Position numbers and translations under genes: made by a program
Shown here: positions 1-64,000 of the stretch, one piece after another
Position numbering within the stretch: position 1 is the first letter of the stretch
Layout of the letters: the number at the start of each line of letters is the position of its first letter
The notes under the pieces: model-generated
Seen by the model: only the letters and a program-made list of their open reading frames with translations
Databases searched by the model: none
Told to the model about the DNA's origin: nothing
NCBI GenBank assembly: GCA_027492675.1
Contig: JAPUEI010000097.1
Coordinates: 69,623 to 133,622, forward strand
DNA length: 64,000 bases
From: Propionibacteriaceae bacterium
GTDB taxonomy: Bacteria > Actinomycetota > Actinomycetes > Propionibacteriales > Propionibacteriaceae
Direction of reading: 5' to 3'

Positions 1-454
1 CGGCGAGGGCCCGCATCTCCGCGAGCGACTCGCGCTGGCCGACCCACATCTCGCCGTACCGGCTGGAGGCGTAGAACTCGGGGTCGGTCCGCGGGGCGCG
101 CGGGCTGAAGTACAGGCAGGGCTGGTGACCGTCGCCGACCGGTTCGAGCACGAGCACCGCGTCGGGCTCACGGTCGGTGCCCAGGCCGGTGAGGTGGGCG
201 AACGCCGAGTGCGCGCGGTAGCGGAAGTCGGTGTCGTTGGTGCGCACCCGCAGCCCGCCGGCGGGGATCACGAGTCGCTCACCCGGGTACATCGCCGAGA
301 CCCGGTCGCGGCGGGCGGGCGCGTTGGCTGTCGCGGGGATCGCTGCGGACAGCTCGTCGGAGTAGGGCGCCCAATCGGTACAGATGAACTCGGTGAAGGC
401 GGCGGAGAAGGGGATCTGGCGGTTCGGCAGAGCCGCCTGCTGGTCACTCGACAT
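1..454 (-). CDS. pepP: Xaa-Pro aminopeptidase, N-terminal part (cut by window edge)
   Basis: Cytoplasmic metallopeptidase that removes an N-terminal residue preceding proline. Reading leftwards from the ATG at 454-452 gives about 151 codons that leave the window without a stop. What is visible matches the creatinase/AMP_N N-terminal domain: a short helix with two arginines before the segment FRYRAHSAFAHLTGLG, then a strand AVLVLEP, then LYFSPRAP and GEMWVGQRES, in the usual order. The metal-binding catalytic domain would lie outside the window. The gene is divergent from the phosphatase at 486, with about 30 bp between the starts. The family call rests on motif order only. Confidence 0.8.
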   Translation of the reverse strand, partial: MSSDQQAALPNRQIPFSAAFTEFICTDWAPYSDELSAAIPATANAPARRDRVSAMYPGERLVIPAGGLRVRTNDTDFRYRAHSAFAHLTGLGTDREPDAVLVLEPVGDGHQPCLYFSPRAPRTDPEFYASSRYGEMWVGQRESLAEMRALA

Positions 455-485
455 ATGCCGAATACTAGGCCGTACCCTCACTGCC

Positions 486-1046
486 ATGACCGAGCTGTAT
501 CTCGTACGTCACGGAGAGACCGAATGGTCCAAGTCCGGAAGGCACACGTCGGTGACCGACCTGGACCTCACTGACGAGGGCGTACGGCAGGCGGAGGCTG
601 TACGACCGAAGCTCGCCGGGCTCGATTTCGGGCTGGTGCTGTGCAGCCCGAGGCTCCGCGCGCGGCGTACGGCCGCTCTCGCGGGGTTCCCCGATGCGAT
701 CGTCGACGAGGACCTCGTCGAGTGGAACTACGGGACGTACGAGGGGCGCACCTCCGCCGAGATCCGCGCCGAGGTGCCCGGGTGGAGGATCTGGAACAGC
801 CCCATTCCCGGCGGCGAGACGAAGGTGCAGGTGATCGCCCGGCTGAGCGAGGTCGTCACCCGCGTGCGCTCGGCCGGCGTCGAGCGGGCGCTGTGCTTCG
901 CGCACGGTCACTCGCTGCGCGTGCTGGCGCTGTGCTGGCTCGACATCGACATCGCGCGGGGCCAGTCGTTCCCGCTGCAGACCGGGTCGCTGTCGATCGT
1001 GGGGTACGAGAAGGAGTCCCCGGCCATCGTGCGGTGGAACGCCTGA
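486..1046 (+). CDS. Histidine phosphatase family protein
   Basis: A 186-residue member of the phosphoglycerate-mutase-like histidine phosphatase superfamily. The phosphate-accepting motif LVRHGETEW is at residues 6-14 with the nucleophile His9. The second catalytic histidine lies in FAHGHS at about residue 140. The ATG at 486 was chosen because it places the RHG motif at the usual distance from the N-terminus; an in-frame upstream ATG at 384 would add 34 residues with no family similarity. The substrate is not evident. In related actinobacteria a phosphatase of this class sits beside the zinc-ribbon protein that follows here, so the pairing looks conserved. Confidence 0.88.
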   Translation: MTELYLVRHGETEWSKSGRHTSVTDLDLTDEGVRQAEAVRPKLAGLDFGLVLCSPRLRARRTAALAGFPDAIVDEDLVEWNYGTYEGRTSAEIRAEVPGWRIWNSPIPGGETKVQVIARLSEVVTRVRSAGVERALCFAHGHSLRVLALCWLDIDIARGQSFPLQTGSLSIVGYEKESPAIVRWNA

Positions 1047-1174
1047 CCGAGGCCAGCCCCACGGGTCGTTTGACGGGTTCCGGCAACACCGCGAGGTGCG
1101 TGCCTGGGGCCCGCCAAGCGACAACGAATGACCACAACGGGCCACTAGAGTGCGCAGGGACGTAAGGAGCACTC

Positions 1175-1909
1175 ATGAAGGCCGATCCCGAGGCGCAGCG
1201 GCGCCTGCTGGACCTGCAAGCCATCGACACCGCGATCGGCCAGCTTGAGCACCGGGTGAAGACCCTGCCCGAGCACGCGTTGCTCGTGGAGAAGCAGGCG
1301 AGGCGGCAGGCTCTGGGGCAGGAGCTCGTGGCCGCGGACACCGTGCTCAGCGACGCGACCAACGCCCAGACGCGGGCCGAGGCCGACCTCGTGCCCGTAC
1401 GGGAGCGGCTTGCTCGTGACCAGAAGGCCGTCGACTCCGGCACGATCACCGATCCCAAGACGCTGACCAGCATGGTCGACGAGATCGCTCACCTCACCAC
1501 TCGCATCTCGACCCTGGAGGACGAGGAGCTCGAGCTCATGGAGGCGGTCGAGGCGGCCCAGGCCGCCCGCGACCGGCTGGCTGCCGAGCGGGGCGCCGTC
1601 GAGGACGAGATGCGCGCGCTCATCGCCAGCCGGGATGCGGCCGGCAAGGACCTCCAGGCAGATGTCGCGGACCGGCAGAAGGCACGCGCGACCGTGCTGG
1701 CCGACATCCCCGGAGCGCTGGTCGACCTGTACGAGAAGGTACGGGTACGGGCCGGAGGCACCGGAGCTGCCGCGTTGCAGGGGCATCGGTGCGCGGGCTG
1801 CGGGCTCGAGGCGACCCAGAGCGACTACGACCGCTACATCTCGGCGCCTGCGGACGACATCGTGCGCTGCGAGGAGTGCGACCGGATCCTCGTGCGAGCG
1901 GACGCGTAG
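1175..1909 (+). CDS. Coiled-coil protein with C-terminal C4 zinc ribbon
   Basis: A 244-residue protein whose first 190 residues are a long heptad-like coiled coil rich in Leu, Glu, Ala and Arg. It ends in a four-cysteine zinc ribbon (CAGC about 20 residues before CEEC). This architecture is the CT398-like/zf-RING_7 family found throughout actinobacteria and proposed to bind nucleic acid. There is no enzymatic motif. An AGGAGC ribosome-binding site precedes the ATG. Its stop codon overlaps the GTG start of the RNB ribonuclease by one base, so the two are very probably translationally coupled, in keeping with a role in RNA metabolism. Confidence 0.85.
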   Translation: MKADPEAQRRLLDLQAIDTAIGQLEHRVKTLPEHALLVEKQARRQALGQELVAADTVLSDATNAQTRAEADLVPVRERLARDQKAVDSGTITDPKTLTSMVDEIAHLTTRISTLEDEELELMEAVEAAQAARDRLAAERGAVEDEMRALIASRDAAGKDLQADVADRQKARATVLADIPGALVDLYEKVRVRAGGTGAAALQGHRCAGCGLEATQSDYDRYISAPADDIVRCEECDRILVRADA

Positions 1910-3339
1910 TGCCCGCCCGCCACATCGCGGCCCCGACCGTCCCGGCACCCATCCAGGCCGGACTGCAGCGGCTGCGCGACACGCTCCAGGTGCCCGCCGA
2001 CTTCCCGGCCGACGTGACGGCCGCAGCGCAGGTGGCGGCGAAAGGCCCCCGGCCCGCCGACAGGGCTGACCGTACGGACATCGAGCTGGTCACCATCGAT
2101 CCCGAGGGATCGATGGACCTCGACCAGGCCGTCCACGTCGCCAAGAACGGCGCGGGCTACACGGTCCACTACGCGATCGCGGACGTGGCGGCGTGGGTCG
2201 ACCCGGGCGGCCCCATCGATGCGGAGGCGCACCGGCGTGGGCAGACGTTCTACGCCCCCGACGCCCGGGCTATGTTGCACCCGCCGGCACTGAGTGAGTC
2301 GGCTGCCTCGCTGCTCGCCGACGGACACCCGCGGCCCGCGCTGCTGTGGACGATCGAGCTCGACGCCGATGGCGCGCAGACCTCGGCGCGCGTGGAGCGG
2401 TCGCTCGTGGCCAGCCGGGCCCGACTGTCGTACACCGAGGTGCAGGCCGATCTCGACGCCGGCACCGCCACCGACTCGCTGCACCTGCTGGAGATCGTGG
2501 GCCGGCTACGGCAGACGCTCGAGGCGCAGCGCGGCGGTGTCAGCCTCGAGACGCCCGAGCAGGAGATCACCGCGGACGGCGACGACTGGCGCCTGGAGTT
2601 CCGTGCCTCGTTGCCGATCGAGGGCTGGAACGCCCAGATCTCGCTGCTCACGGGCGCGGCGGCGGCCGAGATGATGATCGCCGGCAAGGTCGGCATCCTG
2701 CGCACGCTGCCGCCGGCCGAGCAGTGGGGGATCGACAAGCTCCGCCACACGGCCAAGGGTCTGCACATCCCGTGGCCCGGCGCCCTGTCGTACCCCGACT
2801 TCATCCGCACTCTCGACCCGACCAAGCCGACGCATCAGGCGATGATGAACGCCTCGACGGTGCTGTTCCGCGGGGCGGCGTACACGGCGTTCGACGGCTC
2901 GCTGCCGTCGGGGAACCTCGTGCACGGGGCGCTGGCGATGCGCTACGCCCACGCGACCGCGCCGCTGCGCCGGCTCGTCGACCGCTACGTGGGGGAGACC
3001 TGCGTCGCGCTGTCGAGCGGGACCGAGGTGCCCCAGTGGGTACGGGCGGAGCTTCCCGGACTGCCGGCGCTCATGGCCGACTCCGACGCCCGAGCGAAGA
3101 AGTACGAACGCGGCATCGTCGACCTGCTGGAGGCACTGGTGCTCTCGAACCGGGTGGGCCAGACGTTCACGGGCACGGTCGTGGAGGTGGACCGCGACGG
3201 CACCGACGGCAAGGTGGTCATCGCGGACCCTGCCGTCGAGGCGCGCGTCACCGGACGCGTCCAGCTGGGTGCCGAGGTCAGTGTGACGCTGGTCTCCGCC
3301 GACACCACGGCCGGTACGGTCCAGTTCGCCGTCGCGTGA
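1909..3339 (+). CDS. RNB-domain ribonuclease (RNase II/R family)
   Basis: Processive 3'-5' exoribonuclease family, 476 residues from the GTG at 1909. The RNB catalytic core begins near residue 60 with IDPEGSMDLDQA, whose aspartates bind the metal ions, and continues through YAIADVAAWVDP and HATAPLRRLVDRYVGE. About 60 C-terminal residues (TGTVVEVDRDG...) look like an S1/OB-type RNA-binding domain. The cold-shock domains of full-length RNase R are absent, which is normal for this short actinobacterial form. The GTG start overlaps the stop of the zinc-ribbon gene. An upstream ATG in frame at 1789 lies inside that gene and was not used. Confidence 0.9.
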   Translation: MPARHIAAPTVPAPIQAGLQRLRDTLQVPADFPADVTAAAQVAAKGPRPADRADRTDIELVTIDPEGSMDLDQAVHVAKNGAGYTVHYAIADVAAWVDPGGPIDAEAHRRGQTFYAPDARAMLHPPALSESAASLLADGHPRPALLWTIELDADGAQTSARVERSLVASRARLSYTEVQADLDAGTATDSLHLLEIVGRLRQTLEAQRGGVSLETPEQEITADGDDWRLEFRASLPIEGWNAQISLLTGAAAAEMMIAGKVGILRTLPPAEQWGIDKLRHTAKGLHIPWPGALSYPDFIRTLDPTKPTHQAMMNASTVLFRGAAYTAFDGSLPSGNLVHGALAMRYAHATAPLRRLVDRYVGETCVALSSGTEVPQWVRAELPGLPALMADSDARAKKYERGIVDLLEALVLSNRVGQTFTGTVVEVDRDGTDGKVVIADPAVEARVTGRVQLGAEVSVTLVSADTTAGTVQFAVA

Positions 3340-3987
3340 TCAGCACTCGTACTCGTAAGGCAGCCCGTACGGCTCCTTGTCGCTCATGATGGCGATCACC
3401 TGAACCGTGTCCGTCGGGCTCGACGAGGGGGAGCTGGCGCCGAAGATCATGGCGACGCCATCGCTGTGGAACACGTACGCGACGTAGTGCACGGTCGTGC
3501 CGTCGAAGGTCAGCGACTCCAACGTCACCTTGCTGCCGTACGTTTGCGTGACCGAGGCGACGGGCATCCCCACCGCCACTCCCGACAGCGTCGGATGGCG
3601 CGCGTCCCGAACCTCGATGTAGTGGATCCTTCCGTCCTGGGTCCGGGTGAACGTGAAGACCCCTTGGGCCGTGAGCGAAGGGATCGGGTCCGAACAGTCG
3701 TCCTTCGGCACGACCACCCCGCGCGTCATCAGCTCGCTGATGGGCATCCCGAGCAGGAGGCCCCCAACGCCGGCCGTGGTGAGTCGGTCGCCCGGCACGA
3801 CCACCGGTCCGGTCGTGGGACTGGCGGAGGACGTCGACATGGACGACGCCGCCGAGGATGGTGACGACGGGGCGGCGGACGCGGTGGACGCTGAAGGGGA
3901 CGTCGGGGCGTGTGTCTGCGTGGCCGAGCACCCCGTGCCGATCAGGACTGCGGCAACGGCAGCAATGAGGAGTCGTGATGAACTCAT
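3340..3987 (-). CDS. Putative lipoprotein, paralogue of the upstream gene product
   Basis: A 215-residue secreted protein of unknown function. The N-terminus is a lipoprotein signal with lipobox GTGC (Cys20), followed by a Ser/Thr/Pro/Ala linker to about residue 60. The globular part shares a recognisable motif with the preceding gene product: GDRLTTAGVGGLLLGMPISEL here against GDTLSTTGIGALALGMSTSEL there. Both also have the pattern of a single cysteine near the middle and one at the C-terminus. The start overlaps the stop of the upstream gene by one base (TGATG). Third gene of the ECF sigma operon, so probably an envelope component under that sigma factor. Confidence 0.75.
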   Translation of the reverse strand: MSSSRLLIAAVAAVLIGTGCSATQTHAPTSPSASTASAAPSSPSSAASSMSTSSASPTTGPVVVPGDRLTTAGVGGLLLGMPISELMTRGVVVPKDDCSDPIPSLTAQGVFTFTRTQDGRIHYIEVRDARHPTLSGVAVGMPVASVTQTYGSKVTLESLTFDGTTVHYVAYVFHSDGVAMIFGASSPSSSPTDTVQVIAIMSDKEPYGLPYEYEC

Positions 3988-4811
3988 CAGCAGAACCTGT
4001 CGAGAACCTGGTAGCCGTCGTACGTCAGCACGATCCTACGCACGACATCCGACGGCCGAGTGGTTTCGTTCTGGGTGAGGAAGATCACGTCGTGGCCCGC
4101 GGAGTTGACGACGAGCACGTCGAGTCTCTTCGTCTGGGTCGACCCGTACGTGATCGTCTGGACCGTCGCTGACGATCCGTACGCAGCCTCGACCTGAGCG
4201 ATCGTCGCGCCGATGGCGATCCCGGATCTGGTGGAGTGCTTCGCGGTCACCAAGTGGATCCCGGTGACGACGCCGCCGCTGGTGTAGATCGCGATGCCCT
4301 CGCTCGTGAGCGTGGGGGTCTCGTCCACCGCACAGTTCCCTGGGGTGCCGTTGAGCACGCCGCGAGCCGCGAGCTCGGACGTCGACATGCCTAGGGCCAG
4401 CGCGCCGATGCCTGTGGTCGAGAGCGTGTCGCCGGCGACGACGACAGGGCTGACCGTACGAGCGGGGGTCGAGGCGACCCGGGACGTCCCGCTGGGGAGA
4501 GGGGCCTTGGATGCGGTCGAGGTGGGGCGTGGTGACTCGCTGGGAGCGGTCGTGACGGGCGCCGACGTCGGGGAGGTCACCGTCGTGGGGAGCGTGACCT
4601 GACCGGCCGGTACGGCACCGGGTGGCCGAAGAACGTACGTCAGGCCGGCACCTCCGACGGCCACGACGGCCACCACGGCGACCGCGTTCCGTACGATGCG
4701 GCCAGTACGGCGGCGATCGCCCAACGTACGGACCATCTGCGGGTTGAGTCTGTCGGGCACGGGATCAGAGCTCCTTGCGGAGAAGTAGTCCTCGAGGTTG
4801 TACTCAGGCAT
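3987..4811 (-). CDS. Membrane-anchored protein of the ECF sigma operon, candidate anti-sigma factor
   Basis: A 274-residue protein with a cytoplasmic N-terminus of about 38 residues (EDYFSARSSDPVPDRLNP), one transmembrane helix near residues 38-58, a Thr/Ser/Pro-rich extracytoplasmic linker, and a globular domain that resembles the lipoprotein gene downstream. It overlaps the sigma factor gene by 8 bp. The topology and position (directly after an ECF sigma gene) are those of a regulatory anti-sigma partner. No zinc-binding HxxxCxxC anti-sigma motif is present, so this role is an inference from context only. The alternative is an envelope sensor or a structural protein. Confidence 0.7.
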   Translation of the reverse strand: MPEYNLEDYFSARSSDPVPDRLNPQMVRTLGDRRRTGRIVRNAVAVVAVVAVGGAGLTYVLRPPGAVPAGQVTLPTTVTSPTSAPVTTAPSESPRPTSTASKAPLPSGTSRVASTPARTVSPVVVAGDTLSTTGIGALALGMSTSELAARGVLNGTPGNCAVDETPTLTSEGIAIYTSGGVVTGIHLVTAKHSTRSGIAIGATIAQVEAAYGSSATVQTITYGSTQTKRLDVLVVNSAGHDVIFLTQNETTRPSDVVRRIVLTYDGYQVLDRFC

Positions 4812-5289
4812 GGCTGGGCTCCTCGGTGAGGTACGTGGCGAGGGTGGCTCGGGCTCGCGAGAGGCGCGCCTTGATCGTGCCGATGGGGCTGCCGGTCTCG
4901 GCAGCGATGTCCGCGATCGTCATGTCGCCCAGGTGGAACAGCACGATGGCCTCCCGCTGCTCCTTCGGAAGGCGACCGATGGCGCGGTCGATCGCGATGC
5001 GGTCGGGGTTGGGCTCCCGCGGTGGGTCCGGGATGACCGAACGGTCGGCCGCCCTCATGAACTTCGACGCCCTGCGCCACCGGGAGACGGAGAGCCGGTA
5101 CGCCGTCGTACGGACCCACGCCTCGGGGTGTCCGTCGGGGTCGAGCTGTCTGCGATGGTCCCAGGCACGGATGAAGGCTTCCTGGACGCAGTCCTGCGCC
5201 TCGGCCTGGTTCCCGCACATGGCCGCGATCTGACGCACGAGGCGGTCGAACGACTCCTCGTAGAACGCGTCGAAGGTGGCCTCATCCAT
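4804..5289 (-). CDS. ECF RNA polymerase sigma factor (SigE-like family)
   Basis: A 161-residue extracytoplasmic-function sigma factor. Region 2 is seen at about residues 8-75 (FYEESFDRLVRQI, DCVQEAFIRAWDH, EAWVRTTAYRLSVSRWRR). Region 4 is at about 105-155 (AIGRLPKEQREAIVLFHLG, DIAAETGSPIGTIKARLSRA). No extra C-terminal domain is present. GGGGAGAG lies shortly before the ATG. First gene of a three-gene leftward operon with two envelope proteins. The pairing suggests a membrane or envelope stress response. Confidence 0.9.
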   Translation of the reverse strand: MDEATFDAFYEESFDRLVRQIAAMCGNQAEAQDCVQEAFIRAWDHRRQLDPDGHPEAWVRTTAYRLSVSRWRRASKFMRAADRSVIPDPPREPNPDRIAIDRAIGRLPKEQREAIVLFHLGDMTIADIAAETGSPIGTIKARLSRARATLATYLTEEPSHA

Positions 5290-5360
5290 CCTGGTGTCTC
5301 TCCCCGGGGCAGGTATCTACCGGGTGTACGCCGGGGCGAACAGGATGGTTGCCACGAGTC

Positions 5361-5579
5361 TCAGACGAGGTTGTTCATCTCCGCGCGGAGGGCGTCGACG
5401 ACCTGCTGTCCGCCGAGGAACGGGGCGCCCATGGTGAGTGCCTGGTTGGCGGTCATCCCCTTGGCCATGCCGATCATGGGGTTGTTCGTGATCCCGGGGG
5501 CGTGCTTCTCGAGGATCGCGACCACCTCAGGGTCGGCCAGCAGGGTGCCGAGGAGCGTGGTGTCGGGGTCGTAGCGCAT
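5361..5579 (-). CDS. Small conserved helical protein
   Basis: A 72-residue acidic protein. It resembles the short helical module (T-LL-ADP-VVAILEKHAPGI-NNPMIGMAKGM) that also occurs as a C-terminal appendage on some actinobacterial enzymes, loosely like DUF1858. It has no cysteines, signal peptide or membrane segment. It stands alone between the sigma operon and the Pls/PosA gene and points left. The function is unknown. The good start context and family-like sequence support it being real. Confidence 0.6.
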   Translation of the reverse strand: MRYDPDTTLLGTLLADPEVVAILEKHAPGITNNPMIGMAKGMTANQALTMGAPFLGGQQVVDALRAEMNNLV

Positions 5580-5811
5580 GTCGACACGGTACCCCCGGGA
5601 TCGCCGGGTGGGGTCGCACTCGTTGTCGACCGGGCCGAGGCGGGAGTTCCGCGACTGTTCACCGAGACGCAGGCTGGCCGTACGGGGGATGGGCTAGCCT
5701 CAGGGCGCCATGGGCGAAGTCGCCACGTCGACCCGGGTGCGTCGTACGCGGGGTGCTGACCGTCGTGGCCAGGTGATCGCGAGGGCATGACCGCGGAGGG
5801 AGAGGGCGCAC

Positions 5812-8800
5812 GTGACGTTGCGGCGGGCCCATCTCGCGCCGGCTCCCCGAACCCTGCTCGACGTCTTCCGCGCCACCGCCGACCAGCTCCCTGAGGTGCA
5901 CGCGCTGGACAACGGTTCCGAGGTGCTGAACTACGCCGACCTGGCCGGGGCCGCCGAAGAGGTCGCGCTCGAGCTGGCGGCACAGGGGATCGGGAGAGGC
6001 GACCGCGTCGGGGTACGGATCTCGTCCGGGACCACAACGCTGTACGTCGCCATCCTCGGCACCATGCTGGCTGGCGCCGCGTACGTACCCGTCGACGCGG
6101 ACGATCCTGACGAACGCGCGCGCACGATCTTCGAGGAAGCCGGTGTTGCCGCGATCCTCGGCAACGAGCTGGCGTTGACGGTGAAGGACGCCGGGCGAGC
6201 CCCGGTCGAGCCGTTGCCGGTCGTCGTCCCCGAGGACGACGCCTGGATCATCTTCACCTCGGGCTCGACGGGCCGCCCCAAGGGTGTCGCCGTGACCCAC
6301 CGGGCAGCGGCCGCCTTCGTGGACGCCGAGTCGCGGCTGTTCCTGCAGGCCGACCCCATCAACGACGCGGACCGGGTCATGGCCGGGCTGTCCGTCGCGT
6401 TCGACGCGTCCTGTGAGGAGATGTGGCTCGCGTGGCGCCGTGGGGCCTGCCTGGTGCCAGCCCCCCGCTCGCTCGTGAAGAGCGGGATGGACCTCGGACC
6501 CTGGCTGGTCGCGCAGCGCATCACGGTGGTCTCGACGGTGCCCACCCTGGCGATGCTGTGGCCCCCGCACGCGTTGGAACGCGTGCGGTTGCTCATCCTC
6601 GGTGGCGAGGCGTGCCCGCCTGAGATCGCCAGCCGCTACGCCACCGCGGCGCGAGAGGTATGGAACACGTACGGGCCGACGGAGGCCACTGTGGTCGCGT
6701 GCGCCGCTCAGGTGCGGCCCGGCGAGCCCGTACGGATCGGGTTCCCGCTCGACGGCTGGGACCTCGCGGTGCTCGACCCCGACGGAGAACCCGTCGCCGA
6801 AGGGGCCGTAGGCGAGCTGGTGATCGGCGGGGTCGGCCTGGCAAGGTACCTCGACCCGGCCGCCGATGCTCGAGGTTACGGGCCGAAGGGGTCGCTCGGC
6901 TGGGAGCGGGCGTACGGGTCCGGTGACCTGGTCGTGAACGACCCTGACGGGCTGGTGTTCGTCGGACGCGCCGACGAGCAGATCAAGATCGGTGGGCGCC
7001 GCGTCGAGCTGGGGGAGCTGGACGCCGTCCTCTCGGCGCTGCCCGGTGTACGAGGCGGGGCCGCTGCACTTCAGACCACCGCGTCCGGCGCAGCCGTACT
7101 CGTCGGGTACCTCGTCGCCGACCCGGACTTCGAGACCTCGACGGCCTTGGAGCAGCTACGTGGACAGCTTCCCCTGACCTTGGTGCCTCGGCTGGCGGTC
7201 GTGGACGAGCTGCCCACGAGGACGTCGGGGAAGATCGATCGTGCCGCCCTCCCGTGGCCGCTGGCCGCTACCGGGTCGCCGGAGCCGGGCGCCGCCCGTA
7301 CGGACGAACCGCTGTCCCCGGCCGAGGAATGGCTCGCCGGCCTGTGGCAGGACATCCTCGGCACGTCGGTGACGGACCGCCACGCCGACTTCTTCGACCT
7401 CGGCGGCACCTCGCTCGGCGTCGCTCACCTGGTGGCACGGATCCGCGAGCGCCAGCCCGAGGCCGCGGTCACCGACATCTACGACCACGGGCGCCTGGCC
7501 GACATGGCCGAGCGGCTCTCCCGCCTGGAGGCCAACGCGGCGCCACAGAATGAGAGGGTGCCGCCGGTCCGGCGACGTACGCAGGTGGCCCAGCTGCTCG
7601 CCCTCGTACCCCTTCGGACCCTCGGCGGACTCCGGTGGTTGACGTGGATGGCGACGCTCGGCAACCTCGTGGGCTGGCTGGGCCTGCCGGTGACACCGGT
7701 GCCCTGGGCCGTCGTGGGGATCGGGTGGCTGCTGCTCATCGTTCCCCCGGGGCGGATGCTGCTCGCCGCGCTTGGGGTACGCCTGGTGCTGCGCGGCGTG
7801 CGGCCTGGCACGTACCCGCGCGGCGGGCGCGTACACCTGCGGCTGTGGCTCGCTGAACGGCTGGCCGAAGAGGTCGGAGCCACGGGTACGGCGGGGGCGT
7901 GGGCCATGACCTGGTACGCCCGCCTCCTCGGTGCCCAGCTCGGTCGCGGCGTCGACCTGCACACCGTGCCGCCCACCACCGGCTTCCTGACGCTCGGCGA
8001 CAGATCCTCGGTGGAGTTCGAGACGGATCTGGCGGGGTACTGGCTGGACGGCGACACCCTCCACGTGGGCACTGTCACGGTCGGCCACGACGCCCGGGTC
8101 GGTATGCGCTCGACCCTGGGACCGGACGCCGTGGTGGGGGACGGGGCGGAGATCGGGCCCGGGTCCGGCGTGACGGGCGTGGTGCCCGCGGGGGAGTTCT
8201 GGACCGGTTCGCCAGCCCACCTGAGGTCGCGGGGCGCCCGTGGTCCGTGGGCGCCGCCGCCCGCGTCGCACCCGGCCTGGGTGGTCGGGTTCGCGGTCGT
8301 CTCGACCGTGATCGCCGCGGTGCCGGTGTCGGGGATCGCGGCCGGTCTGGCTGTGCTGTGGGTGTTCGCCCGTACAGGCGGTGGCCTCGGGGCCCTGCTG
8401 GGCCGTGCGCTGCTGTGGCTGCCGCTGGCGACCCTCGTCGGCTTCGCCGTGACCGCGCTCCTGGTTCTCGGGCTGACCAGGCTGTTCGGACTGTTCGTCG
8501 TCGAGGGGCACGTGCCGGTGCGCAGCCTGCGAGGGCTCGCGACCTGGGCCACGATCCGGCTGCTCGATGAGGCGCGCCACTGGCTGTACCCGCTGTACGC
8601 GGGGTGGTTCACCACGATCTGGTTGCGGCTCCTGGGCGCGGAGATCGGCCGCGACGCCGAGGCGTCGACAGCGCTGCTGATCCCGAAGCTCGCGAGCGTC
8701 GGAGAGGGGGCCTTCCTCGCCGATGACACGTTGATGGGCGGGTACGAGCTCGGCGGCGGGTGGCTACGCGTCGCGCGGACCCGCGTCGGTCGGCGCGCCT

Positions 8801-9660
8801 TCCTGGGCAACTCCGGGATGGTCGCCCCGGGGCGCAAGGTGCCCGCCAAGGGGCTGGTCGCCGTCCTGTCGTCGGCTCCCGCGCGTGCGCGCGCCAAGAA
8901 GGCGACCAGCTGGATCGGAAGCCCGCCCACGCTGCTACGCCGCCAGGTCACCGCCTCCAGTTCCTCGTTGACGTTCGACCCCCCGGTCGCCGTACGGGTG
9001 CGACGCGCGCTGGTCGAGGCCTGCCGGATCGTCGCGGTCATGGTCTCCTTCGCGCTCGGAGCCCTCGTCGTGGCCGCACTGGTGGCACTGGCGTCGGTCG
9101 CGTGGTGGCTGGCCCTCGTCCTTTCGGGCGTTGTCCTGCTGGCCGCGGGTGTCGTCTCGACCTGGCTCTCTGTCCTGCCCAAGCGGATCCTGATCGGGAA
9201 GGTGACACCGAGCGAGCACCCGTTGTGGAGCTCGTTCGTGTGGCGCAACGAGCTGGTCGACCAGTTCGTCGAGCTGGTCACGGCACCCTGGTTCGTGCGG
9301 TGGGCGGTCGGGACGCCACTGCTGAACGCCTGGTTGCGCGGGATGGGCGCCCGGATCGGCGAGGGGGTGTGGTGCGAGTCGTACTGGCTGCCCGAGCCCG
9401 ACCTCGTACAGATCGGCGACGGCGCCACCATCGAGCGGGGATGCGTGGTGCAGACCCACCTGTTCCACGATCGCGTACTGGCGTTGGACACCGTGGTGCT
9501 GCGGGGCGGCTCGACGCTGTGTCCCAACAGCGTCGTCCTGCCAGGGGCGGTCGTCGGTCGGCACGCGACGGTCGGGCCGGCGTCCCTGGTCATGCGGGGC
9601 GAGTCGTTGCCGCGCGTGACCCGATGGATCGGGAACCCGATCCGCCCATGGACTGAGTAG
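5812..9660 (+). CDS. Pls/PosA family NRPS-like protein (adenylation-carrier-membrane-LbH)
   Basis: A 1282-residue modular membrane enzyme. Residues 1-490 are an adenylation domain with the core motifs FTSGSTGRPKGVAVTH (about 147), NTYGPTEATV (about 285), a GSGDLV motif, GRADEQIKIGGRRVELGE and the catalytic-lysine motif SGKIDR. A carrier-protein domain follows with the phosphopantetheine serine in DLGGTSL (about residue 530). The rest has hydrophobic membrane segments interleaved with three left-handed beta-helix (hexapeptide acyltransferase-like) regions near 710-800, 950-1050 and 1180-1275. This layout matches the Pls/PosA proteins that make epsilon-poly-lysine-like polymers, but most actinobacterial members have no known product. 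GTG start at 5812, preceded by GGAGGGAGAGGG. The phosphopantetheinyl transferase it needs lies two genes downstream. Confidence 0.9.
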   Translation: MTLRRAHLAPAPRTLLDVFRATADQLPEVHALDNGSEVLNYADLAGAAEEVALELAAQGIGRGDRVGVRISSGTTTLYVAILGTMLAGAAYVPVDADDPDERARTIFEEAGVAAILGNELALTVKDAGRAPVEPLPVVVPEDDAWIIFTSGSTGRPKGVAVTHRAAAAFVDAESRLFLQADPINDADRVMAGLSVAFDASCEEMWLAWRRGACLVPAPRSLVKSGMDLGPWLVAQRITVVSTVPTLAMLWPPHALERVRLLILGGEACPPEIASRYATAAREVWNTYGPTEATVVACAAQVRPGEPVRIGFPLDGWDLAVLDPDGEPVAEGAVGELVIGGVGLARYLDPAADARGYGPKGSLGWERAYGSGDLVVNDPDGLVFVGRADEQIKIGGRRVELGELDAVLSALPGVRGGAAALQTTASGAAVLVGYLVADPDFETSTALEQLRGQLPLTLVPRLAVVDELPTRTSGKIDRAALPWPLAATGSPEPGAARTDEPLSPAEEWLAGLWQDILGTSVTDRHADFFDLGGTSLGVAHLVARIRERQPEAAVTDIYDHGRLADMAERLSRLEANAAPQNERVPPVRRRTQVAQLLALVPLRTLGGLRWLTWMATLGNLVGWLGLPVTPVPWAVVGIGWLLLIVPPGRMLLAALGVRLVLRGVRPGTYPRGGRVHLRLWLAERLAEEVGATGTAGAWAMTWYARLLGAQLGRGVDLHTVPPTTGFLTLGDRSSVEFETDLAGYWLDGDTLHVGTVTVGHDARVGMRSTLGPDAVVGDGAEIGPGSGVTGVVPAGEFWTGSPAHLRSRGARGPWAPPPASHPAWVVGFAVVSTVIAAVPVSGIAAGLAVLWVFARTGGGLGALLGRALLWLPLATLVGFAVTALLVLGLTRLFGLFVVEGHVPVRSLRGLATWATIRLLDEARHWLYPLYAGWFTTIWLRLLGAEIGRDAEASTALLIPKLASVGEGAFLADDTLMGGYELGGGWLRVARTRVGRRAFLGNSGMVAPGRKVPAKGLVAVLSSAPARARAKKATSWIGSPPTLLRRQVTASSSSLTFDPPVAVRVRRALVEACRIVAVMVSFALGALVVAALVALASVAWWLALVLSGVVLLAAGVVSTWLSVLPKRILIGKVTPSEHPLWSSFVWRNELVDQFVELVTAPWFVRWAVGTPLLNAWLRGMGARIGEGVWCESYWLPEPDLVQIGDGATIERGCVVQTHLFHDRVLALDTVVLRGGSTLCPNSVVLPGAVVGRHATVGPASLVMRGESLPRVTRWIGNPIRPWTE

Positions 9661-9670
9661 GATCGCCCGG

Positions 9671-10981
9671 GTGGTGCGAGCGGCGGCTGACCCCTACCTC
9701 CCCGGGCACGGTGACGCCGGCTACGAGGTGATCCACTACGACCTCGATCTCGACTACAAGGTGGCCACCAACCGCCTCGCGGGCTGCGCGACCTTGACCG
9801 TCCGCGCGCTGGCGCCCCTGAGCTCCCTGCGCCTCGACCTGTCCCGGCTGAGCGTCGAGCGTGTCCGGGTCGGCGGCACGCAGCCTGCGAAAGTCGTGAC
9901 GAAGGACCGCTCCATGGTGGTCAAGCTCGCCGCCGAGCTGCCCAAGGGAGCGACCACGACCGTCGAGGTGACGTACAGGGGCAAGCCCCAACCCGTACCC
10001 GGCGCGCACGGGCCCGCCGGGTGGGAGGAGCTGACCGACGGGGTGCTGGTCGCCTCCCAACCGTACGGTGCGCCTTCGTTCTTCCCGTGCAACGACCGAG
10101 CCGACAACAAGGCGACGTACACGATCACCGTCACGACCGAGGCCGACTATCGGGTGGTCGCCACCGGGCGGCCGCTGGGTGCGACGACCCGCGCGGGACG
10201 CACCCGGTGGAGCTTCGACGAGCCCGCTCCCACCTCTCCGTACCTTGTCAGCGTGGCGATCGGCCGCCTCGACGAGGATCCGCTTCCCGGAGCAGGCGAC
10301 AGGATCGCCGTCGTACGTCCCCGCACACTTCGCCTTCCCACGGACACCCCCTTCCGGCGACTTCCGGACATGATGCTCGCCCTCGAGAGCTGGTTCGGCC
10401 CGTACCCTTTTCCGTCCTTCCGGGCCGTCGTGGTGGACGACCCGCTCGAGATCCCGATGGAGGCGCAGGGCATGGCCGTCTTCGGCACCAACCACCTCGG
10501 GCCGGACTGGGACAACGAGCGCCTGGTCGTCCACGAGCTGGCCCATCAGTGGTTCGGGAACTCCGTCACGGCGCCGCGCCTGCGTGACATCTGGCTCCAC
10601 GAGGGCTTCGCCTGCTACGCCGAGTGGCTCTGGTCCGAGGAGCGCGGGCTGACGACGGCCGACGCCCGGGCCGTACACCATCGCGCCTCCCTCGCCGGCC
10701 AGGTACAGACGACACCGCTCTCGGATCCGGGCATGGTCCACATGTTCGACGACTGGGTGTACAAGCGGGGAGCGCTGACCCTGCACGCCCTTCGCGGGGT
10801 CATCGGCGACGAGGCGTTCTTCGGGTTGGCACGTGACTGGATGGCGACGTACGCGGGGGGTACGGCGTCCACCGCGCAGTTCGTCGCGTTGGCCAAGGGC
10901 TGTTCCACGGTCGATCTGGGGCCGCTGTTCTCCGCCTGGCTCGACGCCGTGAAGCTGCCGAAGCTGCCTCGCGTCAACTGA
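9671..10981 (+). CDS. M1 family zinc aminopeptidase
   Basis: A 436-residue metallopeptidase of the aminopeptidase N family. The zinc site HELAHQ is at residues 288-293, with the third ligand Glu311 in WLHEGFACYAE, exactly the HExxH-(18)-E spacing of the clan. An N-terminal beta-sandwich domain (about residues 1-190) precedes the catalytic domain. The C-terminal helical domain of full-length PepN is missing, as in many short actinobacterial members. The GTG start is 10 bp after the Pls/PosA stop, so the two are probably cotranscribed. The 3' end overlaps the convergent phosphopantetheinyl transferase gene by 8 bp. No signal peptide. Confidence 0.88.
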   Translation: MVRAAADPYLPGHGDAGYEVIHYDLDLDYKVATNRLAGCATLTVRALAPLSSLRLDLSRLSVERVRVGGTQPAKVVTKDRSMVVKLAAELPKGATTTVEVTYRGKPQPVPGAHGPAGWEELTDGVLVASQPYGAPSFFPCNDRADNKATYTITVTTEADYRVVATGRPLGATTRAGRTRWSFDEPAPTSPYLVSVAIGRLDEDPLPGAGDRIAVVRPRTLRLPTDTPFRRLPDMMLALESWFGPYPFPSFRAVVVDDPLEIPMEAQGMAVFGTNHLGPDWDNERLVVHELAHQWFGNSVTAPRLRDIWLHEGFACYAEWLWSEERGLTTADARAVHHRASLAGQVQTTPLSDPGMVHMFDDWVYKRGALTLHALRGVIGDEAFFGLARDWMATYAGGTASTAQFVALAKGCSTVDLGPLFSAWLDAVKLPKLPRVN

Positions 10982-11456
10982 CGACGCACCACGCGGCGAC
11001 GTACCCGTCGAGCGGCACCCTGCCCCAGACCGCACCCGGATCGTCGAGCGCGACGGTCGCCGGATCTCGCCGGAGCCCGTCGCCGGTCGCCTTGAGGTAC
11101 GCCTCCTTGAGCACCCACAGCTCCAGGTCGCCCACGTCCGGGGGATCGTTGACGTTCCGTACGCCAGGCGGGGGCGTCACGGCCGTCGACTCGAGGTCCA
11201 CGCCGATGCGACCCGTCGTCGTGGCCACCAGCGTCAGCGCGCCCGCATGGGCCACCGAGACGGCGGCGGGGGTACCGGCGGCCCTCAGCGCAGTGGGGCG
11301 CCCGTGCCGGTCCGACCCACACGCCGGGCACGAGTGTCTGACGGCCACCGGCTCACCCAGCAGGTCAGTGAGCAGGTCCGCGGCGGTCGCGGTGCCCCAG
11401 GCGAGGTGCACGAGGAAGTCGCCAGCCTCCGCCGTCGCCCGTCCCATGCAGATCAC
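10974..11456 (-). CDS. 4'-phosphopantetheinyl transferase (Sfp-like)
   Basis: A 160-residue enzyme that moves 4'-phosphopantetheine from CoA to a carrier-protein serine. The family signature is present: GVDLE (Mg-binding Asp and Glu) in the middle, and the WVLKEAYLKATGDG motif at about 110-125. At 160 residues it is on the short side for Sfp-type enzymes, with an N-terminal half lacking long insertions. The convergent Pls/PosA protein has a carrier domain and is the obvious substrate. This is the last core gene before the island junction about 80 bp away; its start codon is at 11,456. Confidence 0.85.
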   Translation of the reverse strand: MICMGRATAEAGDFLVHLAWGTATAADLLTDLLGEPVAVRHSCPACGSDRHGRPTALRAAGTPAAVSVAHAGALTLVATTTGRIGVDLESTAVTPPPGVRNVNDPPDVGDLELWVLKEAYLKATGDGLRRDPATVALDDPGAVWGRVPLDGYVAAWCVVS

Positions 11457-11539
11457 CCGCCCATGATGGCCCTCTACGGCCAGTCAGGCTTCTCCGGCCA
11501 TCGAGAGGTGGCAGCCGATTCTTCGGCAGCGCCGTCTGT

Positions 11540-11570
11540 GGGACGAGTCGGCCTGTAAGCCGGACTCTGT
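11540..11570. repeat. Duplicate of rnpB 3' end, putative attachment site (left)
   Basis: The sequence GGGACGAGTCGGCCTGTAAG and the five bases after it equal the 3' terminus of rnpB at 36,715-36,739. One mismatch (C for T) then precedes five more matching bases, giving 30 of 31. It has the same orientation as the rnpB copy. The rest of RNase P RNA is absent here, so this is not a functional RNA gene. Confidence 0.8.
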
Positions 11571-11790
11571 GCTGTGCTCAGCGAACGGGAGTTGGTCGCG
11601 TTGGCCTGCGTTGTCAAAGCTAGGCTGGCTAGGTGTTTCACGATGGGATCGTTGGTGGCTTCTGGGGCGTGCTGGCGATTCTGCGGACTCCCTCCGGACT
11701 CCCAACCCATACCTAAGGTCGGCGCCATCAGCCGATCGCATGTGGGCGGCGCCGACGTGCCGCACCAATCACCGGTGATCCCTAGCGTCA

Positions 11791-11857
11791 GGGGCGACAG
11801 GACTCGAACCTGGGGCGGCCGGAACCACTGTATGGCTCTGGCTTCACCCGTTGCCCC
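11791..11857 (-). tRNA. Degenerate tRNA-like sequence (probable pseudo-tRNA)
   Basis: On the minus strand a perfect T-loop (GGTTCGAGTCC) is followed by an acceptor 3' strand (TCGCCCC) that pairs imperfectly with the 5' GGGGCAA. An anticodon arm can be drawn as GAGCC-ATACAGT-GGTTC, which gives a 7-nt loop with anticodon ACA. The D arm is about six bases too short and position 8 is not U. The total is 67 nt against the usual 71-77. It lies next to the island's attachment repeat. It is either a decayed tRNA carried by the element or a remnant of another integration site. I do not think it is a functional tRNA. Confidence 0.35.
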
Positions 11858-11961
11858 AAATACGCTCCGAGCCGCATCGCCCGCCAGGCATAGCCAAGCG
11901 AAACCCGGCGATGTCGCGCAAGGCTGCCGCGAGTACTCGGACCCTTACGAGCAGGGCCGGG

Positions 11962-12312
11962 TCACGGGTGGAAGTGGGACGCGATGACTGTGAGGCCGAT
12001 CACGGCGAGCAGCAGCGCAGTGGCGGCGGTGAGCAGGGGGAGACGTCCGTCGTGGGGAAGGTCGTCGTTGCCGGCAGTGAGGTGGCCGTGGAGTCGGCGG
12101 TAGCGCGCGTGGGAGGTGCTGAACAGTGTGGTGGCGATCGCGGCGACGATGAGGGTCGGTATTGCGGACCAGTCGCCGATGACTGGTCGGGTCAGCTTGG
12201 GGATCGCGAGGGCAATGCCGAACAGGGTGATGGCTAGTCGTTGCCAGGCCAGCGTGGTGCGTTCGGGCTGCAGTCCTTCGTCCCAGACCGTGTCCTCGAT
12301 GGGTTGGGTCAT
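11962..12312 (-). CDS. DUF202 family small membrane protein (second copy)
   Basis: A 116-residue protein with the DUF202 signature: ERTTLAWQRLAI near residue 17, then three hydrophobic helices at about 25-48, 55-72 and 92-112. The start at 12,312 shares an ATGA with the stop of the DUF202 gene upstream, so translation is coupled. The family is found in fungal and bacterial membranes and its function is unknown. Last gene of a three-gene unit begun by the sulfatase maturase. It carries a further 41 open codons upstream that are only the antisense or out-of-frame part of its neighbour. Confidence 0.8.
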   Translation of the reverse strand: MTQPIEDTVWDEGLQPERTTLAWQRLAITLFGIALAIPKLTRPVIGDWSAIPTLIVAAIATTLFSTSHARYRRLHGHLTAGNDDLPHDGRLPLLTAATALLLAVIGLTVIASHFHP

Positions 12313-12665
12313 GGCAGTAGGAGCCCGAGTACGAGCAGGAGTCCAGCAGCGGTGACGGTTGCCGCGAGTAGCGGAAGGATGCGGGCAGGGGGGAGCGGGC
12401 TGCGTTCGCGGAGGGCGGTTTCGACGGTGGCCCATCCGAACCAGGCTTGGATCGGGCAGGCTGTGCCGCCGAGGACGAGGATGATGGCCGCAGCCAGACG
12501 CAGGCCCGGATGCAGGTTCACTGCAAGGGCTTCGAGGCCGACTCCGACGGAGATGAGCGCCAGGCCGGTGCTTACCCAGGCCAGGAACGTACGTTCGTTG
12601 GCCAGGGAGAAGCGGGCGTCGGGTTCGCTGCCGCGGGTGTAGACCCGACCAGGGAACCTGGTCAT
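12309..12665 (-). CDS. DUF202 family small membrane protein (first copy)
   Basis: A 118-residue polytopic protein. The N-terminus carries the family motif (ARFSLANERTFLAWVSTGLA, residues 16-35), followed by three membrane helices. The ATG at 12,665 overlaps the maturase stop in an ATGA. It differs from the following DUF202 protein but has the same fold pattern; tandem DUF202 pairs are common. Their link with a sulfatase maturase is unusual, and the sequence offers no biochemical clue. Confidence 0.8.
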   Translation of the reverse strand: MTRFPGRVYTRGSEPDARFSLANERTFLAWVSTGLALISVGVGLEALAVNLHPGLRLAAAIILVLGGTACPIQAWFGWATVETALRERSPLPPARILPLLAATVTAAGLLLVLGLLLP

Positions 12666-13918
12666 GTGGGTGGGGTCCTGTTCATGATGTTGGAGGCGGG
12701 TTGGCCGCGGCGGATCAGGTGGGCCATGGTTTCGATGGCGGGCCAGGCGTGGGTGAAGAACTGGTAGTAGCCGGCGCAGAGGTAGTTGAGTCCGGGTTCG
12801 TCGTCGCTGGTTGTGGTGAAGCGATCCTTCGGGCATCCGCCGTTGCAGGCCCACCTGACGGGGCATTCGAGGCATTGGCGGGGCAGGGTGGTGCGCTTGT
12901 CGCGTCCGAACTGGCGTTGCTGGGGTAGCGCCAGGAGGTCGGCGAACGCGTCGGTGGTGATGCTGCCGAGGCGGTAGTCGGGTTCGACGTAGTGGTCGCA
13001 GGAGTAGACGTCGCCGTTGTGTTCCATGGCGATCGCGCGGCCGCATTCGGGGGCGTGGACGCACAGGCTGTACTGGCCGAACAGGGCGCCCAGGGTGACA
13101 TCGAAGTGCTGGACGAACACGTCGCCGACGTCATGGGATAGCCACTCGTCGAAGACCGCCGTGAGGAAGGCGCCCCACTGCTGGGGAGTGACCGTGCGGG
13201 AGGTGACCCCGGTCCCGTTCTGGGTGTAGAGGACGTGGTCGCCGCGCTCGTCGCGGTAGCCGCGTTCGGCGTCGTTCTCGTGTCCGGTCTCGACCCGTTC
13301 CACGATCGGGATGAACTGCACGAAGGTCGCGCCCAGGTCGTCGCGGAAGTGCCGGTACACCTCGAGCGGGTGGTCGGCGTTGGCGGCGTTGACGGTGCAC
13401 AGGATGTTGGTGTCCACCCCGTGACGGCGCAGCACGTCCCAGCCGCGGCGGACCTGCTCGTACGTGCCACGGCCGGCCTTGTTCACTCGGTAGGAGTCGT
13501 GGAGCGCTGCCGGCCCGTCGATGCTCAGCCCGACCAGGAACTTGTGCTCGGCCAGGAACTCGCCCCACTCGTCATCCAGCAGGGTGCCGTTGGTCTGGAT
13601 CGCGTGCTGCACCTGTTGACGCGGTCGGCGATACAGCTCACTGAGTCGGACTGCCTCGCGGAAGAACGCCAACCCCCGGAGCGTCGGCTCGCCTCCCTGC
13701 CAACCGATGGTGACCTCCCCGTCGGGTTGGGCATCCAGGTACGACCGTACGAACCGATCGAGGGTGTCTGCGGTCATCCGCTGGTCGTCGTGGCCCCACA
13801 GCACTTCCTTGGATAAGAAGAAGCAGTACGAGCAGTCGAGGTTGCACGCCGCACCAGTCGGCTTCGTGATCAGCGAGAACGGCAGTCGCGAGGGCCGTGC
13901 CGTAGGGGTCTCAGACAT
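12662..13918 (-). CDS. Radical-SAM sulfatase maturase (anSME-like)
   Basis: A 418-residue radical S-adenosylmethionine/SPASM enzyme that converts the active-site Cys or Ser of sulfatases to formylglycine in the cytosol. The [4Fe-4S] motif CNLDCSYC is at residues 25-32 (Cys25, Cys29, Cys32), followed by the GWQGGEPTLRG SAM-binding loop near 75-85. The C-terminal SPASM region has the cysteine pattern CVHAPECG, YSCDHY, QCLECPVRWACNGGCPKDR and a final LCAGYY. A GGAG ribosome-binding site lies before the ATG. The three sulfatases in the island carry Cys at the modification site and lack signal peptides, so they are natural substrates. The gene is 162 bp downstream of the sulfatase gene at 14,081-15,595 and on the same strand. 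Confidence 0.92.
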   Translation of the reverse strand: MSETPTARPSRLPFSLITKPTGAACNLDCSYCFFLSKEVLWGHDDQRMTADTLDRFVRSYLDAQPDGEVTIGWQGGEPTLRGLAFFREAVRLSELYRRPRQQVQHAIQTNGTLLDDEWGEFLAEHKFLVGLSIDGPAALHDSYRVNKAGRGTYEQVRRGWDVLRRHGVDTNILCTVNAANADHPLEVYRHFRDDLGATFVQFIPIVERVETGHENDAERGYRDERGDHVLYTQNGTGVTSRTVTPQQWGAFLTAVFDEWLSHDVGDVFVQHFDVTLGALFGQYSLCVHAPECGRAIAMEHNGDVYSCDHYVEPDYRLGSITTDAFADLLALPQQRQFGRDKRTTLPRQCLECPVRWACNGGCPKDRFTTTSDDEPGLNYLCAGYYQFFTHAWPAIETMAHLIRRGQPASNIMNRTPPT

Positions 13919-14080
13919 CTCAGCTCCAGCAGGGAGGGGGTAGAAGGCACGACGACGTCCTTGCTGCGTCCTCGTACCGTAACCGGCAATCCGTCGAGTG
14001 CCTCCTCCCTTTGCAACGCGCCCACGGCGCTCCTGGATCAGGTGTAGCTACTCGACGATGGTTCGTGCAAGACGACATCT

Positions 14081-15595
14081 TCAGCTCGTCGCGGCGATGT
14101 TGGCGACGTAGTTCTTGATCCGGGCGAAGACTTCCTCGTCGTACGGACCCCACTCGGGATGCGGGGTGCCCGAGCCGCGGTAGGGCTCGTCTCGGTAGTG
14201 GGACTGGATGTCGGCGAGCTTCGCTTCCAGGTCGGTCCGCACGGCGGCATATGCCGGGTCATCGGCGACGTTCGTGAGCTCTTGAGGATCTGCGCGCCGG
14301 TCGTACAGCTCCCACTCGGGGTCGTAGGTCAGCTCCGAGGCGCCGGGGACGCCGAGCCCGGCGCCGTAGTAGTAGATGAGCTTGTACTGATCGGTGACGA
14401 TGCCGTAGTGGCCCGGGGCATGGTGGATGGGGTCGTCGTGCTCCCAGTAGCGGTAGTAGGCCGCGTCGGGCCAGTCGTCGACCGTCTCGCCGCGCAGCAG
14501 CGTGCGGAAGGAACGCCCCTGGTTGGCGGGCAGGACCTCGTTCACGTCGAGGCCGCAGATGTCGAGGAAGGTAGCGGCGAAGTCGACGTTGGTGATGATC
14601 GCCTCGCAGGTACTCCCGGGCTGGATCTCGGCGGGCCAGCGCATGAGCATGGGCATCTGCAGCGACTGGTCGAACATGAGCCGCTTGTCGAACCATCCGT
14701 GGTCGCCGAGGAAGAAGCCCTGGTCCGACGTGTAGACGACCAGGGTGTTCTCGGCCAGTCCGACGGCGTCGAGGTGGTCCAGCAGCCGTCCGATGTTGTC
14801 GTCGATGGACTGGACGGTCTGGAGGTAGTCACGCATGTAGATCTGGTACTTCCAGTGCATCCGTGCCGACCGGTTCTCTGGTCCCCGTAGCTCCTGCGGC
14901 ACGGGCTGCTTGAGGTCGTCGGCCCCCATGTCGTCGGCGATCGTCATGTGGACGCCTTGGATGGCCCGGCTCCGGCTGGCGTGGTCGTCGAAGAAGGTCT
15001 CCGGCTCCGGGATGGTGCCGTCGTTGTACAGGTGCTTGTGCTTCTCGTCGGGGATCCAGGGGCGGTGCGGAGCCTTGTGGTGGACCATCATGCAGAACGG
15101 CCGATCGGGGTCGCGCTGGTCGATGAAGTCCAGCGCCAGGTCGGTGACGATGTCGGTCGCGTAGCCGTCGACGACGTGTTCGCCCTGCGCGTCGATCATC
15201 TTGGGGTTGATGTAGTCACCTTGACCGGGGAAGATCCGCCAGGCGTCGAAGTTCCGGGGCACAGCGTTCCCGTGCTCGCCCAGGTGCCACTTCCCGAACA
15301 TCGCGGTCTGGTAGTCGGTGTGCTCCTTGAGGGCGTCGATGAACGTGGGGACGCGGTAGTCGATCTCGGTCCAGATGGAGCTGACGCCGTTGATGTGGCT
15401 GTACGTGCCGGTCAGGATCGTCGCTCGGGAGGGACTGCACACCGAGTTGGTGCAGTACACAGCGTCCAGGCGTATGCCTTCCTTGGCGATCCGGTCCATG
15501 TACGGGGTGTGGTTGACCCGGCTGCCGTACGCGGAGATGGCGTGGGCCGCGTGGTCGTCAGACATGATGAAGATCAGATTGGGCTTGGTCGTCAT
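14081..15595 (-). CDS. Cys-type sulfatase (mucin-desulfating/GlcNAc-6-sulfatase-like)
   Basis: A 504-residue type I sulfatase of the alkaline phosphatase superfamily. The metal-binding start is IFIMSDDHAAHA (residues 8-19). The formylglycine signature CSPSRATILTG begins at Cys53. Further family motifs are GKWHLGEHG, HKAPHRPW and YTSDQGFFLGDHGWFDKR. The sequence style resembles the COG3119 group that contains GlcNAc-6-O-sulfatases; the exact substrate cannot be told. No signal peptide is present, so it acts in the cytosol on imported material. It is the last gene of the leftward catabolic operon, 61 bp after the CHR transporter. It ends with a short Thr/Ser tail. Confidence 0.9.
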   Translation of the reverse strand: MTTKPNLIFIMSDDHAAHAISAYGSRVNHTPYMDRIAKEGIRLDAVYCTNSVCSPSRATILTGTYSHINGVSSIWTEIDYRVPTFIDALKEHTDYQTAMFGKWHLGEHGNAVPRNFDAWRIFPGQGDYINPKMIDAQGEHVVDGYATDIVTDLALDFIDQRDPDRPFCMMVHHKAPHRPWIPDEKHKHLYNDGTIPEPETFFDDHASRSRAIQGVHMTIADDMGADDLKQPVPQELRGPENRSARMHWKYQIYMRDYLQTVQSIDDNIGRLLDHLDAVGLAENTLVVYTSDQGFFLGDHGWFDKRLMFDQSLQMPMLMRWPAEIQPGSTCEAIITNVDFAATFLDICGLDVNEVLPANQGRSFRTLLRGETVDDWPDAAYYRYWEHDDPIHHAPGHYGIVTDQYKLIYYYGAGLGVPGASELTYDPEWELYDRRADPQELTNVADDPAYAAVRTDLEAKLADIQSHYRDEPYRGSGTPHPEWGPYDEEVFARIKNYVANIAATS

Positions 15596-15656
15596 GGCAG
15601 TGCCTTTCTGGAGAGTCGCCGGCCGTGTGTGGCAGGGAGCTTCGGTTTCATTCGGG

Positions 15657-17018
15657 TCACAGCCCGAGGATGAGTAGTGAGGCCGCGGCGCAGCCGAACA
15701 GCACGACCATGTCGGGGACCAGTCGGCGAAGGTGGATCACGCTCAACGTGGCGATGGCCACCACGCTGAGCCACAGAAGCGGTGTAACTGGGATGCCGGC
15801 GCTCTCGCCGACGGCGGCGGAGACCTCGAGCATGCTGGCCGAGACCTGGACCAGAAGGCCGCAGATCACCGGCAGCATGTACGTGCCGATGTCGATCATC
15901 AGCGGATGGTGCCGCAACGTGTCGTAGACCCCCAGCAACGGCAGCGCGACCGCTGAGCAGGTGCCGACGGTGATCAGCATCGAGGCTACGCCACACACCC
16001 ACGACGTCCAGCCCGAGCCGGCGAACAGGTACCCGACTCCGGCGCCGACCTTGACCAGGATCGGCCCTGGGAGCGCGTTCGCGATCGGAACCAGCTGGGT
16101 GAAGAAGTCCTCGGTGCCCACCAGCCCGGAGCGGACGAAGAACCCGTCCGCGACCCCGATGTAGGCCTCGCCGCCGCCGAACGAGGTGAGGGTGGACAGG
16201 CTCAACAACCCGCCCAGCGACACCCCGGACCAGCCACGCACCAGTCCCAACAGGAGCACCCCGAGCAGCCCTAGCCCGACGAATGCGAACGCGCCCCACA
16301 GGCTGCGGCGTAGCGCTGCGTAGTCGAGTGCCGGTCCGGGATCCGCCGACCGCCGACGGCGCCCGGTGACCACCGAGTAGACCGCGATCCCGGCCAACGC
16401 GATCAGGATCACCTGGACCGCGCTCAGGTGCGGCAACTTGTGTTCCGACCGGATCCCGACCAGCCGCAGCGCGACCCGCACGATCGGGCCTGACCCGTTG
16501 AGCGCCGCGCTGGCCACCGTGATCGCCGCGAACACCACCAGCTTCACGCCTCGGACGTGGCTGAGCACCTTGCAGACGTAGCCGACCAGCAGCACCACGA
16601 TGAAGCACGTGATCCCGACCGAGGCGTTCGTGATCAGGCCCACCGCAGTAGGGCCGATCGCGTGCGACGCGGCCAGGATCCCCAACGTCCCCACCACGCC
16701 CGGGACCGCCACCGTCACTGCTGCCGCAACCGCCAGCCCGGGCCCCGAGATGGTCTGCCCCGCCTGTGCGCCCAGCTTTACCGGCAACGCCCCCGGGGTG
16801 ATGTTCGCGACCACCGTCTGCCGAAGGTATGTCTGCTCGTCGAGAAGCGATCGCTTGGTCACGATCTCCTTCTCCACGACCGGGATCAGCGCGCTACCTC
16901 CACCGAAGCCGATCAGACCTGCCGTCAACATCCCGGCCAACAGCCCCAAGGACCGACGGCCGGCTGTGTCGGGTCGTCGTTCAGTGTCTCCGGGGGCGGT
17001 CGTCGTTGCGGGTGTCAT
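15657..17018 (-). CDS. CHR-family (chromate/sulfate-type) anion transporter
   Basis: A 453-residue membrane protein with two homologous halves. The first half carries GFGGGSALIPVVEKEIV and an NITPGALPVKLG motif. The second repeats it as SFGGGEAYIGVADGFFV and NALPGPILVKVG. This is the full-length two-domain CHR architecture with about 11-12 membrane helices. Members export chromate, and sulfate is the chemical analogue. No chromate-resistance partner (ChrB) is present. Lying between sugar enzymes and a sulfatase, the protein may instead remove sulfate released in the cytosol; that is inference. It starts 4 bp after the aldolase stop. Confidence 0.82.
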   Translation of the reverse strand: MTPATTTAPGDTERRPDTAGRRSLGLLAGMLTAGLIGFGGGSALIPVVEKEIVTKRSLLDEQTYLRQTVVANITPGALPVKLGAQAGQTISGPGLAVAAAVTVAVPGVVGTLGILAASHAIGPTAVGLITNASVGITCFIVVLLVGYVCKVLSHVRGVKLVVFAAITVASAALNGSGPIVRVALRLVGIRSEHKLPHLSAVQVILIALAGIAVYSVVTGRRRRSADPGPALDYAALRRSLWGAFAFVGLGLLGVLLLGLVRGWSGVSLGGLLSLSTLTSFGGGEAYIGVADGFFVRSGLVGTEDFFTQLVPIANALPGPILVKVGAGVGYLFAGSGWTSWVCGVASMLITVGTCSAVALPLLGVYDTLRHHPLMIDIGTYMLPVICGLLVQVSASMLEVSAAVGESAGIPVTPLLWLSVVAIATLSVIHLRRLVPDMVVLFGCAAASLLILGL

Positions 17019-17022
17019 CGCG

Positions 17023-17907
17023 TCACTCGATGGGGGCGCCGTCGGTGTGCATGAACCCGCAGCGCCCCATGGAGCCGGTCATGGGGAGGTAGTTGGTGAC
17101 GAAGTCGTAGACGGCTCTCTCGGCCGCGGCCATCAGGTCGATGTAGTCGCGAGTCGGTTCCGTTCCGGCGAGGGTGAGGATGGCGGTCTTCGCCGCGTCG
17201 AAGGCGTCCGTCGCGACGTTGATCTTGTTGATCCCGAGGGCCACGGCGCGACGGATGTTCGGCTCGCCGGCCCCGGAGCCACCGTGCAGCACCAGGGGCA
17301 TGTCGAGTGTCGTCTTGAGCAGCTCGAGCCGGTCGAAATCGAGCTCGGGCACCTTGTGGGACGGGTAGCTGCCGTGGGCGGTGCCGATGGCGACCGCAAG
17401 GGCGTCGACACCGGTCCGCTGGACGAAGTCGAGGGCCTGTGCCGGGTCGGTGAGGTAGTCGGCGCGACCCTCGTCGCCAGCGGCGGCGAAGCCGACGTGT
17501 CCGAGCTCTGCCTCGACGCCGATGTCGAACGGTGCCGCATAGTCCACGACGTCCCTGGTCCAGCCGACGTTGTCGCTGTAGTCGGCTTTCGACGTGTCCA
17601 GCATCACGGAGTTGAACCCGGCCTGGATGCACTGGACCACGATCTTGACCGAGGGGGAATGGTCGAGGTTCAGCGAGACCGGGATCGTGGCCTCCTCCGC
17701 GAGGGCGCGGACCACGGGCACCATGACGCCGATCTTCGCGTGCCGGCGCATCTGGCCCACGCCGATGTTGATGATCAGCGGGGCGCGGGCTGCTTCGGCG
17801 GCATGAACAGCGCCCCGCACCATCTCGATGTTGGCGCAGTTGAGGGCGAGCACCGCATAGCCGTCGCGGTGCGCGTGGCGCAGGGAGTGCTTCATCGACA
17901 CGTACAT
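17023..17907 (-). CDS. Class II ketose-1,6-bisphosphate aldolase (GatY/KbaY/FbaA type)
   Basis: A 294-residue zinc-dependent aldolase that splits a ketose 1,6-bisphosphate into dihydroxyacetone phosphate and a 3-carbon aldehyde. Visible motifs are LNLDHSPS (zinc His and catalytic Asp), EAELGHVG, the zinc His of GTAHGSY, the zinc His of LHGGSG, and KINVATD for phosphate binding. Whether it prefers fructose, tagatose or another bisphosphate is undetermined. It sits between the isomerase (12 bp) and the CHR transporter (4 bp) in the leftward operon, next to an isomerase and phosphofructokinase that would supply its substrate. Confidence 0.9.
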   Translation of the reverse strand: MYVSMKHSLRHAHRDGYAVLALNCANIEMVRGAVHAAEAARAPLIINIGVGQMRRHAKIGVMVPVVRALAEEATIPVSLNLDHSPSVKIVVQCIQAGFNSVMLDTSKADYSDNVGWTRDVVDYAAPFDIGVEAELGHVGFAAAGDEGRADYLTDPAQALDFVQRTGVDALAVAIGTAHGSYPSHKVPELDFDRLELLKTTLDMPLVLHGGSGAGEPNIRRAVALGINKINVATDAFDAAKTAILTLAGTEPTRDYIDLMAAAERAVYDFVTNYLPMTGSMGRCGFMHTDGAPIE

Positions 17908-17919
17908 GGGATCTCTTTC

Positions 17920-19185
17920 TCAGAACGGGCGGCCAAGGGCCTCGAACATCAGGGCTTTGTACGCCTCGACGCCGGGCTGGTCGAAGGGGTAGACCTCGAT
18001 CAGGCGACCGGACAGGGCGACGCTGTACTCGAAGAAGTAGAAGAGCTGCCCGAAGGATCGCGCGTCCAGAGCCGGGGCGGTGAGCACAGAGGTAGGGACC
18101 CCGCCTTTGGCGTGTGCGGCGACGGTCGCGTTGAACGCCGTGCGGTTGATCCAGTTGAGGTCGGCTCCCTCGACGTACGAGAAGCCGTCGCTGAGACCGT
18201 CGGCCGGGAGGTGCAGCTGGGCCGGGGGGGCGGCCAGGTCAAGGAAGGTCTCGGCGAGGATGCGCTGCCCCTCCTGCACGTACTGGCCCACAGAGTGGAG
18301 CTGCTCGGAGTAGCTGAGGGACATCGGGAACAGCCCGCGGCCGCGCTTGCCCTCGCTCTCGGCGAAGAGCTGGACCCACCAGGCGCCCAGGCGGGCCAGG
18401 GCGGGCTCGAAGAATGCGAGCGCTTCGATTTGGCGCCCGTCCCGCAGCCATGCGAGGCGGGTGGCTGCGTAGTCGACGACGGCACGGCCCCCGCGCGCGA
18501 TCTCGTTCTGCTGTTCCTTGCCGCCTTGTACGAGAGCGGTGATGTCGACTCCCGACACTGCCATCGGGAACAGGCCGACCGCTGTCATGGCGGTGAAGCG
18601 GCCCCCCACGTTGGCGGGGAACTCGAGGAACGTCATGTGCTGGTCGTCGGCGAGCTTCTCGAGGCTGCTTCCGGCGCTGCCGATCACGGTGAAGTGGCTG
18701 GCGTAGTCCGTGCCGTACTCGCGGCGCGCGAACTCGCGGCACAGCCGGAAGACGATCCCGGGCTCGAGGGTCTCGAAGTTCTTCGCGATCACCGTGAAGT
18801 GCACCTGCTTGCCGGCCAGATCCCCCAGGAGCCGTACGTGGTAGTCGGCTGACAGGTTGGTGCCGGCCCAGCGCACCTCAGGGCCGTGGAGCTGAGGCTC
18901 GAGCGCCTCGATGACGGCTCGCGCGGCCTGGTTCGACCCGCCGACGCCGACCACGACGTGGACGTCGGTGTTCTGGCGAACGGTGGCGGCCAGGGCGAGC
19001 AGGAGGGGCAGCTGGCCCGGGCCGGCCCACTCGTCGGTGTTCATCCAGCCGAGGTCGGGTCTCCCGGGCTCGGCGATCACCTGCAGGTAGTCCTTGTTGA
19101 CGTCGGCCGCGACTTCGCGGGCGGCGGCGAGCGCGTCGGAGTAGACGCCGTTGCCCGAGGGCGGGGCTTGGAACTCGATGGTCAT
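17920..19185 (-). CDS. Glucose-6-phosphate isomerase family protein
   Basis: A 421-residue SIS-fold isomerase. Recognised features are VVVGVGGSNQAARAVIEAL (first sugar-phosphate loop), TVIGSAGSSLEKLA and EFPANVGGRFTAMTAVGLFP. The catalytic-region block ESEGKRGRGLFPMSLSYSEQ is followed by HSVGQYVQEG, and QPGVEAYK lies near the end. It is somewhat shorter than the 440-550 residues of housekeeping enzymes and resembles Firmicutes-type PGI. It presumably converts an aldose 6-phosphate to a ketose 6-phosphate for the phosphofructokinase encoded upstream. The 10-12 bp spacing to its neighbours shows a single operon. A modified or epimeric hexose phosphate as substrate cannot be excluded. Confidence 0.88.
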   Translation of the reverse strand: MTIEFQAPPSGNGVYSDALAAAREVAADVNKDYLQVIAEPGRPDLGWMNTDEWAGPGQLPLLLALAATVRQNTDVHVVVGVGGSNQAARAVIEALEPQLHGPEVRWAGTNLSADYHVRLLGDLAGKQVHFTVIAKNFETLEPGIVFRLCREFARREYGTDYASHFTVIGSAGSSLEKLADDQHMTFLEFPANVGGRFTAMTAVGLFPMAVSGVDITALVQGGKEQQNEIARGGRAVVDYAATRLAWLRDGRQIEALAFFEPALARLGAWWVQLFAESEGKRGRGLFPMSLSYSEQLHSVGQYVQEGQRILAETFLDLAAPPAQLHLPADGLSDGFSYVEGADLNWINRTAFNATVAAHAKGGVPTSVLTAPALDARSFGQLFYFFEYSVALSGRLIEVYPFDQPGVEAYKALMFEALGRPF

Positions 19186-19195
19186 CTGCGTGTCC

Positions 19196-20638
19196 TCAGT
19201 GGAGTCCGACGGTGTCGTCGGAGGTGAGACAGAGGTGGACGGCCGACCGCTTGAACGCCAGCGGCATGGCCAGGATGCGCGCGTTGGGCCCTGTGATGCG
19301 CAGCGCGTCGGCCAAGCACTCCTCGACCGTGGCGCGCGACCTCATGCCCATGCCGCGAGCCAGACCAGGGACCTTCGCGCCGGCGACGTAGATCGCGGTG
19401 GTGTGGCGGTGGGCGATCTCGGCGGAGCTGATCATGGAGAACGCGTGGAACGGGTGGAAGCCGAAGTTGTCGCGGTAGTTGCGGATGTAGTCCTCGTTCT
19501 CGGCGAACGAGACGCCGAGTTCGGCGACGTCGGGGAGGGTGTGCCCGGACGCCGAGTACCTGGCGTACAGCTCGGTCTGTCCGGTGAAGAGCCCCTCGTT
19601 GAACTCGCCCAGTTCGGCGGCCGCGATCACGATGCAGTTGTCCTTCAGCACGCGCTTGTGCCGCACGATCTGGGCCGAGACCGCCTGCAGGACCATGATC
19701 GGGTTGGTCCCCATGCCGTCGCCATATTGGAACGACTTGGGCAGCCCGAAGATGAGGATGTCGTACGGTTCCGTGGCCCACTTCACATAGGTACGAGGAT
19801 CGGCGACCGCCCACGAGGGCGGCTCGATCTCCGAGGCGATGCCGGCGAACACGGCCATCTGTCGAGCGCGGGAGTCGAGCACAGCGTCGATGCAGAAGAA
19901 GGGTCGGCCCATGGCCTCCTCCATGCGCTGCCCGATCTCGTCGAACTGGTGCCGCATCCGCGAGTGGGTGCTGACCGGGACGAAGTCCGGCCGGTGCATG
20001 ACCTTGGGCACATGGTGCGAGGCAATCGACTTCCAGTGGCTGATGCCGGTGGCCGAGTGCTTGTACCCGCCGGAGTAGCCCCCATAGGGGTTGCCCATGG
20101 TGTGGCCGATGAGGATGGCCAGGTCGCTCTCGAAGACGTATGAGTTGATGAGGACCGGATCGCCGTGGCGCGTGGTGCCGAGGTCGACGAGGTGGTCGTA
20201 GTCCTCGCTGTCGTGGTTCACGATCCGGCCGACCGGGGCGAACCGGTCGTACAGCTCGTCGCCGAGGATCGACCGGATCTGGTCGGGGGTGTTCTTGGCG
20301 TGGAGGCCGTTCGAGCAGATCAACATGATGTTCTCATCGGGAACCCCGGCGGCCGCCAGGTCATCGAGGGCGAGCTTCATGGCGATCCGGCGGTGGGATG
20401 TCGGTGTCTCGCCACCCTTGACGCGGTCGGGGAAGACGATGGTGACCCTCGAGCCCGGCCCCACGCTGTCGCGGATGGTCGGCATGCCGAGTGGGTGGTC
20501 CATGGCTTCGCGGGTCGCGGCCCATGGATCGGACAGGAAGGGCGGATCAGGAACCGTCTCGCCGGCGACGAAGACGTCGGTGCTGTCGGGGAGCTCGGCC
20601 GAGACCGTGCCGTCGCCGTACTCGAGCTCAACCAGCAT
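19196..20638 (-). CDS. LarA-family (DUF2088) nickel-dependent 2-hydroxyacid racemase/epimerase homologue
   Basis: A 480-residue protein of the lactate racemase family, whose members use a nickel-pincer nucleotide to racemise or epimerise 2-hydroxyacids. Conserved features: IVFPDRVKGG (equivalent of the D-x-T-R loop), CSNGLHAKNTP (His of the cofactor site), GYSGGYKHSATGI with Lys193 at the position of the cofactor-bound lysine, and a later ASHHVPKVMH histidine block. The PH dipeptide that usually precedes the SGG-K loop is replaced here (GNPYGGY), and the loop Arg is Lys, so the substrate is probably not lactate. The cofactor genes larB, larC and larE are not in the window. It overlaps the triose-phosphate isomerase gene by 11 bp. 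The start at 20,638 fits family length. Confidence 0.85.
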   Translation of the reverse strand: MLVELEYGDGTVSAELPDSTDVFVAGETVPDPPFLSDPWAATREAMDHPLGMPTIRDSVGPGSRVTIVFPDRVKGGETPTSHRRIAMKLALDDLAAAGVPDENIMLICSNGLHAKNTPDQIRSILGDELYDRFAPVGRIVNHDSEDYDHLVDLGTTRHGDPVLINSYVFESDLAILIGHTMGNPYGGYSGGYKHSATGISHWKSIASHHVPKVMHRPDFVPVSTHSRMRHQFDEIGQRMEEAMGRPFFCIDAVLDSRARQMAVFAGIASEIEPPSWAVADPRTYVKWATEPYDILIFGLPKSFQYGDGMGTNPIMVLQAVSAQIVRHKRVLKDNCIVIAAAELGEFNEGLFTGQTELYARYSASGHTLPDVAELGVSFAENEDYIRNYRDNFGFHPFHAFSMISSAEIAHRHTTAIYVAGAKVPGLARGMGMRSRATVEECLADALRITGPNARILAMPLAFKRSAVHLCLTSDDTVGLH

Positions 20639-21485
20639 GGGTCGCCTCCAGGTGCGAGAAGTAAGTGTCAACGATCGTGAGGTACTCGTCGGGGTAGAAG
20701 CCGATCTCCCCGGTGAATCGGGTGAGCGCGATGAGCCCGCCGTCGAGTTCGGTGATCTCGGCGATCGCGCCGGCGTTCTCAGCCTTGAGGCCGCCGCCGT
20801 ACACCAAGGGAACATCGGGGACTAGGGACTTCACCAGGACGGCGACCTCCCTGATCTGTGCGGGCTCTGGCGGCGTCTTTCCCGGTCCGATCGCCCACAG
20901 GGGTTCGTACGCGAGGATCAGCCGGGTCCTGTCCAGGCCCGGGAGGCTTGCCTCGAGCTGGGAAGTCAGGGCCTGACGCCAGCGGTCCCGGGCGTCAGCG
21001 CTCTCGCCGATGCAGACCACGACCCGCAGGCCGGCGAGCTGGGCGGCCTTGGCCCGGGCGTTGATCTCCCGGTCCGCGGCGTCGCCGTTGGCCCCTGCGG
21101 TGACCCCGGCACGCTCGAGGAGCGCCTTCAACGTGGCTCGTTCCTCGGAATGGCCCACGAGTGCCGCGTCGACCCCGGCGGCTGCCATCGCGTGGGCCGT
21201 CCGCTGGGTCGTGAACGCACCGAAGTTGCCACCCACACTCGTATCGGCGTCGTGCACACCCTGGCACCCGATGGCGGGCCGACCGTTGTCGCGCGCTGAG
21301 AGGGCCGGGATCAGGTGGAGCTCGGGGAAGAAGAAGATGATGTCGTGCGTGGCGTATCTCTCGAGGGCCGGGCGAACTCCGTCGAGGATCGTGGCGGCCC
21401 AGTCCGCCGCCGGGGCGATCCGATTGACGCCGCCCAGCTCGGGCGGGATGTCGAACCGCTTCAGGTTGACCAGGATGTGCTTCAC
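20628..21485 (-). CDS. Triose-phosphate isomerase family protein (divergent)
   Basis: A 285-residue TIM-barrel enzyme, longer than the usual 250. Catalytic residues are all in place: Asn and Lys in VNLKRF (7-11), His and Glu in VGHSEER, the general base Glu in AYEPLWAIGPGKTP, and the phosphate loop YGGGL. The block GGNFGAFTTQRTAHAMAAAGVD is characteristic of a divergent subgroup, which I recall mainly from Firmicutes. Reaction by homology: dihydroxyacetone phosphate to glyceraldehyde 3-phosphate. A housekeeping copy is expected elsewhere, so a dedicated copy here suggests a private pathway. Start is 13 bp after the phosphofructokinase stop; the gene overlaps the LarA-like gene. Confidence 0.87.
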   Translation of the reverse strand: MKHILVNLKRFDIPPELGGVNRIAPAADWAATILDGVRPALERYATHDIIFFFPELHLIPALSARDNGRPAIGCQGVHDADTSVGGNFGAFTTQRTAHAMAAAGVDAALVGHSEERATLKALLERAGVTAGANGDAADREINARAKAAQLAGLRVVVCIGESADARDRWRQALTSQLEASLPGLDRTRLILAYEPLWAIGPGKTPPEPAQIREVAVLVKSLVPDVPLVYGGGLKAENAGAIAEITELDGGLIALTRFTGEIGFYPDEYLTIVDTYFSHLEATHAG

Positions 21486-21498
21486 GTCGAGCTCCGAA

Positions 21499-22653
21499 TC
21501 AGAGGGTGGCGAAAGAGGGAAGGGGGCCGACCAGCGGCTCGAGCCAGTCGACGTAGTCGTCGGTGACGTCGGCCGAGTCGGGAGAGATGTACTCGGCAGG
21601 GACGGTCTTCTCCGATAACGCCAGGTGGGCGAGATCCACGGGCTGGACAGTCGTCGCGTACGACGCCCCGGGCTCGCGCTGGATCGACATCATCACGCCG
21701 TCGCGGCCGTCGACGATGGCCATGACCGCTGCTCGGCCGACCAGCTCCGCCTCCTGACGGTCGATCGTCGACTGCCACGCCATGGACGCTCGCCCGGCGA
21801 TACCGGGCTTCTCGCTGCGCGCCTTGATGCCGAGCTCGGTGACAATGAGCTGCGAAAGGTGGGCGCCCACCTCACCGAAGTAGACGGACCTTCCTGTCGA
21901 CATCAGGGGCGGGACCACCGGCTGACCCGAGGAGAGGGCGAGGCCCTCACTGACGACGACGACCGCGTATCCCTGGTCATCCCAGAGGTTCTGGACCCGG
22001 TCCAGGAACGCGGCTGGGTCGAAGGCCCGCTCGGGTAGGTAGACCAGATCGGGCCCGCCACCGTACCGGCGCGCGAGGGCCGAGGCGGCGGTGAGCCAGC
22101 CGGCGTTGCGGCCCATGGCTTCGATGATGCACACGTGGATTGGAAGGGACCGGACATCGGCGGTGATCTCCGCCGTGGTCGCCGCGAGGTAGCGAGCCGC
22201 GCTACCGAAACCGGGCGCGTGGTCGGTCGCCGGGAGGTCGTTGTCGATCGTCTTGGGAACCCCGACCACCGAGATGGGCCCCTGATCGGATCGCCTGATC
22301 GCCTCACGGAACCGCGAGCAGGTGTCCATCGTGCCGTTGCCGCCCCCGAAGAGCACCCCGCTGATCGCGTGCCGGTGGCAGACCTCGACGAGGCGGTCGA
22401 GGTCGTCGTCGAGCAGAGGGGTACGCGACGTGCCGATGACGGTTCCTGGTGTGTGCGGCAGTGCCTGCCGGACGCTGTCTGCCAGGTCCTGGAGCTCGAT
22501 GAAGTCCTCCGTCAAGGCGCCGGCTGTGCCTCCGTGAGCCCCGAGCACGTGCTCGTACCGTCCCTGCGCCTCAGCGAGGATGCCGTACAGCGTGGCGTTG
22601 AGCACGGCCGTCGGTGCCCCGCCGTTGACGACCAGCAGGGAATTTCTTCTCAC
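21499..22653 (-). CDS. 6-phosphofructokinase family protein
   Basis: A 384-residue PFKA-superfamily enzyme that phosphorylates fructose 6-phosphate at C1. Motifs: an initial VVNGGAPTAVLN loop, FGGGNGTMDTCSRF, GVPKTIDNDLPATDHAPGFG with the catalytic TIDND, and IEAMGRNAGWLTAAS. The residue after GGN is Gly while the residue before TIDND is Lys. By known specificity rules (G104/K124) this points to ATP rather than pyrophosphate, but the usual metal-binding Asp of GGDG is Asn here. The GTG at 22,653 shares a GTGA overlap with the GH3 stop and gives the right length. In-frame codons further upstream lie in the GH3 gene and were dropped. Confidence 0.87.
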   Translation of the reverse strand: MRRNSLLVVNGGAPTAVLNATLYGILAEAQGRYEHVLGAHGGTAGALTEDFIELQDLADSVRQALPHTPGTVIGTSRTPLLDDDLDRLVEVCHRHAISGVLFGGGNGTMDTCSRFREAIRRSDQGPISVVGVPKTIDNDLPATDHAPGFGSAARYLAATTAEITADVRSLPIHVCIIEAMGRNAGWLTAASALARRYGGGPDLVYLPERAFDPAAFLDRVQNLWDDQGYAVVVVSEGLALSSGQPVVPPLMSTGRSVYFGEVGAHLSQLIVTELGIKARSEKPGIAGRASMAWQSTIDRQEAELVGRAAVMAIVDGRDGVMMSIQREPGASYATTVQPVDLAHLALSEKTVPAEYISPDSADVTDDYVDWLEPLVGPLPSFATL

Positions 22654-25130
22654 GGCGCGAGCTCCACGTCGCACGGGCTCGTGAACGCTCGCACGGTCAC
22701 CATGACGGTGTCGCCGGTGAGCGTGAGGGGCAACGTCGCGTGGATCGCGTCGGAAGCCGTGCCCACGAGGATCCGAGATGGGCCCGGGGTGACAACAAGG
22801 TCCATGTGCTCGTCGAGGTAGGAGACCACCGAGGTCGGCACGCTGAACGTCAGCCGGGCGCTGGTGCCCGCCTCCAGCTCGATGCGCTGGAACGCCACCA
22901 GCTGCTTCACCGGCCGCGTGACATGGGCGTTGTCGCATCGGTAGTAGACCTGCACGACCTCGCTGCCTGCCCGATCCGACGTGTTCGTCACCGTCGCCGT
23001 GACCGTGATCGTGCCGTCCGTGGGGACGGTGTCCGACGCCAGCGTGCAGTCGGTGAGGGTGAAGGTGCTGTACGAGAGGCCGTGGCCGAACGCGTACAGA
23101 GGACTGGCCGCCTCATCGACGTAGCCACCACGGAAGACTTGGTTGCGTACGGGGTTGTCGCCGAGGTCGTCGTACCCGGAGCCCATCTTGTGGTTGTAGA
23201 AGATCGGCACCTGCCCCACGCTGCGGGGGACGGTGACGGGCAGCTTGCCGCCAGGGTTCAGCCGTCCGAGAAGGGTGTCTGCGACTGCCTGGCCCCCGTG
23301 GAGTCCTGGCAGCCAGGCATGCAGGATCGCGCGAACGGCGGGGCTGGCGACCTGACGCGCAAGAGCCAGGGGGCGGGATCCGAACTCGACCACGACGATC
23401 GGTGTCCCGACCGCCTCGAGCGCGGTGAACAGCGCTTCCTGCGATCCCGGCAGGTCGAGGTGGGCACGGTCCTTGCCCTCACCGTCCGTGGTGTCTCCCC
23501 AGCCGCAGGTGCCTCCGACCGCCAGCAGGACCACGTCAGCTTCCTGCGCGGTGGCCACGGCGTGTGCGATCCCTGACAGGTCGGTCGAGTTGACGTCGCA
23601 ACCGCGTGAGTAGCTCACGCCCACGCCGGACGCCTCCAGAGCGCCCTTGAGCGTGACGACCGCGTACCGCGACCGAAGAAGCGCCTCGACGTCGACTCCA
23701 GCGGCGAACTCGGGGGAGCTGGCGAAGAACGCAGTGAACCCCGCGAAGGGATCGCGCGACGTGGGCTTCTCGCTGTCGTCCGACTCCTCGAGCTTGGACT
23801 TGGCCGCCTCGTCAGCCATGCCGTGGAAGCTTGCCTGGATAGCGTTGATCAGCATGTCGATGTACGACGGGAGGGTGTAGCCGCTCATCATCGCGCTCAC
23901 CGAGTCGGCGTGCGGACCGATGAGCGCCACCTTCGTGGGGGCTGCCAACGGCAGGAAGCCGTCGGTGTTCGCAAGGAGTGTGATCGACTCCTCGGAGACC
24001 CTGCGGGCGACCGTGAGATGTTCTTGGTTCCCGTACTGGCTGGGGTCGAACTCCGTGTAGGGGTTCTCGAACAAGCCGGCGTCGAACTTCGTCTTCAGCA
24101 CGGCCTTCACTGCCTCGTCGATCAGATCGACGGACAGCTCCCCGGACGCCACGTAGGAGGCCAGCTGGCGGAAGGCGTTGCCGACGGGCATCTCGGTCTG
24201 CAAGCCGGCAAGCAGAGCCAACAGCCCAGCCTCCTCGTACGTACGACTGACATGGTTCGAGTCGAAGATCTTCCAGATCGCCCCGCCGTCCGAGACCGCC
24301 AGACCGTCGAAGCCCAGCCGGTCTCGCAGCAGCTCGCGAAGGATCGCAGGGTTGGCGCCGACCGGTAGTCCGTCGATCTCTGAGTAGGACGCCATGACGG
24401 CCGCAAGCCCGGCATCCTTCATGGCGGCGTCGAACGGGGTCGCGTACACCTCGTACAGGTCGCGGGCGGTGACGCTGGTCGCAGCGGTGTTCAGCCCGGC
24501 CTGGGTGACGGAGTAGCCGAGGAAGTGCTTGGCGGTCGCGAGCACGCCATCTGTCCTGCTGGCCTGCAGGTTAGCCACGTACTGCTTTCCATGTTGGCTG
24601 ATAACGTACGGGTCCTCGCCGAACGTCTCGTACTGACGGCCCCAACGGGGATCGCGCGCCACGTCGAGAACGGGGGAGAGCGCCTGGCGGATTCCCGTCG
24701 GTACGGTCTCGTCGCGAATGACGGCGGCGACCTCGCCCGTGAGTTCCGGGCGGAACGTAGCGGCAGCGTTGAGCATCGACGGGAAGATCGTGGCGCCCGC
24801 GACCGGGACGCCGGACAGGTTCTCCGCCTGGAACATGACGGGGATCCCGAGCCGAGTACGTTCGACGAAGTAGCGCTGCACGTCGTTGCTGATGGCGGCG
24901 ATGCGCGCCGCGTCGGCGATGCCGAGGATCGAGTACTGCGTGAAGCGACCCAGACCGTGCGGGAACGACACCGGGAGGCTCTCGAGGACGACCCCTCGAC
25001 CGTCGGCGAACGAGCTCGGCAGGTCGCTGCAGAGCTGGGCCAGCTTCTCATCGAGAGTCATCCGACCAAGAAGGTCATCGACCTTTGCATCGGTTCCGAG
25101 TCGCACATCTCGGTAGTCGGATCCCTGCAT
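22650..25130 (-). CDS. Glycoside hydrolase family 3 beta-glycosidase
   Basis: An 826-residue three-domain GH3 enzyme. The N-terminal barrel shows SPVLDVARDPRWGR, YETFGEDPY and KHFLGY. The nucleophile is Asp281 in GLAVSDGGAI. A five-stranded alpha/beta sandwich follows (about 390-640, with ALIGPHAD and GTCGWGDTTDGEGKDR), and a fibronectin-III-like domain ends the protein. Typical activities are beta-glucosidase or beta-xylosidase, and the sequence does not settle it. There is no signal peptide, so it works on imported oligosaccharides. GGAGGACGC precedes the ATG at 25,130. First gene of the leftward operon, with its own promoter in the divergent region to the right. Confidence 0.92.
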   Translation of the reverse strand: MQGSDYRDVRLGTDAKVDDLLGRMTLDEKLAQLCSDLPSSFADGRGVVLESLPVSFPHGLGRFTQYSILGIADAARIAAISNDVQRYFVERTRLGIPVMFQAENLSGVPVAGATIFPSMLNAAATFRPELTGEVAAVIRDETVPTGIRQALSPVLDVARDPRWGRQYETFGEDPYVISQHGKQYVANLQASRTDGVLATAKHFLGYSVTQAGLNTAATSVTARDLYEVYATPFDAAMKDAGLAAVMASYSEIDGLPVGANPAILRELLRDRLGFDGLAVSDGGAIWKIFDSNHVSRTYEEAGLLALLAGLQTEMPVGNAFRQLASYVASGELSVDLIDEAVKAVLKTKFDAGLFENPYTEFDPSQYGNQEHLTVARRVSEESITLLANTDGFLPLAAPTKVALIGPHADSVSAMMSGYTLPSYIDMLINAIQASFHGMADEAAKSKLEESDDSEKPTSRDPFAGFTAFFASSPEFAAGVDVEALLRSRYAVVTLKGALEASGVGVSYSRGCDVNSTDLSGIAHAVATAQEADVVLLAVGGTCGWGDTTDGEGKDRAHLDLPGSQEALFTALEAVGTPIVVVEFGSRPLALARQVASPAVRAILHAWLPGLHGGQAVADTLLGRLNPGGKLPVTVPRSVGQVPIFYNHKMGSGYDDLGDNPVRNQVFRGGYVDEAASPLYAFGHGLSYSTFTLTDCTLASDTVPTDGTITVTATVTNTSDRAGSEVVQVYYRCDNAHVTRPVKQLVAFQRIELEAGTSARLTFSVPTSVVSYLDEHMDLVVTPGPSRILVGTASDAIHATLPLTLTGDTVMVTVRAFTSPCDVELAP

Positions 25131-25174
25131 GCGTCCTCCTCGACATCACACACGGTGCAGTTTCTCTATGCGTG

Positions 25175-25203
25175 AAAGTAATGGGCAGTTTGAGCGCCGT
25201 CAA
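25175..25203 (-). promoter_or_regulatory. Predicted promoter of the leftward GH3 operon
   Basis: On the minus strand, TTGACG (25,203-25,198) is separated by 17 bp from TACTTT (25,180-25,175), 45 bp before the GH3 ATG. The -35 fits well; the -10 is weak. The matching arrangement in the rightward promoter of this intergenic region supports it. Confidence 0.45.
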
Positions 25204-25405
25204 GTCTTCGACCTCCATCGCGGACGGCAGTTGTCTCGCGCGGTCGGTTGGCCGCCCCACGTCACCGGATTCCGCGTGGTCAACGGAAGGGAAGGAGTGG
25301 ACAAAATAGCAACCATAATTGACGAAAGCGTGGAAGTGGCTCGGGCGTGCTTGCGGACGAACCTCTTCTGGTTGGGTCACGATTCGGCCACGATCGACGT
25401 CGCTC

Positions 25406-25434
25406 TTGACGGATGACATAAGAGACATTAGTTT
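25406..25434 (+). promoter_or_regulatory. Predicted promoter of the rightward sulfatase/transporter set
   Basis: TTGACG at 25,406-25,411 is followed after 17 bp by TAGTTT at 25,429-25,434, about 77 bp before the sulfatase ATG. The bases around the -10 (CATTAGTTTC) differ by one from the opposing promoter's CATTACTTTC, suggesting shared control. Confidence 0.4.
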
Positions 25435-25510
25435 CTCCAGCGTCACAAGAAACCCATGCGGGACAGGCCACGACGGCCCGGCCCGACCAGTGGTCCAGGT
25501 AGGAGCAAGG

Positions 25511-27157
25511 ATGCTTCCGGAGGCGGCGCACAGGCCCAACGTGCTGTGGTTGACCACCCATGACATCAACCCGCACCTTGGCTGCTACACAGGTGTCTGG
25601 CCCGGCGCAGAGCAGGCCAGGACCCCCCATCTCGATCGGCTCGCGGCCCAGGGCATCAGGTTCGACCAGGCCATTGCGACGGCGCCGGTCTGTGCTCCGT
25701 CCCGCTCGTCCGTGCTGACCGGCTGCTTCCCCCCGTCGATCGGGACCATGCACATGCGCACTCGCGCGGTTCCGCCCCCGGAGGTCCAGTTGCTGCCGAC
25801 GTACTTCCGTGCGGCCGGCTACTGGACGGCGAACAGCGCGTTCACCGACTTCCAGATGGACATCCCGTCACCCGTGTACGACGAGTTCGGCGACGCCTCC
25901 CACTGGCGCCATAGGCCCGATCCGGACCAACCCTTCTTCCTTGCGGTCCACAGCATGACCACCCATGAGTCGAGCATCTACGTCGACGACGACCGCTACG
26001 CCGAGCTCACCGCTGACGTGACCGACGACCAGCGTCAGGACGAGGCGTCCGTCGCGATCCCTCCGTACCACCCGGACACCCCCGTGTACCGCCGGGCGTG
26101 GGCACGCTACCTCGAGCTGGTCAGCCAGGTCGACCACTGGGTCGGACGCTGGCTCGCCGCCCTCGAGGACGACGGACTGGAGCGCGACACCATCGTGGTC
26201 TTCTGGAGCGACCACGGGCTCGGCATGCCACGGGCCAAGCGTTGGGCGAGCGAGGCCGGGCTCCGCGAGCCGCTCATCATGAGGTGGCCGGGCCGCCTGG
26301 CTCCGGGGTCGGTGTCGCACGTGGTGAGTCTGATGGATCTCGCCCCGACCATGTTGGCGATGTGCGGGCTGCCGGTCCCTGACCACATGCAGGGCCAGGC
26401 ACTGGTCACGGACAGCCTGGTGCCGGAGGCTGACCTCAACCCCTACGCCTTCAGCGGCCGAGATCGTATGGGCGAGGCGGACGACCGCAGCCGCTCGGTG
26501 CGCGACGACCGGTTCCGCTACACGCGTCACTTCCATCCCGACCGCACGTCGATGGGGCACTGCGAGTATCCCGACCACCTGGCCACGTGGGCCGAGCTCC
26601 GGCGGCTGTTCGGCGCCGAGGCACAACGGGACCTCTCCAGGGGACTGCCCGGCTCACTGCTCACTCCGCTGCAGCGCAGCGTCGTCGCCGCCACGAAACC
26701 GGCCGAGGAGCTGTACGACGTCGTGGCGGACCCACACGAGGAGACCAACCTCGCGTCACTGCCTGCCTTCGCCGATGACAAGGAGCGCCTCGCCGCAGCC
26801 CTTGACACCTGGCTGGCGACGGTTGGCGACCTGGGCGCGATTCCCGAGACAGAGCTTCTTGAGCAGTGGCGACCCGGTGGACACGCCCCGGTCGTCGACG
26901 ACCCGCGCAGCAGCCACGAGTCGGGGCTTGTGAGCCTGTCCTGCGAAACCCCAGGTGCCCTCATCGGGTGGACGGACCGGCCGGAGGGCGACGAGCCGGT
27001 CGCCGCCCTGCCGCCGTTCATCGGCTACGAGGACGACCACGCCTCGTGGCGCCTCTACACGGGGCCGTTCGCACCGCCACCGAGCTCTCCCATCCGCGTC
27101 AAGGCATGGCGGATCGGGTGGACACCAAGTCAGACCCTCACCATCCAGTCTCCCTGA
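25511..27157 (+). CDS. Cys-type sulfatase with C-terminal beta-sandwich, sulfamidase-like
   Basis: A 548-residue cytosolic sulfatase. VLWLTTHDINPHLGCYTG (residues 11-28) carries the metal ligands. The formylglycine motif CAPSRSSVLTG starts at Cys61. VFWSDHGLGMPRAKRWASEA supplies the second metal-ligand block. This style recalls N-sulfoglucosamine sulfohydrolase (S1_8-like) enzymes, but the substrate is not proven. About 70 C-terminal residues (GALIGWTDRPEG ... WRLYTGPF ... RVKAWRIGWTPSQ) look like the chitobiase/hexosaminidase C-terminal sandwich, which is unusual on a sulfatase. The ATG at 25,511 has AGGAGCAAGG directly before it; 64 open codons upstream have no similarity and contain the promoter. 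Confidence 0.9.
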   Translation: MLPEAAHRPNVLWLTTHDINPHLGCYTGVWPGAEQARTPHLDRLAAQGIRFDQAIATAPVCAPSRSSVLTGCFPPSIGTMHMRTRAVPPPEVQLLPTYFRAAGYWTANSAFTDFQMDIPSPVYDEFGDASHWRHRPDPDQPFFLAVHSMTTHESSIYVDDDRYAELTADVTDDQRQDEASVAIPPYHPDTPVYRRAWARYLELVSQVDHWVGRWLAALEDDGLERDTIVVFWSDHGLGMPRAKRWASEAGLREPLIMRWPGRLAPGSVSHVVSLMDLAPTMLAMCGLPVPDHMQGQALVTDSLVPEADLNPYAFSGRDRMGEADDRSRSVRDDRFRYTRHFHPDRTSMGHCEYPDHLATWAELRRLFGAEAQRDLSRGLPGSLLTPLQRSVVAATKPAEELYDVVADPHEETNLASLPAFADDKERLAAALDTWLATVGDLGAIPETELLEQWRPGGHAPVVDDPRSSHESGLVSLSCETPGALIGWTDRPEGDEPVAALPPFIGYEDDHASWRLYTGPFAPPPSSPIRVKAWRIGWTPSQTLTIQSP

Positions 27158-27250
27158 CCGGCCGGTGCTCCCGGACAACAACTCCACTCATTGACACAGC
27201 GGGACACACCTCCGGCACCGGGGCCGGGTGGATCCAGGGAAGGAAAGACA

Positions 27251-28783
27251 ATGCAGTTCACCAGGCGCACGTTGATCGTCGGCGCTGCCGCGTTCGCCGC
27301 CGTGCCAGCCCTCGCGTCATGCTCCAAGACTGGTACGGCCGGCGGAGGCAGCTCCGCCTCCGGCCCGAGGATCTTGACGATCGGGTCGAACATGGACAAC
27401 AACTCGTTCGACCCGACGCAGATCAACATCGGCAACCAGAGCCAGTACTGGGGCCCGGTTTTCGACACGCTGCTCACGCGCGACAAGGACTTCAAGCTCG
27501 TCGCCAACATGGCGTCGAAGTGGTCCTACAACGACTCGCGCACCGAAATGGCGATCTCGCTAGTCCCGGGGATCACCTTCAGCGATGGGACGGCGCTGAC
27601 TGCGGACGTCGTGATGGAGAACTGGAAGAACCTGGCGGGCGGAACGGGCCAGAACGCCTACATGACGAAGTCGATCAAGGAGATCAAGAAGACCTCCGAC
27701 ACCGAGTTCACCGTCGTGCTCTCCGCTCCGGATCCCGGCTTCGAGGAGTACCTTGCCTCTGTCGGCGGCGCCATGGCCAGCCCCAAGTCGTTCAAGGCGG
27801 CTGATGTCGCCAAGAGCCCGATCGGCTCAGGCCCGTACACCCTGGATGCCGCCAACACGGTCGTGGGCAGCCAGTACACCTACCTGCGCAACCCCAACTA
27901 CTGGAACAAGAGCTTCCCGGCGTACGACAAGGTCATCATCAAGGTGATGACCGACACCACGGCGCGGCTCAACGCGCTGAAGTCGGGCCAGATCAACGCG
28001 GGCATCGCCGAGCTGAAGAGCGTCGACGAGGCCAAGGCCAGCAAGCTCCAGGTGGGTTACGTCGATCTCAACTGGGTCGGCCTCCTGCTCATGGACCGTG
28101 ATGGCAAGACCGTCCCGCAGCTCAAGGATCTGCGCGTCCGCCAGGCGATCAACTACTGCTTCGACCAGGCGTCGATCCTCAAGAGCATCGACTACAACCA
28201 GGGCGCCATCACTACCCAGATCTTCGGTACCGGCACCGTCGCGTACGACAAGGGCCTGGACAACAAGTACCTGTTCGACCTCGACAAGGCGAAGTCCCTC
28301 ATGGCCGAGGCCGGCGCATCGGCGGGCTTCACGGTCTCCATGCCGCGTTCCCCCGGCGGCTCCGACGCCTACTACGCGGTGGTCGAGTCCTCCCTGGGCA
28401 AGATCAACATCAAGGTCAATTGGAACCAGGTCCCCATCGCCTCGATCATTGCCGAGACGATCTCCGGCAAGTACCCGGTCACCTTCATGACGCTCGGCAG
28501 CCAGTCGGCGTGGCAGGACATCCAGAAGGCGGTCCTGGGGGCGTGGAACCCGTACAAGTGCGCCGACCCGGCCCTGACTGCGTTGCTCGACAAGGCCAAG
28601 AAGGCGAGCCAGGACGACGCGCCCGCCGCGTTCAAGGCCATCAGCACTTGGCTGGTCGACAACGCATGGTTCGCCCCCTGGTACCGCGTCCAGACGCCGT
28701 ACCTGACGGACGCCAAGACCGACGTGTACATGGACAAGTACGTCGTCGTGCCGCCCATCCGCAATTTCTCGACCAAGGCCTGA
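27251..28783 (+). CDS. ABC transporter substrate-binding lipoprotein, family 5 (DppA/OppA-like)
   Basis: A 510-residue extracellular binding protein of the peptide/opine/nickel class; several members bind oligosaccharides instead. The N-terminus RRTLIVGAAAFAAVPALASC is a signal peptide with an RR pair and a lipobox, so the protein is lipid-anchored. The body has the family blocks SYNDSRTEMAISLVPGITFSDG-like, SPIGSGPYTL, TTARLNALKSGQI and RVRQAINYCFDQASIL. The ATG at 27,251 is 10 bp after AGGAAAG. It opens the transporter operon and is followed by a strong hairpin before the permease gene. Confidence 0.93.
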   Translation: MQFTRRTLIVGAAAFAAVPALASCSKTGTAGGGSSASGPRILTIGSNMDNNSFDPTQINIGNQSQYWGPVFDTLLTRDKDFKLVANMASKWSYNDSRTEMAISLVPGITFSDGTALTADVVMENWKNLAGGTGQNAYMTKSIKEIKKTSDTEFTVVLSAPDPGFEEYLASVGGAMASPKSFKAADVAKSPIGSGPYTLDAANTVVGSQYTYLRNPNYWNKSFPAYDKVIIKVMTDTTARLNALKSGQINAGIAELKSVDEAKASKLQVGYVDLNWVGLLLMDRDGKTVPQLKDLRVRQAINYCFDQASILKSIDYNQGAITTQIFGTGTVAYDKGLDNKYLFDLDKAKSLMAEAGASAGFTVSMPRSPGGSDAYYAVVESSLGKINIKVNWNQVPIASIIAETISGKYPVTFMTLGSQSAWQDIQKAVLGAWNPYKCADPALTALLDKAKKASQDDAPAAFKAISTWLVDNAWFAPWYRVQTPYLTDAKTDVYMDKYVVVPPIRNFSTKA

Positions 28784-28791
28784 CGCCCGTC

Positions 28792-28821
28792 GGGCGGCTC
28801 CGCGAAACGGCGGAGCCGCCC
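28792..28821 (+). terminator. Hairpin between binding-protein and permease genes
   Basis: GGGCGGCTCCGC pairs perfectly with GCGGAGCCGCCC around a 6-nt loop (12-bp stem). There is no T-run. Such hairpins after a binding-protein gene usually lower downstream expression or protect the upstream mRNA, so that the binding protein is made in excess. Confidence 0.6.
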
Positions 28822-28859
28822 AGGCTCAGGGCCGCGACCCAACCTGGAGCTGATGCCCC

Positions 28860-29801
28860 GTGCTCTCATTCCTCCTCCGCCGCATCGGCGCAGGGATCGT
28901 GCTCGTCGTCGTCGTGCCCACGCTGACGTTCCTGCTTGCCTATGCAGGCACGAAGAACGTGGCGCTCGCCATGCTTGGCGAGAATGCGACGATCGAGCAG
29001 GTCGCCGCCAAGAACCACGAACTAGGCCTCGACCAACCGGTCCTGGCGCAGTACCTCCACTGGGCCACGAACGCCGTCCAGGGAGATTTCGGCGTCTCGT
29101 GGTTCACCCAGCAGCCGGTGACCGAGGCCGTCGCCGATCGTCTGCCGATCACGCTGTCCATGGTGCTGCTCGCTATCACCTGCACCGCACTCATCAGTGT
29201 GGCGCTGGGGGTCTCCGCTGCGGTACGGGGCGGTGCCATGGACCGTGTCATCCAGGTGCTGAGCGTCATCGGCTTCTCCCTTCCGAACTTCTGGGTGGCC
29301 CTGATGATGGTGTTGGCCTTCGCGATCGCCATCCCGCTTCTGCCGGCCACTGGATACGTCCCCTTCGCCCAGGACCCAGGACTCTGGGCACTGTCACTGG
29401 TGCTGCCCGTGTTCTCCCTCGTCATCGGTGGTATCGCCAACGCCTCCCAGCAGGTGCGAGGCGCCGTCATCGACGTGCTCCGGCAAGATTTCGTACGGAC
29501 ACTGCGCTCGCGCGGCCTGAGCAAGAGGTCGGTGTTGCTGCGGCACGCGCTGCGCAACGCCGCATCGCCGGCGCTCATGGTGCTGTCCCTGCAGTTCATC
29601 GCCCTTCTGGGCGGCGCCGTCATCATCGAGAAGGTGTTCGCCATCCCTGGCCTCGGAACACTGACCGTCGATGGCGCCGTCCGGGGCGACATTCCAGTCC
29701 TGATGGGCGTCGTGGTCAACCTCGTGATCATGGTCGTCATCGTCAACCTCATCATCGACGTCGTCAGCGGATGGGTGAACCCGAAGGTGCGTGTGCAATG
29801 A
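28860..29801 (+). CDS. ABC transporter permease (DppB-like)
   Basis: A 313-residue inner-membrane subunit with about six transmembrane helices. It starts with the typical LLRRIGAGIVLVVVVPTLTF helix and has a large periplasmic loop (residues 35-95). The family EAA-type coupling motif appears at DVLRQDFVRTLRSRGLSKRS. The GTG at 28,860 is used because it puts the family N-terminus in place; an ATG at 28,853 is in another frame. The stop overlaps the start of the next gene (ATGA). Confidence 0.93.
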   Translation: MLSFLLRRIGAGIVLVVVVPTLTFLLAYAGTKNVALAMLGENATIEQVAAKNHELGLDQPVLAQYLHWATNAVQGDFGVSWFTQQPVTEAVADRLPITLSMVLLAITCTALISVALGVSAAVRGGAMDRVIQVLSVIGFSLPNFWVALMMVLAFAIAIPLLPATGYVPFAQDPGLWALSLVLPVFSLVIGGIANASQQVRGAVIDVLRQDFVRTLRSRGLSKRSVLLRHALRNAASPALMVLSLQFIALLGGAVIIEKVFAIPGLGTLTVDGAVRGDIPVLMGVVVNLVIMVVIVNLIIDVVSGWVNPKVRVQ

Positions 29802-31606
29802 CTGAACTGACCCCCACGCTCGAGGCCATCCCGACGGCACCGCCTGTCCGGAACCACCTCGTCCGGACCATCCTGCGCAACCCCCTGGGCCTCTACGCCG
29901 TCATCGTTCTCGCCCTGGTCATCCTCATGGCGCTGATTGCCCCGCTCCTCGCGCCTTTCGACCCGAACGAGCTCCACCTGGACAACGTCAACATGGGTCC
30001 ATCGAGTACGTACCTGCTCGGAGGCGACAGCGTCGGCAGGGACATCCTCAGCCGGCTCATTTGGTCCAGCCGGAACACGCTCATCGGGGCGCTCATCGGC
30101 GTCTCGGTGGCCTCCTCGATCGGCATGATCGCGGGACTCGTTGCCGGCTACTACGGCAAGGTGCTCGACGCCGTCTTCAGCTGGGTGGCGAGCATCCTGA
30201 TGGCGCTCCCCACGATGATCGTCCTTCTGGCCGTGTTCCAGGCCGTGGGGGCGCAGATCATGCTCGCAATGGTCGCGTTCGGCGTCATGCTGTCGCCGGG
30301 CTTCTTCCGGCTGGTACGCCAGCAGGTCATGAGCGTCAAGAACGAACTGTACGTGGATGCCGCCAGGGTCTCCGGTCTCACCGATTGGCGCATCATCGGC
30401 CGTCACATCCTGCTGGTGATCCGGGCGCCACTCATCATCCAGGCCTCGCACGTGGCCGGCATCGCCATCGTCATGCAGTCCGGACTCGAGTTCCTCGGTC
30501 TCGGTGACCCGAAGTCGTCGACCTGGGGCGGCATGCTCCAGAACGCATTCCAGAGCATCTACAACGCCCAGCTGAACCTGCTGTGGCCAGGTCTGGCGAT
30601 CGGGCTGACGGTGTCGTCGTTCATGCTCTTGGGCAACGCGATCCGCGACACGATCCAGCGCACGTCCACTGCTCGGGTCCGTAGGCCGCGCAAGGTTGGA
30701 GCCGTATCCACCCAGGATCCGGCGGCTGCCACGCCTCCTGCGGAGACGCTCGGAGCTCCGCTTGCGGCCGCGTCCGACCCGGACGTCCTGCTGGCTATCC
30801 GCAACCTCACGGTCGGCTATCCGAAGGACGACGGCTACACCGAGGTAGTCAAGGGCGTGAGCCTCGACGTCCGTCGTGGGGAGGTGCTCGGCCTGGTCGG
30901 AGAGTCCGGCTCCGGCAAGACCCAGACCGCGTTCGCGACGCTCGGCCTTCTCCCCCAAGGAGGGACGATCCTGCACGGAAGCATCGCCCTGAACGGCGAG
31001 GAACTGGTGGGCCTGGACGAGAACGGCTACTCCCGGCTTCGCGGCACGAAGATCGCGTACGTCCCTCAAGAGCCGATGAGCAACCTGGACCCGTGCTTCC
31101 GTGTGGGCTACCAGCTCGTCGAGCCCATCCGGGCCCAGCTCGGTTTGTCCGCGGCCGAGGCCAAGGACGAGGCGCTGCGACTGCTCAAGAGGGTCGGGAT
31201 CCCCCAACCGGAGCGAGCCTTCAACTCGTACCCGCACGAGATCTCCGGCGGCATGGCGCAACGCGTCCTCATCGCTGGGGCCGTGTCCTGCCGCCCCGAC
31301 CTCCTCATCGCCGACGAGCCGACCACCGCGCTCGACGTCACCGTGCAGGCAGAGGTACTCGACCTCCTGCGCGACCTACAGGCCGAGTACGGGATGTCGG
31401 TGCTGCTGGTCACTCACAACTTCGGTGTCGTCGCCGATATCTGCCATCGCATAGCGGTGATGCAGCTGGGACGGATCGTCGAGTACAACAACGCCACATC
31501 CCTGTTCGACCACCCGCAGCATCCGTACACGCGCATGCTGCTCGAGTCCACGCTCGAGCACAGCGTCCCCCGCCCGTACCACCTCGCCGAAAGGGTCACA
31601 GAATGA
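29798..31606 (+). CDS. Fused ABC permease and ATPase (DppC-DppD)
   Basis: A 602-residue natural fusion. Residues 1-295 are a DppC-type permease (LLGGDSVGRDILSRLIWSSR, then an EAA-like ELYVDAARVSGLTDWRIIGR). A linker rich in Ala, Pro and Thr spans about 290-325. Residues 330-602 are an ATPase with Walker A GESGSGKT, Q-loop YVPQEP, signature ISGGMAQRV and Walker B LLIADEP. Such fusions are known in actinobacterial peptide-type transporters. It overlaps DppB at the 5' end and the second ATPase at the 3' end, each by 4 bp. Confidence 0.93.
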   Translation: MTELTPTLEAIPTAPPVRNHLVRTILRNPLGLYAVIVLALVILMALIAPLLAPFDPNELHLDNVNMGPSSTYLLGGDSVGRDILSRLIWSSRNTLIGALIGVSVASSIGMIAGLVAGYYGKVLDAVFSWVASILMALPTMIVLLAVFQAVGAQIMLAMVAFGVMLSPGFFRLVRQQVMSVKNELYVDAARVSGLTDWRIIGRHILLVIRAPLIIQASHVAGIAIVMQSGLEFLGLGDPKSSTWGGMLQNAFQSIYNAQLNLLWPGLAIGLTVSSFMLLGNAIRDTIQRTSTARVRRPRKVGAVSTQDPAAATPPAETLGAPLAAASDPDVLLAIRNLTVGYPKDDGYTEVVKGVSLDVRRGEVLGLVGESGSGKTQTAFATLGLLPQGGTILHGSIALNGEELVGLDENGYSRLRGTKIAYVPQEPMSNLDPCFRVGYQLVEPIRAQLGLSAAEAKDEALRLLKRVGIPQPERAFNSYPHEISGGMAQRVLIAGAVSCRPDLLIADEPTTALDVTVQAEVLDLLRDLQAEYGMSVLLVTHNFGVVADICHRIAVMQLGRIVEYNNATSLFDHPQHPYTRMLLESTLEHSVPRPYHLAERVTE

Positions 31607-32487
31607 CCACGACAGCGCCTTCCGCTGCCTCGGGCGCCCTGCTCGACGTCTCGGACCTCGTCGTCGAGTTCCCCATGCGCGGGTTCCGTAGGCCGCCGTT
31701 CCGGGCCCTCCATGGGGTCTCGCTCGACGTGCGGCCCGGCGAGTGCGTCGGCCTGGTGGGGGAGTCCGGCTCCGGCAAGACCACGATCGGGCGGGCGGTG
31801 CTCGGGCTGATCCCGGCACAGTCGGGCACGATCACGTTCGACGGGCGCGACATGGCTGCCATGTCCCGGCGAGAGCGTCGCGACCTCAGCGATGACATCC
31901 AGGTGGTCTTCCAGGACCCGTACACGTCGCTGAACCCGGCGATGACGGTCGAGGACATCTTGAGCGAGCCACTCATCGCCAAAGGAAACGTCGACAGGAA
32001 GTCCGCTCGCACCAGGATTCGGGAGCTGCTCGATCAGGTGCGGCTCCCGGCGGATGCCGTCTCGCGGCTTCCTCGGGAGTTCTCCGGTGGCCAGCGGCAG
32101 AGGATCGCGATCGCCCGAGCCTTGGCGTTGTCCCCACGCCTGATCGTGTGCGACGAGCCGGTCTCAGCCCTGGACCTGTCCACCCAAGGGCGAGTCCTGG
32201 ACCTGTTCATCGACATCCAGGAGCAGACCGGAGTCGCGTACCTGTTCATCTCCCACGACCTGTCGGTGATCCGGCACATCAGCCATCGGGTGGCGGTCCT
32301 GTACCACGGCGAGATCGTGGAGTCGGGCGAGTGCGACCAGGTCACTGCGCGGCCCGAGCATCCGTACACGCAGCGGCTGTTCATGGCCGCTCCCGTACCG
32401 AACCCCATCGAGCAGACCAAGCGGCGCGAAGCCCGCTGGAAGCTCATGGCCGAGCAGGCTGCGAAGAACGAAGGAAGCGCCGCATGA
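31603..32487 (+). CDS. ABC transporter ATPase (DppF-like)
   Basis: A 294-residue cytoplasmic ATPase. Walker A is GESGSGKTTIGR, the Q-loop VVFQDPYTSLNP, the signature FSGGQRQRI, Walker B LIVCDEPVSALD and the H-loop FISHDLSV. The C-terminal HPYTQRLFMAAPVPNP segment is the oligopeptide-type extension. Some 170 open codons upstream belong to another frame of the fused gene and are not part of the protein. The ATGA overlap on both sides ties it to the transporter fusion and to the following sulfatase. Confidence 0.93.
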   Translation: MTTTAPSAASGALLDVSDLVVEFPMRGFRRPPFRALHGVSLDVRPGECVGLVGESGSGKTTIGRAVLGLIPAQSGTITFDGRDMAAMSRRERRDLSDDIQVVFQDPYTSLNPAMTVEDILSEPLIAKGNVDRKSARTRIRELLDQVRLPADAVSRLPREFSGGQRQRIAIARALALSPRLIVCDEPVSALDLSTQGRVLDLFIDIQEQTGVAYLFISHDLSVIRHISHRVAVLYHGEIVESGECDQVTARPEHPYTQRLFMAAPVPNPIEQTKRREARWKLMAEQAAKNEGSAA

Positions 32488-34283
32488 AGCGTGCCGTGAT
32501 GGTCATGTTCGACACCCTCAACCGGCGCATGCTGCCGCCGTACGGGGCCGATGACATGGTGACCCCCAACTTCGCGCGACTCGCCGACGTCGCGGTGACG
32601 TTCGACAACTGCTACGCAGGCAGCATGCCGTGCATGCCGGCCAGGCGAGAGATGCACACCGCTCGCTACAACTTCCTGCACCGATCCTGGGGGCCGATCG
32701 AGCCGTACGACGACTCGGTGCCGGAGATCCTCGCCTCCCACGGCGTACACACCCATCTCGCCACCGACCACCAGCACTACTGGGAGGACGGCGGCGCCAC
32801 GTATCACAACCGGTACACCACTTATGAGATGTTCCGTGGCCAGGAGGGTGACCGCTGGAAGGGCCACGTCCAGGTCCCGGAGCGCGGTGACTCGGTCAAC
32901 GGCGAGTCGTTCCTGTCCAAACAGGACCGGGTGAACCGTCTGTACTTGACCGACGAGGCAGACCACCCGGAGACGCTGACCTTCGACGCAGGGCTCCATT
33001 TCATCGAGACCAACGTCGCCGAGGACAGCTGGTTCGTACAGATCGAGACGTTCGACCCGCACGAGCCGTTCTTCACGTACGAGCCGTACCTGACGCTCTA
33101 CGGGGACGCTCTGCCGACCGGGCCCGACTTCGACTGGCCGCCCTATCGGCGCGTCGTCGAGAACCAGGTGCAGATCGACCGCGCGCGCCAGCACTACAAG
33201 GCGTTGGTGTCGCAGTGCGACCGGTCGCTCGGGAGGGTGCTCGACACGTTCGACCGGCTCGGGCTATGGGACGACACGATGCTGATCGTGTGCACCGACC
33301 ACGGCTACTTCCTCGGCGAGCGCGGATGGTGGGGCAAGAGCGTTCAGCCGTGGTTCGACGAGACGATCCACACGCCGCTGTTCGTCTGGGACCCGCGGCT
33401 CGGCAAGGCGGGGGAGCGTCGCGACGCGTTGGTGCAGACCATCGACTTCGGGCCTACCCTCCTCGATTACTTCGACATCGAGCCCACCCACGACATGCAG
33501 GGCCGTCCCCTGGCACCAGTCATCGAGACAGGGGAGCCGATCCGTGCGGCCGGCCTGTTCGGCAACCATGGCGGCCACGTCAGCGTGACCGACGGCCGCT
33601 ACGTCTACATGCGATCCTGCGTCCGGCCGACCAATGACCCGCTGTACGACTACACGCTGATGCCGACGCACATGCGGAGCAGGTTCACCCCAGAGGAGTT
33701 GCGCGACGCCGAGCTCGTGGCTCCGTTCGCCTTCACCAAGGGTGTGCCGACGCTGAAGACCACCGCGACGACGATGGGGAGTCCGTACGTTCACGGCACC
33801 CTGCTGTTCGACATGGTCGAGGACCCCCAGCAGCAGCATCCGTTGCGTGATGCGGCTCTCGAGACTCGCTTGGCGCAGCTCATGGTCGACCAGATGCGCG
33901 CCAACGACGCTCCGGCCGATCAGTTCGACAGGTTGGGGCTGCCTCTGGACGGACCTGTGCTCGACGAGCACCTCCTGATCGAAGCCCAGTGGGAGCAGGC
34001 GACCCGTGCGATGATTCCTGCCGCACGGCGCGACGACTTCGACGAGAACGCCCCCATCAACACGGTGGTCCTTTCCGCCGCCCTGGCGGACCCCACCCTG
34101 CGCGGGGCACTCGGGGATCTCCCTGCGCGGCTGACGGGGATGGCACGCATGCTGCCTCACGCGCCGCTCATCGAAGTGCTCGCGATGCGCCCCGATATCG
34201 GGCTGGACGAGGCGTTCGAGGTCAACCGCCGCCTCGAGGAGGCGTTGGCATCGGCCAACGCGACTTCAGGTGGGTCCCGCTGA
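32484..34283 (+). CDS. Cys-type sulfatase, CxPAR subtype, cotranscribed with the importer
   Basis: A 599-residue sulfatase. MVMFDTLNRRMLPPYG (residues 6-21) carries the metal ligands. The modification motif is CMPARREMHTARYNFLHR from Cys50, that is C-x-P-A-R rather than C-x-P-S-R. The second metal site is IVCTDHGYFLGERGWWGK. An extra helical tail of about 100 residues follows the catalytic domain. It has no signal peptide. The ATGA overlap with the importer ATPase means the sulfatase is made together with the uptake system, so its substrate is probably the imported molecule itself. It ends 13 bp before the convergent PadR gene. Confidence 0.9.
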   Translation: MKRAVMVMFDTLNRRMLPPYGADDMVTPNFARLADVAVTFDNCYAGSMPCMPARREMHTARYNFLHRSWGPIEPYDDSVPEILASHGVHTHLATDHQHYWEDGGATYHNRYTTYEMFRGQEGDRWKGHVQVPERGDSVNGESFLSKQDRVNRLYLTDEADHPETLTFDAGLHFIETNVAEDSWFVQIETFDPHEPFFTYEPYLTLYGDALPTGPDFDWPPYRRVVENQVQIDRARQHYKALVSQCDRSLGRVLDTFDRLGLWDDTMLIVCTDHGYFLGERGWWGKSVQPWFDETIHTPLFVWDPRLGKAGERRDALVQTIDFGPTLLDYFDIEPTHDMQGRPLAPVIETGEPIRAAGLFGNHGGHVSVTDGRYVYMRSCVRPTNDPLYDYTLMPTHMRSRFTPEELRDAELVAPFAFTKGVPTLKTTATTMGSPYVHGTLLFDMVEDPQQQHPLRDAALETRLAQLMVDQMRANDAPADQFDRLGLPLDGPVLDEHLLIEAQWEQATRAMIPAARRDDFDENAPINTVVLSAALADPTLRGALGDLPARLTGMARMLPHAPLIEVLAMRPDIGLDEAFEVNRRLEEALASANATSGGSR

Positions 34284-34296
34284 GGTGGCGCGTCGT

Positions 34297-34902
34297 TCAC
34301 GCCTCGCGGATCACCGAGAGGCGGTGAGTCCGCGCATGTTCGTCGAGCGGTGCGTCGAGCAGGGTCTCGCGCAGGACGCGCAGCGAGGCGATGTGTGCGT
34401 CCATCCCCGCGGCTCCGTTCTCGTGCGCCCATTGGTTCACCATCTCGGCGAGCTCCGGGTTGTAGCCCTCCGGAGGCTCCCACGGAGAGCTCCGGTCGCG
34501 GTTGCGGTAGCGAGCGACCTGCGCGACCCGGGTCATGATCTCGGTGTCTATGAGCACCAGCACCTGGCGTACCGTCAGGAAGCCGCAGAACGACAGTCGG
34601 GCCCCGAACTCCGGATCCTGGAAGCGAGAAGGCGGGTCGTACGGACCGGCGAGCCAGTCTGTGAAGACCATGGACCCCTCCTCTGTGGTCCGGTAGACCT
34701 TGGCGTCCTGAGCACCGGGTCGCGGCTCGACCGTGTGGGCGACCCAGCCGCGATCCTCCATGAGGCCGAGGGTCCGGTACACCTGGCTCATCTGCGTGTG
34801 CGACCGCAGGAACCGGCCCGACGTGTCGAGGTACCGCTTGAGGTCGTAGCCCGTTCGCGGGTGCTGCATCAGCACACCGAGAAGGATGTGGTCGAGTTTC
34901 AC
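34297..34902 (-). CDS. PadR-family transcriptional regulator
   Basis: A 201-residue regulator. The N-terminal winged helix (about residues 1-85) has the family signature DHILLGVLMQHPRTGYDLKR and QMSQVYRTLGLMEDRGWV. A C-terminal helical dimerisation domain follows. I prefer the GTG at 34,902: AGGAG sits 8 bp before it, whereas the GTG at 34,911 overlaps that AGGAG. The promoter carries a palindrome across its -10 (separate entry), which suggests self-repression. Ligand unknown; its place at the end of the sulfatase/importer operon suggests it controls the island. Confidence 0.88.
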   Translation of the reverse strand: MKLDHILLGVLMQHPRTGYDLKRYLDTSGRFLRSHTQMSQVYRTLGLMEDRGWVAHTVEPRPGAQDAKVYRTTEEGSMVFTDWLAGPYDPPSRFQDPEFGARLSFCGFLTVRQVLVLIDTEIMTRVAQVARYRNRDRSSPWEPPEGYNPELAEMVNQWAHENGAAGMDAHIASLRVLRETLLDAPLDEHARTHRLSVIREA

Positions 34903-34936
34903 CGTCGTCACTCCTATGTGTCGCTCAGGTCAACGA

Positions 34937-34966
34937 CACTATGACAATAGTGGAATGGTCTGTCAA
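34937..34966 (-). promoter_or_regulatory. Promoter and probable operator of the PadR gene
   Basis: On the minus strand a perfect -35 TTGACA (34,966-34,961) is spaced 17 bp from CATAGT (34,943-34,938). A perfect inverted repeat CACTAT-tgtc-ATAGTG (34,937-34,952) covers the -10. This geometry is that of an autorepressor site. Confidence 0.6.
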
Positions 34967-35035
34967 GTGTCATCGCCGCCGGGCCGTGAGGCGGATTGAA
35001 CTGCCGCGCGGCGGCGCTGGATACTTGCACCGGTC

Positions 35036-36253
35036 GTGGCTCTGATGCGCCAGTCGACCCTCGCCGCGGTTCGTCGTGGGAGCAGCCCGAGGATGCAGGA
35101 GAGTGGCTTGGCCATCACGGGTTCCGACTTCCCGGCCGCGAACAGCCGGCTCATGATGCGTGTGCTGCGCGACTCGGGCGACCTGTCCCGTACGTCCCTC
35201 TCGGAGGCGACCGGACTGTCACCGACGACCATCAGCAAGGCCGTGGCCCCACTGATCACCCACGGATGGGTCGTGGAAGGCGGCGTCGAGAAGCCCACCG
35301 CTGTGGGGAGACCGGCGATCGTGGTCAGCCCGGTCCCTGGGGCTACGGTCGTATGTGGCGTTCAGATCGGTGTCGGTATGTTCCGGGTCGGCCTCGCCGA
35401 CGGGCGCGCGAAGGTCTTGAGATCGACCGACGTGGCGTACGACCCTGATCTCGAGCCCGACGCCGTCCTCAAGCTCGTGGCCAGGACAGCACAACGCCTC
35501 ATGACAAAGACGCCGTCGCCGTGCCTTGCGGTGGGCGTCGGGGTGCCTGGGCCGGTGGACCCAGACCAGCGGGTCAACCTGCTCTCCATCAACCTGGGAT
35601 GGCGCGACGTCCACGTCGCCGACCGACTCGAGGAGAGCCTGGGGCTGCCGGTCACCATCGACCACAACGTCCGCGCCATGGCCCTCGCGGAGCACCATTT
35701 CGGCGGTCACGACGTGGCCAGCATGGCGTACGTGTACGTCAAGACGGGCGTCGGCATGGGCGTCGTACTCCACGGCGAGCCGTTCGTCACCGGAAGGCTC
35801 GGCATCAGCGAGCTCGGCCATGTACAGGTCCAGAGCGAGGGAAAGCTGTGCGCGTGCGGAAGCCGTGGCTGCCTGGAGACGGTCGTCTCCGAACCCGCGC
35901 TGATCGCGGGCCTCGAGGGTGCCGGCCTGCGGGTCGAGAGTGACACGAACGTTCTTCGCCTCCTCGAGTCCCACCGCCAGGAGCCCGCTGTCGCCGCCCT
36001 CCGAGAGAGGGTCGTCAGCACGCTCAGTCGCGGCCTGGGGGCGGTCATGAACCTCATCAACCCCGAACTCATCGTGCTCGGCGGCGTCTTCGAGGACGCA
36101 CCACGCTCGCTGGTGGCCGATATCGAGGCCGGTGTCAGCGTGACCAGCTTCCCGCTCTTCCGCGACAAGCTGGCGATCACCAGCCCTCGTTTGCCCATCC
36201 CTGGCGTCAGTGGGGGGGCGACGCTAGCCCTTGAGAAGGTCGTGTACGCCTGA
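35036..36253 (+). CDS. ROK-family transcriptional regulator
   Basis: A 405-residue sugar-responsive repressor. The N-terminal winged helix (about residues 35-90, RTSLSEATGLSPTTISKAV) is followed by a ROK sugar-kinase-like domain with VGVGVPGPVD, the glycan-contact motif IDHNVRAMALAEHHFG, VYVKTGVGMGVV, and the zinc cluster CACGSRGC (Cys272, Cys274, Cys279). The GTG at 35,036 is the longest start; ATGs at 35,045 or 35,093 are also possible. No nearby operator could be assigned. Being next to the PadR gene at the island end, it likely responds to a sugar released by the pathway. Confidence 0.9.
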   Translation: MALMRQSTLAAVRRGSSPRMQESGLAITGSDFPAANSRLMMRVLRDSGDLSRTSLSEATGLSPTTISKAVAPLITHGWVVEGGVEKPTAVGRPAIVVSPVPGATVVCGVQIGVGMFRVGLADGRAKVLRSTDVAYDPDLEPDAVLKLVARTAQRLMTKTPSPCLAVGVGVPGPVDPDQRVNLLSINLGWRDVHVADRLEESLGLPVTIDHNVRAMALAEHHFGGHDVASMAYVYVKTGVGMGVVLHGEPFVTGRLGISELGHVQVQSEGKLCACGSRGCLETVVSEPALIAGLEGAGLRVESDTNVLRLLESHRQEPAVAALRERVVSTLSRGLGAVMNLINPELIVLGGVFEDAPRSLVADIEAGVSVTSFPLFRDKLAITSPRLPIPGVSGGATLALEKVVYA

Positions 36254-36622
36254 GCATGGCTTGGTGCGGTCGACGTGGGAACGTCTTCCCCGAGATGCGA
36301 CGCGTCCGCCAGTTCCGCCGTCGACACCATCTTGCTTGGGCCACAGGCATCCAGTGGCGGCAGTTCACTTGGCTGAGGTCATCTCCAGAGTGGGTCCGGG
36401 CGGCGTGCGGATCACGTGTGGTATGTGCCTGGGCCGGATGGCGAACGGCAATGAACGCGACCTCCGTTCCGCCTTGGCGAGGGGAGCCGTCGCGCGACGC
36501 CGCCCAGGGATGCCATGGATGCGGTTCGGCGATCCTCGCCGTCGCGAGATTCGTTCTTTCTGAGGACTCCCACGCGACTCCGATCGACGAAGAGCGCTAT
36601 CGCCCCTAGTCAGGGAAGGGTT

Positions 36623-36653
36623 GGGTCGAGTCGGTCTGTAGCCCGGGGTTCTG
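36623..36653. repeat. Degenerate extra copy of the rnpB 3' end
   Basis: GGGTCGAGTCGGTCTGTAGC and what follows match the rnpB terminus with several substitutions. It lies about 92 bp outside the intact end in the same orientation. It may be the scar of an earlier integration at the same site. Confidence 0.55.
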
Positions 36654-36657
36654 CGGA

Positions 36658-36682
36658 CCTTGAGCGGACTCCCCGCTCAAGG
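36658..36682. terminator. Perfect hairpin downstream of rnpB
   Basis: CCTTGAGCGG and CCGCTCAAGG form a 10-bp perfect stem with a 5-nt loop, 34 bp beyond the rnpB end. No T-run follows on the minus strand. It could terminate rnpB transcription or be an arm site of the attachment region; a partly similar sequence lies at 11,676-11,735. Confidence 0.4.
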
Positions 36683-36714
36683 TTGGTGCCATCTGCCCTA
36701 GCTGGAGCTTTTTT

Positions 36715-36745
36715 GGGACGAGTCGGCCTGTAAGCCGGATTCTGT
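36715..36745. repeat. rnpB-borne attachment repeat (right)
   Basis: The last 30 bases of rnpB, matched at 11,540-11,570 in direct orientation. Because this copy keeps rnpB intact, it is the side on which the element restored the gene. Confidence 0.78.
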
Positions 36746-37102
36746 CGTCCCCGAAGGGACGGGTGGCCATCCATCTGCGACCGCTGTTGCCAGCGGCCTT
36801 CGCTTGCGCGTGCGACCTACCTGACGACTCGGGCGAGCAGCCCTCGTGCGCCGTCACAGGCCCGAAGGCCCTCTTGGTCTTGCTCCGGGCGGGGTTTACC
36901 TAGCCACCCCAGTCACCTGGGGTGCTGGTGGTCTCTTACACCACCGTTTCACCCTGACCCAGCCTCGCGGCTGGGCGGTCTGTTCTCTGTGGCACTGTCC
37001 CGCGGGTCGCCCCGGGTGGGTGTTGCCCACCGCCCTGCTCTGTGGAGTCCGGACTTTCCTCGACCCCTCTGCAGGGGCCGCGGTCACCCGGCCGACTCGT
37101 CC
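36716..37102 (-). ncRNA. rnpB: RNase P RNA (bacterial type A)
   Basis: The catalytic RNA that matures tRNA 5' ends. The 5' end GGACGAGTCGGCC pairs with the 3' end GGCCGACTCGTCC to form helix P1. The universal core GAGGAAAGTCCGGACTCC followed by CACAGAGCAGGGCGGTGGG is at about 37,060-37,023 on the minus strand, and the 3' core ACAGAATCCGGCTTACAGG near the end. The length of about 387 nt suits an actinobacterial type A RNA. A possible -10 (TACACT) lies at 37,115-37,110, in the short gap after map. The 3' end serves as the island insertion site. Confidence 0.95.
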
Positions 37103-37129
37103 ACGGGAGAGTGTACGGGGTCGCGCCGG

Positions 37130-37978
37130 TCAGGGAAGCGTGAGCACCTCGGCGCCCGTGGCCGTGACGACGAGGGTGTGCTCGAACTGGGCGACGCGGG
37201 AGTAGTCGTTGGTGACGACGGTCCAGTCGTCGTCCCAGATGTGGCTGTGGTGGTCGCCGAGCGTGAGCATGGGCTCGATGGTGAACGTCATGCCCGGCTC
37301 CATGACCGTGGTCAGCCGCGGCTCGTCATAGTGGAGCACCGTCAGACCCGAGTGGAACGCCGTGTGGACGCCGTGACCGGTGTAGTCGCGCACGATCCCG
37401 TACCCGAACCTCGACGCGTACGACTCGATGACCCGGCCGATGACGTTCAGCTCGCGCCCCGGGGCGACGGCCTTGATGGCCCGGTCCAGCGCCGTCTTCG
37501 TGCGTTCCATCAGCAGTCGCGAGCGCTCGTCCAGGGTGCCGCACCCGAACGTCCCGCAGTTGTCGCCGTGGACGCCGTCCTTGAACGCCGTCACGTCGAT
37601 CTTGACCAGATCGCCGTCCTCGAGCGGCCGCGCGTCCGGGATGCCGTGGCAGATGACCTCGTTCACGCTCGTACAGATCGACTTCGGAAAGCCGCGGTAC
37701 ATCAGGGAAGAGGGGTACGCGCCGTGGTCGCACATGAACTCGTGCGCCACGCGGTCGAGCTCGTCGGTGGTCACGCCGGGGGCGATGTGCGTGGCCGCCT
37801 CATGCATGGCCTGGGACGCGATCTTGCCTGCCACCCGCATCTTCTCGATGACCTCGGGCGTCTGCACGTGGTCTCCGGTGTAGCGCTTCGGGGCCGGCTT
37901 GCCGACGTACTCGGGTCGCTGGATCGACGAGGGGACCGTGCGGATCGGAGACAGCGGGTAGGGTTCGAGACGAGTCAC
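37130..37978 (-). CDS. map: Type I methionine aminopeptidase
   Basis: A 282-residue metallopeptidase that removes the initiator methionine from nascent proteins. The pita-bread fold motifs are complete: [30 protein letters not shown] with the two metal aspartates, [11 protein letters not shown] with a metal His, [11 protein letters not shown] with the first Glu, and FEHTLVVT with the last. The GTG at 37,978 starts the conserved part ([23 protein letters not shown]), including the N-terminal extension usual in actinobacteria. A longer open frame upstream has no similarity. Confidence 0.94.
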
Positions 37979-38004
37979 AAACGTGCATCCTACAAGGGGA
38001 AGCC

Positions 38005-38241
38005 ATGGCACACGGGCAGTGGTATTGGTGCTTGACGCATCACATGGTCGAACCGTATGAGGCGTGCCGCAACGAGAATCGACTCGGTCCGTACGACACG
38101 GAGGCTGAGGCCGCGCAGGCTCTGGCGAAGGTCGCGGAGCGCAACGACGCGTACGACCATGACCCCCGCTACGTCGATCTCGACGACACCGGAGAGCCGG
38201 AGCCGGAACCCCACGACGGCTGGGGTCCGTTCGGCGGCTGA
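38005..38241 (+). CDS. Small conserved actinobacterial protein
   Basis: A 78-residue protein with the conserved opening [19 protein letters not shown] followed by [20 protein letters not shown], ending in an acidic, Pro/Gly-rich tail. Orthologues are common in actinobacteria and are uncharacterised. The sequence resembles a SPOR-like or zinc-binding minidomain, but that is not certain. Preceded by AAGGGGAAGCC before the ATG. Divergent from map with a 26-bp gap. Confidence 0.8.
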
Positions 38242-38264
38242 CCGGGTCGACTAGCCTGCCCCTC

Positions 38265-38699
38265 GTGTCCCGATCCGAGAATCGCCGCATCCAGTTGGAC
38301 GACGCGCTGCGCCGAATGACGGTGCTGGTGGGCTCGGACAGCAGCGTGGAGCCCTCCGAGATCGGGCTCGCGCGGCTCGTCGTGACGGCCGACCGTACAG
38401 GCGTGGCCACGCCGAAGGACGTCCTCGCTCTGGCGACTCGGCTGCTCACCCAACGGCTCGCCGCCGCACGACCCGGTCGTACGGTCGAGGTCCGGATCCC
38501 GCCGTACGCAGCCGTCCAGGTCGGCCACGGTCAGGGGCCCACGCACACGCGTGGCACGCCGCCCAGCGTGGTGGAGACCGACGCCTGGACGTTCCTTCGG
38601 CTGGCCACCGGCGACCTGAACTGGTCGGAGGCGGTCGCCACGTCGGTACGGATCAGCGGTGTGCACGCCGACCTGTCGGACGTCTTCCCCTTCGGCTGA
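38265..38699 (+). CDS. Sterol-carrier-like protein (bacterial SCP orthologue domain)
   Basis: A 144-residue cytoplasmic protein of the actinobacterial SCP-2-like family. The C-terminal two-thirds holds [20 protein letters not shown] and [19 protein letters not shown], the blocks shared by this family. The function is unknown; a lipid-binding fold is predicted. GTG start at 38,265. It ends 3 bp before the convergent glnA2 gene. Confidence 0.78.
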
Positions 38700-38702
38700 G
38701 GC

Positions 38703-40040
38703 CTACAGCTGGGGCAGCAGGTGCTGCAGCTCCCAGGGCGTCACCTGGCGGCGGAACGACTCGAACTCCGAGCGCTTGTTGCGCATGAAGTAGTCGAACA
38801 CGTGCTCGCCGAGAGTCTCGGCGACAAGTTCGGAGCGCTCCATGACCCGTACAGCCTCGTCAAGGTTCTTCGGCAGCGGCTTGATGCCCATCGCGCGGCG
38901 CTCGGACTCGCTCAGCTCCCACACGTCGTCCTCGGCGCCCGGTGGCAACTCGATGCCCTGCTCGATGCCGTCGAGACCGGCGGCGAGGATGAGGGCGTAC
39001 GCGAGGTACGGGTTGCAGGCCGAGTCCAGCGTGCGGACCTCGACGCGGGCCGAGGCGCCCTTGGTGGGCTTCAGCGCCGGCACGCGCACCATGGCCGAGC
39101 GGTTGTTGCGACCCCAGCAGATGTACGAGGGGGCTTCGGCGCCGTACGCGAATCGCGCGTACGAGTTGACCCACTGGTTCGTCACGGCCGTGATCTCCGC
39201 CGCGTGGTGGAGCACGCCCGCGACGAACTGCCGCGCGACGTCGGACAGGTGGTACTCGGCCGAGGCATCGAAGAACGCGTTCCGGTCGCCCTCGAACAGG
39301 GAGACGTGGGTGTGCATCGCCGAGCCGGGCGCGTCGGCCAGCGGCTTCGGCATGAACGAGGCGTGAATGCCCTGGGCCGCGGCGACCTCCTTGACCACGA
39401 CGCGCATCGTCATGATGTTGTCGGCCATGAGGAGCGCGTCCGCGTACCGCAGGTCGATCTCGTGCTGGCCGGGTCCGCCCTCGTGGTGGCTGAACTCGAC
39501 GGAGATGCCCATCTCCTCGAGCATCGTGATCGTGCGACGGCGGAAGTCACTGCCCTCGCCGAGCGTGGTGTGGTCGAAGTAGCCGCCGGTGTCGAGCGGG
39601 ATCGGCGGCTTCGTGTAGTCCGTCTGCGGCTCGAAGAGGAAGAACTCCACCTCGGGGTGCGTGTAGAACGTGAACCCCTTGTCGCCGGCCTTGCGCAGCG
39701 CGCGCTTGAGCACGTGGCGCGGGTCGGCGTACGACGGGGAGCCGTCGGGGAGGCTGATGTCGCAGAACATGCGAGCCGTCGGCTGGGCATGGTCGCGCCA
39801 CGGGAGGATCTGGAACGTCGAGGGATCCGGGTGGGCCACCATGTCCGCCTCGTAGCGACGGGCGAAACCCTCGATCGCCGATCCGTCGAACCCGACCCCC
39901 TCCGCGAAGGCACCTTCGACTTCGGCTGGGGAGATGGCGACGGACTTCAGGAACCCGAGGACGTCGGTGAACCACAGCCGGACGAAACGTACGTCACGCT
40001 CCTCCATCGAGCGCAAGACGAACTCTGTCTGCTTGTCCAT
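38703..40040 (-). CDS. glnA2: Glutamine synthetase, GlnA2 type
   Basis: A 445-residue type I glutamine synthetase-family enzyme. Seen are GVGFDGSAIEGFARRYEADM, the ammonia/metal site HPEVEFFLFEPQ, HHEGGPGQHEIDLRY, and ATP-site HTHVSLFEGD and NRSAMVRVPA. The adenylylation loop has Trp (DDVWELSE) where GlnA1 has Tyr, so regulation by GlnE at this site is not expected. The start MDKQTEFVLRSMEERDVRFV at 40,040 matches family N-termini; an ATG at 40,049 is an alternative. It is divergent from glnE, the same arrangement as in mycobacteria. Confidence 0.93.
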   Translation of the reverse strand: MDKQTEFVLRSMEERDVRFVRLWFTDVLGFLKSVAISPAEVEGAFAEGVGFDGSAIEGFARRYEADMVAHPDPSTFQILPWRDHAQPTARMFCDISLPDGSPSYADPRHVLKRALRKAGDKGFTFYTHPEVEFFLFEPQTDYTKPPIPLDTGGYFDHTTLGEGSDFRRRTITMLEEMGISVEFSHHEGGPGQHEIDLRYADALLMADNIMTMRVVVKEVAAAQGIHASFMPKPLADAPGSAMHTHVSLFEGDRNAFFDASAEYHLSDVARQFVAGVLHHAAEITAVTNQWVNSYARFAYGAEAPSYICWGRNNRSAMVRVPALKPTKGASARVEVRTLDSACNPYLAYALILAAGLDGIEQGIELPPGAEDDVWELSESERRAMGIKPLPKNLDEAVRVMERSELVAETLGEHVFDYFMRNKRSEFESFRRQVTPWELQHLLPQL

Positions 40041-40063
40041 GGGGGACATACTGCCGTGTCTGT

Positions 40064-40079
40064 GTAACGCCTGCGTTAC
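40064..40079. promoter_or_regulatory. Perfect palindrome in the glnA2-glnE promoter region
   Basis: GTAACGC-CT-GCGTTAC, a 16-bp perfect inverted repeat, lies between the two divergent starts. It contains GTAAC-n6-GTTAC, comparable to half-sites of GlnR-type nitrogen regulators. A role in nitrogen control is inference. Confidence 0.5.
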
Positions 40080-40098
40080 TCCCCATATTCTTCGTTCT

Positions 40099-43032
40099 GT
40101 GCGGTTGGTGACGTCAGAGGGCGATCTTGCTCGCAAGGGGTACGCCGATCCGGCCCGTGCGCTCGCAGTCGTCGAGGGGCTGCGACGGCACCACGAGGAC
40201 GGCACCGCGTTCTTCGTCGAGGCGGCTGCGGAGACCCTCGATCCCGATCTCGCGCTGAACGCGCTGCTCCAGGTCGTCGAGGCTGACCCGCCGCGGGTGC
40301 ACGCCCTGGTCGAGAACCCCCCGTACGCCCGTCGCGTCCTCGCCGTACTGGGGGGATCGACCGAGCTCGGACGCTGGCTGGCCGTGCGCCCTGCCGACCT
40401 CGAGGTGCTCGTCCCGGAGTCCGCTCGGCGTCCCGCCGAGGAGATCGAGCGGATCGTCGTCGGTGCCGTAGGGGCCGCTGAGCGGCCGGCCGACGAGCTG
40501 CGGTACGCGTACCGGCGCGAGCTGACCCGGATCGCGGCACGTGACCTCACCGCCTGCGACGCGCTCGAGGCGCTGCCGGACATCGCCGGTGAGCTGGCCG
40601 ACCTCGCGGACGCCGCCATGCGGGGGGCGATCGCCATCGGCCAGGCAACCGTGGCCGGTGCCGACAAGGTCCGGCTGGCCGTGCTGGCGCTCGGCAAGAC
40701 GGGCGCGCAGGAGCTCAACTACATCTCCGACGTGGATGTGCTGTACGTGGCGGAGCCGGCCCTGGACGCCGACGGCGAGCCGCTGTGCAGCACCGGCGAG
40801 GCGGTCGACATCGCGACGAAGGTGGCCGCCGCCGCGACGCGCGCCTGCGCCGACAACACGAGCGCGGGCATGCTGTGGCAGGTCGACGCCGGACTGCGGC
40901 CCGAGGGCAAGGCCGGCCCTTTGGTGCGGTCGCTGGCGAGCATGCAGGCGTACTACGAGAAGTGGGCGAAGAACTGGGAGTTCCAGGCCATGCTCAAGGC
41001 CCGGCCGATGGCCGGAGACCTCGAGCTCGGTCAGCGGTTCTGCGACTTGATCGAGCCGTTCGTGTGGGCCGCGGGGGAGCGTGCCGGATTCGTGCCCGAG
41101 ACCCAGGCGATGCGCGAGCGGGTCATCTCACTGATCCCCGCCAAGGAGGCCGATCGCGAGATCAAGCTCGGCGCCGGCGGGCTGAGAGACACCGAGTTCA
41201 CCGTGCAGCTCCTACAGCTGGTGCACGGCCGCGCCGACGACCGGCTCCGGATCCGGTCGACACTCCCCGCCCTGGAGATGCTCGTCGAGCACGGGTACGT
41301 CGGGCGTGAGGACGGCGCCCGGCTCGCACGCGCGTATCGCTACCAGCGGCTCCTTGAGCACCGGATCCAGCTCTCCCGGCTCCGTCGCACACACCTGCTT
41401 CCCGACGACGAACCCGGCCTGCGGCGTCTGGCCCGGGCGACTGGACGCTCGGACGCGCAGCAGGTCGTCGACGACTGGCGCGCGAGCGCCCGGATGGTGA
41501 CGCGGCTGCACCGTCGGGTCTTCTACTCCCCGCTGCTCGAAGCGGTGGCGCGAATCCCCTCGGAGGCTGTCCGGCTCACCACGGACGCGGCGAAGACTCG
41601 CCTCGCCGCGCTCGGGTACGCCGATGCGGACGCGGCGCTGCGGCACATCGGTGCGCTCTCCGCGGGGATGTCGCGCCCGGCCGAGATCCAGCGCCAACTC
41701 CTCCCGGCGATGCTGGGCTGGTTCGCCGCCGGACCGAATCCGGATGCCGGCCTGCTCGCGTTCCGCCAGGTGTCCGAGGCGCTCGGCGAGACCCCCTGGT
41801 ACCTGCGGGCGCTGCGCGACGAGGGCGCGATGGCGGAGCGGATGGCGCTCATCTTGTCGACGTCGCGGTTGGCCGTGACGTTGCTGCGGCGGGTGCCGCA
41901 GCAGGTCGAGCTGCTCAGCAGCGACGAGCTGATCGTTCCGCGGCAGCTCGAGGAGATTCGGGAGGCGATGACCTCCACCGCTGCCCGGCATCCGGTCACG
42001 GAGGAATCCGTCGAGGCGATCCAGGCCATCCGGCGCCGGGAACTGCTCCGGCTGTCCATGGCCGACCTGCTCGGACACGCCAACCGCGACGTCGTGGGGC
42101 AAGGCCTGACGGACATCGTCGACGCCACGGTCGGGGCCGTGCTCGAGGTGGCGCGCCGCGAGAATCCCGGTGCGCCGCCCATCGCCGTGATCGCGTGCGG
42201 CAGCTGGGGCGGCAGCGAGATGTCGTACTCCTCGGACGCCGACGGCATGTTCGTCATCGACGACACCGACGATCCCGACGTGCTGAAGCGCGCCACGGCG
42301 ACCGTGGCGCGGCTGCGGGCGCTGCTCAAGCTTGGAGGCGACGACGCGGCGCTCGGCTTCGACGCGGACCTCCGCCCCGAGGGCAAGGACGGGGCCTTGG
42401 TGCGCACGCTGACCTCGTACCGCACGTACTACGGCCGCTGGTCGGCCACCTGGGAGGCACAGGCGCTGCTGCGGGCCGCGGTGGGTGCTGGCGACAGGGA
42501 CCTCGGCGAGCGGTTCATCGAGATCGTGGACCCGATCCGCTACCCGGCCGAAGGACTGTCGAGTCACCAGGTCCTGGAGACGCGACGCCTCAAGGCGCGT
42601 GTCGAGCTCGAACGGATGCCCCGCGGCGTCGATCCGAAGCGCCACGTCAAGCTCGGTCCCGGTGGGCTGAGCGACGTCGAATGGACCGTCCAGCTCCTGC
42701 AGCTCCAGCACGCCCATGAGCACCCGGAGCTGCGGACGCCACGGACGATGGAGGCCCTCGCCGCCGCGACGGCGGCCGGGCTGGTCACCGAAGACGACGC
42801 GGCAGCGCTCGGCGCGGCGTGGGAGTTTGCCGGCCGGATCAGGAACACCGCCATGCTCGTCCGCGGCAAGGGCTCCGACACGATCCCGACCGATGCCCGC
42901 GAGAACGCGCAGGTGGCCCAGGCCCTCGGCTACGGCCGGGGTGGGGCCTCGCACCTGGTCGAGGACTGGGGCCGTACGGCACGGCACGCACGCCGCGTCG
43001 TCGACCGGCTCTTCTACGGCAACGTCGACTGA
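40099..43032 (+). CDS. glnE: Glutamine synthetase adenylyltransferase/deadenylylase
   Basis: A 977-residue bifunctional enzyme that attaches AMP to, and removes it from, GlnA1. Two nucleotidyltransferase halves are seen. The N-terminal one has LALGKTGAQELNYISDVDVL (about residue 200), a LRPEGKAGPL block and KLGAGGLRDTEFTVQLLQL. The C-terminal one has GSWGGSEMSYSSDADGMFV (about 700), LRPEGKDGALVR and KLGPGGLSDVEWTVQLLQL. Helical regulatory segments lie between and after them. The start is a GTG at 40,099 (or 40,108); no clear ribosome-binding site precedes it and a TATTCT lies close by, so the transcript may be leaderless. Length and order are normal. Confidence 0.95.
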   Translation: MRLVTSEGDLARKGYADPARALAVVEGLRRHHEDGTAFFVEAAAETLDPDLALNALLQVVEADPPRVHALVENPPYARRVLAVLGGSTELGRWLAVRPADLEVLVPESARRPAEEIERIVVGAVGAAERPADELRYAYRRELTRIAARDLTACDALEALPDIAGELADLADAAMRGAIAIGQATVAGADKVRLAVLALGKTGAQELNYISDVDVLYVAEPALDADGEPLCSTGEAVDIATKVAAAATRACADNTSAGMLWQVDAGLRPEGKAGPLVRSLASMQAYYEKWAKNWEFQAMLKARPMAGDLELGQRFCDLIEPFVWAAGERAGFVPETQAMRERVISLIPAKEADREIKLGAGGLRDTEFTVQLLQLVHGRADDRLRIRSTLPALEMLVEHGYVGREDGARLARAYRYQRLLEHRIQLSRLRRTHLLPDDEPGLRRLARATGRSDAQQVVDDWRASARMVTRLHRRVFYSPLLEAVARIPSEAVRLTTDAAKTRLAALGYADADAALRHIGALSAGMSRPAEIQRQLLPAMLGWFAAGPNPDAGLLAFRQVSEALGETPWYLRALRDEGAMAERMALILSTSRLAVTLLRRVPQQVELLSSDELIVPRQLEEIREAMTSTAARHPVTEESVEAIQAIRRRELLRLSMADLLGHANRDVVGQGLTDIVDATVGAVLEVARRENPGAPPIAVIACGSWGGSEMSYSSDADGMFVIDDTDDPDVLKRATATVARLRALLKLGGDDAALGFDADLRPEGKDGALVRTLTSYRTYYGRWSATWEAQALLRAAVGAGDRDLGERFIEIVDPIRYPAEGLSSHQVLETRRLKARVELERMPRGVDPKRHVKLGPGGLSDVEWTVQLLQLQHAHEHPELRTPRTMEALAAATAAGLVTEDDAAALGAAWEFAGRIRNTAMLVRGKGSDTIPTDARENAQVAQALGYGRGGASHLVEDWGRTARHARRVVDRLFYGNVD

Positions 43033-43046
43033 GCCCGGACGCGCAA

Positions 43047-43075
43047 CGACCGGCCACCATGCAGGCGGCCGGTCG
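43047..43075. terminator. Hairpin between convergent glnE and DUF2853 genes
   Basis: CGACCGGCC and GGCCGGTCG form a 9-bp perfect stem with an 11-nt loop in the gap between two convergent stops. No T-run. Likely a bidirectional terminator. Confidence 0.55.
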
Positions 43076-43089
43076 GGCGATGATGCAGG

Positions 43090-43416
43090 TCAGGCCTTCT
43101 TGAACAGGCTGAGCTTGCCGTAGTGCTTGGCCAGCAGGTAGTAGACCGTGACGCGGTTCTTGCGGTTGACACCGTCGAGAACCTTGCCGACCTCGGCGAG
43201 GGCCGCGTCGATCTTGTCATCGGAATCGGTGATGGCGAGCTTCTTCTTGATGAAGCCCTCGCGCACGCGCTTGAGCTCCTCGGGATCGGTGTACGAGACC
43301 AGCGAGGAATCGGCCTTGTGCAAGGCGATGCCGCAGTGACGCACGATGCCGGCGATGGCCTCGTCGTCAGCCTTCGGGTCGTACTTCTTGACGTCTGCCG
43401 CCCAGTCGGTGGCCAT
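43090..43416 (-). CDS. DUF2853 family protein
   Basis: A 108-residue soluble protein with the complete family sequence: KYDPKADDEAIAGIVRHCGI, then YTDPEELKRVREGFIKKKL, then an all-helical end with NRVTVYYLLAKHYGKLSLF. The family is widespread in bacteria and uncharacterised. A monocistronic gene with GGAGAC before its ATG. Confidence 0.9.
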   Translation of the reverse strand: MATDWAADVKKYDPKADDEAIAGIVRHCGIALHKADSSLVSYTDPEELKRVREGFIKKKLAITDSDDKIDAALAEVGKVLDGVNRKNRVTVYYLLAKHYGKLSLFKKA

Positions 43417-43506
43417 AAGTGTCTCCTCACGACGCCGGGACAGGGGAGTGGCGTCGAGGCGACCCTAGTACCGAGACCCGTCAAGAATGCGTGAAAGGGG
43501 AAGGAT

Positions 43507-44832
43507 TCATCCCCGCGCGTGTCCACCGATCTGCTCCGAGATCGCGATCTCCAAGATGTCGAGCCCGCGGTCGAGCTCGTCGTCGCTGATCGTCAGCGGA
43601 GGGGCGATCCGGAACGTGCCACCCAGCCCCGGGACGCGGGCGAGGTTCATGTGGAGACCGAGCTCCCAGCATCGCTGCGTGACCTGGTCCCCGAGCGACT
43701 CCGCCGGCTCTTTCGTGGCGCGATCCAGAACCAGCTCCAGGCCTTGCAGAAGGCCACGACCTCGTACGTCACCCACGACCCCGTGGCGGTCACCGATGGC
43801 CAGCAGCCGCTCGCGCATCATGGCCCCGAGCCGCTGGCTGGTCTGGTCCAGCCGCTCGCTCTCGAGCACGTCCAGGACCGTGGTGCCGACCGCCGCCACC
43901 AGCGGGTCGTTGGTGTGCGTCGTGAAGAAGAAGTACCCGCGTTCGTACGCGGTCTGCTCGATCTGCGACGACGTCACGACGGCGGCCAGCGGCAACCCGG
44001 CGCCGAGTGTCTTCGACAGCGTGAGGATGTCGGGCACCACGCCCTCGTCCTCGAAGGCGTACCAGTCGCCTGTACGGCACAGCCCGGTCTGCGCCTCGTC
44101 GAAGATCAGCAGCATGCCGCGCTCGCGGCACTTGGCCTGCAGCGCCGTCAGGTATCCGGGTGGCGGAACCAGCAACCCACCGGCGCTGATGATCGGCTCC
44201 ACGATGCAGGCTGCGAGCGCACCGGTCGACGCCGCGTCGATGGCCGCGAAGCCGAGGTCCAACTGGCGGCGCCAGTCGAGACCACCGTCCTCACCGGTGA
44301 TGTCGGGCCGGTACGCGTTCGGTGTGGGCAGCGCGAAGTTGCCCGGCATGGTGGGGCCGTAGCCGCGCCGCCCCGCTGCGTACGTCGCCGACAGCGACCC
44401 CTGCGTCACCCCGTGGTAGGAGCGGCTGAACGAGACGATCTCCCAGCCGCCGGTGACCAGCTTGGCCAGCCGCAGCGCCGCTTCGTTGGCCTCGGAGCCG
44501 GTACTCAGCAGCTGCACCTTCTCCAGAGGAGCGGGGAGGGACTCGGCCAGGCGTGTGGACAGCTCGACGACGGGCGGCGAGATCATGTTGGAGTACAGGT
44601 GGTCGATCTTCCCGGCAGCCTCGACGAGCGTGGCCACGATGCGCGGGTGGCTGTGCCCGAGGATGGCGCTCATCTGCCCGGACGTGAAGTCCAGCACGTC
44701 GCGCCCCGCGGCCGTGGTGACCCAGCTGCCATGCGCGGCGACGATGGGTTCCCTCACGAAGGACCCGCCGCCGTACCGGGTGAGGTGACGGCCGGCCTGC
44801 TCCCAGAAGGTCGCCGCGTCGAAGCCGGCCAT
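43507..44832 (-). CDS. Class III PLP aminotransferase, 2,2-dialkylglycine decarboxylase-like
   Basis: A 441-residue pyridoxal-phosphate enzyme of fold type I. LLSTGSEANEAALRLAK holds the phosphate pocket, SRSYHGVTQG follows, and the PLP-contacting Asp lies in LLIFDEAQTGLCRTG. The Schiff-base lysine is in LTLSKTLGAGLPLAAV. The block YFFFTTHTNDPLVAAVG is typical of dialkylglycine decarboxylase and relatives rather than ornithine or GABA aminotransferase. The natural substrate is unknown. It begins 3 bp after the stop of the MBL hydrolase gene, so the two are one operon. Confidence 0.87.
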   Translation of the reverse strand: MAGFDAATFWEQAGRHLTRYGGGSFVREPIVAAHGSWVTTAAGRDVLDFTSGQMSAILGHSHPRIVATLVEAAGKIDHLYSNMISPPVVELSTRLAESLPAPLEKVQLLSTGSEANEAALRLAKLVTGGWEIVSFSRSYHGVTQGSLSATYAAGRRGYGPTMPGNFALPTPNAYRPDITGEDGGLDWRRQLDLGFAAIDAASTGALAACIVEPIISAGGLLVPPPGYLTALQAKCRERGMLLIFDEAQTGLCRTGDWYAFEDEGVVPDILTLSKTLGAGLPLAAVVTSSQIEQTAYERGYFFFTTHTNDPLVAAVGTTVLDVLESERLDQTSQRLGAMMRERLLAIGDRHGVVGDVRGRGLLQGLELVLDRATKEPAESLGDQVTQRCWELGLHMNLARVPGLGGTFRIAPPLTISDDELDRGLDILEIAISEQIGGHARG

Positions 44833-44835
44833 CAG

Positions 44836-45654
44836 TCAGGCGTCCAGCGTCAGCGCGGACCGTACGCCGCCGGCCAGGATCGGCGTTCCGTCCGGGACCG
44901 CACGAGCGCCTACGTCGCGAAGTCTCAGGTACAGCATCTCGGGGGACGGGTTGTGATGGCTGAGATGGATCGCCACGACGTCCGTACGGCCATCGGCGCA
45001 GCCCCACTCCCGCAACTGCGAGACGGCGGTCGCGAAGCTCGTGAGGTCGTGGTGAACGTCGGTGTGGTCGTGCTTGTCGCCGAACGTCTCTTCCAGCAGC
45101 ACCAGGTCGAACCTCGTGCCGGCCAGCATCGGCTTCGCCCGTGGTTCCCAGGGACCCGTGTCCGTGCCCCAGAGGATCGTGGCGTCGGGGCCGGCGATGG
45201 CGTAGAGCAGCGCCTCGCCGTGCGCCTCGTGCGTGGCGGGCAGGGCGCGCACCCGATAGGGCCCGAGTACGAGGTCCTGGCCGGCCGTCACCGTGACGAA
45301 CCGCACGTTGCCGTCGCGGGTCCACTGCTGGCACTCCTCGATGACCGGTTTCGGGCCGACCACGGTGAGCGGCTCGGGGTTGACCCACGACCTGTGCATC
45401 AGGAACGACGCGTCGAGGTGGTCGGGATGCAGGTGGCTCGCCAGCACGTACTTCACGCCCGCCAGAGAGATGTTGCTCCGCATCGCCTGCGACGGAGCCT
45501 CGGAGCCAGGGTCGATAAGGAGCACGCGGTCGACGAGCGCCGACGTGTTCGTACGGAGGATGCCGGCATCCACCAATGACGTGCAGCACGGCTCCGGGCA
45601 CCACGCGTTGGGCCAGCCGTCGGCCGCGCCTGTACCGAGCATCAGCACTTCCAT
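44836..45654 (-). CDS. MBL-fold metallo-hydrolase (PhnP-like)
   Basis: A 272-residue metallo-beta-lactamase-fold hydrolase. The zinc motif is HLHPDHLD, with further ligands in ATHEAH, WGTDTGPW and the late IHLSHHNP. The N-terminus MEVLMLGTGAADGWPNAWCPEPCC with three cysteines resembles PhnP-type phosphodiesterases. No signal peptide. It lies upstream of the dialkylglycine-decarboxylase-like gene and 20 bp after the EamA permease, suggesting a three-gene leftward operon. Substrate not identified. Confidence 0.82.
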   Translation of the reverse strand: MEVLMLGTGAADGWPNAWCPEPCCTSLVDAGILRTNTSALVDRVLLIDPGSEAPSQAMRSNISLAGVKYVLASHLHPDHLDASFLMHRSWVNPEPLTVVGPKPVIEECQQWTRDGNVRFVTVTAGQDLVLGPYRVRALPATHEAHGEALLYAIAGPDATILWGTDTGPWEPRAKPMLAGTRFDLVLLEETFGDKHDHTDVHHDLTSFATAVSQLREWGCADGRTDVVAIHLSHHNPSPEMLYLRLRDVGARAVPDGTPILAGGVRSALTLDA

Positions 45655-45674
45655 GGCCAGACGCTATCGGAGGT

Positions 45675-46607
45675 TCATGGCTCCGGCACGTGGGGAAGGG
45701 CGGGCTGGACGCGCGTGCCGAGGATCGCTCCGAGCTGGGCGACGATCACGGCTGCCAGCATGAGGCCGCAGCCGACCAAGGCGCGGCCGTCGAGTCGCTC
45801 GCCGAGCACCACCGCGCCGCCGATCGCTGCGAACACCGCCTCCAGGGCCATGATCAGCGACGCGTAGCTGGCGGGGGCGTCCTTCTGGCCGACGACCTGC
45901 AGCGTGAAGCCGACACCGGTGGAGAGCAGGGCGGCGTACGCGAGGGGCCAGGCCGCGTTGACGATCCCCGTCAGCGGTGTGGGTTCGATGATCAGCGCGA
46001 CCACCAGGCTGATCACCGCGCAGGTGGCGAACTGGACGACGCACAGGCGGAACGAGTCCAGGGCGCCGAGACGCTCCAGCGCCAGGATGTGGCCGGTCCA
46101 GAAGACCGCGCAGCCCAGCACCAGGACGTCGCCGAGGTTGATGTGCATGCCGTCGCGCACGCTCAGCAGGTACAGGCCCGCGAGCCCGAGCACCACGCCC
46201 ACCCAGGTCCAGCGTCCGGCCCGCTGCTTGAAACCGATCCAGCTCGCGACGGGGATGAACACCATGTAGAGGCCCGTGATGAAGCCCGCGTTGCCGGCGG
46301 TGGTGTACTCGAGCCCCGCCTGCTGCAGCAGCGACCCGCCACTCAGAGCCACCCCGACGCCCATGCCCGGCAACAGGACGGCCCGCCACCGAGAGATGCG
46401 TTCTGTACGAGTGCGGCGCGCGGCCTTGTCGAAAGCCGCCACCACGATGAGCAGCACGACGGTGCCGAGCGCGTGACGTACGGCGGTGAACGACGCGGGC
46501 GCCATCGCCTCGGCGCCGTACCGCTGGGCGACGAACGCCGACCCCCAGATGACCGCCGCGATCAGCAGGAGCAGGCTGCCGCGCAGGGATCGGCCGGAGA
46601 GGGTCAC
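45675..46607 (-). CDS. EamA/DMT-family permease
   Basis: A 310-residue transporter of the drug/metabolite superfamily with ten predicted helices in two EamA repeats ([20 protein letters not shown] at residues 11-30; [20 protein letters not shown] near 160). The GTG at 46,607 starts the conserved region; a longer frame to 46,712 crosses the divergent dprE1 start. Substrate unknown. Likely first gene of the operon with the MBL hydrolase and the PLP enzyme, so it may export or import the same metabolite. Confidence 0.87.
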
Positions 46608-46668
46608 GAGGGGCAAGCCTAGGGTCCGCGGGGACGGGGCCCGCGCGCCCGCCGTAGGATGGGAGCCG

Positions 46669-48063
46669 ATGAGCGCCACGACTTCGAAGACCCTGTCAGG
46701 TTGGGGTCGCACGGCCCCTACTCAGGCCCATGTTCTTCGCCCACCCGCCCCAGACGTCGTGATCGACGCCGTGGCCACGGCGGCTGGCGCGACGTCGGGG
46801 CCCCTCACGCGCGGGGTGGTGGCGCGGGGGCTCGGCCGCAGCTACGGCGACATCGCCCAGAATGCAGGCGGTCTGGTCGTCGACATGACGACGCTCGACC
46901 GGATCTACGGCATCCACGAGTCCACGGCGACCGTCGACGTCGACGCCGGTGTCTCCCTCGACGCCCTGCTCCGCGCCGTACTCCCTCATGGTCTGTGGAT
47001 CCCCGTTCTGCCCGGCACCCGGCAGGTCACCGTCGGCGGGGCGATCGCGTGCGACGTGCACGGCAAGAACCACCACAGCGCGGGCAGCTTCGGCAACCAC
47101 GTACGGGCGATGTCGCTGCTCATCGCGGACGGGCGCGTGCTGTCGTTGGAGCCGGAAGGAACGCCCGACGACCCCGACGCATCGATCTTCTGGGCGACAG
47201 TCGGCGGGGCCGGCCTGACGGGCATCATCCTGCGCGTGACGCTCGGCCTGGACCGCGTCGAGACGGCGTACTTCATCGCTGACGGCCTCATCACGGACTC
47301 GCTCGACGAGACGATCGCCGCCCACACGGACGGCTCCGAGTCGCGCTACACGTACAGCTCGGCCTGGTTCGACGCCATCTCCGCGCCGCCAAAACTGGGG
47401 CGCGCCGCCATCTCGCGCGGCTCCATCGCGACGCTCGATCAGCTGCCGGCGAAGCTGCGCTCGGACCCGCTGCGGTTCGACGCGAAGCCTCTGGTGACGC
47501 TTCCCGATGTGTTCCCGAACGGGCTCGCGAACAAGTTCACGTTCTCGACGCTGGGCGGCCTCTGGTACGCGAAGAGCGGCACGTACACCGACAAGGTCCA
47601 GAGCCTGACCGGCTTCTACCACCCGCTCGACCTCATCGGCGAGTGGAACAGGGCGTACGGATCGGACGGGTTCCTGCAGTACCAGTTCGTCGTGCCGGTG
47701 GAGGCCCGCGACGAGTTCGTCTCGATCATCCGCGACATCCAGCGGTCGGGGCACTACTCGTTCCTCAACGTCTTCAAGCTGTTCGGTGAGGGCAACCGCG
47801 CGCCGCTGTCGTACCCGATGGCCGGCTGGAACGTGTGCGTGGACTTCCCGATCCGCGAAGGGCTCAGCCAGTTCCTCGCGCGGCTCGACCGGCAGGTGCT
47901 GGAGTTCGGCGGGCGGCTGTACGTGGCCAAGGACTCTCGCGCCACCGCCTCGACGTTCCACGCCATGTACCCGCGGATCGACGAGTGGATCGCGGTCCGG
48001 CGCCGCGTCGACCCCGACGGTGTGTTCGCATCCGACCTTGCCCGACGACTGGAGCTGCTGTGA
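46669..48063 (+). CDS. dprE1: Decaprenylphosphoryl-beta-D-ribose oxidase
   Basis: A 464-residue FAD enzyme that oxidises decaprenylphosphoryl-ribose at C2, the first half of the epimerisation giving the arabinose donor for cell-wall arabinan. FAD-binding motifs [17 protein letters not shown] and [17 protein letters not shown] are present. The active-site cysteine in [10 protein letters not shown] is Cys390, equivalent to Cys387 in the mycobacterial enzyme, the residue hit by benzothiazinones. The ATG at 46,669 gives the right length. It overlaps dprE2 by 4 bp (GTGA). Confidence 0.93.
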
Positions 48064-48821
48064 TCAACGCGACGGGGAACCCCCAGACCATTCTGCTGTT
48101 GGGTGCGACCAGCGAGATCGGCCTCGCGATCGTGCACGAGTACCTGTCCACCGGGCCCGCGCGCGTCATTCTCGCCGGCCTGCCCGGACGCCAGGAGTGC
48201 GACCAGGCGGCCGCCGACCTGCGAGCCGCTGGCGCGACCAGCGTCGAGAAGATCGACTTCGACGCTCTCGACTTCCCGACCCACCCCGCCGTCATCGACG
48301 AGGCGTGGTCCTGGGGTGACGTCGACGTCGCGATCGTGGCCTGGGGACTGTTGGGCGACGCCGAGCAGCTGTGGCAGGACCAGCCGATGATCGTCGACTT
48401 CGTGGGCGTCAACTACACCGGCGCCGTGAGCATCGGCGTGCTGCTGGGCCAGAAGATGAAGGCCCAGGGCCACGGCCAGGTCATCGCGATGTCGAGCGTC
48501 GCGGGGGAGCGCGTGAGGCGGTCGAACTTCGTGTACGGGTCGACGAAGGCCGGTCTCGACTCCTTCTACCTCAACCTCGGAGAGGCCCTCGAGCCGTACG
48601 GCGTGCAGGTCCTCGTCGTACGTCCCGGCATGGTCCGCACCCGCATGAGCGCCCACATGAAGGAAGCGCCGCTCACGGTGAACAAGGAGGATGTCGCTCA
48701 GCTGGCCGTGGCCTCCGCGAGAGCCGGCAAGACCATCGTCTGGGCCCCGGCCCCGTTCCGATTCGTGATGCTCATCCTCAAGCACATCCCGCGCGTGATC
48801 TTCAAGAGACTGCCGATCTGA
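48060..48821 (+). CDS. dprE2: Decaprenylphosphoryl-D-2-keto-erythro-pentose reductase
   Basis: A 253-residue short-chain dehydrogenase that completes the epimerisation begun by DprE1 with NAD(P)H. The nucleotide loop is [16 protein letters not shown]. The catalytic Ser and Tyr-x-x-x-Lys are in MSSVAG and [23 protein letters not shown] follows the active site. The GTG start is inside the dprE1 stop. A hydrophobic C-terminal tail ([18 protein letters not shown]) fits membrane association with the lipid-linked substrate. Confidence 0.93.
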
Positions 48822-49037
48822 CGACGCCTTCGTCGTCTGCACTCAGTGCCCGATATCTGCTCGCCAGTTGATATACGGACCGGCGATCACGCTGGTGTCA
48901 CTCTGTGCAGGTCAGTACTGTCCCGCTCCCAGAATCACGACCCCGCTCGCGGTTCGTGGGAGTGGTTTCACAATCGGGGCAGGACTTTCGACCGGGTGTC
49001 ATCATGCGGTGACCCGATCGACGAGGAGCTCCACCCC

Positions 49038-49889
49038 ATGAGCAGCCGCAACGACAGCCTTGCCCTGTCCTTCTTCAGCGAGATCTCGACGCTTCCCTGG
49101 TGGGTGGGCGTCGCGCTCGCTCCCGTGAGCTACGTCGGGCTCCACTGGGTGTCGACATGGGCTCCGCCGACGTCGCTCTCGGCTGCGCTGGTGCCCAAGA
49201 TGTTCGCCATCGGTCTGTCGGGTGTGGGCCAGTACGTCGTGCCCGCTGCCTTCTTGATCGCGGCGCTGGTCTCCGTCGTACGTCGCCGGAAGCGTGCCGG
49301 GCTGCTGGCAGGGGTCGCCGCCAGTGATGCGGTGGCTTCGCTCAACGAGATGTCCTGGCACGAGTTCGAGATGTTGGTCGGGGAGGCGTTCCGGCGGCAG
49401 GGGTACGCGGTCACGGAGACGCCCATGGGTGCCGACGGCGGCGTGGACCTGATCCTCCGCAAGGAGCGCGAGACGTACCTCGTGCAGTGCAAGCAGTGGC
49501 GCGCCTCTTCGGTGGGGGTGCCGAAGGTGCGGGAGCTGTACGGCGCGATGGCTGCGCAGGGCGCGACGGGAGGCTTCTTCGTCACGTCTGGCCAGTACAC
49601 CAAGCCGGCTATCGAGTTCGCCCAGGGGCGGAATCTCACCCTTATCGCGGGCCCGGAGCTCCACGCCATGATCCGCGGGTTGGGGCAGGGACCGCAGACA
49701 GCATCGACCCTCGAGCCGCTCCAGGTCGAGCACGCACCGTCCGCGACGCCGACCTGTCCGGCCTGCGGAGGTGGCATGGTGCTTCGGACCGCGCGTCGTG
49801 GCGAACGTGCGGGTCAGGACTTCTGGGGCTGCCTCGCCTATCCCACCTGCAGGGGCATCCGCGCCGCCGAGGTCAGCACTCGCCCTTGA
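49038..49889 (+). CDS. Membrane-anchored Mrr-like nuclease with topoisomerase zinc finger
   Basis: A 283-residue protein. Two hydrophobic segments (about 20-42 and 58-80) anchor it. Residues 105-215 are a restriction-endonuclease-like Mrr_cat domain: SWHEFEMLVGEAFRRQGY, then GADGGVDLIL with the catalytic Asp and QCKQW with the Q-x-K pair. A C4 zinc finger of the topoisomerase type (CPACGGGM...FWGCLAYPTC) ends it. Family members cleave modified DNA or act in DNA repair. It is a lone gene with 216 bp upstream and no methylase partner. Confidence 0.85.
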   Translation: MSSRNDSLALSFFSEISTLPWWVGVALAPVSYVGLHWVSTWAPPTSLSAALVPKMFAIGLSGVGQYVVPAAFLIAALVSVVRRRKRAGLLAGVAASDAVASLNEMSWHEFEMLVGEAFRRQGYAVTETPMGADGGVDLILRKERETYLVQCKQWRASSVGVPKVRELYGAMAAQGATGGFFVTSGQYTKPAIEFAQGRNLTLIAGPELHAMIRGLGQGPQTASTLEPLQVEHAPSATPTCPACGGGMVLRTARRGERAGQDFWGCLAYPTCRGIRAAEVSTRP

Positions 49890-49922
49890 TCGCGAGGGAC
49901 CGGCTTGCGGACCAGGTCGCGC

Positions 49923-51011
49923 TCAGTGCCTGGCGACGACCGGCCACCGCTCGTACAGATCCTGGTCGCGTACGGCGATGACCTCGCTCCACATGGTCAC
50001 GGTCGCGCAGGCGTGGTGGGGCAGCACGCGGACGAGATCGCCGACCGTGAGCGAGCCGACGCCCGGACCAGCCAGGAAGCCGTGCTCCTCGTTGGCGCGC
50101 GGGAACGTCACGTCGAGGGGGAGGCCGTCGACGTCCAGCACCATCCCGTACCCGTTCTCGGCGCTCACGGCGTCCGAGCTCAGCGCCTTCGAGCCGGCGT
50201 CGATGATGGCGGTGCCGGGGCGTACGGAGACGACGCGCGCCAGTACGGTCAGCGCGCACTGGTCGAGGGTGGCCGTGCCGAGGCGGAGCTGGTTGCCGTC
50301 GTTGTAGACGTACGTGCCGGGGCGGGCTTCGGTCACGCCGGCGACGTACGGGGCGGTGGCCAGCCCAGGCGTCGACCCCACGGACACCGTCTCGATCGGC
50401 AACCCGGCGTCACGCAGCGTGTCTGCCACCGACACCAGCACCTTCGACGAGGAGGCACCGGCGCGGTCGAGTGCCTCGTGGTCCTGGCCGAACCCGTACA
50501 GATGTCCTTCGTGGGTGAGCACTCCGCACAGGCGCAGCCCAGGCAGTGCGGCGATCTCACGGGCGACACGTACGGCCTCCGCCCGAGCCACACCTGTCCG
50601 ACCGAGGCCCGTGTCGACGTCCAGGAAGAGGTCGGCCACGAGCCCGGCGGCGGTCAGCGCCTCGGACAGTGGCTCGGCGACGGCGACCGAGTCGGCGATC
50701 AGCACCGCCCCGTACGCACGCACCGCCTCGACCGCCAACCGTACTTTCGGCGCGCCCACGGGCAGGTGCGCCCAGAGCAGGCCACGGATGCCCGCCTCGC
50801 CCAGCGCCGTGACCTCGGCCGGCGTGGAGCAGGTGAAGCCCACCGCGCCCGACGCCAGCTGACGCTTCGCCACCTCGAGGCACTTGCTGGTCTTCCAGTG
50901 CGGTCGCAGCGCCACGCCGTGCGCCGACAGCGCCGCTGCGACGCGGGTGAGGTTCGCGTCGAGCCGGGTGACGTCCACCAGCAGGGCCGGCGTGTCCAGG
51001 TCACGGATCAC
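49923..51011 (-). CDS. D-threonine aldolase/D-serine dehydratase-like PLP enzyme
   Basis: A 362-residue fold-III alanine-racemase-like protein. The PLP lysine is in LRPHWKTSK (about residue 40). GLGRTGV and GSTPGLAT help bind phosphate, and a zinc pair HHAC lies near the C-terminus (LPHHACATVTMW), as in DSD1-type D-serine dehydratases and metal-dependent D-threonine aldolases. It cannot be told which reaction it performs. The GTG at 51,011 overlaps the transporter stop. Last gene of the ThuA operon. Confidence 0.83.
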   Translation of the reverse strand: MIRDLDTPALLVDVTRLDANLTRVAAALSAHGVALRPHWKTSKCLEVAKRQLASGAVGFTCSTPAEVTALGEAGIRGLLWAHLPVGAPKVRLAVEAVRAYGAVLIADSVAVAEPLSEALTAAGLVADLFLDVDTGLGRTGVARAEAVRVAREIAALPGLRLCGVLTHEGHLYGFGQDHEALDRAGASSSKVLVSVADTLRDAGLPIETVSVGSTPGLATAPYVAGVTEARPGTYVYNDGNQLRLGTATLDQCALTVLARVVSVRPGTAIIDAGSKALSSDAVSAENGYGMVLDVDGLPLDVTFPRANEEHGFLAGPGVGSLTVGDLVRVLPHHACATVTMWSEVIAVRDQDLYERWPVVARH

Positions 51012-52222
51012 GCGGCGCCCTCCCGCGGCTTCGCCGGCCGGCGCAGGCTCCACTGCCAGAACAGCCATCCGATCAGGCCGAACACCGAGGACGTGATGGC
51101 GATCGACAGCATCGAGGTGGCTACCAGCGACACGATCACGCCACTGAGCAGCGAGTTGAACAGCAGCTGGATGAACGCCTGACCGCTGGCGGCCGCGCCG
51201 CGCCGCGTCGGGAAGCGGTCGAGCTGGGCCAGCTGCAGGATCGGGAACGAGACCGACATCGAGAACGCGATCACCGGCGGCATCAGCATCACCCACGGCA
51301 GACGGTTCCCGGCGATTGCGGCGATCACGATGCCGACGATCGTCGCCGAGAGCAGCATCGTCATCGCGACCGTGACCATGCGCTTGGGCGGGATCCGGTG
51401 GGCGAACCGGGCGTTGACGAACGACCCCAGGATCATGCCCGCGACGAGCGGCACGAAGAGCATCCAGAAGTCCTCCTCTCCCTTGCCGAGGATCTGCAGC
51501 ATGATGATCGGCGCGCCCATGACGTAGATGAACTGGGCGGCGAACCCGAAGACACCGGCGAACGCGAGCCGCATGTACGGGCCGTCCGAGAGCACCAGCC
51601 GCAGCCCGTGGAAGATGTCGGGGAGGTTCAGCTGGCGGCGGTTCTCCTGGGCGTGGGTCTCGGGCATCCCCAGCGCCACCACCACGGCGAGGACGAGCCC
51701 GACGCCGACGAGGGCGTAGAAGACCAGCCGCCAGCTGCCGGCACGCAGGATGAGGCCGCCGACGATCGGCGCGATGGCAGGCGCGATGGCGAAGATCATC
51801 GCGACCTGGGCCATCATCCGCTGGGCTGCCGGCCCGATGAACAGGTCCCTGATGATGGTGCGGCTGACGATCTGCGCGGCGCCGGCGAAGACGCCCTGCA
51901 GTGCGCGACCGATGAGCATCACGGTGAGGGTCGGCGCGACGGCGCACAGCACCGAGGCTGCCGCGAAGCCGATGAGTCCGGCGATCATCACCGGCTTGCG
52001 GCCGATCGCGTCGGAGACCGGGCCGTGGAACAGGCTCATCACGGCGTACGAGAGCATGTAGACGCTCGTCACCTGCTGCATCGCCGCCGGCGACGCCATC
52101 AGGTCGTGGCCCATGAGCTCGAACGCCGGGAAGACGGCGTCGATCACGAACGGTCCGATCATGCCGAGCGAGGCGATGATGAACGTCGTCAGATAGCGGT
52201 TGACCCCCTTCGCGGGCGCCAT
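51008..52222 (-). CDS. Bcr/CflA family MFS efflux transporter
   Basis: A 404-residue, 12-helix drug/proton antiporter. GPVSDAIGRKPVMI is the motif A between helices 2 and 3, and IGRALQGVFAGAA follows. This block is typical of the Bcr/CflA branch. Its start overlaps the Gfo/Idh stop by one base. Being in an operon with D-amino-acid and sugar-like enzymes, it may export a metabolite rather than a drug. Confidence 0.88.
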   Translation of the reverse strand: MAPAKGVNRYLTTFIIASLGMIGPFVIDAVFPAFELMGHDLMASPAAMQQVTSVYMLSYAVMSLFHGPVSDAIGRKPVMIAGLIGFAAASVLCAVAPTLTVMLIGRALQGVFAGAAQIVSRTIIRDLFIGPAAQRMMAQVAMIFAIAPAIAPIVGGLILRAGSWRLVFYALVGVGLVLAVVVALGMPETHAQENRRQLNLPDIFHGLRLVLSDGPYMRLAFAGVFGFAAQFIYVMGAPIIMLQILGKGEEDFWMLFVPLVAGMILGSFVNARFAHRIPPKRMVTVAMTMLLSATIVGIVIAAIAGNRLPWVMLMPPVIAFSMSVSFPILQLAQLDRFPTRRGAAASGQAFIQLLFNSLLSGVIVSLVATSMLSIAITSSVFGLIGWLFWQWSLRRPAKPREGAA

Positions 52223-53229
52223 CAGCGCTCCGCCGCCGGCACGAGGCCGCTGGCGACGTACACATCCCGCAGAACGCCGAGGCTCACGAGCGCGGCGTCG
52301 GCGTCGATCCAGAACGGTTCACCCTCGGCGACCCGTGCGTGGAAGTCGTCGATGAGCCGCGCGTGGCTGGTTCCCCAGTACGCCCGGTCACCGGTCGCCT
52401 TCGCGTCCGAGGCGAGAACCTCGACGGCGCCGTTGGCTGTGGTCGCGGTGACCACCCCGCCCTGGAGCCGTACGATCGCGCTCTCGAAGGTCAGCTCCAG
52501 CTCCACGGGGGCGTCGCTCGAGTGCGAGTTGGTCGCGAAGTAGACGCTGGTCACCCCGTCAGGATGGCGCATCGTGACGGTGGCCGTGTCCTCGACCTCC
52601 ACGATGTCGCGGTGGGTGAGGTTCGCCGCGACCCCCGACACGGATTCGGGCGCTCCGAGGAACCAGCACAGCAGGTCGATGGTGTGGATCGTCTGGTTGA
52701 TCAGCACGCCACCACCGGCCTCCCGCCAGGTGCGGCGCCAGGGTGAGGAGGCGTAGTACGAGGCGTTGCGGTGCCACCACACGGAGGCGCGCCCCGCGAG
52801 GACGCGTCCGTACGGGCGGTCGTCGACCAGCGTGCGCAGCGCGATGCTGGAGTCGTTGTAGCGGTTCTGGAAGCAGACGCCGAGCGTGCGACCCGAGGTG
52901 CGCGCGATGTCCGCCAGCTCCGCCCCGGCACCGTACGACTCCGCGACGGGCTTCTCTGTCAGGACGTGGCAGCCTGCGCGCAGCGCGGCCGCGGCGATCG
53001 GCGCGTGGAGGTAGTGGGGGAGCGTGACGTGCACGACGTCCGGTCGTACGGCCGCCAGCATCGCCTCGACGTCGGTGAATCCAGGGACGTTCCAGTGACC
53101 GGCCGCTGCCTCCGCCCTCGCGGGGTCGATGTCGCACACGGCGACGAGCTCGATCCCGGGGTTCTGGGCGATGGCGTACAGATGGTTGCCAGAGATATCG
53201 CCGATTCCGACGACGGCAGCGGTGGTCAC
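52222..53229 (-). CDS. Gfo/Idh/MocA family oxidoreductase
   Basis: A 335-residue NAD(P)-dependent sugar or cyclitol dehydrogenase homologue. An N-terminal Rossmann motif (VVGIGDISGNHLYAI) is followed by HVTLPHYLHAPIA and the catalytic EKPVA of this family. The C-terminal alpha/beta domain contains GGGVLINQTIHTIDLLCW. Substrate unknown. Coupled by a 4-bp overlap to the ThuA gene and by 1 bp to the MFS gene. Confidence 0.88.
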   Translation of the reverse strand: MTTAAVVGIGDISGNHLYAIAQNPGIELVAVCDIDPARAEAAAGHWNVPGFTDVEAMLAAVRPDVVHVTLPHYLHAPIAAAALRAGCHVLTEKPVAESYGAGAELADIARTSGRTLGVCFQNRYNDSSIALRTLVDDRPYGRVLAGRASVWWHRNASYYASSPWRRTWREAGGGVLINQTIHTIDLLCWFLGAPESVSGVAANLTHRDIVEVEDTATVTMRHPDGVTSVYFATNSHSSDAPVELELTFESAIVRLQGGVVTATTANGAVEVLASDAKATGDRAYWGTSHARLIDDFHARVAEGEPFWIDADAALVSLGVLRDVYVASGLVPAAER

Positions 53230-53948
53230 AGGTCTCCTTGGTGCGGGCTGGTCGCGACCCGGTCGCGAAGCAGCCAGCGGATCTCGTTGGCGAGGTAACG
53301 GCGGCGCAGGGCCGAGCGGTACGAGCGGCGGTCATGGCCCAGCCCGTCGTACAGGACGCGCTCGCCGCGTGCCCAGCCCATGACGTGCCAGCTGGTGAGG
53401 GTCTCGTGGCCGAGCAGCGGAGTGTTGCCTGGCAACACCGGCATCTTCCAGTAGCGCTCGTCGTAGCAGACCACCGCGGGCCGCTCGGTGACGCCCTGAA
53501 GCGCGTCGACACCATCGAACACGGGGTGGTCGGCAGCCGAAGGGTCGGCCTCGAACACCGCGAGGCTGATCTCGGGATGCCCGGAGACGCCCCGCTCCCA
53601 GCCCGTACCCACGATCTCGGCCCAGCCGGCCCACTCGGGGAAGGCGACGGCGGAGTTGTGGACGGCGAGGATCGCCCCGCCGGACGCAGCGTGGGCGGCC
53701 ACCGCGTCGTACACCGGCTGCCACGCCGCGTCGTACGTCGGAGGAGTCTCGGGGTCGCCGCCCCCGGAGTTCACGATGAGCAGGTCGACGCCGGACAGAT
53801 CGGACAGGTCGTCGGGGGACTCGTCGGTGCGCATGTCAGGGGTGAGTCCGAGCGTTCGCACGACCGAGGCGATCTCCTGCGAGGTCTCGGCCACCGGGTG
53901 CCACGGGTCCTGGTAGCGCGACAGACCCGTGAACACGACGACAGACAT
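53226..53948 (-). CDS. ThuA-domain protein
   Basis: A 240-residue glutamine-amidotransferase-like protein of the trehalose-utilisation ThuA family (VVVFTGLSRYQDPWHPVAE, DLLIVNSGGGDPETPP, AVHNSAVAFPEWAGWAEIVG, VMGWARGERVLYDGLGHD). Members act on keto-sugars or bind metabolites; most are uncharacterised. It is the first gene of a four-gene leftward operon with Gfo/Idh, MFS and D-amino-acid-type enzymes. ThuA plus Gfo/Idh is a recurrent pair in sugar catabolism. Confidence 0.87.
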   Translation of the reverse strand: MSVVVFTGLSRYQDPWHPVAETSQEIASVVRTLGLTPDMRTDESPDDLSDLSGVDLLIVNSGGGDPETPPTYDAAWQPVYDAVAAHAASGGAILAVHNSAVAFPEWAGWAEIVGTGWERGVSGHPEISLAVFEADPSAADHPVFDGVDALQGVTERPAVVCYDERYWKMPVLPGNTPLLGHETLTSWHVMGWARGERVLYDGLGHDRRSYRSALRRRYLANEIRWLLRDRVATSPHQGDL

Positions 53949-54026
53949 ATGGAGAACCGTAGCCCGTCGTCGCCGAAGGAAACCCCCCTGGACAGGTGTT
54001 GCCCTGTACCTATTGAGCCCTACCGT

Positions 54027-55877
54027 ATGCGCGTGAGCCAGATGCCGGATCCGAGGTGGCAGCAGTTTCCGCCGCCCGGCTACGGGTACGGGCCACCACC
54101 TCCGCCACCTCCTCCGTCCCCGCCGAAGCGGCGTACGGCGGCGACGGTCGTCTGGTGCCTGCTGCTCGCCGCCGCCGTGCTCGCGGCCTCCATGCGCGGG
54201 GCGCCGTCAGCGTCGGCCGGCGGGTCCGCCGCCGCATCGATGGTGGGTACGGACGGGCTGACGACCCGCTACGTGGCGGGCGACCAGTTCGGTTCGTCCA
54301 CGTGGTCGCGGACGACGGGCGGCGTACCGATGGCCAGCTCTGGTCCGGACGCGTTCGGCTGGTGGGTCGTGCTCACCGACATCGACCAGGCGACGGCGGA
54401 CCTCGCTCGCTTCTCATGGACCACGGGTGCCGACCGGGATGCGTCGTACGGCGACGAGCTGTACTCGCTGACCGGCGGAGAGGTACGTCGACAGGCGCTG
54501 AGCACCGGACGTACAGGCGTCGTCTACCGGGGCGGGCTGCTGGAGCTGCCTGCGGACGTGCGCGACGGCAGCACCTGGACGTCGCAGGGGGCGCTCGTCG
54601 CCATGACGGACGGCGCCTTGGGCACGCCGATCACGTACACCTCGAAGGGCTCCGCGACCCGCGCCGCCGACGGCCAGCTCGCCGGGGCCGGCTGTCTCGA
54701 CGTCGTCGTGACGGAGACGGTCCAGGGCGCTGCGGAGACCTCGGCGAGGCGCACCTGGTGTCCGGGGAAGGGGATCGTCGCGTTCACCGTGGACGGTCGC
54801 GCCTGGACGGCGGCGGCGCCCTCCTCGGCCATGACGGTTTCCGTGGAACCGGGGGTCTTCGACTGGTCGCGAGGCGCCGACCTGACCTTCACGGCGACCA
54901 GCCTGTCCCCTGACGGCCCGGTGGCGACGCGCAGCTCGTCGCTGTTGTCCCTGTTGTATCTCGCGCGTCCGGCGCTCCTGCCGAACGGGGTCCTGGTGGC
55001 CGCGGTGAAGCAGAACAGCGACCTCGTCGCGATCGACCCGGGCTCCACGACGGGCAGCCGCGACCATACCGTCTGGCGCGCCCATCCGGGCGGGGTCATC
55101 GTCACCTGCGCCACGCTGGGCGACGTCACCGTGGCCGTGACGACTGACCGACGAATCAGCGCGTACGGGCCGACTGGGCTGGCGCTGTGGAGCGTACGTC
55201 TGCCGGATACGTCGACGACCCGGCCGGTGTCGTTCGGCGGGCACATCGTGGTGTCGGGGGTCGATGGGTCGGTGACCGCGCTCGACCCCGCCACGGGGGA
55301 GGTCGCCTGGCATGTCTCGATGCCCGGCGAGATCCAGGTCCGACCGGTCGTCTCGGGCGACACGCTGGTCGTCATCGACGAGAGCGGCGCCATGGCGGCG
55401 ATCGACCCGGACGGCAACCAGGTCTGGCAGAACACGGAGCTGCCCGCGTCCTCGTTCGCGGTCTCCGCGGGAGTGCTCGTCGTGAGCGAGCGGGGGGCGT
55501 CGACGGTCCGCGGCTACGACCTGGCGACCGGGACGAAGCTGTGGCGCGTCTGGGAGCCGAACCTGCTCGGCAGCCTGGCCGATCTGGGAGGCACGGTCGT
55601 CGGCTACTCCAGCACCGGCCTCATCGCGTACGACCCCGCTACCGGCACGCAGGTCTGGTCGAGACCCGGCCAGCTGTACGACGGGATGTCCGCCGGTGAC
55701 CGCTACCTCGTGCTAACGGCCACCCGCATCCAGGCGATCGACTCGACCGGCGCGGTCACGGCCGAGTGGGAGCACCACGTCGACACGTTGGAGCAGTCCA
55801 CCGGCTACCTCATGGTGACCGGCACCGCGGTCGCGGTGGCGACGTCGCGGGTCGTCGTCCGCGGGGTCGTGTCATGA
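54027..55877 (+). CDS. Membrane-anchored PQQ-like beta-propeller protein
   Basis: A 616-residue envelope protein. The N-terminus has a Pro/Gly/Tyr-rich stretch (PPPGYGYGPPPPPPPPSPP, residues 15-33), then one transmembrane helix (about 38-58). The extracytoplasmic part ends with repeated blades such as DLVAIDPGS, SVTALDPATGEVAWHV, AMAAIDPDGNQVWQN and YDLATGTKLWRVW, typical of PQQ/YVTN-type propellers. The ATG at 54,027 is the longest likely start; ATG 54,042 is an alternative. Stop and next start share ATGA. Function unknown. Confidence 0.82.
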   Translation: MRVSQMPDPRWQQFPPPGYGYGPPPPPPPPSPPKRRTAATVVWCLLLAAAVLAASMRGAPSASAGGSAAASMVGTDGLTTRYVAGDQFGSSTWSRTTGGVPMASSGPDAFGWWVVLTDIDQATADLARFSWTTGADRDASYGDELYSLTGGEVRRQALSTGRTGVVYRGGLLELPADVRDGSTWTSQGALVAMTDGALGTPITYTSKGSATRAADGQLAGAGCLDVVVTETVQGAAETSARRTWCPGKGIVAFTVDGRAWTAAAPSSAMTVSVEPGVFDWSRGADLTFTATSLSPDGPVATRSSSLLSLLYLARPALLPNGVLVAAVKQNSDLVAIDPGSTTGSRDHTVWRAHPGGVIVTCATLGDVTVAVTTDRRISAYGPTGLALWSVRLPDTSTTRPVSFGGHIVVSGVDGSVTALDPATGEVAWHVSMPGEIQVRPVVSGDTLVVIDESGAMAAIDPDGNQVWQNTELPASSFAVSAGVLVVSERGASTVRGYDLATGTKLWRVWEPNLLGSLADLGGTVVGYSSTGLIAYDPATGTQVWSRPGQLYDGMSAGDRYLVLTATRIQAIDSTGAVTAEWEHHVDTLEQSTGYLMVTGTAVAVATSRVVVRGVVS

Positions 55878-57571
55878 ACCCGGTTTTGCGCGCCGCGAAG
55901 CGCGCCCTCGAGGTCACCTTCGTCGAGCCCGTGGACGAAGGCCGTCCCGAGCCGTCGACCTGGACCGGTGGGCTGCACGTCGTCGGCTGGGGCACGTTCG
56001 CCCTGGTGCTCGTGATGACGGCGGTCGCGGCGTTCTCGTCGGCGTTGCGTCAGGCGTTCGGGTACGTGGGGTCGCTGAGCACCGACCGTTCCGTACCCGG
56101 GGTCGTGCTTCCTCTGTTCGTGCTCACGCTGGTGTGGACCCTGGGCCTCGCGCACTGCGCGATGATCCGGCTCGCGTGGTACCTCAAGATCCCCGCGATG
56201 CTCGCCGCCATCGCCGCCATGGCCGTCCTCGGTGTCTTCTCCTCGACCTCTCCGATCGTGCTGGGGATCGTGGCCGTCTCGTACGTCGCCGTCATCGTGC
56301 TCGTCATCGCCCGTCGCCGCCGTCCGTACGCCTGGTGGGAGTTCCCTCTCATCACCACACTGCTGGGCCTGGTCTGGATCGCGGTACTCGTCGGACCGAC
56401 CGTCGCCGCGCAGACCGGCACCGATGTACGGCTGGTCTTCGTCGAGGCCGGGATCGAGAGCCTGGGTGCGCTCGCGCTGCCGGCCCTCGTCGCGGCCGGT
56501 GTGGCGCCCGCCATCGTCACGGTGACCGCCGCTGAGGCCATCGCGACGCGGGCCCTCCCGCGGACCATCTCGATCATCGGTGTGCTGCTGCTCGTCGCGT
56601 GGCGCATCGTGACGACGATCCGGACCATGGTCCTCGATCCCGTGGAGCAGGGCTGGGGAGCGATCCTCGCCGCGGTGGGCACCTTGGTCATCGCGGCGCT
56701 GGGCCTGGCGCTGGTGCAGCGGTTGTCCCATACGCGGCAGGTGACGCCGCCGGGCGACCTCCCGGAGATCTGGAACGCGTGGTCCTTCCCGTTCGCGGTC
56801 GCGCTCGTCGGCATCTCCGTGGTGATGACACCGATCATCACGCTGTACGCGATCCTGTCGGCCTTCAATGTCCCGGGCGCCGAGTCGCTGGGCGGGATTG
56901 CCCACGGCATGAGCTCCGGCTCGTGGCAGTGGTGGCGGGCCGTGCCGGCCGTGGTCATGGTCGTGGTGGCCATCGTGCTCGCGCGGCGAGGCCGGGAGGC
57001 GATGGCGAACGCGTTCATGGCGTTCGCGACGGTGAACCTGGCGGCTACGGTGGCCACGCTGCTCCCACCCGACCTGCTGCGCGCCCGTACAGCGGACAGC
57101 ATCGCCGCGGTGACGAGCTGGGTCGCGATCGTGACCCTCGGCGTGACGGCCGCGTTCCGGGAGCTCACTCGCCGCCGCGTGGTCGGCCTGGTCACGGTGC
57201 TGCTCGTGGGCGGTCTGTACACCTACCGCGACACCCTCGACGACCCCGTGAGCGCGGTCCTCGGCTACGCCGGCCTCGGCGCGGCGCTGTTCGGCCTCGC
57301 CTGGCAGGCGATCACCGGCGCCGGGTTCACGCGCGGCGACACGCCCCGGCTGCCGCAGTCGACGCGCGTGCTGGCGTACCTGGCCAACACCCTGTTCGCC
57401 TTCTCGATCGTCGCCTTCGTCTCCGTCTCGCGCAGCACCGGGGCCCTGCTGTCGATCGTCGATCTGGAGAGCACCGGCGACGCTGCCGTGGGCACGCCGC
57501 TGCTCGTCGCGGCCACCGTCCTGGGACTCTGGTACGGGTTCGGAGCCGGGGAGCGGTCGGCGTCTGATTGA
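55874..57571 (+). CDS. Polytopic membrane protein of unknown function
   Basis: A 565-residue protein with about 13-14 hydrophobic helices and no enzymatic motif. It starts with a soluble MNPVLRAAKRALEVTFVEPVDEG stretch. I do not recognise the family. The 4-bp overlap with the propeller gene, whose product also sits in the membrane, suggests that the two work as a unit. The Trp-rich WQWWRAV and long helix pairs do not match known transporter signatures. Confidence 0.72.
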   Translation: MNPVLRAAKRALEVTFVEPVDEGRPEPSTWTGGLHVVGWGTFALVLVMTAVAAFSSALRQAFGYVGSLSTDRSVPGVVLPLFVLTLVWTLGLAHCAMIRLAWYLKIPAMLAAIAAMAVLGVFSSTSPIVLGIVAVSYVAVIVLVIARRRRPYAWWEFPLITTLLGLVWIAVLVGPTVAAQTGTDVRLVFVEAGIESLGALALPALVAAGVAPAIVTVTAAEAIATRALPRTISIIGVLLLVAWRIVTTIRTMVLDPVEQGWGAILAAVGTLVIAALGLALVQRLSHTRQVTPPGDLPEIWNAWSFPFAVALVGISVVMTPIITLYAILSAFNVPGAESLGGIAHGMSSGSWQWWRAVPAVVMVVVAIVLARRGREAMANAFMAFATVNLAATVATLLPPDLLRARTADSIAAVTSWVAIVTLGVTAAFRELTRRRVVGLVTVLLVGGLYTYRDTLDDPVSAVLGYAGLGAALFGLAWQAITGAGFTRGDTPRLPQSTRVLAYLANTLFAFSIVAFVSVSRSTGALLSIVDLESTGDAAVGTPLLVAATVLGLWYGFGAGERSASD

Positions 57572-57579
57572 CTGGTGTC

Positions 57580-58374
57580 ATGCTCACCGATCCGCCTGTC
57601 GCCGCGTGGCTCACCGATATGGACGGCGTGCTCGTTCATGAGGAGGACGCGCTGCCTGGTGCCGCGGACTTCATCGAGGCCCTGAAGGCAGCCGAGCTGC
57701 CGTTCATGGTGCTGACGAACAACTCGATCTACACGCCTCGCGACCTGCGGGCGCGCCTGCTGACGTCCGGCATCGACGTGCCCGAAGAGTCGATCTGGAC
57801 CTCCGCGCTGGCCACGGCGAAGTTCATCGCCGAGCAGAAGCCGGGCGCCACCTGCTACGTGATCGGCGAAGCCGGACTGACGACCGCCCTCCACGCCGCC
57901 GGCCTGACCCTGGCCGAGCGGAACCCCGACTACGTCGTCCTGGGCGAGACCCGCACGTACAGCTTCGAGGGCATCACCCGCGCCATCCGGCTGATCGAGG
58001 CAGGCGCCCGGTTCATCGCGACCAACCCCGACCCCAGCGGCCCGAGCGCCTGGGGCACGCTTCCGGCCACGGGCGCGGTGGCGGCGCTGATCCAGTCGGT
58101 GACCGGCCGCACCCCGTACTTCGTCGGCAAGCCGAACCCCTTCATGATGCGGTCGGCGCTGCGGAGGGTGAACGCCCACGCGCACAGCGCGGTCATGATC
58201 GGCGATCGCATGGACACCGACGTCGTCTCGGGGCTGGAGGCCGGTCTGCGGACGATCCTCGTGCTCACCGGCTCGACGCGGGGTGATCTGGTCGACACGT
58301 TCCCGTACCGGCCGACCCTCGTGCTCGACTCCATCGCCGACGTGGTCGATCTGGTGAAGCCGCTCTCCTCCTGA
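57580..58374 (+). CDS. HAD-IIA family phosphatase (NagD-like)
   Basis: A 264-residue haloacid-dehalogenase phosphatase. The DxD nucleophile motif is LTDMDGVLVH (Asp13, Asp15), motif II MVLTNNS, the motif III Lys in YFVGKPNPFMM, and motif IV MIGDRMDTDV. A type IIA cap lies between motifs II and III. The ATG at 57,580 is preferred over an in-frame TTG at 57,568. Nucleotide or sugar phosphate hydrolysis is typical for the family. Confidence 0.88.
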   Translation: MLTDPPVAAWLTDMDGVLVHEEDALPGAADFIEALKAAELPFMVLTNNSIYTPRDLRARLLTSGIDVPEESIWTSALATAKFIAEQKPGATCYVIGEAGLTTALHAAGLTLAERNPDYVVLGETRTYSFEGITRAIRLIEAGARFIATNPDPSGPSAWGTLPATGAVAALIQSVTGRTPYFVGKPNPFMMRSALRRVNAHAHSAVMIGDRMDTDVVSGLEAGLRTILVLTGSTRGDLVDTFPYRPTLVLDSIADVVDLVKPLSS

Positions 58375-58433
58375 GCCTCGGGAATAGCCGGACCGCGAGA
58401 GGGCTTCTCCCAAGGGAAACCTGAGGAGGATGA

Positions 58434-58910
58434 ATGACGACACTCGCGGACTTCGAGGCGCGGACGATCACGGGGCAGGACAAGAGCCTGGCCGACTATC
58501 AGGGCAAGGTGGTGCTTGTCGTGAACACCGCGTCCAAGTGCGGCTTCACCCCGCAGTTCGAGGGGCTGGAGAAGCTGTACGGAGACCTGGCTGACCAGGG
58601 TCTGGTCGTGCTCGGCTTCCCGTGCGATCAGTTCGCGCACCAGGAGTTCGACGATGACGCCGAGACGGCGGAGTTCTGCCAGCTCAACTACGGCGTGACG
58701 TTCCCGATGTTCTCGAAGGTCGACGTCAACGGCACTCAGGCGCATCCCCTGTTCACGTGGCTTCGTCGCGAGAAGGGCGGCATCCTCGGCGACGCGATCA
58801 AGTGGAACTTCACGAAGTTCCTGGTCAACCGCGACGGCGAGGTCGTCGCCCGGTACGCGCCCACCGTGACCCCTGCCGACATCGAGGCCGACGTCCGCGC
58901 GCTGCTGTAG
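58434..58910 (+). CDS. Glutathione peroxidase family protein (BtuE/thioredoxin-dependent)
   Basis: A 158-residue peroxidase. The peroxidatic Cys36 is in NTASKCGFTPQF, followed by the Gln of LGFPCDQF and the WNFTKFLV motif that completes the Cys-Gln-Trp-Asn site. It is the Cys form, not selenocysteine. Actinobacteria generally reduce such enzymes with thioredoxin. GAGGAGG sits 5 bp before the ATG. Likely monocistronic. Confidence 0.92.
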   Translation: MTTLADFEARTITGQDKSLADYQGKVVLVVNTASKCGFTPQFEGLEKLYGDLADQGLVVLGFPCDQFAHQEFDDDAETAEFCQLNYGVTFPMFSKVDVNGTQAHPLFTWLRREKGGILGDAIKWNFTKFLVNRDGEVVARYAPTVTPADIEADVRALL

Positions 58911-58942
58911 AGGAACCCGGACTGCCTCCGCCACCGTCCCCA

Positions 58943-59965
58943 CTAGCCGCGTCTGGCCGCCTCGCTGGTGGACGATCGCACGACGAGCGTCGTGGTGAGT
59001 TCGACGGCGGGAGTGGCCGATTGCCCCGTGCGAATGGCGGACACGCAGGCGCGCATTGCGTGGCGGCCCATGTCGACCAGTGGCTGTCGAACCGTGGTGA
59101 GGTGCGGCCACACGAGCTCGCTTCCCACTCCGTCGTCGAACCCCACGACGGAGATGTCCTCGGGGATTCGAACGGCGAGTTCGTGGCAGGCGTCGTAGAA
59201 CCCGAACGCGACGCTGTCGGAGGCTGCGAAGAGTGCTGTCGGCGGGTCGGGCAACGCCAGCATCCGCGCCGCAGCGTGACCGTCGTCACTGCGGAAGTGA
59301 CCAGGGAGGATCAGTTGCTCGTCCACGTCGATGCGAGCGCGGCGAAGGGCGTCGAGGTAGCCGGCCAGGCGCTCACCCCCCGGCGTGGACTGAAAGTTGG
59401 CTCCGGCAAAGGCAATGCGGCGATGTCCCAGGCTGATGAGATGGTCGACGGCGTCGTGTCCGCCGCGGAAGTTCGTTGTGCCCACGGAGATGGCGCCCGG
59501 CGGGATGCGGTTGACGGGATCCACCACGACCAGGGGAGTCCCTAGCCGCATCGCGGCGCCATGGGTCCCCTCATCGACGGTCGTGGTCAGGAAGAGGAAG
59601 GCCTGCGCGCCGCTGCGATGAGCGTGAGCAATCCACGACTTCGTTCCGGGCATTGGATTCTGACTCGAATCGTTGGTCTGGCAGATGGTGACGAGAGCGT
59701 CACGGGCCGCCGCCTCGATGAGCATCCCGCTCACGACCTCCGGCGCGTAGAGATTGTTGATCTGATCCACGACGACAAAGACCTGCACCTTGCCGGTGGA
59801 CGACCTACGTGAAGGCGGGCGGTAGCCCAGCTCCGATGCCGCCTCTTTCACCGTGCGGATCGTCTCGGCGCCGACGTCGGCGCGGCCGTTGAACACCTTC
59901 GAGGCGGCCGACTGGGAGACGCCGGCGCGGGCCGCAACCTGAACCAGCGTCACTCGGGGAGTCAT
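58943..59965 (-). CDS. LacI-family transcriptional regulator
   Basis: A 340-residue repressor. The N-terminal helix-turn-helix is VTLVQVAARAGVSQSAASKV, followed by the hinge helix ASELGYRPPS, and a periplasmic-binding-protein-like sugar domain (VFVVVDQINNLYAPEVVSGM, SVVGFDDGVGSELVWPHLTTVRQPL). It is divergent from the GH120 beta-xylosidase gene and probably controls it, responding to a xylose-type sugar. An operator-like palindrome lies 18 bp before its start. Confidence 0.92.
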   Translation of the reverse strand: MTPRVTLVQVAARAGVSQSAASKVFNGRADVGAETIRTVKEAASELGYRPPSRRSSTGKVQVFVVVDQINNLYAPEVVSGMLIEAAARDALVTICQTNDSSQNPMPGTKSWIAHAHRSGAQAFLFLTTTVDEGTHGAAMRLGTPLVVVDPVNRIPPGAISVGTTNFRGGHDAVDHLISLGHRRIAFAGANFQSTPGGERLAGYLDALRRARIDVDEQLILPGHFRSDDGHAAARMLALPDPPTALFAASDSVAFGFYDACHELAVRIPEDISVVGFDDGVGSELVWPHLTTVRQPLVDMGRHAMRACVSAIRTGQSATPAVELTTTLVVRSSTSEAARRG

Positions 59966-59982
59966 GGCTGCAGGCTACATCT

Positions 59983-59993
59983 CGAAACTTTCG
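59983..59993. promoter_or_regulatory. Probable LacI-type operator
   Basis: CGAAA-C-TTTCG, an 11-bp perfect palindrome of the kind bound by LacI/GalR proteins, lies between the regulator start and the GH120 gene. Further CGAAAG and TTTCGG half-sites follow at about 60,062 and 60,091. Confidence 0.5.
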
Positions 59994-60168
59994 GGGTCCA
60001 TTCGTTACGTGTCGCAGTGCCAAATGCCCTACTCCCATCGATGAAGTGCGCCGTATGGTGCTCGAAAGGAGACGATAGCTCCGTCGAATCATTTCGGAGG
60101 CGATTACGTTGACTCAGCATCACGGCCCCGCTTCCACACACCCAATCCGTACCCAGGAGAGAATCCCG

Positions 60169-62148
60169 ATGACTACCTTCCACGTCGCCACCACCGGCGA
60201 TGACGCTCACGCCGGCACCGAGTCGGCCCCCTTCCGCACCATCAACCACGCCGCCCAGCTCGCGCTCCCCGGAGACACAGTGCTCGTGCACGAGGGCGTC
60301 TATCGCGAATGGGTGAGGCCCGTCAACGGTGGTCTGAGCGAGACGCGCCGGATCACGTACGCCGCGGCTCCGGGGGAGCACGCGAAGATCTCGGGGGCCG
60401 ACCACGTGACTGGGTGGACGCACGAGTCCGGTCCCGTCTGGACCGTGACGGTGCCGAACGCGATGTTCGGCGACCACAACCCGTACACGCTGACGATCGA
60501 TGGCGACTGGATCGTCCGGGACACCGAGGACGAGCCACGCAAGCACCTGGGCGACGTGTACCTCAACGGGGGCAGCTTCTACGAGGTACTCTCTCGCGAC
60601 GAACTCACCGCTCCGCCTCAGACGGAGGTTCTGGACCACTGGACGGGCCGCATGGTGCCGGTTCCGGACGTCGAGCAGACGACACGGCGGTGGTACGCGG
60701 AAGTGGGTGCCCTGACCACGACGCTCTGGGCAGCCTTCAGTGACGCTGACCCGAACTCTGAGCTGGTCGAGATCAATGTCCGTCGATCGGTGTTCTACCC
60801 GACCGTCGTTGGCGTGAACTACATCACCGTCCGTGGTTTCGAGCTCGCCCAGGCGGCCTGCCCCTGGACACCGCCGACGGCTGACCAGCCTGGACTTGTC
60901 GGCCCGAACTGGGCCAAGGGCTGGATCATCGAGGACAACGAGATCCACGACGCGAAGTGCTCCGCGATCTCCATCGGCAAAGAGGCCTCGACGGGCAACA
61001 ACAACTTCACGAAGCGCCATGACAAGCCGGGCTATCAGTACCAACTCGAGTCGGTGTTCGATGCGCTCGAGATCGGTTGGAGCAAGGAACTCGTCGGTTC
61101 CCACGTGATCCGCAACAACCACATCCACGACTGCGGCCAGAACGGCGTGGTGGGCCACCTAGGCTGCGTCTTTTCGCGGATCCACGACAACCACATCTAT
61201 GCCATCGCGACCAAACGTGAGTTCTACGGCTACGAGATCGCCGGCATCAAGCTGCACGCAGCGATTGACGTCGAGATCGCTCACAATCACATCCATGACT
61301 GCACCCTCGGGATCTGGCTGGACTGGCAGACGCAAGGGACGCGTGTGACTCGGAACGTGGTGCACGACAACTGTCGTGACCTGTTCGTCGAGGTCAGCCA
61401 CGGCCCGTACGTCGTCGACCACAACGTCTTCGCATCGAAGGCGTCCATCGAGACCTTCTGTGAGGGCGGCGCGTACGTCGGGAACCTCGTCGCCGGCACG
61501 GTTCGGGTCGAGGACGTGATGGACCGCGCGACGCCGTACCACCGTGCTCATTCGACCAAGGTTGCCGGATACGGCGTCATCTACTCCGGTGACGACCGGT
61601 GGATCGGCAACATCTTCTGCGGCACCGGTGGCGATCCCGCCGACGTGTCGGCCGCCTAGGGCCGGGCGCTTCCTGACAGAAGCCAGGCCGGCTACGGCAC
61701 TCTCGTCTACGACGGCTATCCGGCGTCCTATGGCGAGTACCTGGCAACCATCGAGGCTGCCCTGCCCGGAGACCTCGGTGTCTTCTTGCCGGTCAAGAAC
61801 CCCGTGATGATCAGCAGCAACGTCTACCTCGACGGTGCCCGACCCTTCGACAGGGAGACAGGGGCGGTGGTCTCCGAGGTCGCCTCACGGCTCCAGGTCC
61901 ACGCCGATGGTGGTCGGATCACCGTGGGGTTGACCCTCTTCGACGACTTCGACTCGCGCACTCTGGCCGTCCCGACCACCGCGGACCTCGGCCGGGTGCG
62001 CTTCCCCGACCTCGACTTCGAGGCGCCGGATGCCACCCCTATCCAGCTCGGCACGGACCTCTTGGGATGCGTTGCGGACGGGCCCACCGTCGCGGGTCCG
62101 ATCTACTCGCTTGTCGCAGGACACAACTCCGTCGTGGTCTGGGGGTGA
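60169..62148 (+). pseudogene. GH120 beta-xylosidase interrupted by an in-frame stop
   Basis: Homologue of the GH120 right-handed beta-helix beta-xylosidase XylC. The frame opens at ATG 60,169 (AGGAGA before it) and reads HVATTGDDAHAGTESAPFRT, VYLNGGSFYEV, WAPPTADQPGLVG-like and SAISIGKEASTGNNN, with the catalytic pair Asp385 (IWLDWQ) and Glu408 (LFVEVSHGP), the same 23-residue spacing as XylC. A TAG at 61,657-61,659 stops it after 496 codons. The same frame then continues without another stop through YGTLVYDGYPASYGEYLATI and the C-terminal domain (NVYLDGARPFDRET) to 62,148. One nonsense codon thus divides an otherwise full gene. The truncated protein would keep the catalytic residues but lose the C-terminal domain. 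Confidence 0.85.
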
Positions 62149-62169
62149 GACTCGTTCGAGACCAAAGAC

Positions 62170-62207
62170 GAGTCCGCACGGGCTGCTCTCGCTGCCCGTG
62201 CGGACTC
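62170..62207. terminator. Strong hairpin between convergent GH120 and glnA1 genes
   Basis: GAGTCCGCACGGG pairs perfectly with CCCGTGCGGACTC (13 bp) around a 12-nt loop. It lies in the gap between two convergent genes and probably terminates both. Confidence 0.7.
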
Positions 62208-62255
62208 GGTTGCGGACTCAGGGGGTGACTGCTTCCCTCCGACTACGCATTGCGC

Positions 62256-63686
62256 TTACTGGTCGAAGTACATCTCGAACTCGTGCGGGTGCGGACGCAT
62301 CCGGATGGCGTTGATGTCTTCGCGCTTCATCTCGATCCAGGTCTCGATGAGGTCGCTGGTGAAGACGCCACCCGCGAGCAGGTAGTCGTGGTCCTTCTCC
62401 AGCTCGTCGAGCACGGCGTCCAGCGAGGCCGGGACCGTGGGGACCAGTGCGTGCTCCTCGGGCGGCAGCTCGTACAGATCCTTGTCGACCGGAGCCAGCG
62501 GCTCGATCTTGTTGATGATGCCGTCGAGGCCGGCCAGGAGGCAGGCGGCGAAGGCGAGGTAAGGGTTCGCGCTCGGGTCGGGGCAGCGGAACTCGAGGCG
62601 CTTGGCCTTCGGGTTCGAGCCGGTGACCGGGATCCGGATGCAGGCGGACCGGTTGCGGCCCGAGTACACCAGGTTGACCGGAGCCTCGAAGCCCGGGACG
62701 AGACGGTGGTACGAGTTCGTCGTCGGGTTCGTGAACGCGAGCAGGCTCGGCGCGTGGTGCAGCAGGCCGCCGATGTAGTAGCGAGCCATGTCGGACAGGC
62801 CCGCGTAGCCGGCCTCGTCAGCGAACAGCGGCACGCCGTCCTTCCACAGCGACTGGTGCACGTGCATGCCCGAGCCGTTGTCACCGAAGATCGGCTTCGG
62901 CATGAAGGTGACGGTCTTGCCCTGCTCCCACGCGGTGTTCTTCACGACGTACTTGAACTTCTGCACGTCGTCGGCCGCGGCCAGCATCGTGTTGAACTTG
63001 TAGTTGATCTCCGCCTGGCCGGCCGTGCCGACCTCATGGTGCGCGCGCTCGATCTCGAGGCCGACCTCGGTGAGGTTGCGGACCATGTCGTCGCGGAGGT
63101 CGGTGAAGTGGTCGACCGGGGCCACCGGGAAGTAGCCACCCTTGTACTTGACCTTGTAGCCACGGTTCGGGCGGCCGTCGGGGTCGCTCTCCGCACCGGT
63201 GTTCCAGGCGCCGGCCTCGGAGTCGATGTGGTAGTAGCTCGCGTTCTGCTTCGTCTCGTAGCGCACCGAGTCGAAGATGTAGAACTCGGCCTCGGGGGCG
63301 AAGAACGCCGTGTCGCCGACGCCGGAGGACGCGAGGAACGCCTCAGCCTTGCGAGCGATGTTGCGCGGGTCGCGGCTGTAGGCCTCCTTCGTGATCGGGT
63401 CGTGCACGAAGAAGTTGATGACCAGCGTCTTGGACTTCCGGAACGGATCCACGAAGGCCGACGTCGGGTCCGGCAGCAGAGCCATGTCCGACTCGTGGAT
63501 CTTCTGGAAGCCACGGATCGAGGAGCCGTCGAACGCCAGGCCGTCCTCGAAGACGGCCTCGGTGAGCGCGGCTGCAGGGATCGTGAAGTGCTGCATGACG
63601 CCCGGCAGGTCGCAGAACCGGATGTCAACGGTCTCGATGCCGTTGGCCTTGACGTAGGCCAACGTGTCGTCGGCGCCTTGGAACAT
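62256..63686 (-). CDS. glnA1: Glutamine synthetase, type I
   Basis: A 476-residue ammonia-assimilating enzyme that forms the dodecameric glutamine synthetase. Signatures include [48 protein letters not shown] (ATP site) and [10 protein letters not shown]. The adenylylation site is Tyr405 in [11 protein letters not shown], the target of GlnE. The ATG at 63,686 has TGGAGG shortly before it; nine codons more upstream are not conserved. It points toward the GH120 pseudogene and is divergent from the RDD gene. Confidence 0.96.
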
Positions 63687-63850
63687 GGAACCTCCAGTGA
63701 ACTCAGGGCGCACGATGCGCCAGGTCAGAACCTAGTGAACGGCCGTTGCCGGACGGTGACGGGATTGTTTCGGCAATGTAACGCCGTCCGGAACCCCTCC
63801 GCAGGCGGTTCGGCGAACCCCGTGTCAGGGGCGCTCGATATGCTCCGATC

Positions 63851-64000
63851 ATGGCCACTGACGACTATCCGGGAGCCTCCTTGGGGCTGCCCAGGACGGG
63901 GCGCGGCTCGCTCGCTTCCTGGCGCGCTCGGGTGGCTGCGCTGATCGCCGACTGGGCCGCGAGCATGGTCGTCGCGACGCTGCTGTTCGGCACCGGAGCG
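63851..64000 (+). CDS. RDD family membrane protein, N-terminal part (cut by window edge)
   Basis: Fifty codons from the ATG at 63,851 run to the window end. The opening DDYPGASLGLPRTGRGS and the start of a hydrophobic helix (ALIADWAASMVVATLLFG) match the RDD-family protein that commonly lies divergent from glnA1 in actinobacteria. Function unknown. Only the first helix is visible. Confidence 0.75.
   Translation, partial: MATDDYPGASLGLPRTGRGSLASWRARVAALIADWAASMVVATLLFGTGA

Follow-up and report, generated by a model that had tools for sequence, protein, structure and literature searches.

Sulfoquinovose degradation by the sulfo-EMP2 pathway (SqvD, SqiK, SqiA) uses a PF00365 kinase and a PF01116 aldolase on a ketose with an anionic group at C6 (PMC9594981). 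Among LarA homologues, structures of the His-to-Asn subfamily (LarA_Sp and LarA_Bw) were solved in 2025 (PDB 9q2u, 9q3k, 9q3j); its S. plurextorum member showed no lactate racemase activity, and glycolytic neighbours of its genes were reported (PMC12611868). B. bifidum releases the free 6-sulfo sugar GlcNAc-6-sulfate but does not use it (PMC11186840). In the open-access literature we found no described pathway for 6-sulfate hexose catabolism and no LarA working with sulfonates. The statement of the preliminary description that no known pathway has this gene combination holds in that literature, except that the glycolytic neighbourhood of the LarA subfamily had already been noted.

The locus considered here lies in a window of 64,000 nucleotides from a Propionibacteriaceae bacterium. 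On balance we read it as an Embden-Meyerhof-type pathway for a hexose, and in relatives also for a hexosamine, carrying at C6 a non-phosphate group (X), most likely a sulfate ester or a sulfonate. The operon proposed earlier, with eight genes that overlap or lie no more than 61 bp apart, was confirmed from coordinates, strand and order, and codon-position G+C supports all eight genes as coding. All lie on the minus strand. The first encodes a GH3 glycoside hydrolase with an Fn3-like domain and no apparent signal peptide (22650..25130; Pfam and NCBIfam matches). It is followed by a PFK-family sugar 1-kinase (21499..22653; PF00365, PRK14072 subfamily), a candidate hexulose-6-X 1-kinase, then by a TIM-barrel paralogue of triose isomerase (20628..21485), a LarA homologue (19196..20638) and a GPI paralogue (17920..19185). 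The last three genes code for a class II ketose-bisphosphate aldolase family protein, whose nearest solved relative is YdjI (6ofu) (17023..17907), a CHR-family (chromate/oxyanion) transporter identified by family profiles, which is a candidate exporter (15657..17018), and a Cys-type sulfatase-family protein with the motif CSPSR and no apparent signal peptide (14081..15595). We corrected the PFK start to GTG at 22653, which gives a 4-bp overlap with the GH3 stop, and the LarA start to ATG at 20638, which gives an 11-bp overlap with TIM; the remaining gaps are 13 bp (PFK-TIM), 10 bp (LarA-GPI), 12 bp (GPI-aldolase), 4 bp (aldolase-CHR) and 61 bp (CHR-sulfatase).

Downstream of the operon sulfatase, at a spacing of 162 bp, lies the gene of an anaerobic sulfatase-maturating radical SAM enzyme (12662..13918, minus strand; TIGR03942, 449 bits with a cut-off of 349). 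On the plus strand, divergent from the operon, we detected a second sulfatase-family gene with the motif CAPSR (25319..27157, true start probably near 25511), then an SBP_bac_5 substrate-binding protein of a peptide/oligosaccharide-type ABC importer (27191..28783), an ABC permease (28860..29801), a third sulfatase-family gene with the motif CMPAR (32148..34283, true start probably near 32484) and a ROK-family sugar regulator, the candidate regulator of the locus (35036..36253). The window thus holds three Cys-motif sulfatase-family genes and one maturase.

Further copies of PFK, GPI, TIM and aldolase are present elsewhere in the same genome, so the glycolytic enzymes of the operon are paralogues, and the possibility raised at the outset that they are the housekeeping set is ruled out. 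Scores well below the curated equivalog cut-offs likewise mark paralogous subfamilies: TIM reached 80 bits of 255, GPI 339 of 443, and LarA 171 of 740 with its best NCBIfam model, LarAH14/15/16 (NF052592), of which it is not a member.

How far these paralogues have diverged is visible in their alignments. Across five enzyme families the catalytic residues are kept, and the residues that usually hold the sugar phosphate are replaced clade-wide. The GPI-like proteins retain the catalytic motifs and have the phosphate loop AK[N/D]F.T in 22 of 22 sequences (AKNFET in the window) rather than SKSGTT or SKTFTT; the replacements are N or D, sometimes E, and part of the clade has acidic residues in the pocket. 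The Phe of this loop was dropped as evidence, since canonical GPIs share it, including the genome's own (ASKTFTT). In the TIM-like proteins the loop 7/8 phosphate site of triose-phosphate isomerase (Ser211 and Gly232-Gly233) is replaced, and the catalytic Lys, His and Glu are kept, in 65/65 sequences; the gripper loop is likewise kept in 65/65, and an added Arg256 is present in 62/65. The housekeeping GPI and TIM of the same genome keep canonical phosphate sites. In PFK, R162 has become His (50/53) and H249 Ile, Leu or Val (53/53), and R243 is kept (53/53); the same pattern was seen in all seven kinases adjoining sulfoquinovose-isomerase genes. The family model called this kinase pyrophosphate-dependent, a call that we rejected, as the GGNG and K124 signature points to ATP. 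In most members in which the motif was found, NagA Arg is replaced by His and NagB PTGGTP by PVGPVG. Judged from these residues, the changes point to a substituent at C6, probably in place of the phosphate, and the data can be explained without the epimeric hexose suggested earlier. The gripper loop and Arg256 of TIM argue for an anionic X. Conversely, the hydrophobic or acidic replacements (GPI N/D/E, PFK Ile/Leu, NagB Val/Pro) could indicate a neutral one.

It is instructive to follow the module across taxa. We compared 80 genome loci sharing the same LarA clade, from Clostridia, Spirochaetes, Bacilli and others. Near LarA, a TIM-like gene was found in 73 loci, PFK in 53, aldolase in 48 and GPI in 23; other loci have NagA/NagB-like enzymes instead of GPI, and in several the GH3 is about 48-49% identical to the window copy. 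Carriers of the same enzyme set include distant gut, sediment and termite bacteria. Recurrence of the TIM-LarA-PFK-aldolase set in distant phyla shows that the gene grouping is not due to chance. The genome search proposed in the preliminary description thus showed a set that recurs across phyla with SsuA- or TauE-type transporters and some sulfatases nearby, and the paralogy, the rebuilt phosphate pockets and this conservation give good support to its idea that a modified hexose has a dedicated route. The neighbourhood of one close LarA homologue (48%, genome G296) is uninformative: an ABC permease lies on its upstream side, and the contig ends downstream of it.

An SsuA-type binding protein occurs in 34/80 loci, at 144 bits, which is below the curated cut-off of 163.5; a TauE-family protein occurs in 12/80 and CHR in one other locus (L049). 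The SsuA- and TauE-type genes speak for a sulfur-containing X; the sub-cut-off matches and low counts weigh against it. Sulfatases were found in at least L091, L092, L096, L110 and L119: the third window sulfatase is 46-48% identical to those adjoining the module in L092 and L110, and a protein 40% identical to the operon sulfatase adjoins TIM in the Treponema operon L119. Together with the SsuA/TauE-type transporters of related loci and the window sulfatases and maturase, they make a link to a sulfated or sulfonated sugar plausible. In L093 and L112, LarA stands without TIM, alongside a dehydrogenase resembling SLA reductase, an importer of SsuA type and TauE, an arrangement that fits a C3-X substrate.

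The window LarA has H113, N183, K193, H209, Y305 and H398, with N183 at the position of His174. The remaining His, the Lys-NPN and the Ni-His are conserved, and by H113, K193, H209 and N183 the protein belongs to the His-to-Asn subfamily. Tyr305 and His398 correspond to Tyr307 and His401, and Gln304 stands at the position of the active-site His306, the sole such case among 76 aligned proteins (the other 75 have His). Lactate racemases have two catalytic histidines, one of which is Asn here; with the negative assay of the S. plurextorum protein (PMC12611868), this rules out a lactate or malate racemase and leaves the proposed role on a 2-hydroxyacid branch unsupported. Neither LarC nor LarE, both required for the cofactor of LarA, was found in the window genome (97.7% complete), which counts against the scheme. 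Among module genomes LarC is only modestly more frequent (23/34) than in a Clostridia baseline (63/148, p about 0.01), so the support that it lends is weak.

In the pathway that we favour, the importer would take up a small sulfated or sulfonated glycoside, which cytosolic GH3 and sulfatases would trim. A 6-X-ketose may then be made by the GPI-like enzyme, whose place is taken in relatives by NagA plus a NagB-like enzyme or by a PMI-like one. This ketose would be phosphorylated at C1 by the PFK-like kinase and cleaved by the aldolase to DHAP and a C3-X aldehyde, which the TIM-like enzyme would interconvert with its ketone. The LarA-like enzyme may perform a hydride-transfer step on a C3-X compound, and CHR (TauE in relatives) would let the S-oxyanion exit. 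X would not be sulfate if the sulfatases strip every sulfate ahead of catabolism. We know of no natural 6-sulfonated N-acetylhexosamine, which makes sulfate a better match for NagA/NagB than sulfonate. If X is sulfate, carriers of the module may be the organisms, missing so far, that consume free 6-sulfo sugars such as GlcNAc-6-sulfate, and may form a new sulfur-cycling branch in gut, sediment and acidic-water bacteria. We give little credence to a redox-neutral removal of sulfate or sulfite without sulfatase, in which the TIM-like enzyme would make a glyceraldehyde-3-X enediolate, the S-oxyanion would be eliminated to leave methylglyoxal, and the single-histidine LarA-like enzyme would use NPN to move a hydride within the molecule from C1 to C2, giving one lactate enantiomer; were it true, gut Firmicutes could live on free GlcNAc-6-sulfate from mucin.

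What else could X be? It is unlikely, though conceivable, that X is hydrogen and that the same architecture serves 6-deoxyhexoses with or without a 2-acetamido group (quinovose, D-rhamnose, QuiNAc). Aldolase cleavage would then give DHAP and D-lactaldehyde, the TIM-like enzyme hydroxyacetone, and the LarA-like enzyme would act on lactaldehyde, near its ancestral substrate, the C3 2-hydroxy aldehyde being chemically close to lactate. The often hydrophobic pocket replacements (PFK Ile/Leu, NagB Val/Pro, TIM Ala-Leu, GPI Ala) agree with this, as does the match of glucose-, mannose- and GlcNAc-type entry enzymes to the known 6-deoxy series. However, the conservation of the TIM gripper loop, Arg256 and PFK R243 suggests a remaining anion, and the SsuA-type importer and TauE would have no obvious role. 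Nor did we recognise lactaldehyde reductase or propanediol genes in the families that recur, and the 80 loci yielded one ALDH-like ORF.

A zwitterionic or bulky X (phosphoethanolamine, phosphocholine, aminoethylphosphonate, glycosyl), with the sulfatase-family genes being phospho- or phosphonate-diesterases, seems quite improbable to us. Acidic residues in the GPI pocket of part of the clade speak for it, and so does the covalent LarA_Sp ligand of 316.5 Da (PMC12611868), which exceeds a triose in size. Phosphodiesters are also cleaved by members of the PF00884/PF01663 superfamily, LarA of L093 has a PF01663 gene beside it, and Cys-type sites occur in phosphonate hydrolases too. Yet the presence of SsuA-type and TauE genes speaks for sulfur oxyanions, and the window motifs (Cys-x-Pro-Ser-Arg or Cys-x-Pro-Ala-Arg) with the adjacent maturase also oppose it. 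Saccharide loci commonly carry extra glycolytic paralogues, and with catalytic residues intact the module might be an ordinary second glycolytic set, redundant isoenzymes for glucose-, fructose- and triose-phosphates that a polysaccharide locus retains for regulatory reasons or as hitch-hikers. This is very unlikely, as it conflicts with phosphate-binding residues replaced in five families within clades spanning several phyla, and does not explain why TIM is constantly paired with a LarA that is itself an orphan.

Compared with known systems, the module resembles sulfo-EMP2 in its PF00365 kinase adjoining a PF01116 class II aldolase and in the kinase pocket (R162 lost, H249 hydrophobic, R243 kept, GGNG, K124). 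It differs in having a GPI-, NagB- or PMI-like isomerase in contrast to the FucI-fold SqvD, and TIM-like and LarA-like enzymes in place of SLA reductase or dehydrogenase. No such enzyme was recognised in the window operon (ALDH-like motif in 1/80 loci, beta-HAD in 3/80), and no sulfoquinovosidase was found with the module. For the sulfoquinovose isomerase SqvD/SftI, neither the window genome nor any of 33 other genomes with the module gave a match above the cut-off; only distant homologues lie near some modules. Both negative results weigh against the reading that we favour. The module kinase falls in a clade of its own, the sister of 3k2q/3hno and outside SqiK, so the pocket likeness is not by descent within SqiK. 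The absent SqvD-type isomerase and separate kinase clade rule out a simple sulfo-EMP2 for sulfoquinovose. Canonical NagA-NagB catabolism of GlcNAc is similar in its entry steps, which many related loci share (NagA, 308 bits, cut-off 226, with a divergent NagB-like enzyme); unlike it, these loci have replaced phosphate-contact positions, and the window has GPI instead. The LarA_Sp/LarA_Bw subfamily differs from the window protein at Gln304 and in that LarC and LarE were not found in the window genome, but the homology covers the full length (E 1e-195) with key residues including Asn at the His174 position, and the S. plurextorum LarA_Sp locus is itself among the compared loci (L060). A structurally solved orphan nickel-pincer subfamily, the single-histidine LarA, can be assigned to a conserved pathway with a predicted substrate class.

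The eight genes given in the preliminary description as one operon (14081-25130) are all present as described, on the minus strand: GH3, phosphofructokinase (PFK), TIM-like, LarA-like, GPI-like, class II aldolase, CHR transporter and sulfatase. Once the starts of PFK (GTG at 22653) and LarA (ATG at 20638) are corrected, the genes are contiguous: two junctions overlap, by 4 and 11 bp, and the other five leave gaps of 13, 10, 12, 4 and 61 bp. The next gene after the operon encodes an anaerobic sulfatase maturase (12662-13918). Plus-strand genes, transcribed divergently from GH3, encode a second and a third sulfatase with an SBP_bac_5 importer between them, and a ROK regulator. The three sulfatases carry the motifs CSPSR, CAPSR and CMPAR, and inspection by eye revealed no signal peptide on them. 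The window also holds, at 5812-11456, a cluster that may encode a poly-amino-acid or NRPS-like synthetase (adenylation and carrier domain protein with hexapeptide repeats, peptidase M1, phosphopantetheinyl transferase) and a GH120-type beta-xylosidase-like protein at 60109-61659.

The proposal that this glycolytic set is not the housekeeping one agrees with the rest of the genome (3.27 Mb, 97.7% complete), which has other copies of all four enzymes: four more PFK matches, of which two share a long frame, a full GPI (678 bits), a full TIM (306 bits) and two more class II aldolases. By the same models the operon PFK, GPI and TIM score below the best other copy, and the operon aldolase above it (277 versus 263 bits). 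The open frame with two PFK domains, 872 aa at C41:4633-6639, may encode a fused double phosphofructokinase. A second LarA-family gene (C60:63188-66055, about 30% identical) adjoins the housekeeping GPI gene, and a third lies on contig C75. Among 294 genomes of the order the TIM-like gene was found in just 1, and of 395 genomes in the class just one other was found to have a close LarA relative; this rarity suggests horizontal acquisition.

When about 85,000 species genomes were scanned with the LarA pair, 197 relatives were confirmed. The 80 best of these, 54-60% identical, come mainly from Clostridia and Spirochaetes; the hosts include Streptococcus plurextorum, Desulfosporosinus and Acididesulfobacillus. 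Their neighbours include TIM-like proteins (73), PFK (53), aldolase (48), GPI (23) and GH3 (7), counted in fetched flanks many of which end at contig ends. Other repeated partners are LacI, NagA-like, divergent NagB-like and PMI-like enzymes, SsuA-type ABC transporters with a two-component system, TauE proteins and aldose epimerases; if genome frequencies of 1-2% are assumed, the transporter associations far exceed chance. The route seems to be entered through GPI, NagA/NagB or PMI-like enzymes, as alternatives or jointly, and all of these would lead to fructose-6-X, where X is the C6 group in place of phosphate. In the Treponema locus L119 the order is LarA-aldolase-PFK-GPI-TIM-sulfatase, and this sulfatase is 40% identical to that of the operon. 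Beside the module in six loci (L052, L053, L054, L056, L058, L059) lies a chemoreceptor-like protein, family c18, with MCP signalling followed by an NMT1/SsuA-type binding domain (Pfam on L059 only). No description of the module pathway was found in the searchable literature; a 2025 paper remarked on the LarA gene neighbourhood but gave no pathway.

What is the substrate of these enzymes? The GPI-like proteins retain the catalytic Arg, Glu, His and Lys motifs, and their loop Ser-Lys-Ser-Gly-Thr-Thr has become Ala-Lys-Asn/Asp-Phe-x-Thr in 22 of 22; the Phe itself was dropped as pocket evidence, since normal long GPIs also have it there. The TIM-like proteins keep invariant Lys, His and Glu and the gripper loop WAIGPGK; other residues stand in for the Ser of loop 7 and the Gly-Gly of loop 8, and 62 of 65 share an added Arg. 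The module PFK (E. coli numbering) retains Arg243, with Arg162 changed to His (50/53) and His249 to Ile, Leu or Val (53/53). Most members in which the motifs were found have His for the HREPG-motif Arg in NagA and PVGPVG for PTGGTP in NagB. The roles of the canonical residues at these positions are assumed from general knowledge of the enzymes. Because phosphate-pocket residues are replaced, we infer from the alignments that hexose C6 (triose C3) would bear something other than phosphate. The partly basic pocket would suit a monoanion, and a 6-deoxy sugar could still fit the hydrophobic replacements.

The window LarA (19196-20638) aligns end to end with LarA_Sp (S. plurextorum) and LarA_Bw, of a subfamily in which His174 is Asn; LarA_Sp is loaded with the nickel-pincer cofactor, showed no lactate racemase activity, carries a 316.5 Da ligand, and its gene has reported glycolytic neighbours (PMC12611868). 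Across 76 aligned sequences the catalytic and cofactor residues do not vary, except in the window protein, which alone has Gln304 in place of active-site His306. Of the 34 module genomes, 11 lack both LarC and LarE, among them this one and three from isolates; aligned LarA sequences from such genomes keep the cofactor residues, and these proteins may rely on a salvaged cofactor or on a different one. Two loci, L093 and L112, have LarA without TIM, alongside an SLA-reductase-like dehydrogenase, an SsuA-type importer and TauE, which suggests that LarA works on three-carbon compounds. In L093 a PF01663 gene (type I phosphodiesterase, sulfatase superfamily; 12072-14036) lies between LarA and a beta-hydroxyacid dehydrogenase.

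The route most likely starts with uptake of the substrate, after which glycosidic bonds would be cleaved and part of the sulfate removed. Isomerization would give a 6-X-ketose, and its 1-phosphorylation and aldol cleavage would yield DHAP and a triose fragment, C3-X. This would be isomerized by the TIM-like enzyme and undergo a hydride-transfer step by the LarA-like enzyme, and a sulfur oxyanion would be exported. Overall, we lean slightly towards X being a sulfur oxyanion. Sulfate would fit the hexosamine branch and the sulfatases, and sulfonate, by analogy, the kinase and SsuA/TauE. In the gut, free GlcNAc-6-sulfate comes from an organism that does not itself use it (PMC11186840).

For comparison with sulfo-EMP2 we used clusters around sulfoquinovose-isomerase genes, in only part of which the isomerase exceeded the curated cut-off. 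Their kinases, presumed by position to be SqiK, have Gln, Asn or Thr at 162 and Met, Leu or Val at 249, with Arg243 and GGNG (7/7). The same pocket pattern is seen in the module kinases, which nevertheless make up a clade of their own, with the canonical enzymes 3k2q and 3hno as its sister group. No true sulfoquinovose isomerase was found in the 34 module genomes, and TIM and LarA stand in place of the sulfolactaldehyde reductase or dehydrogenase of sulfo-EMP2; the module is therefore not a member of that pathway, which it resembles in its middle part.
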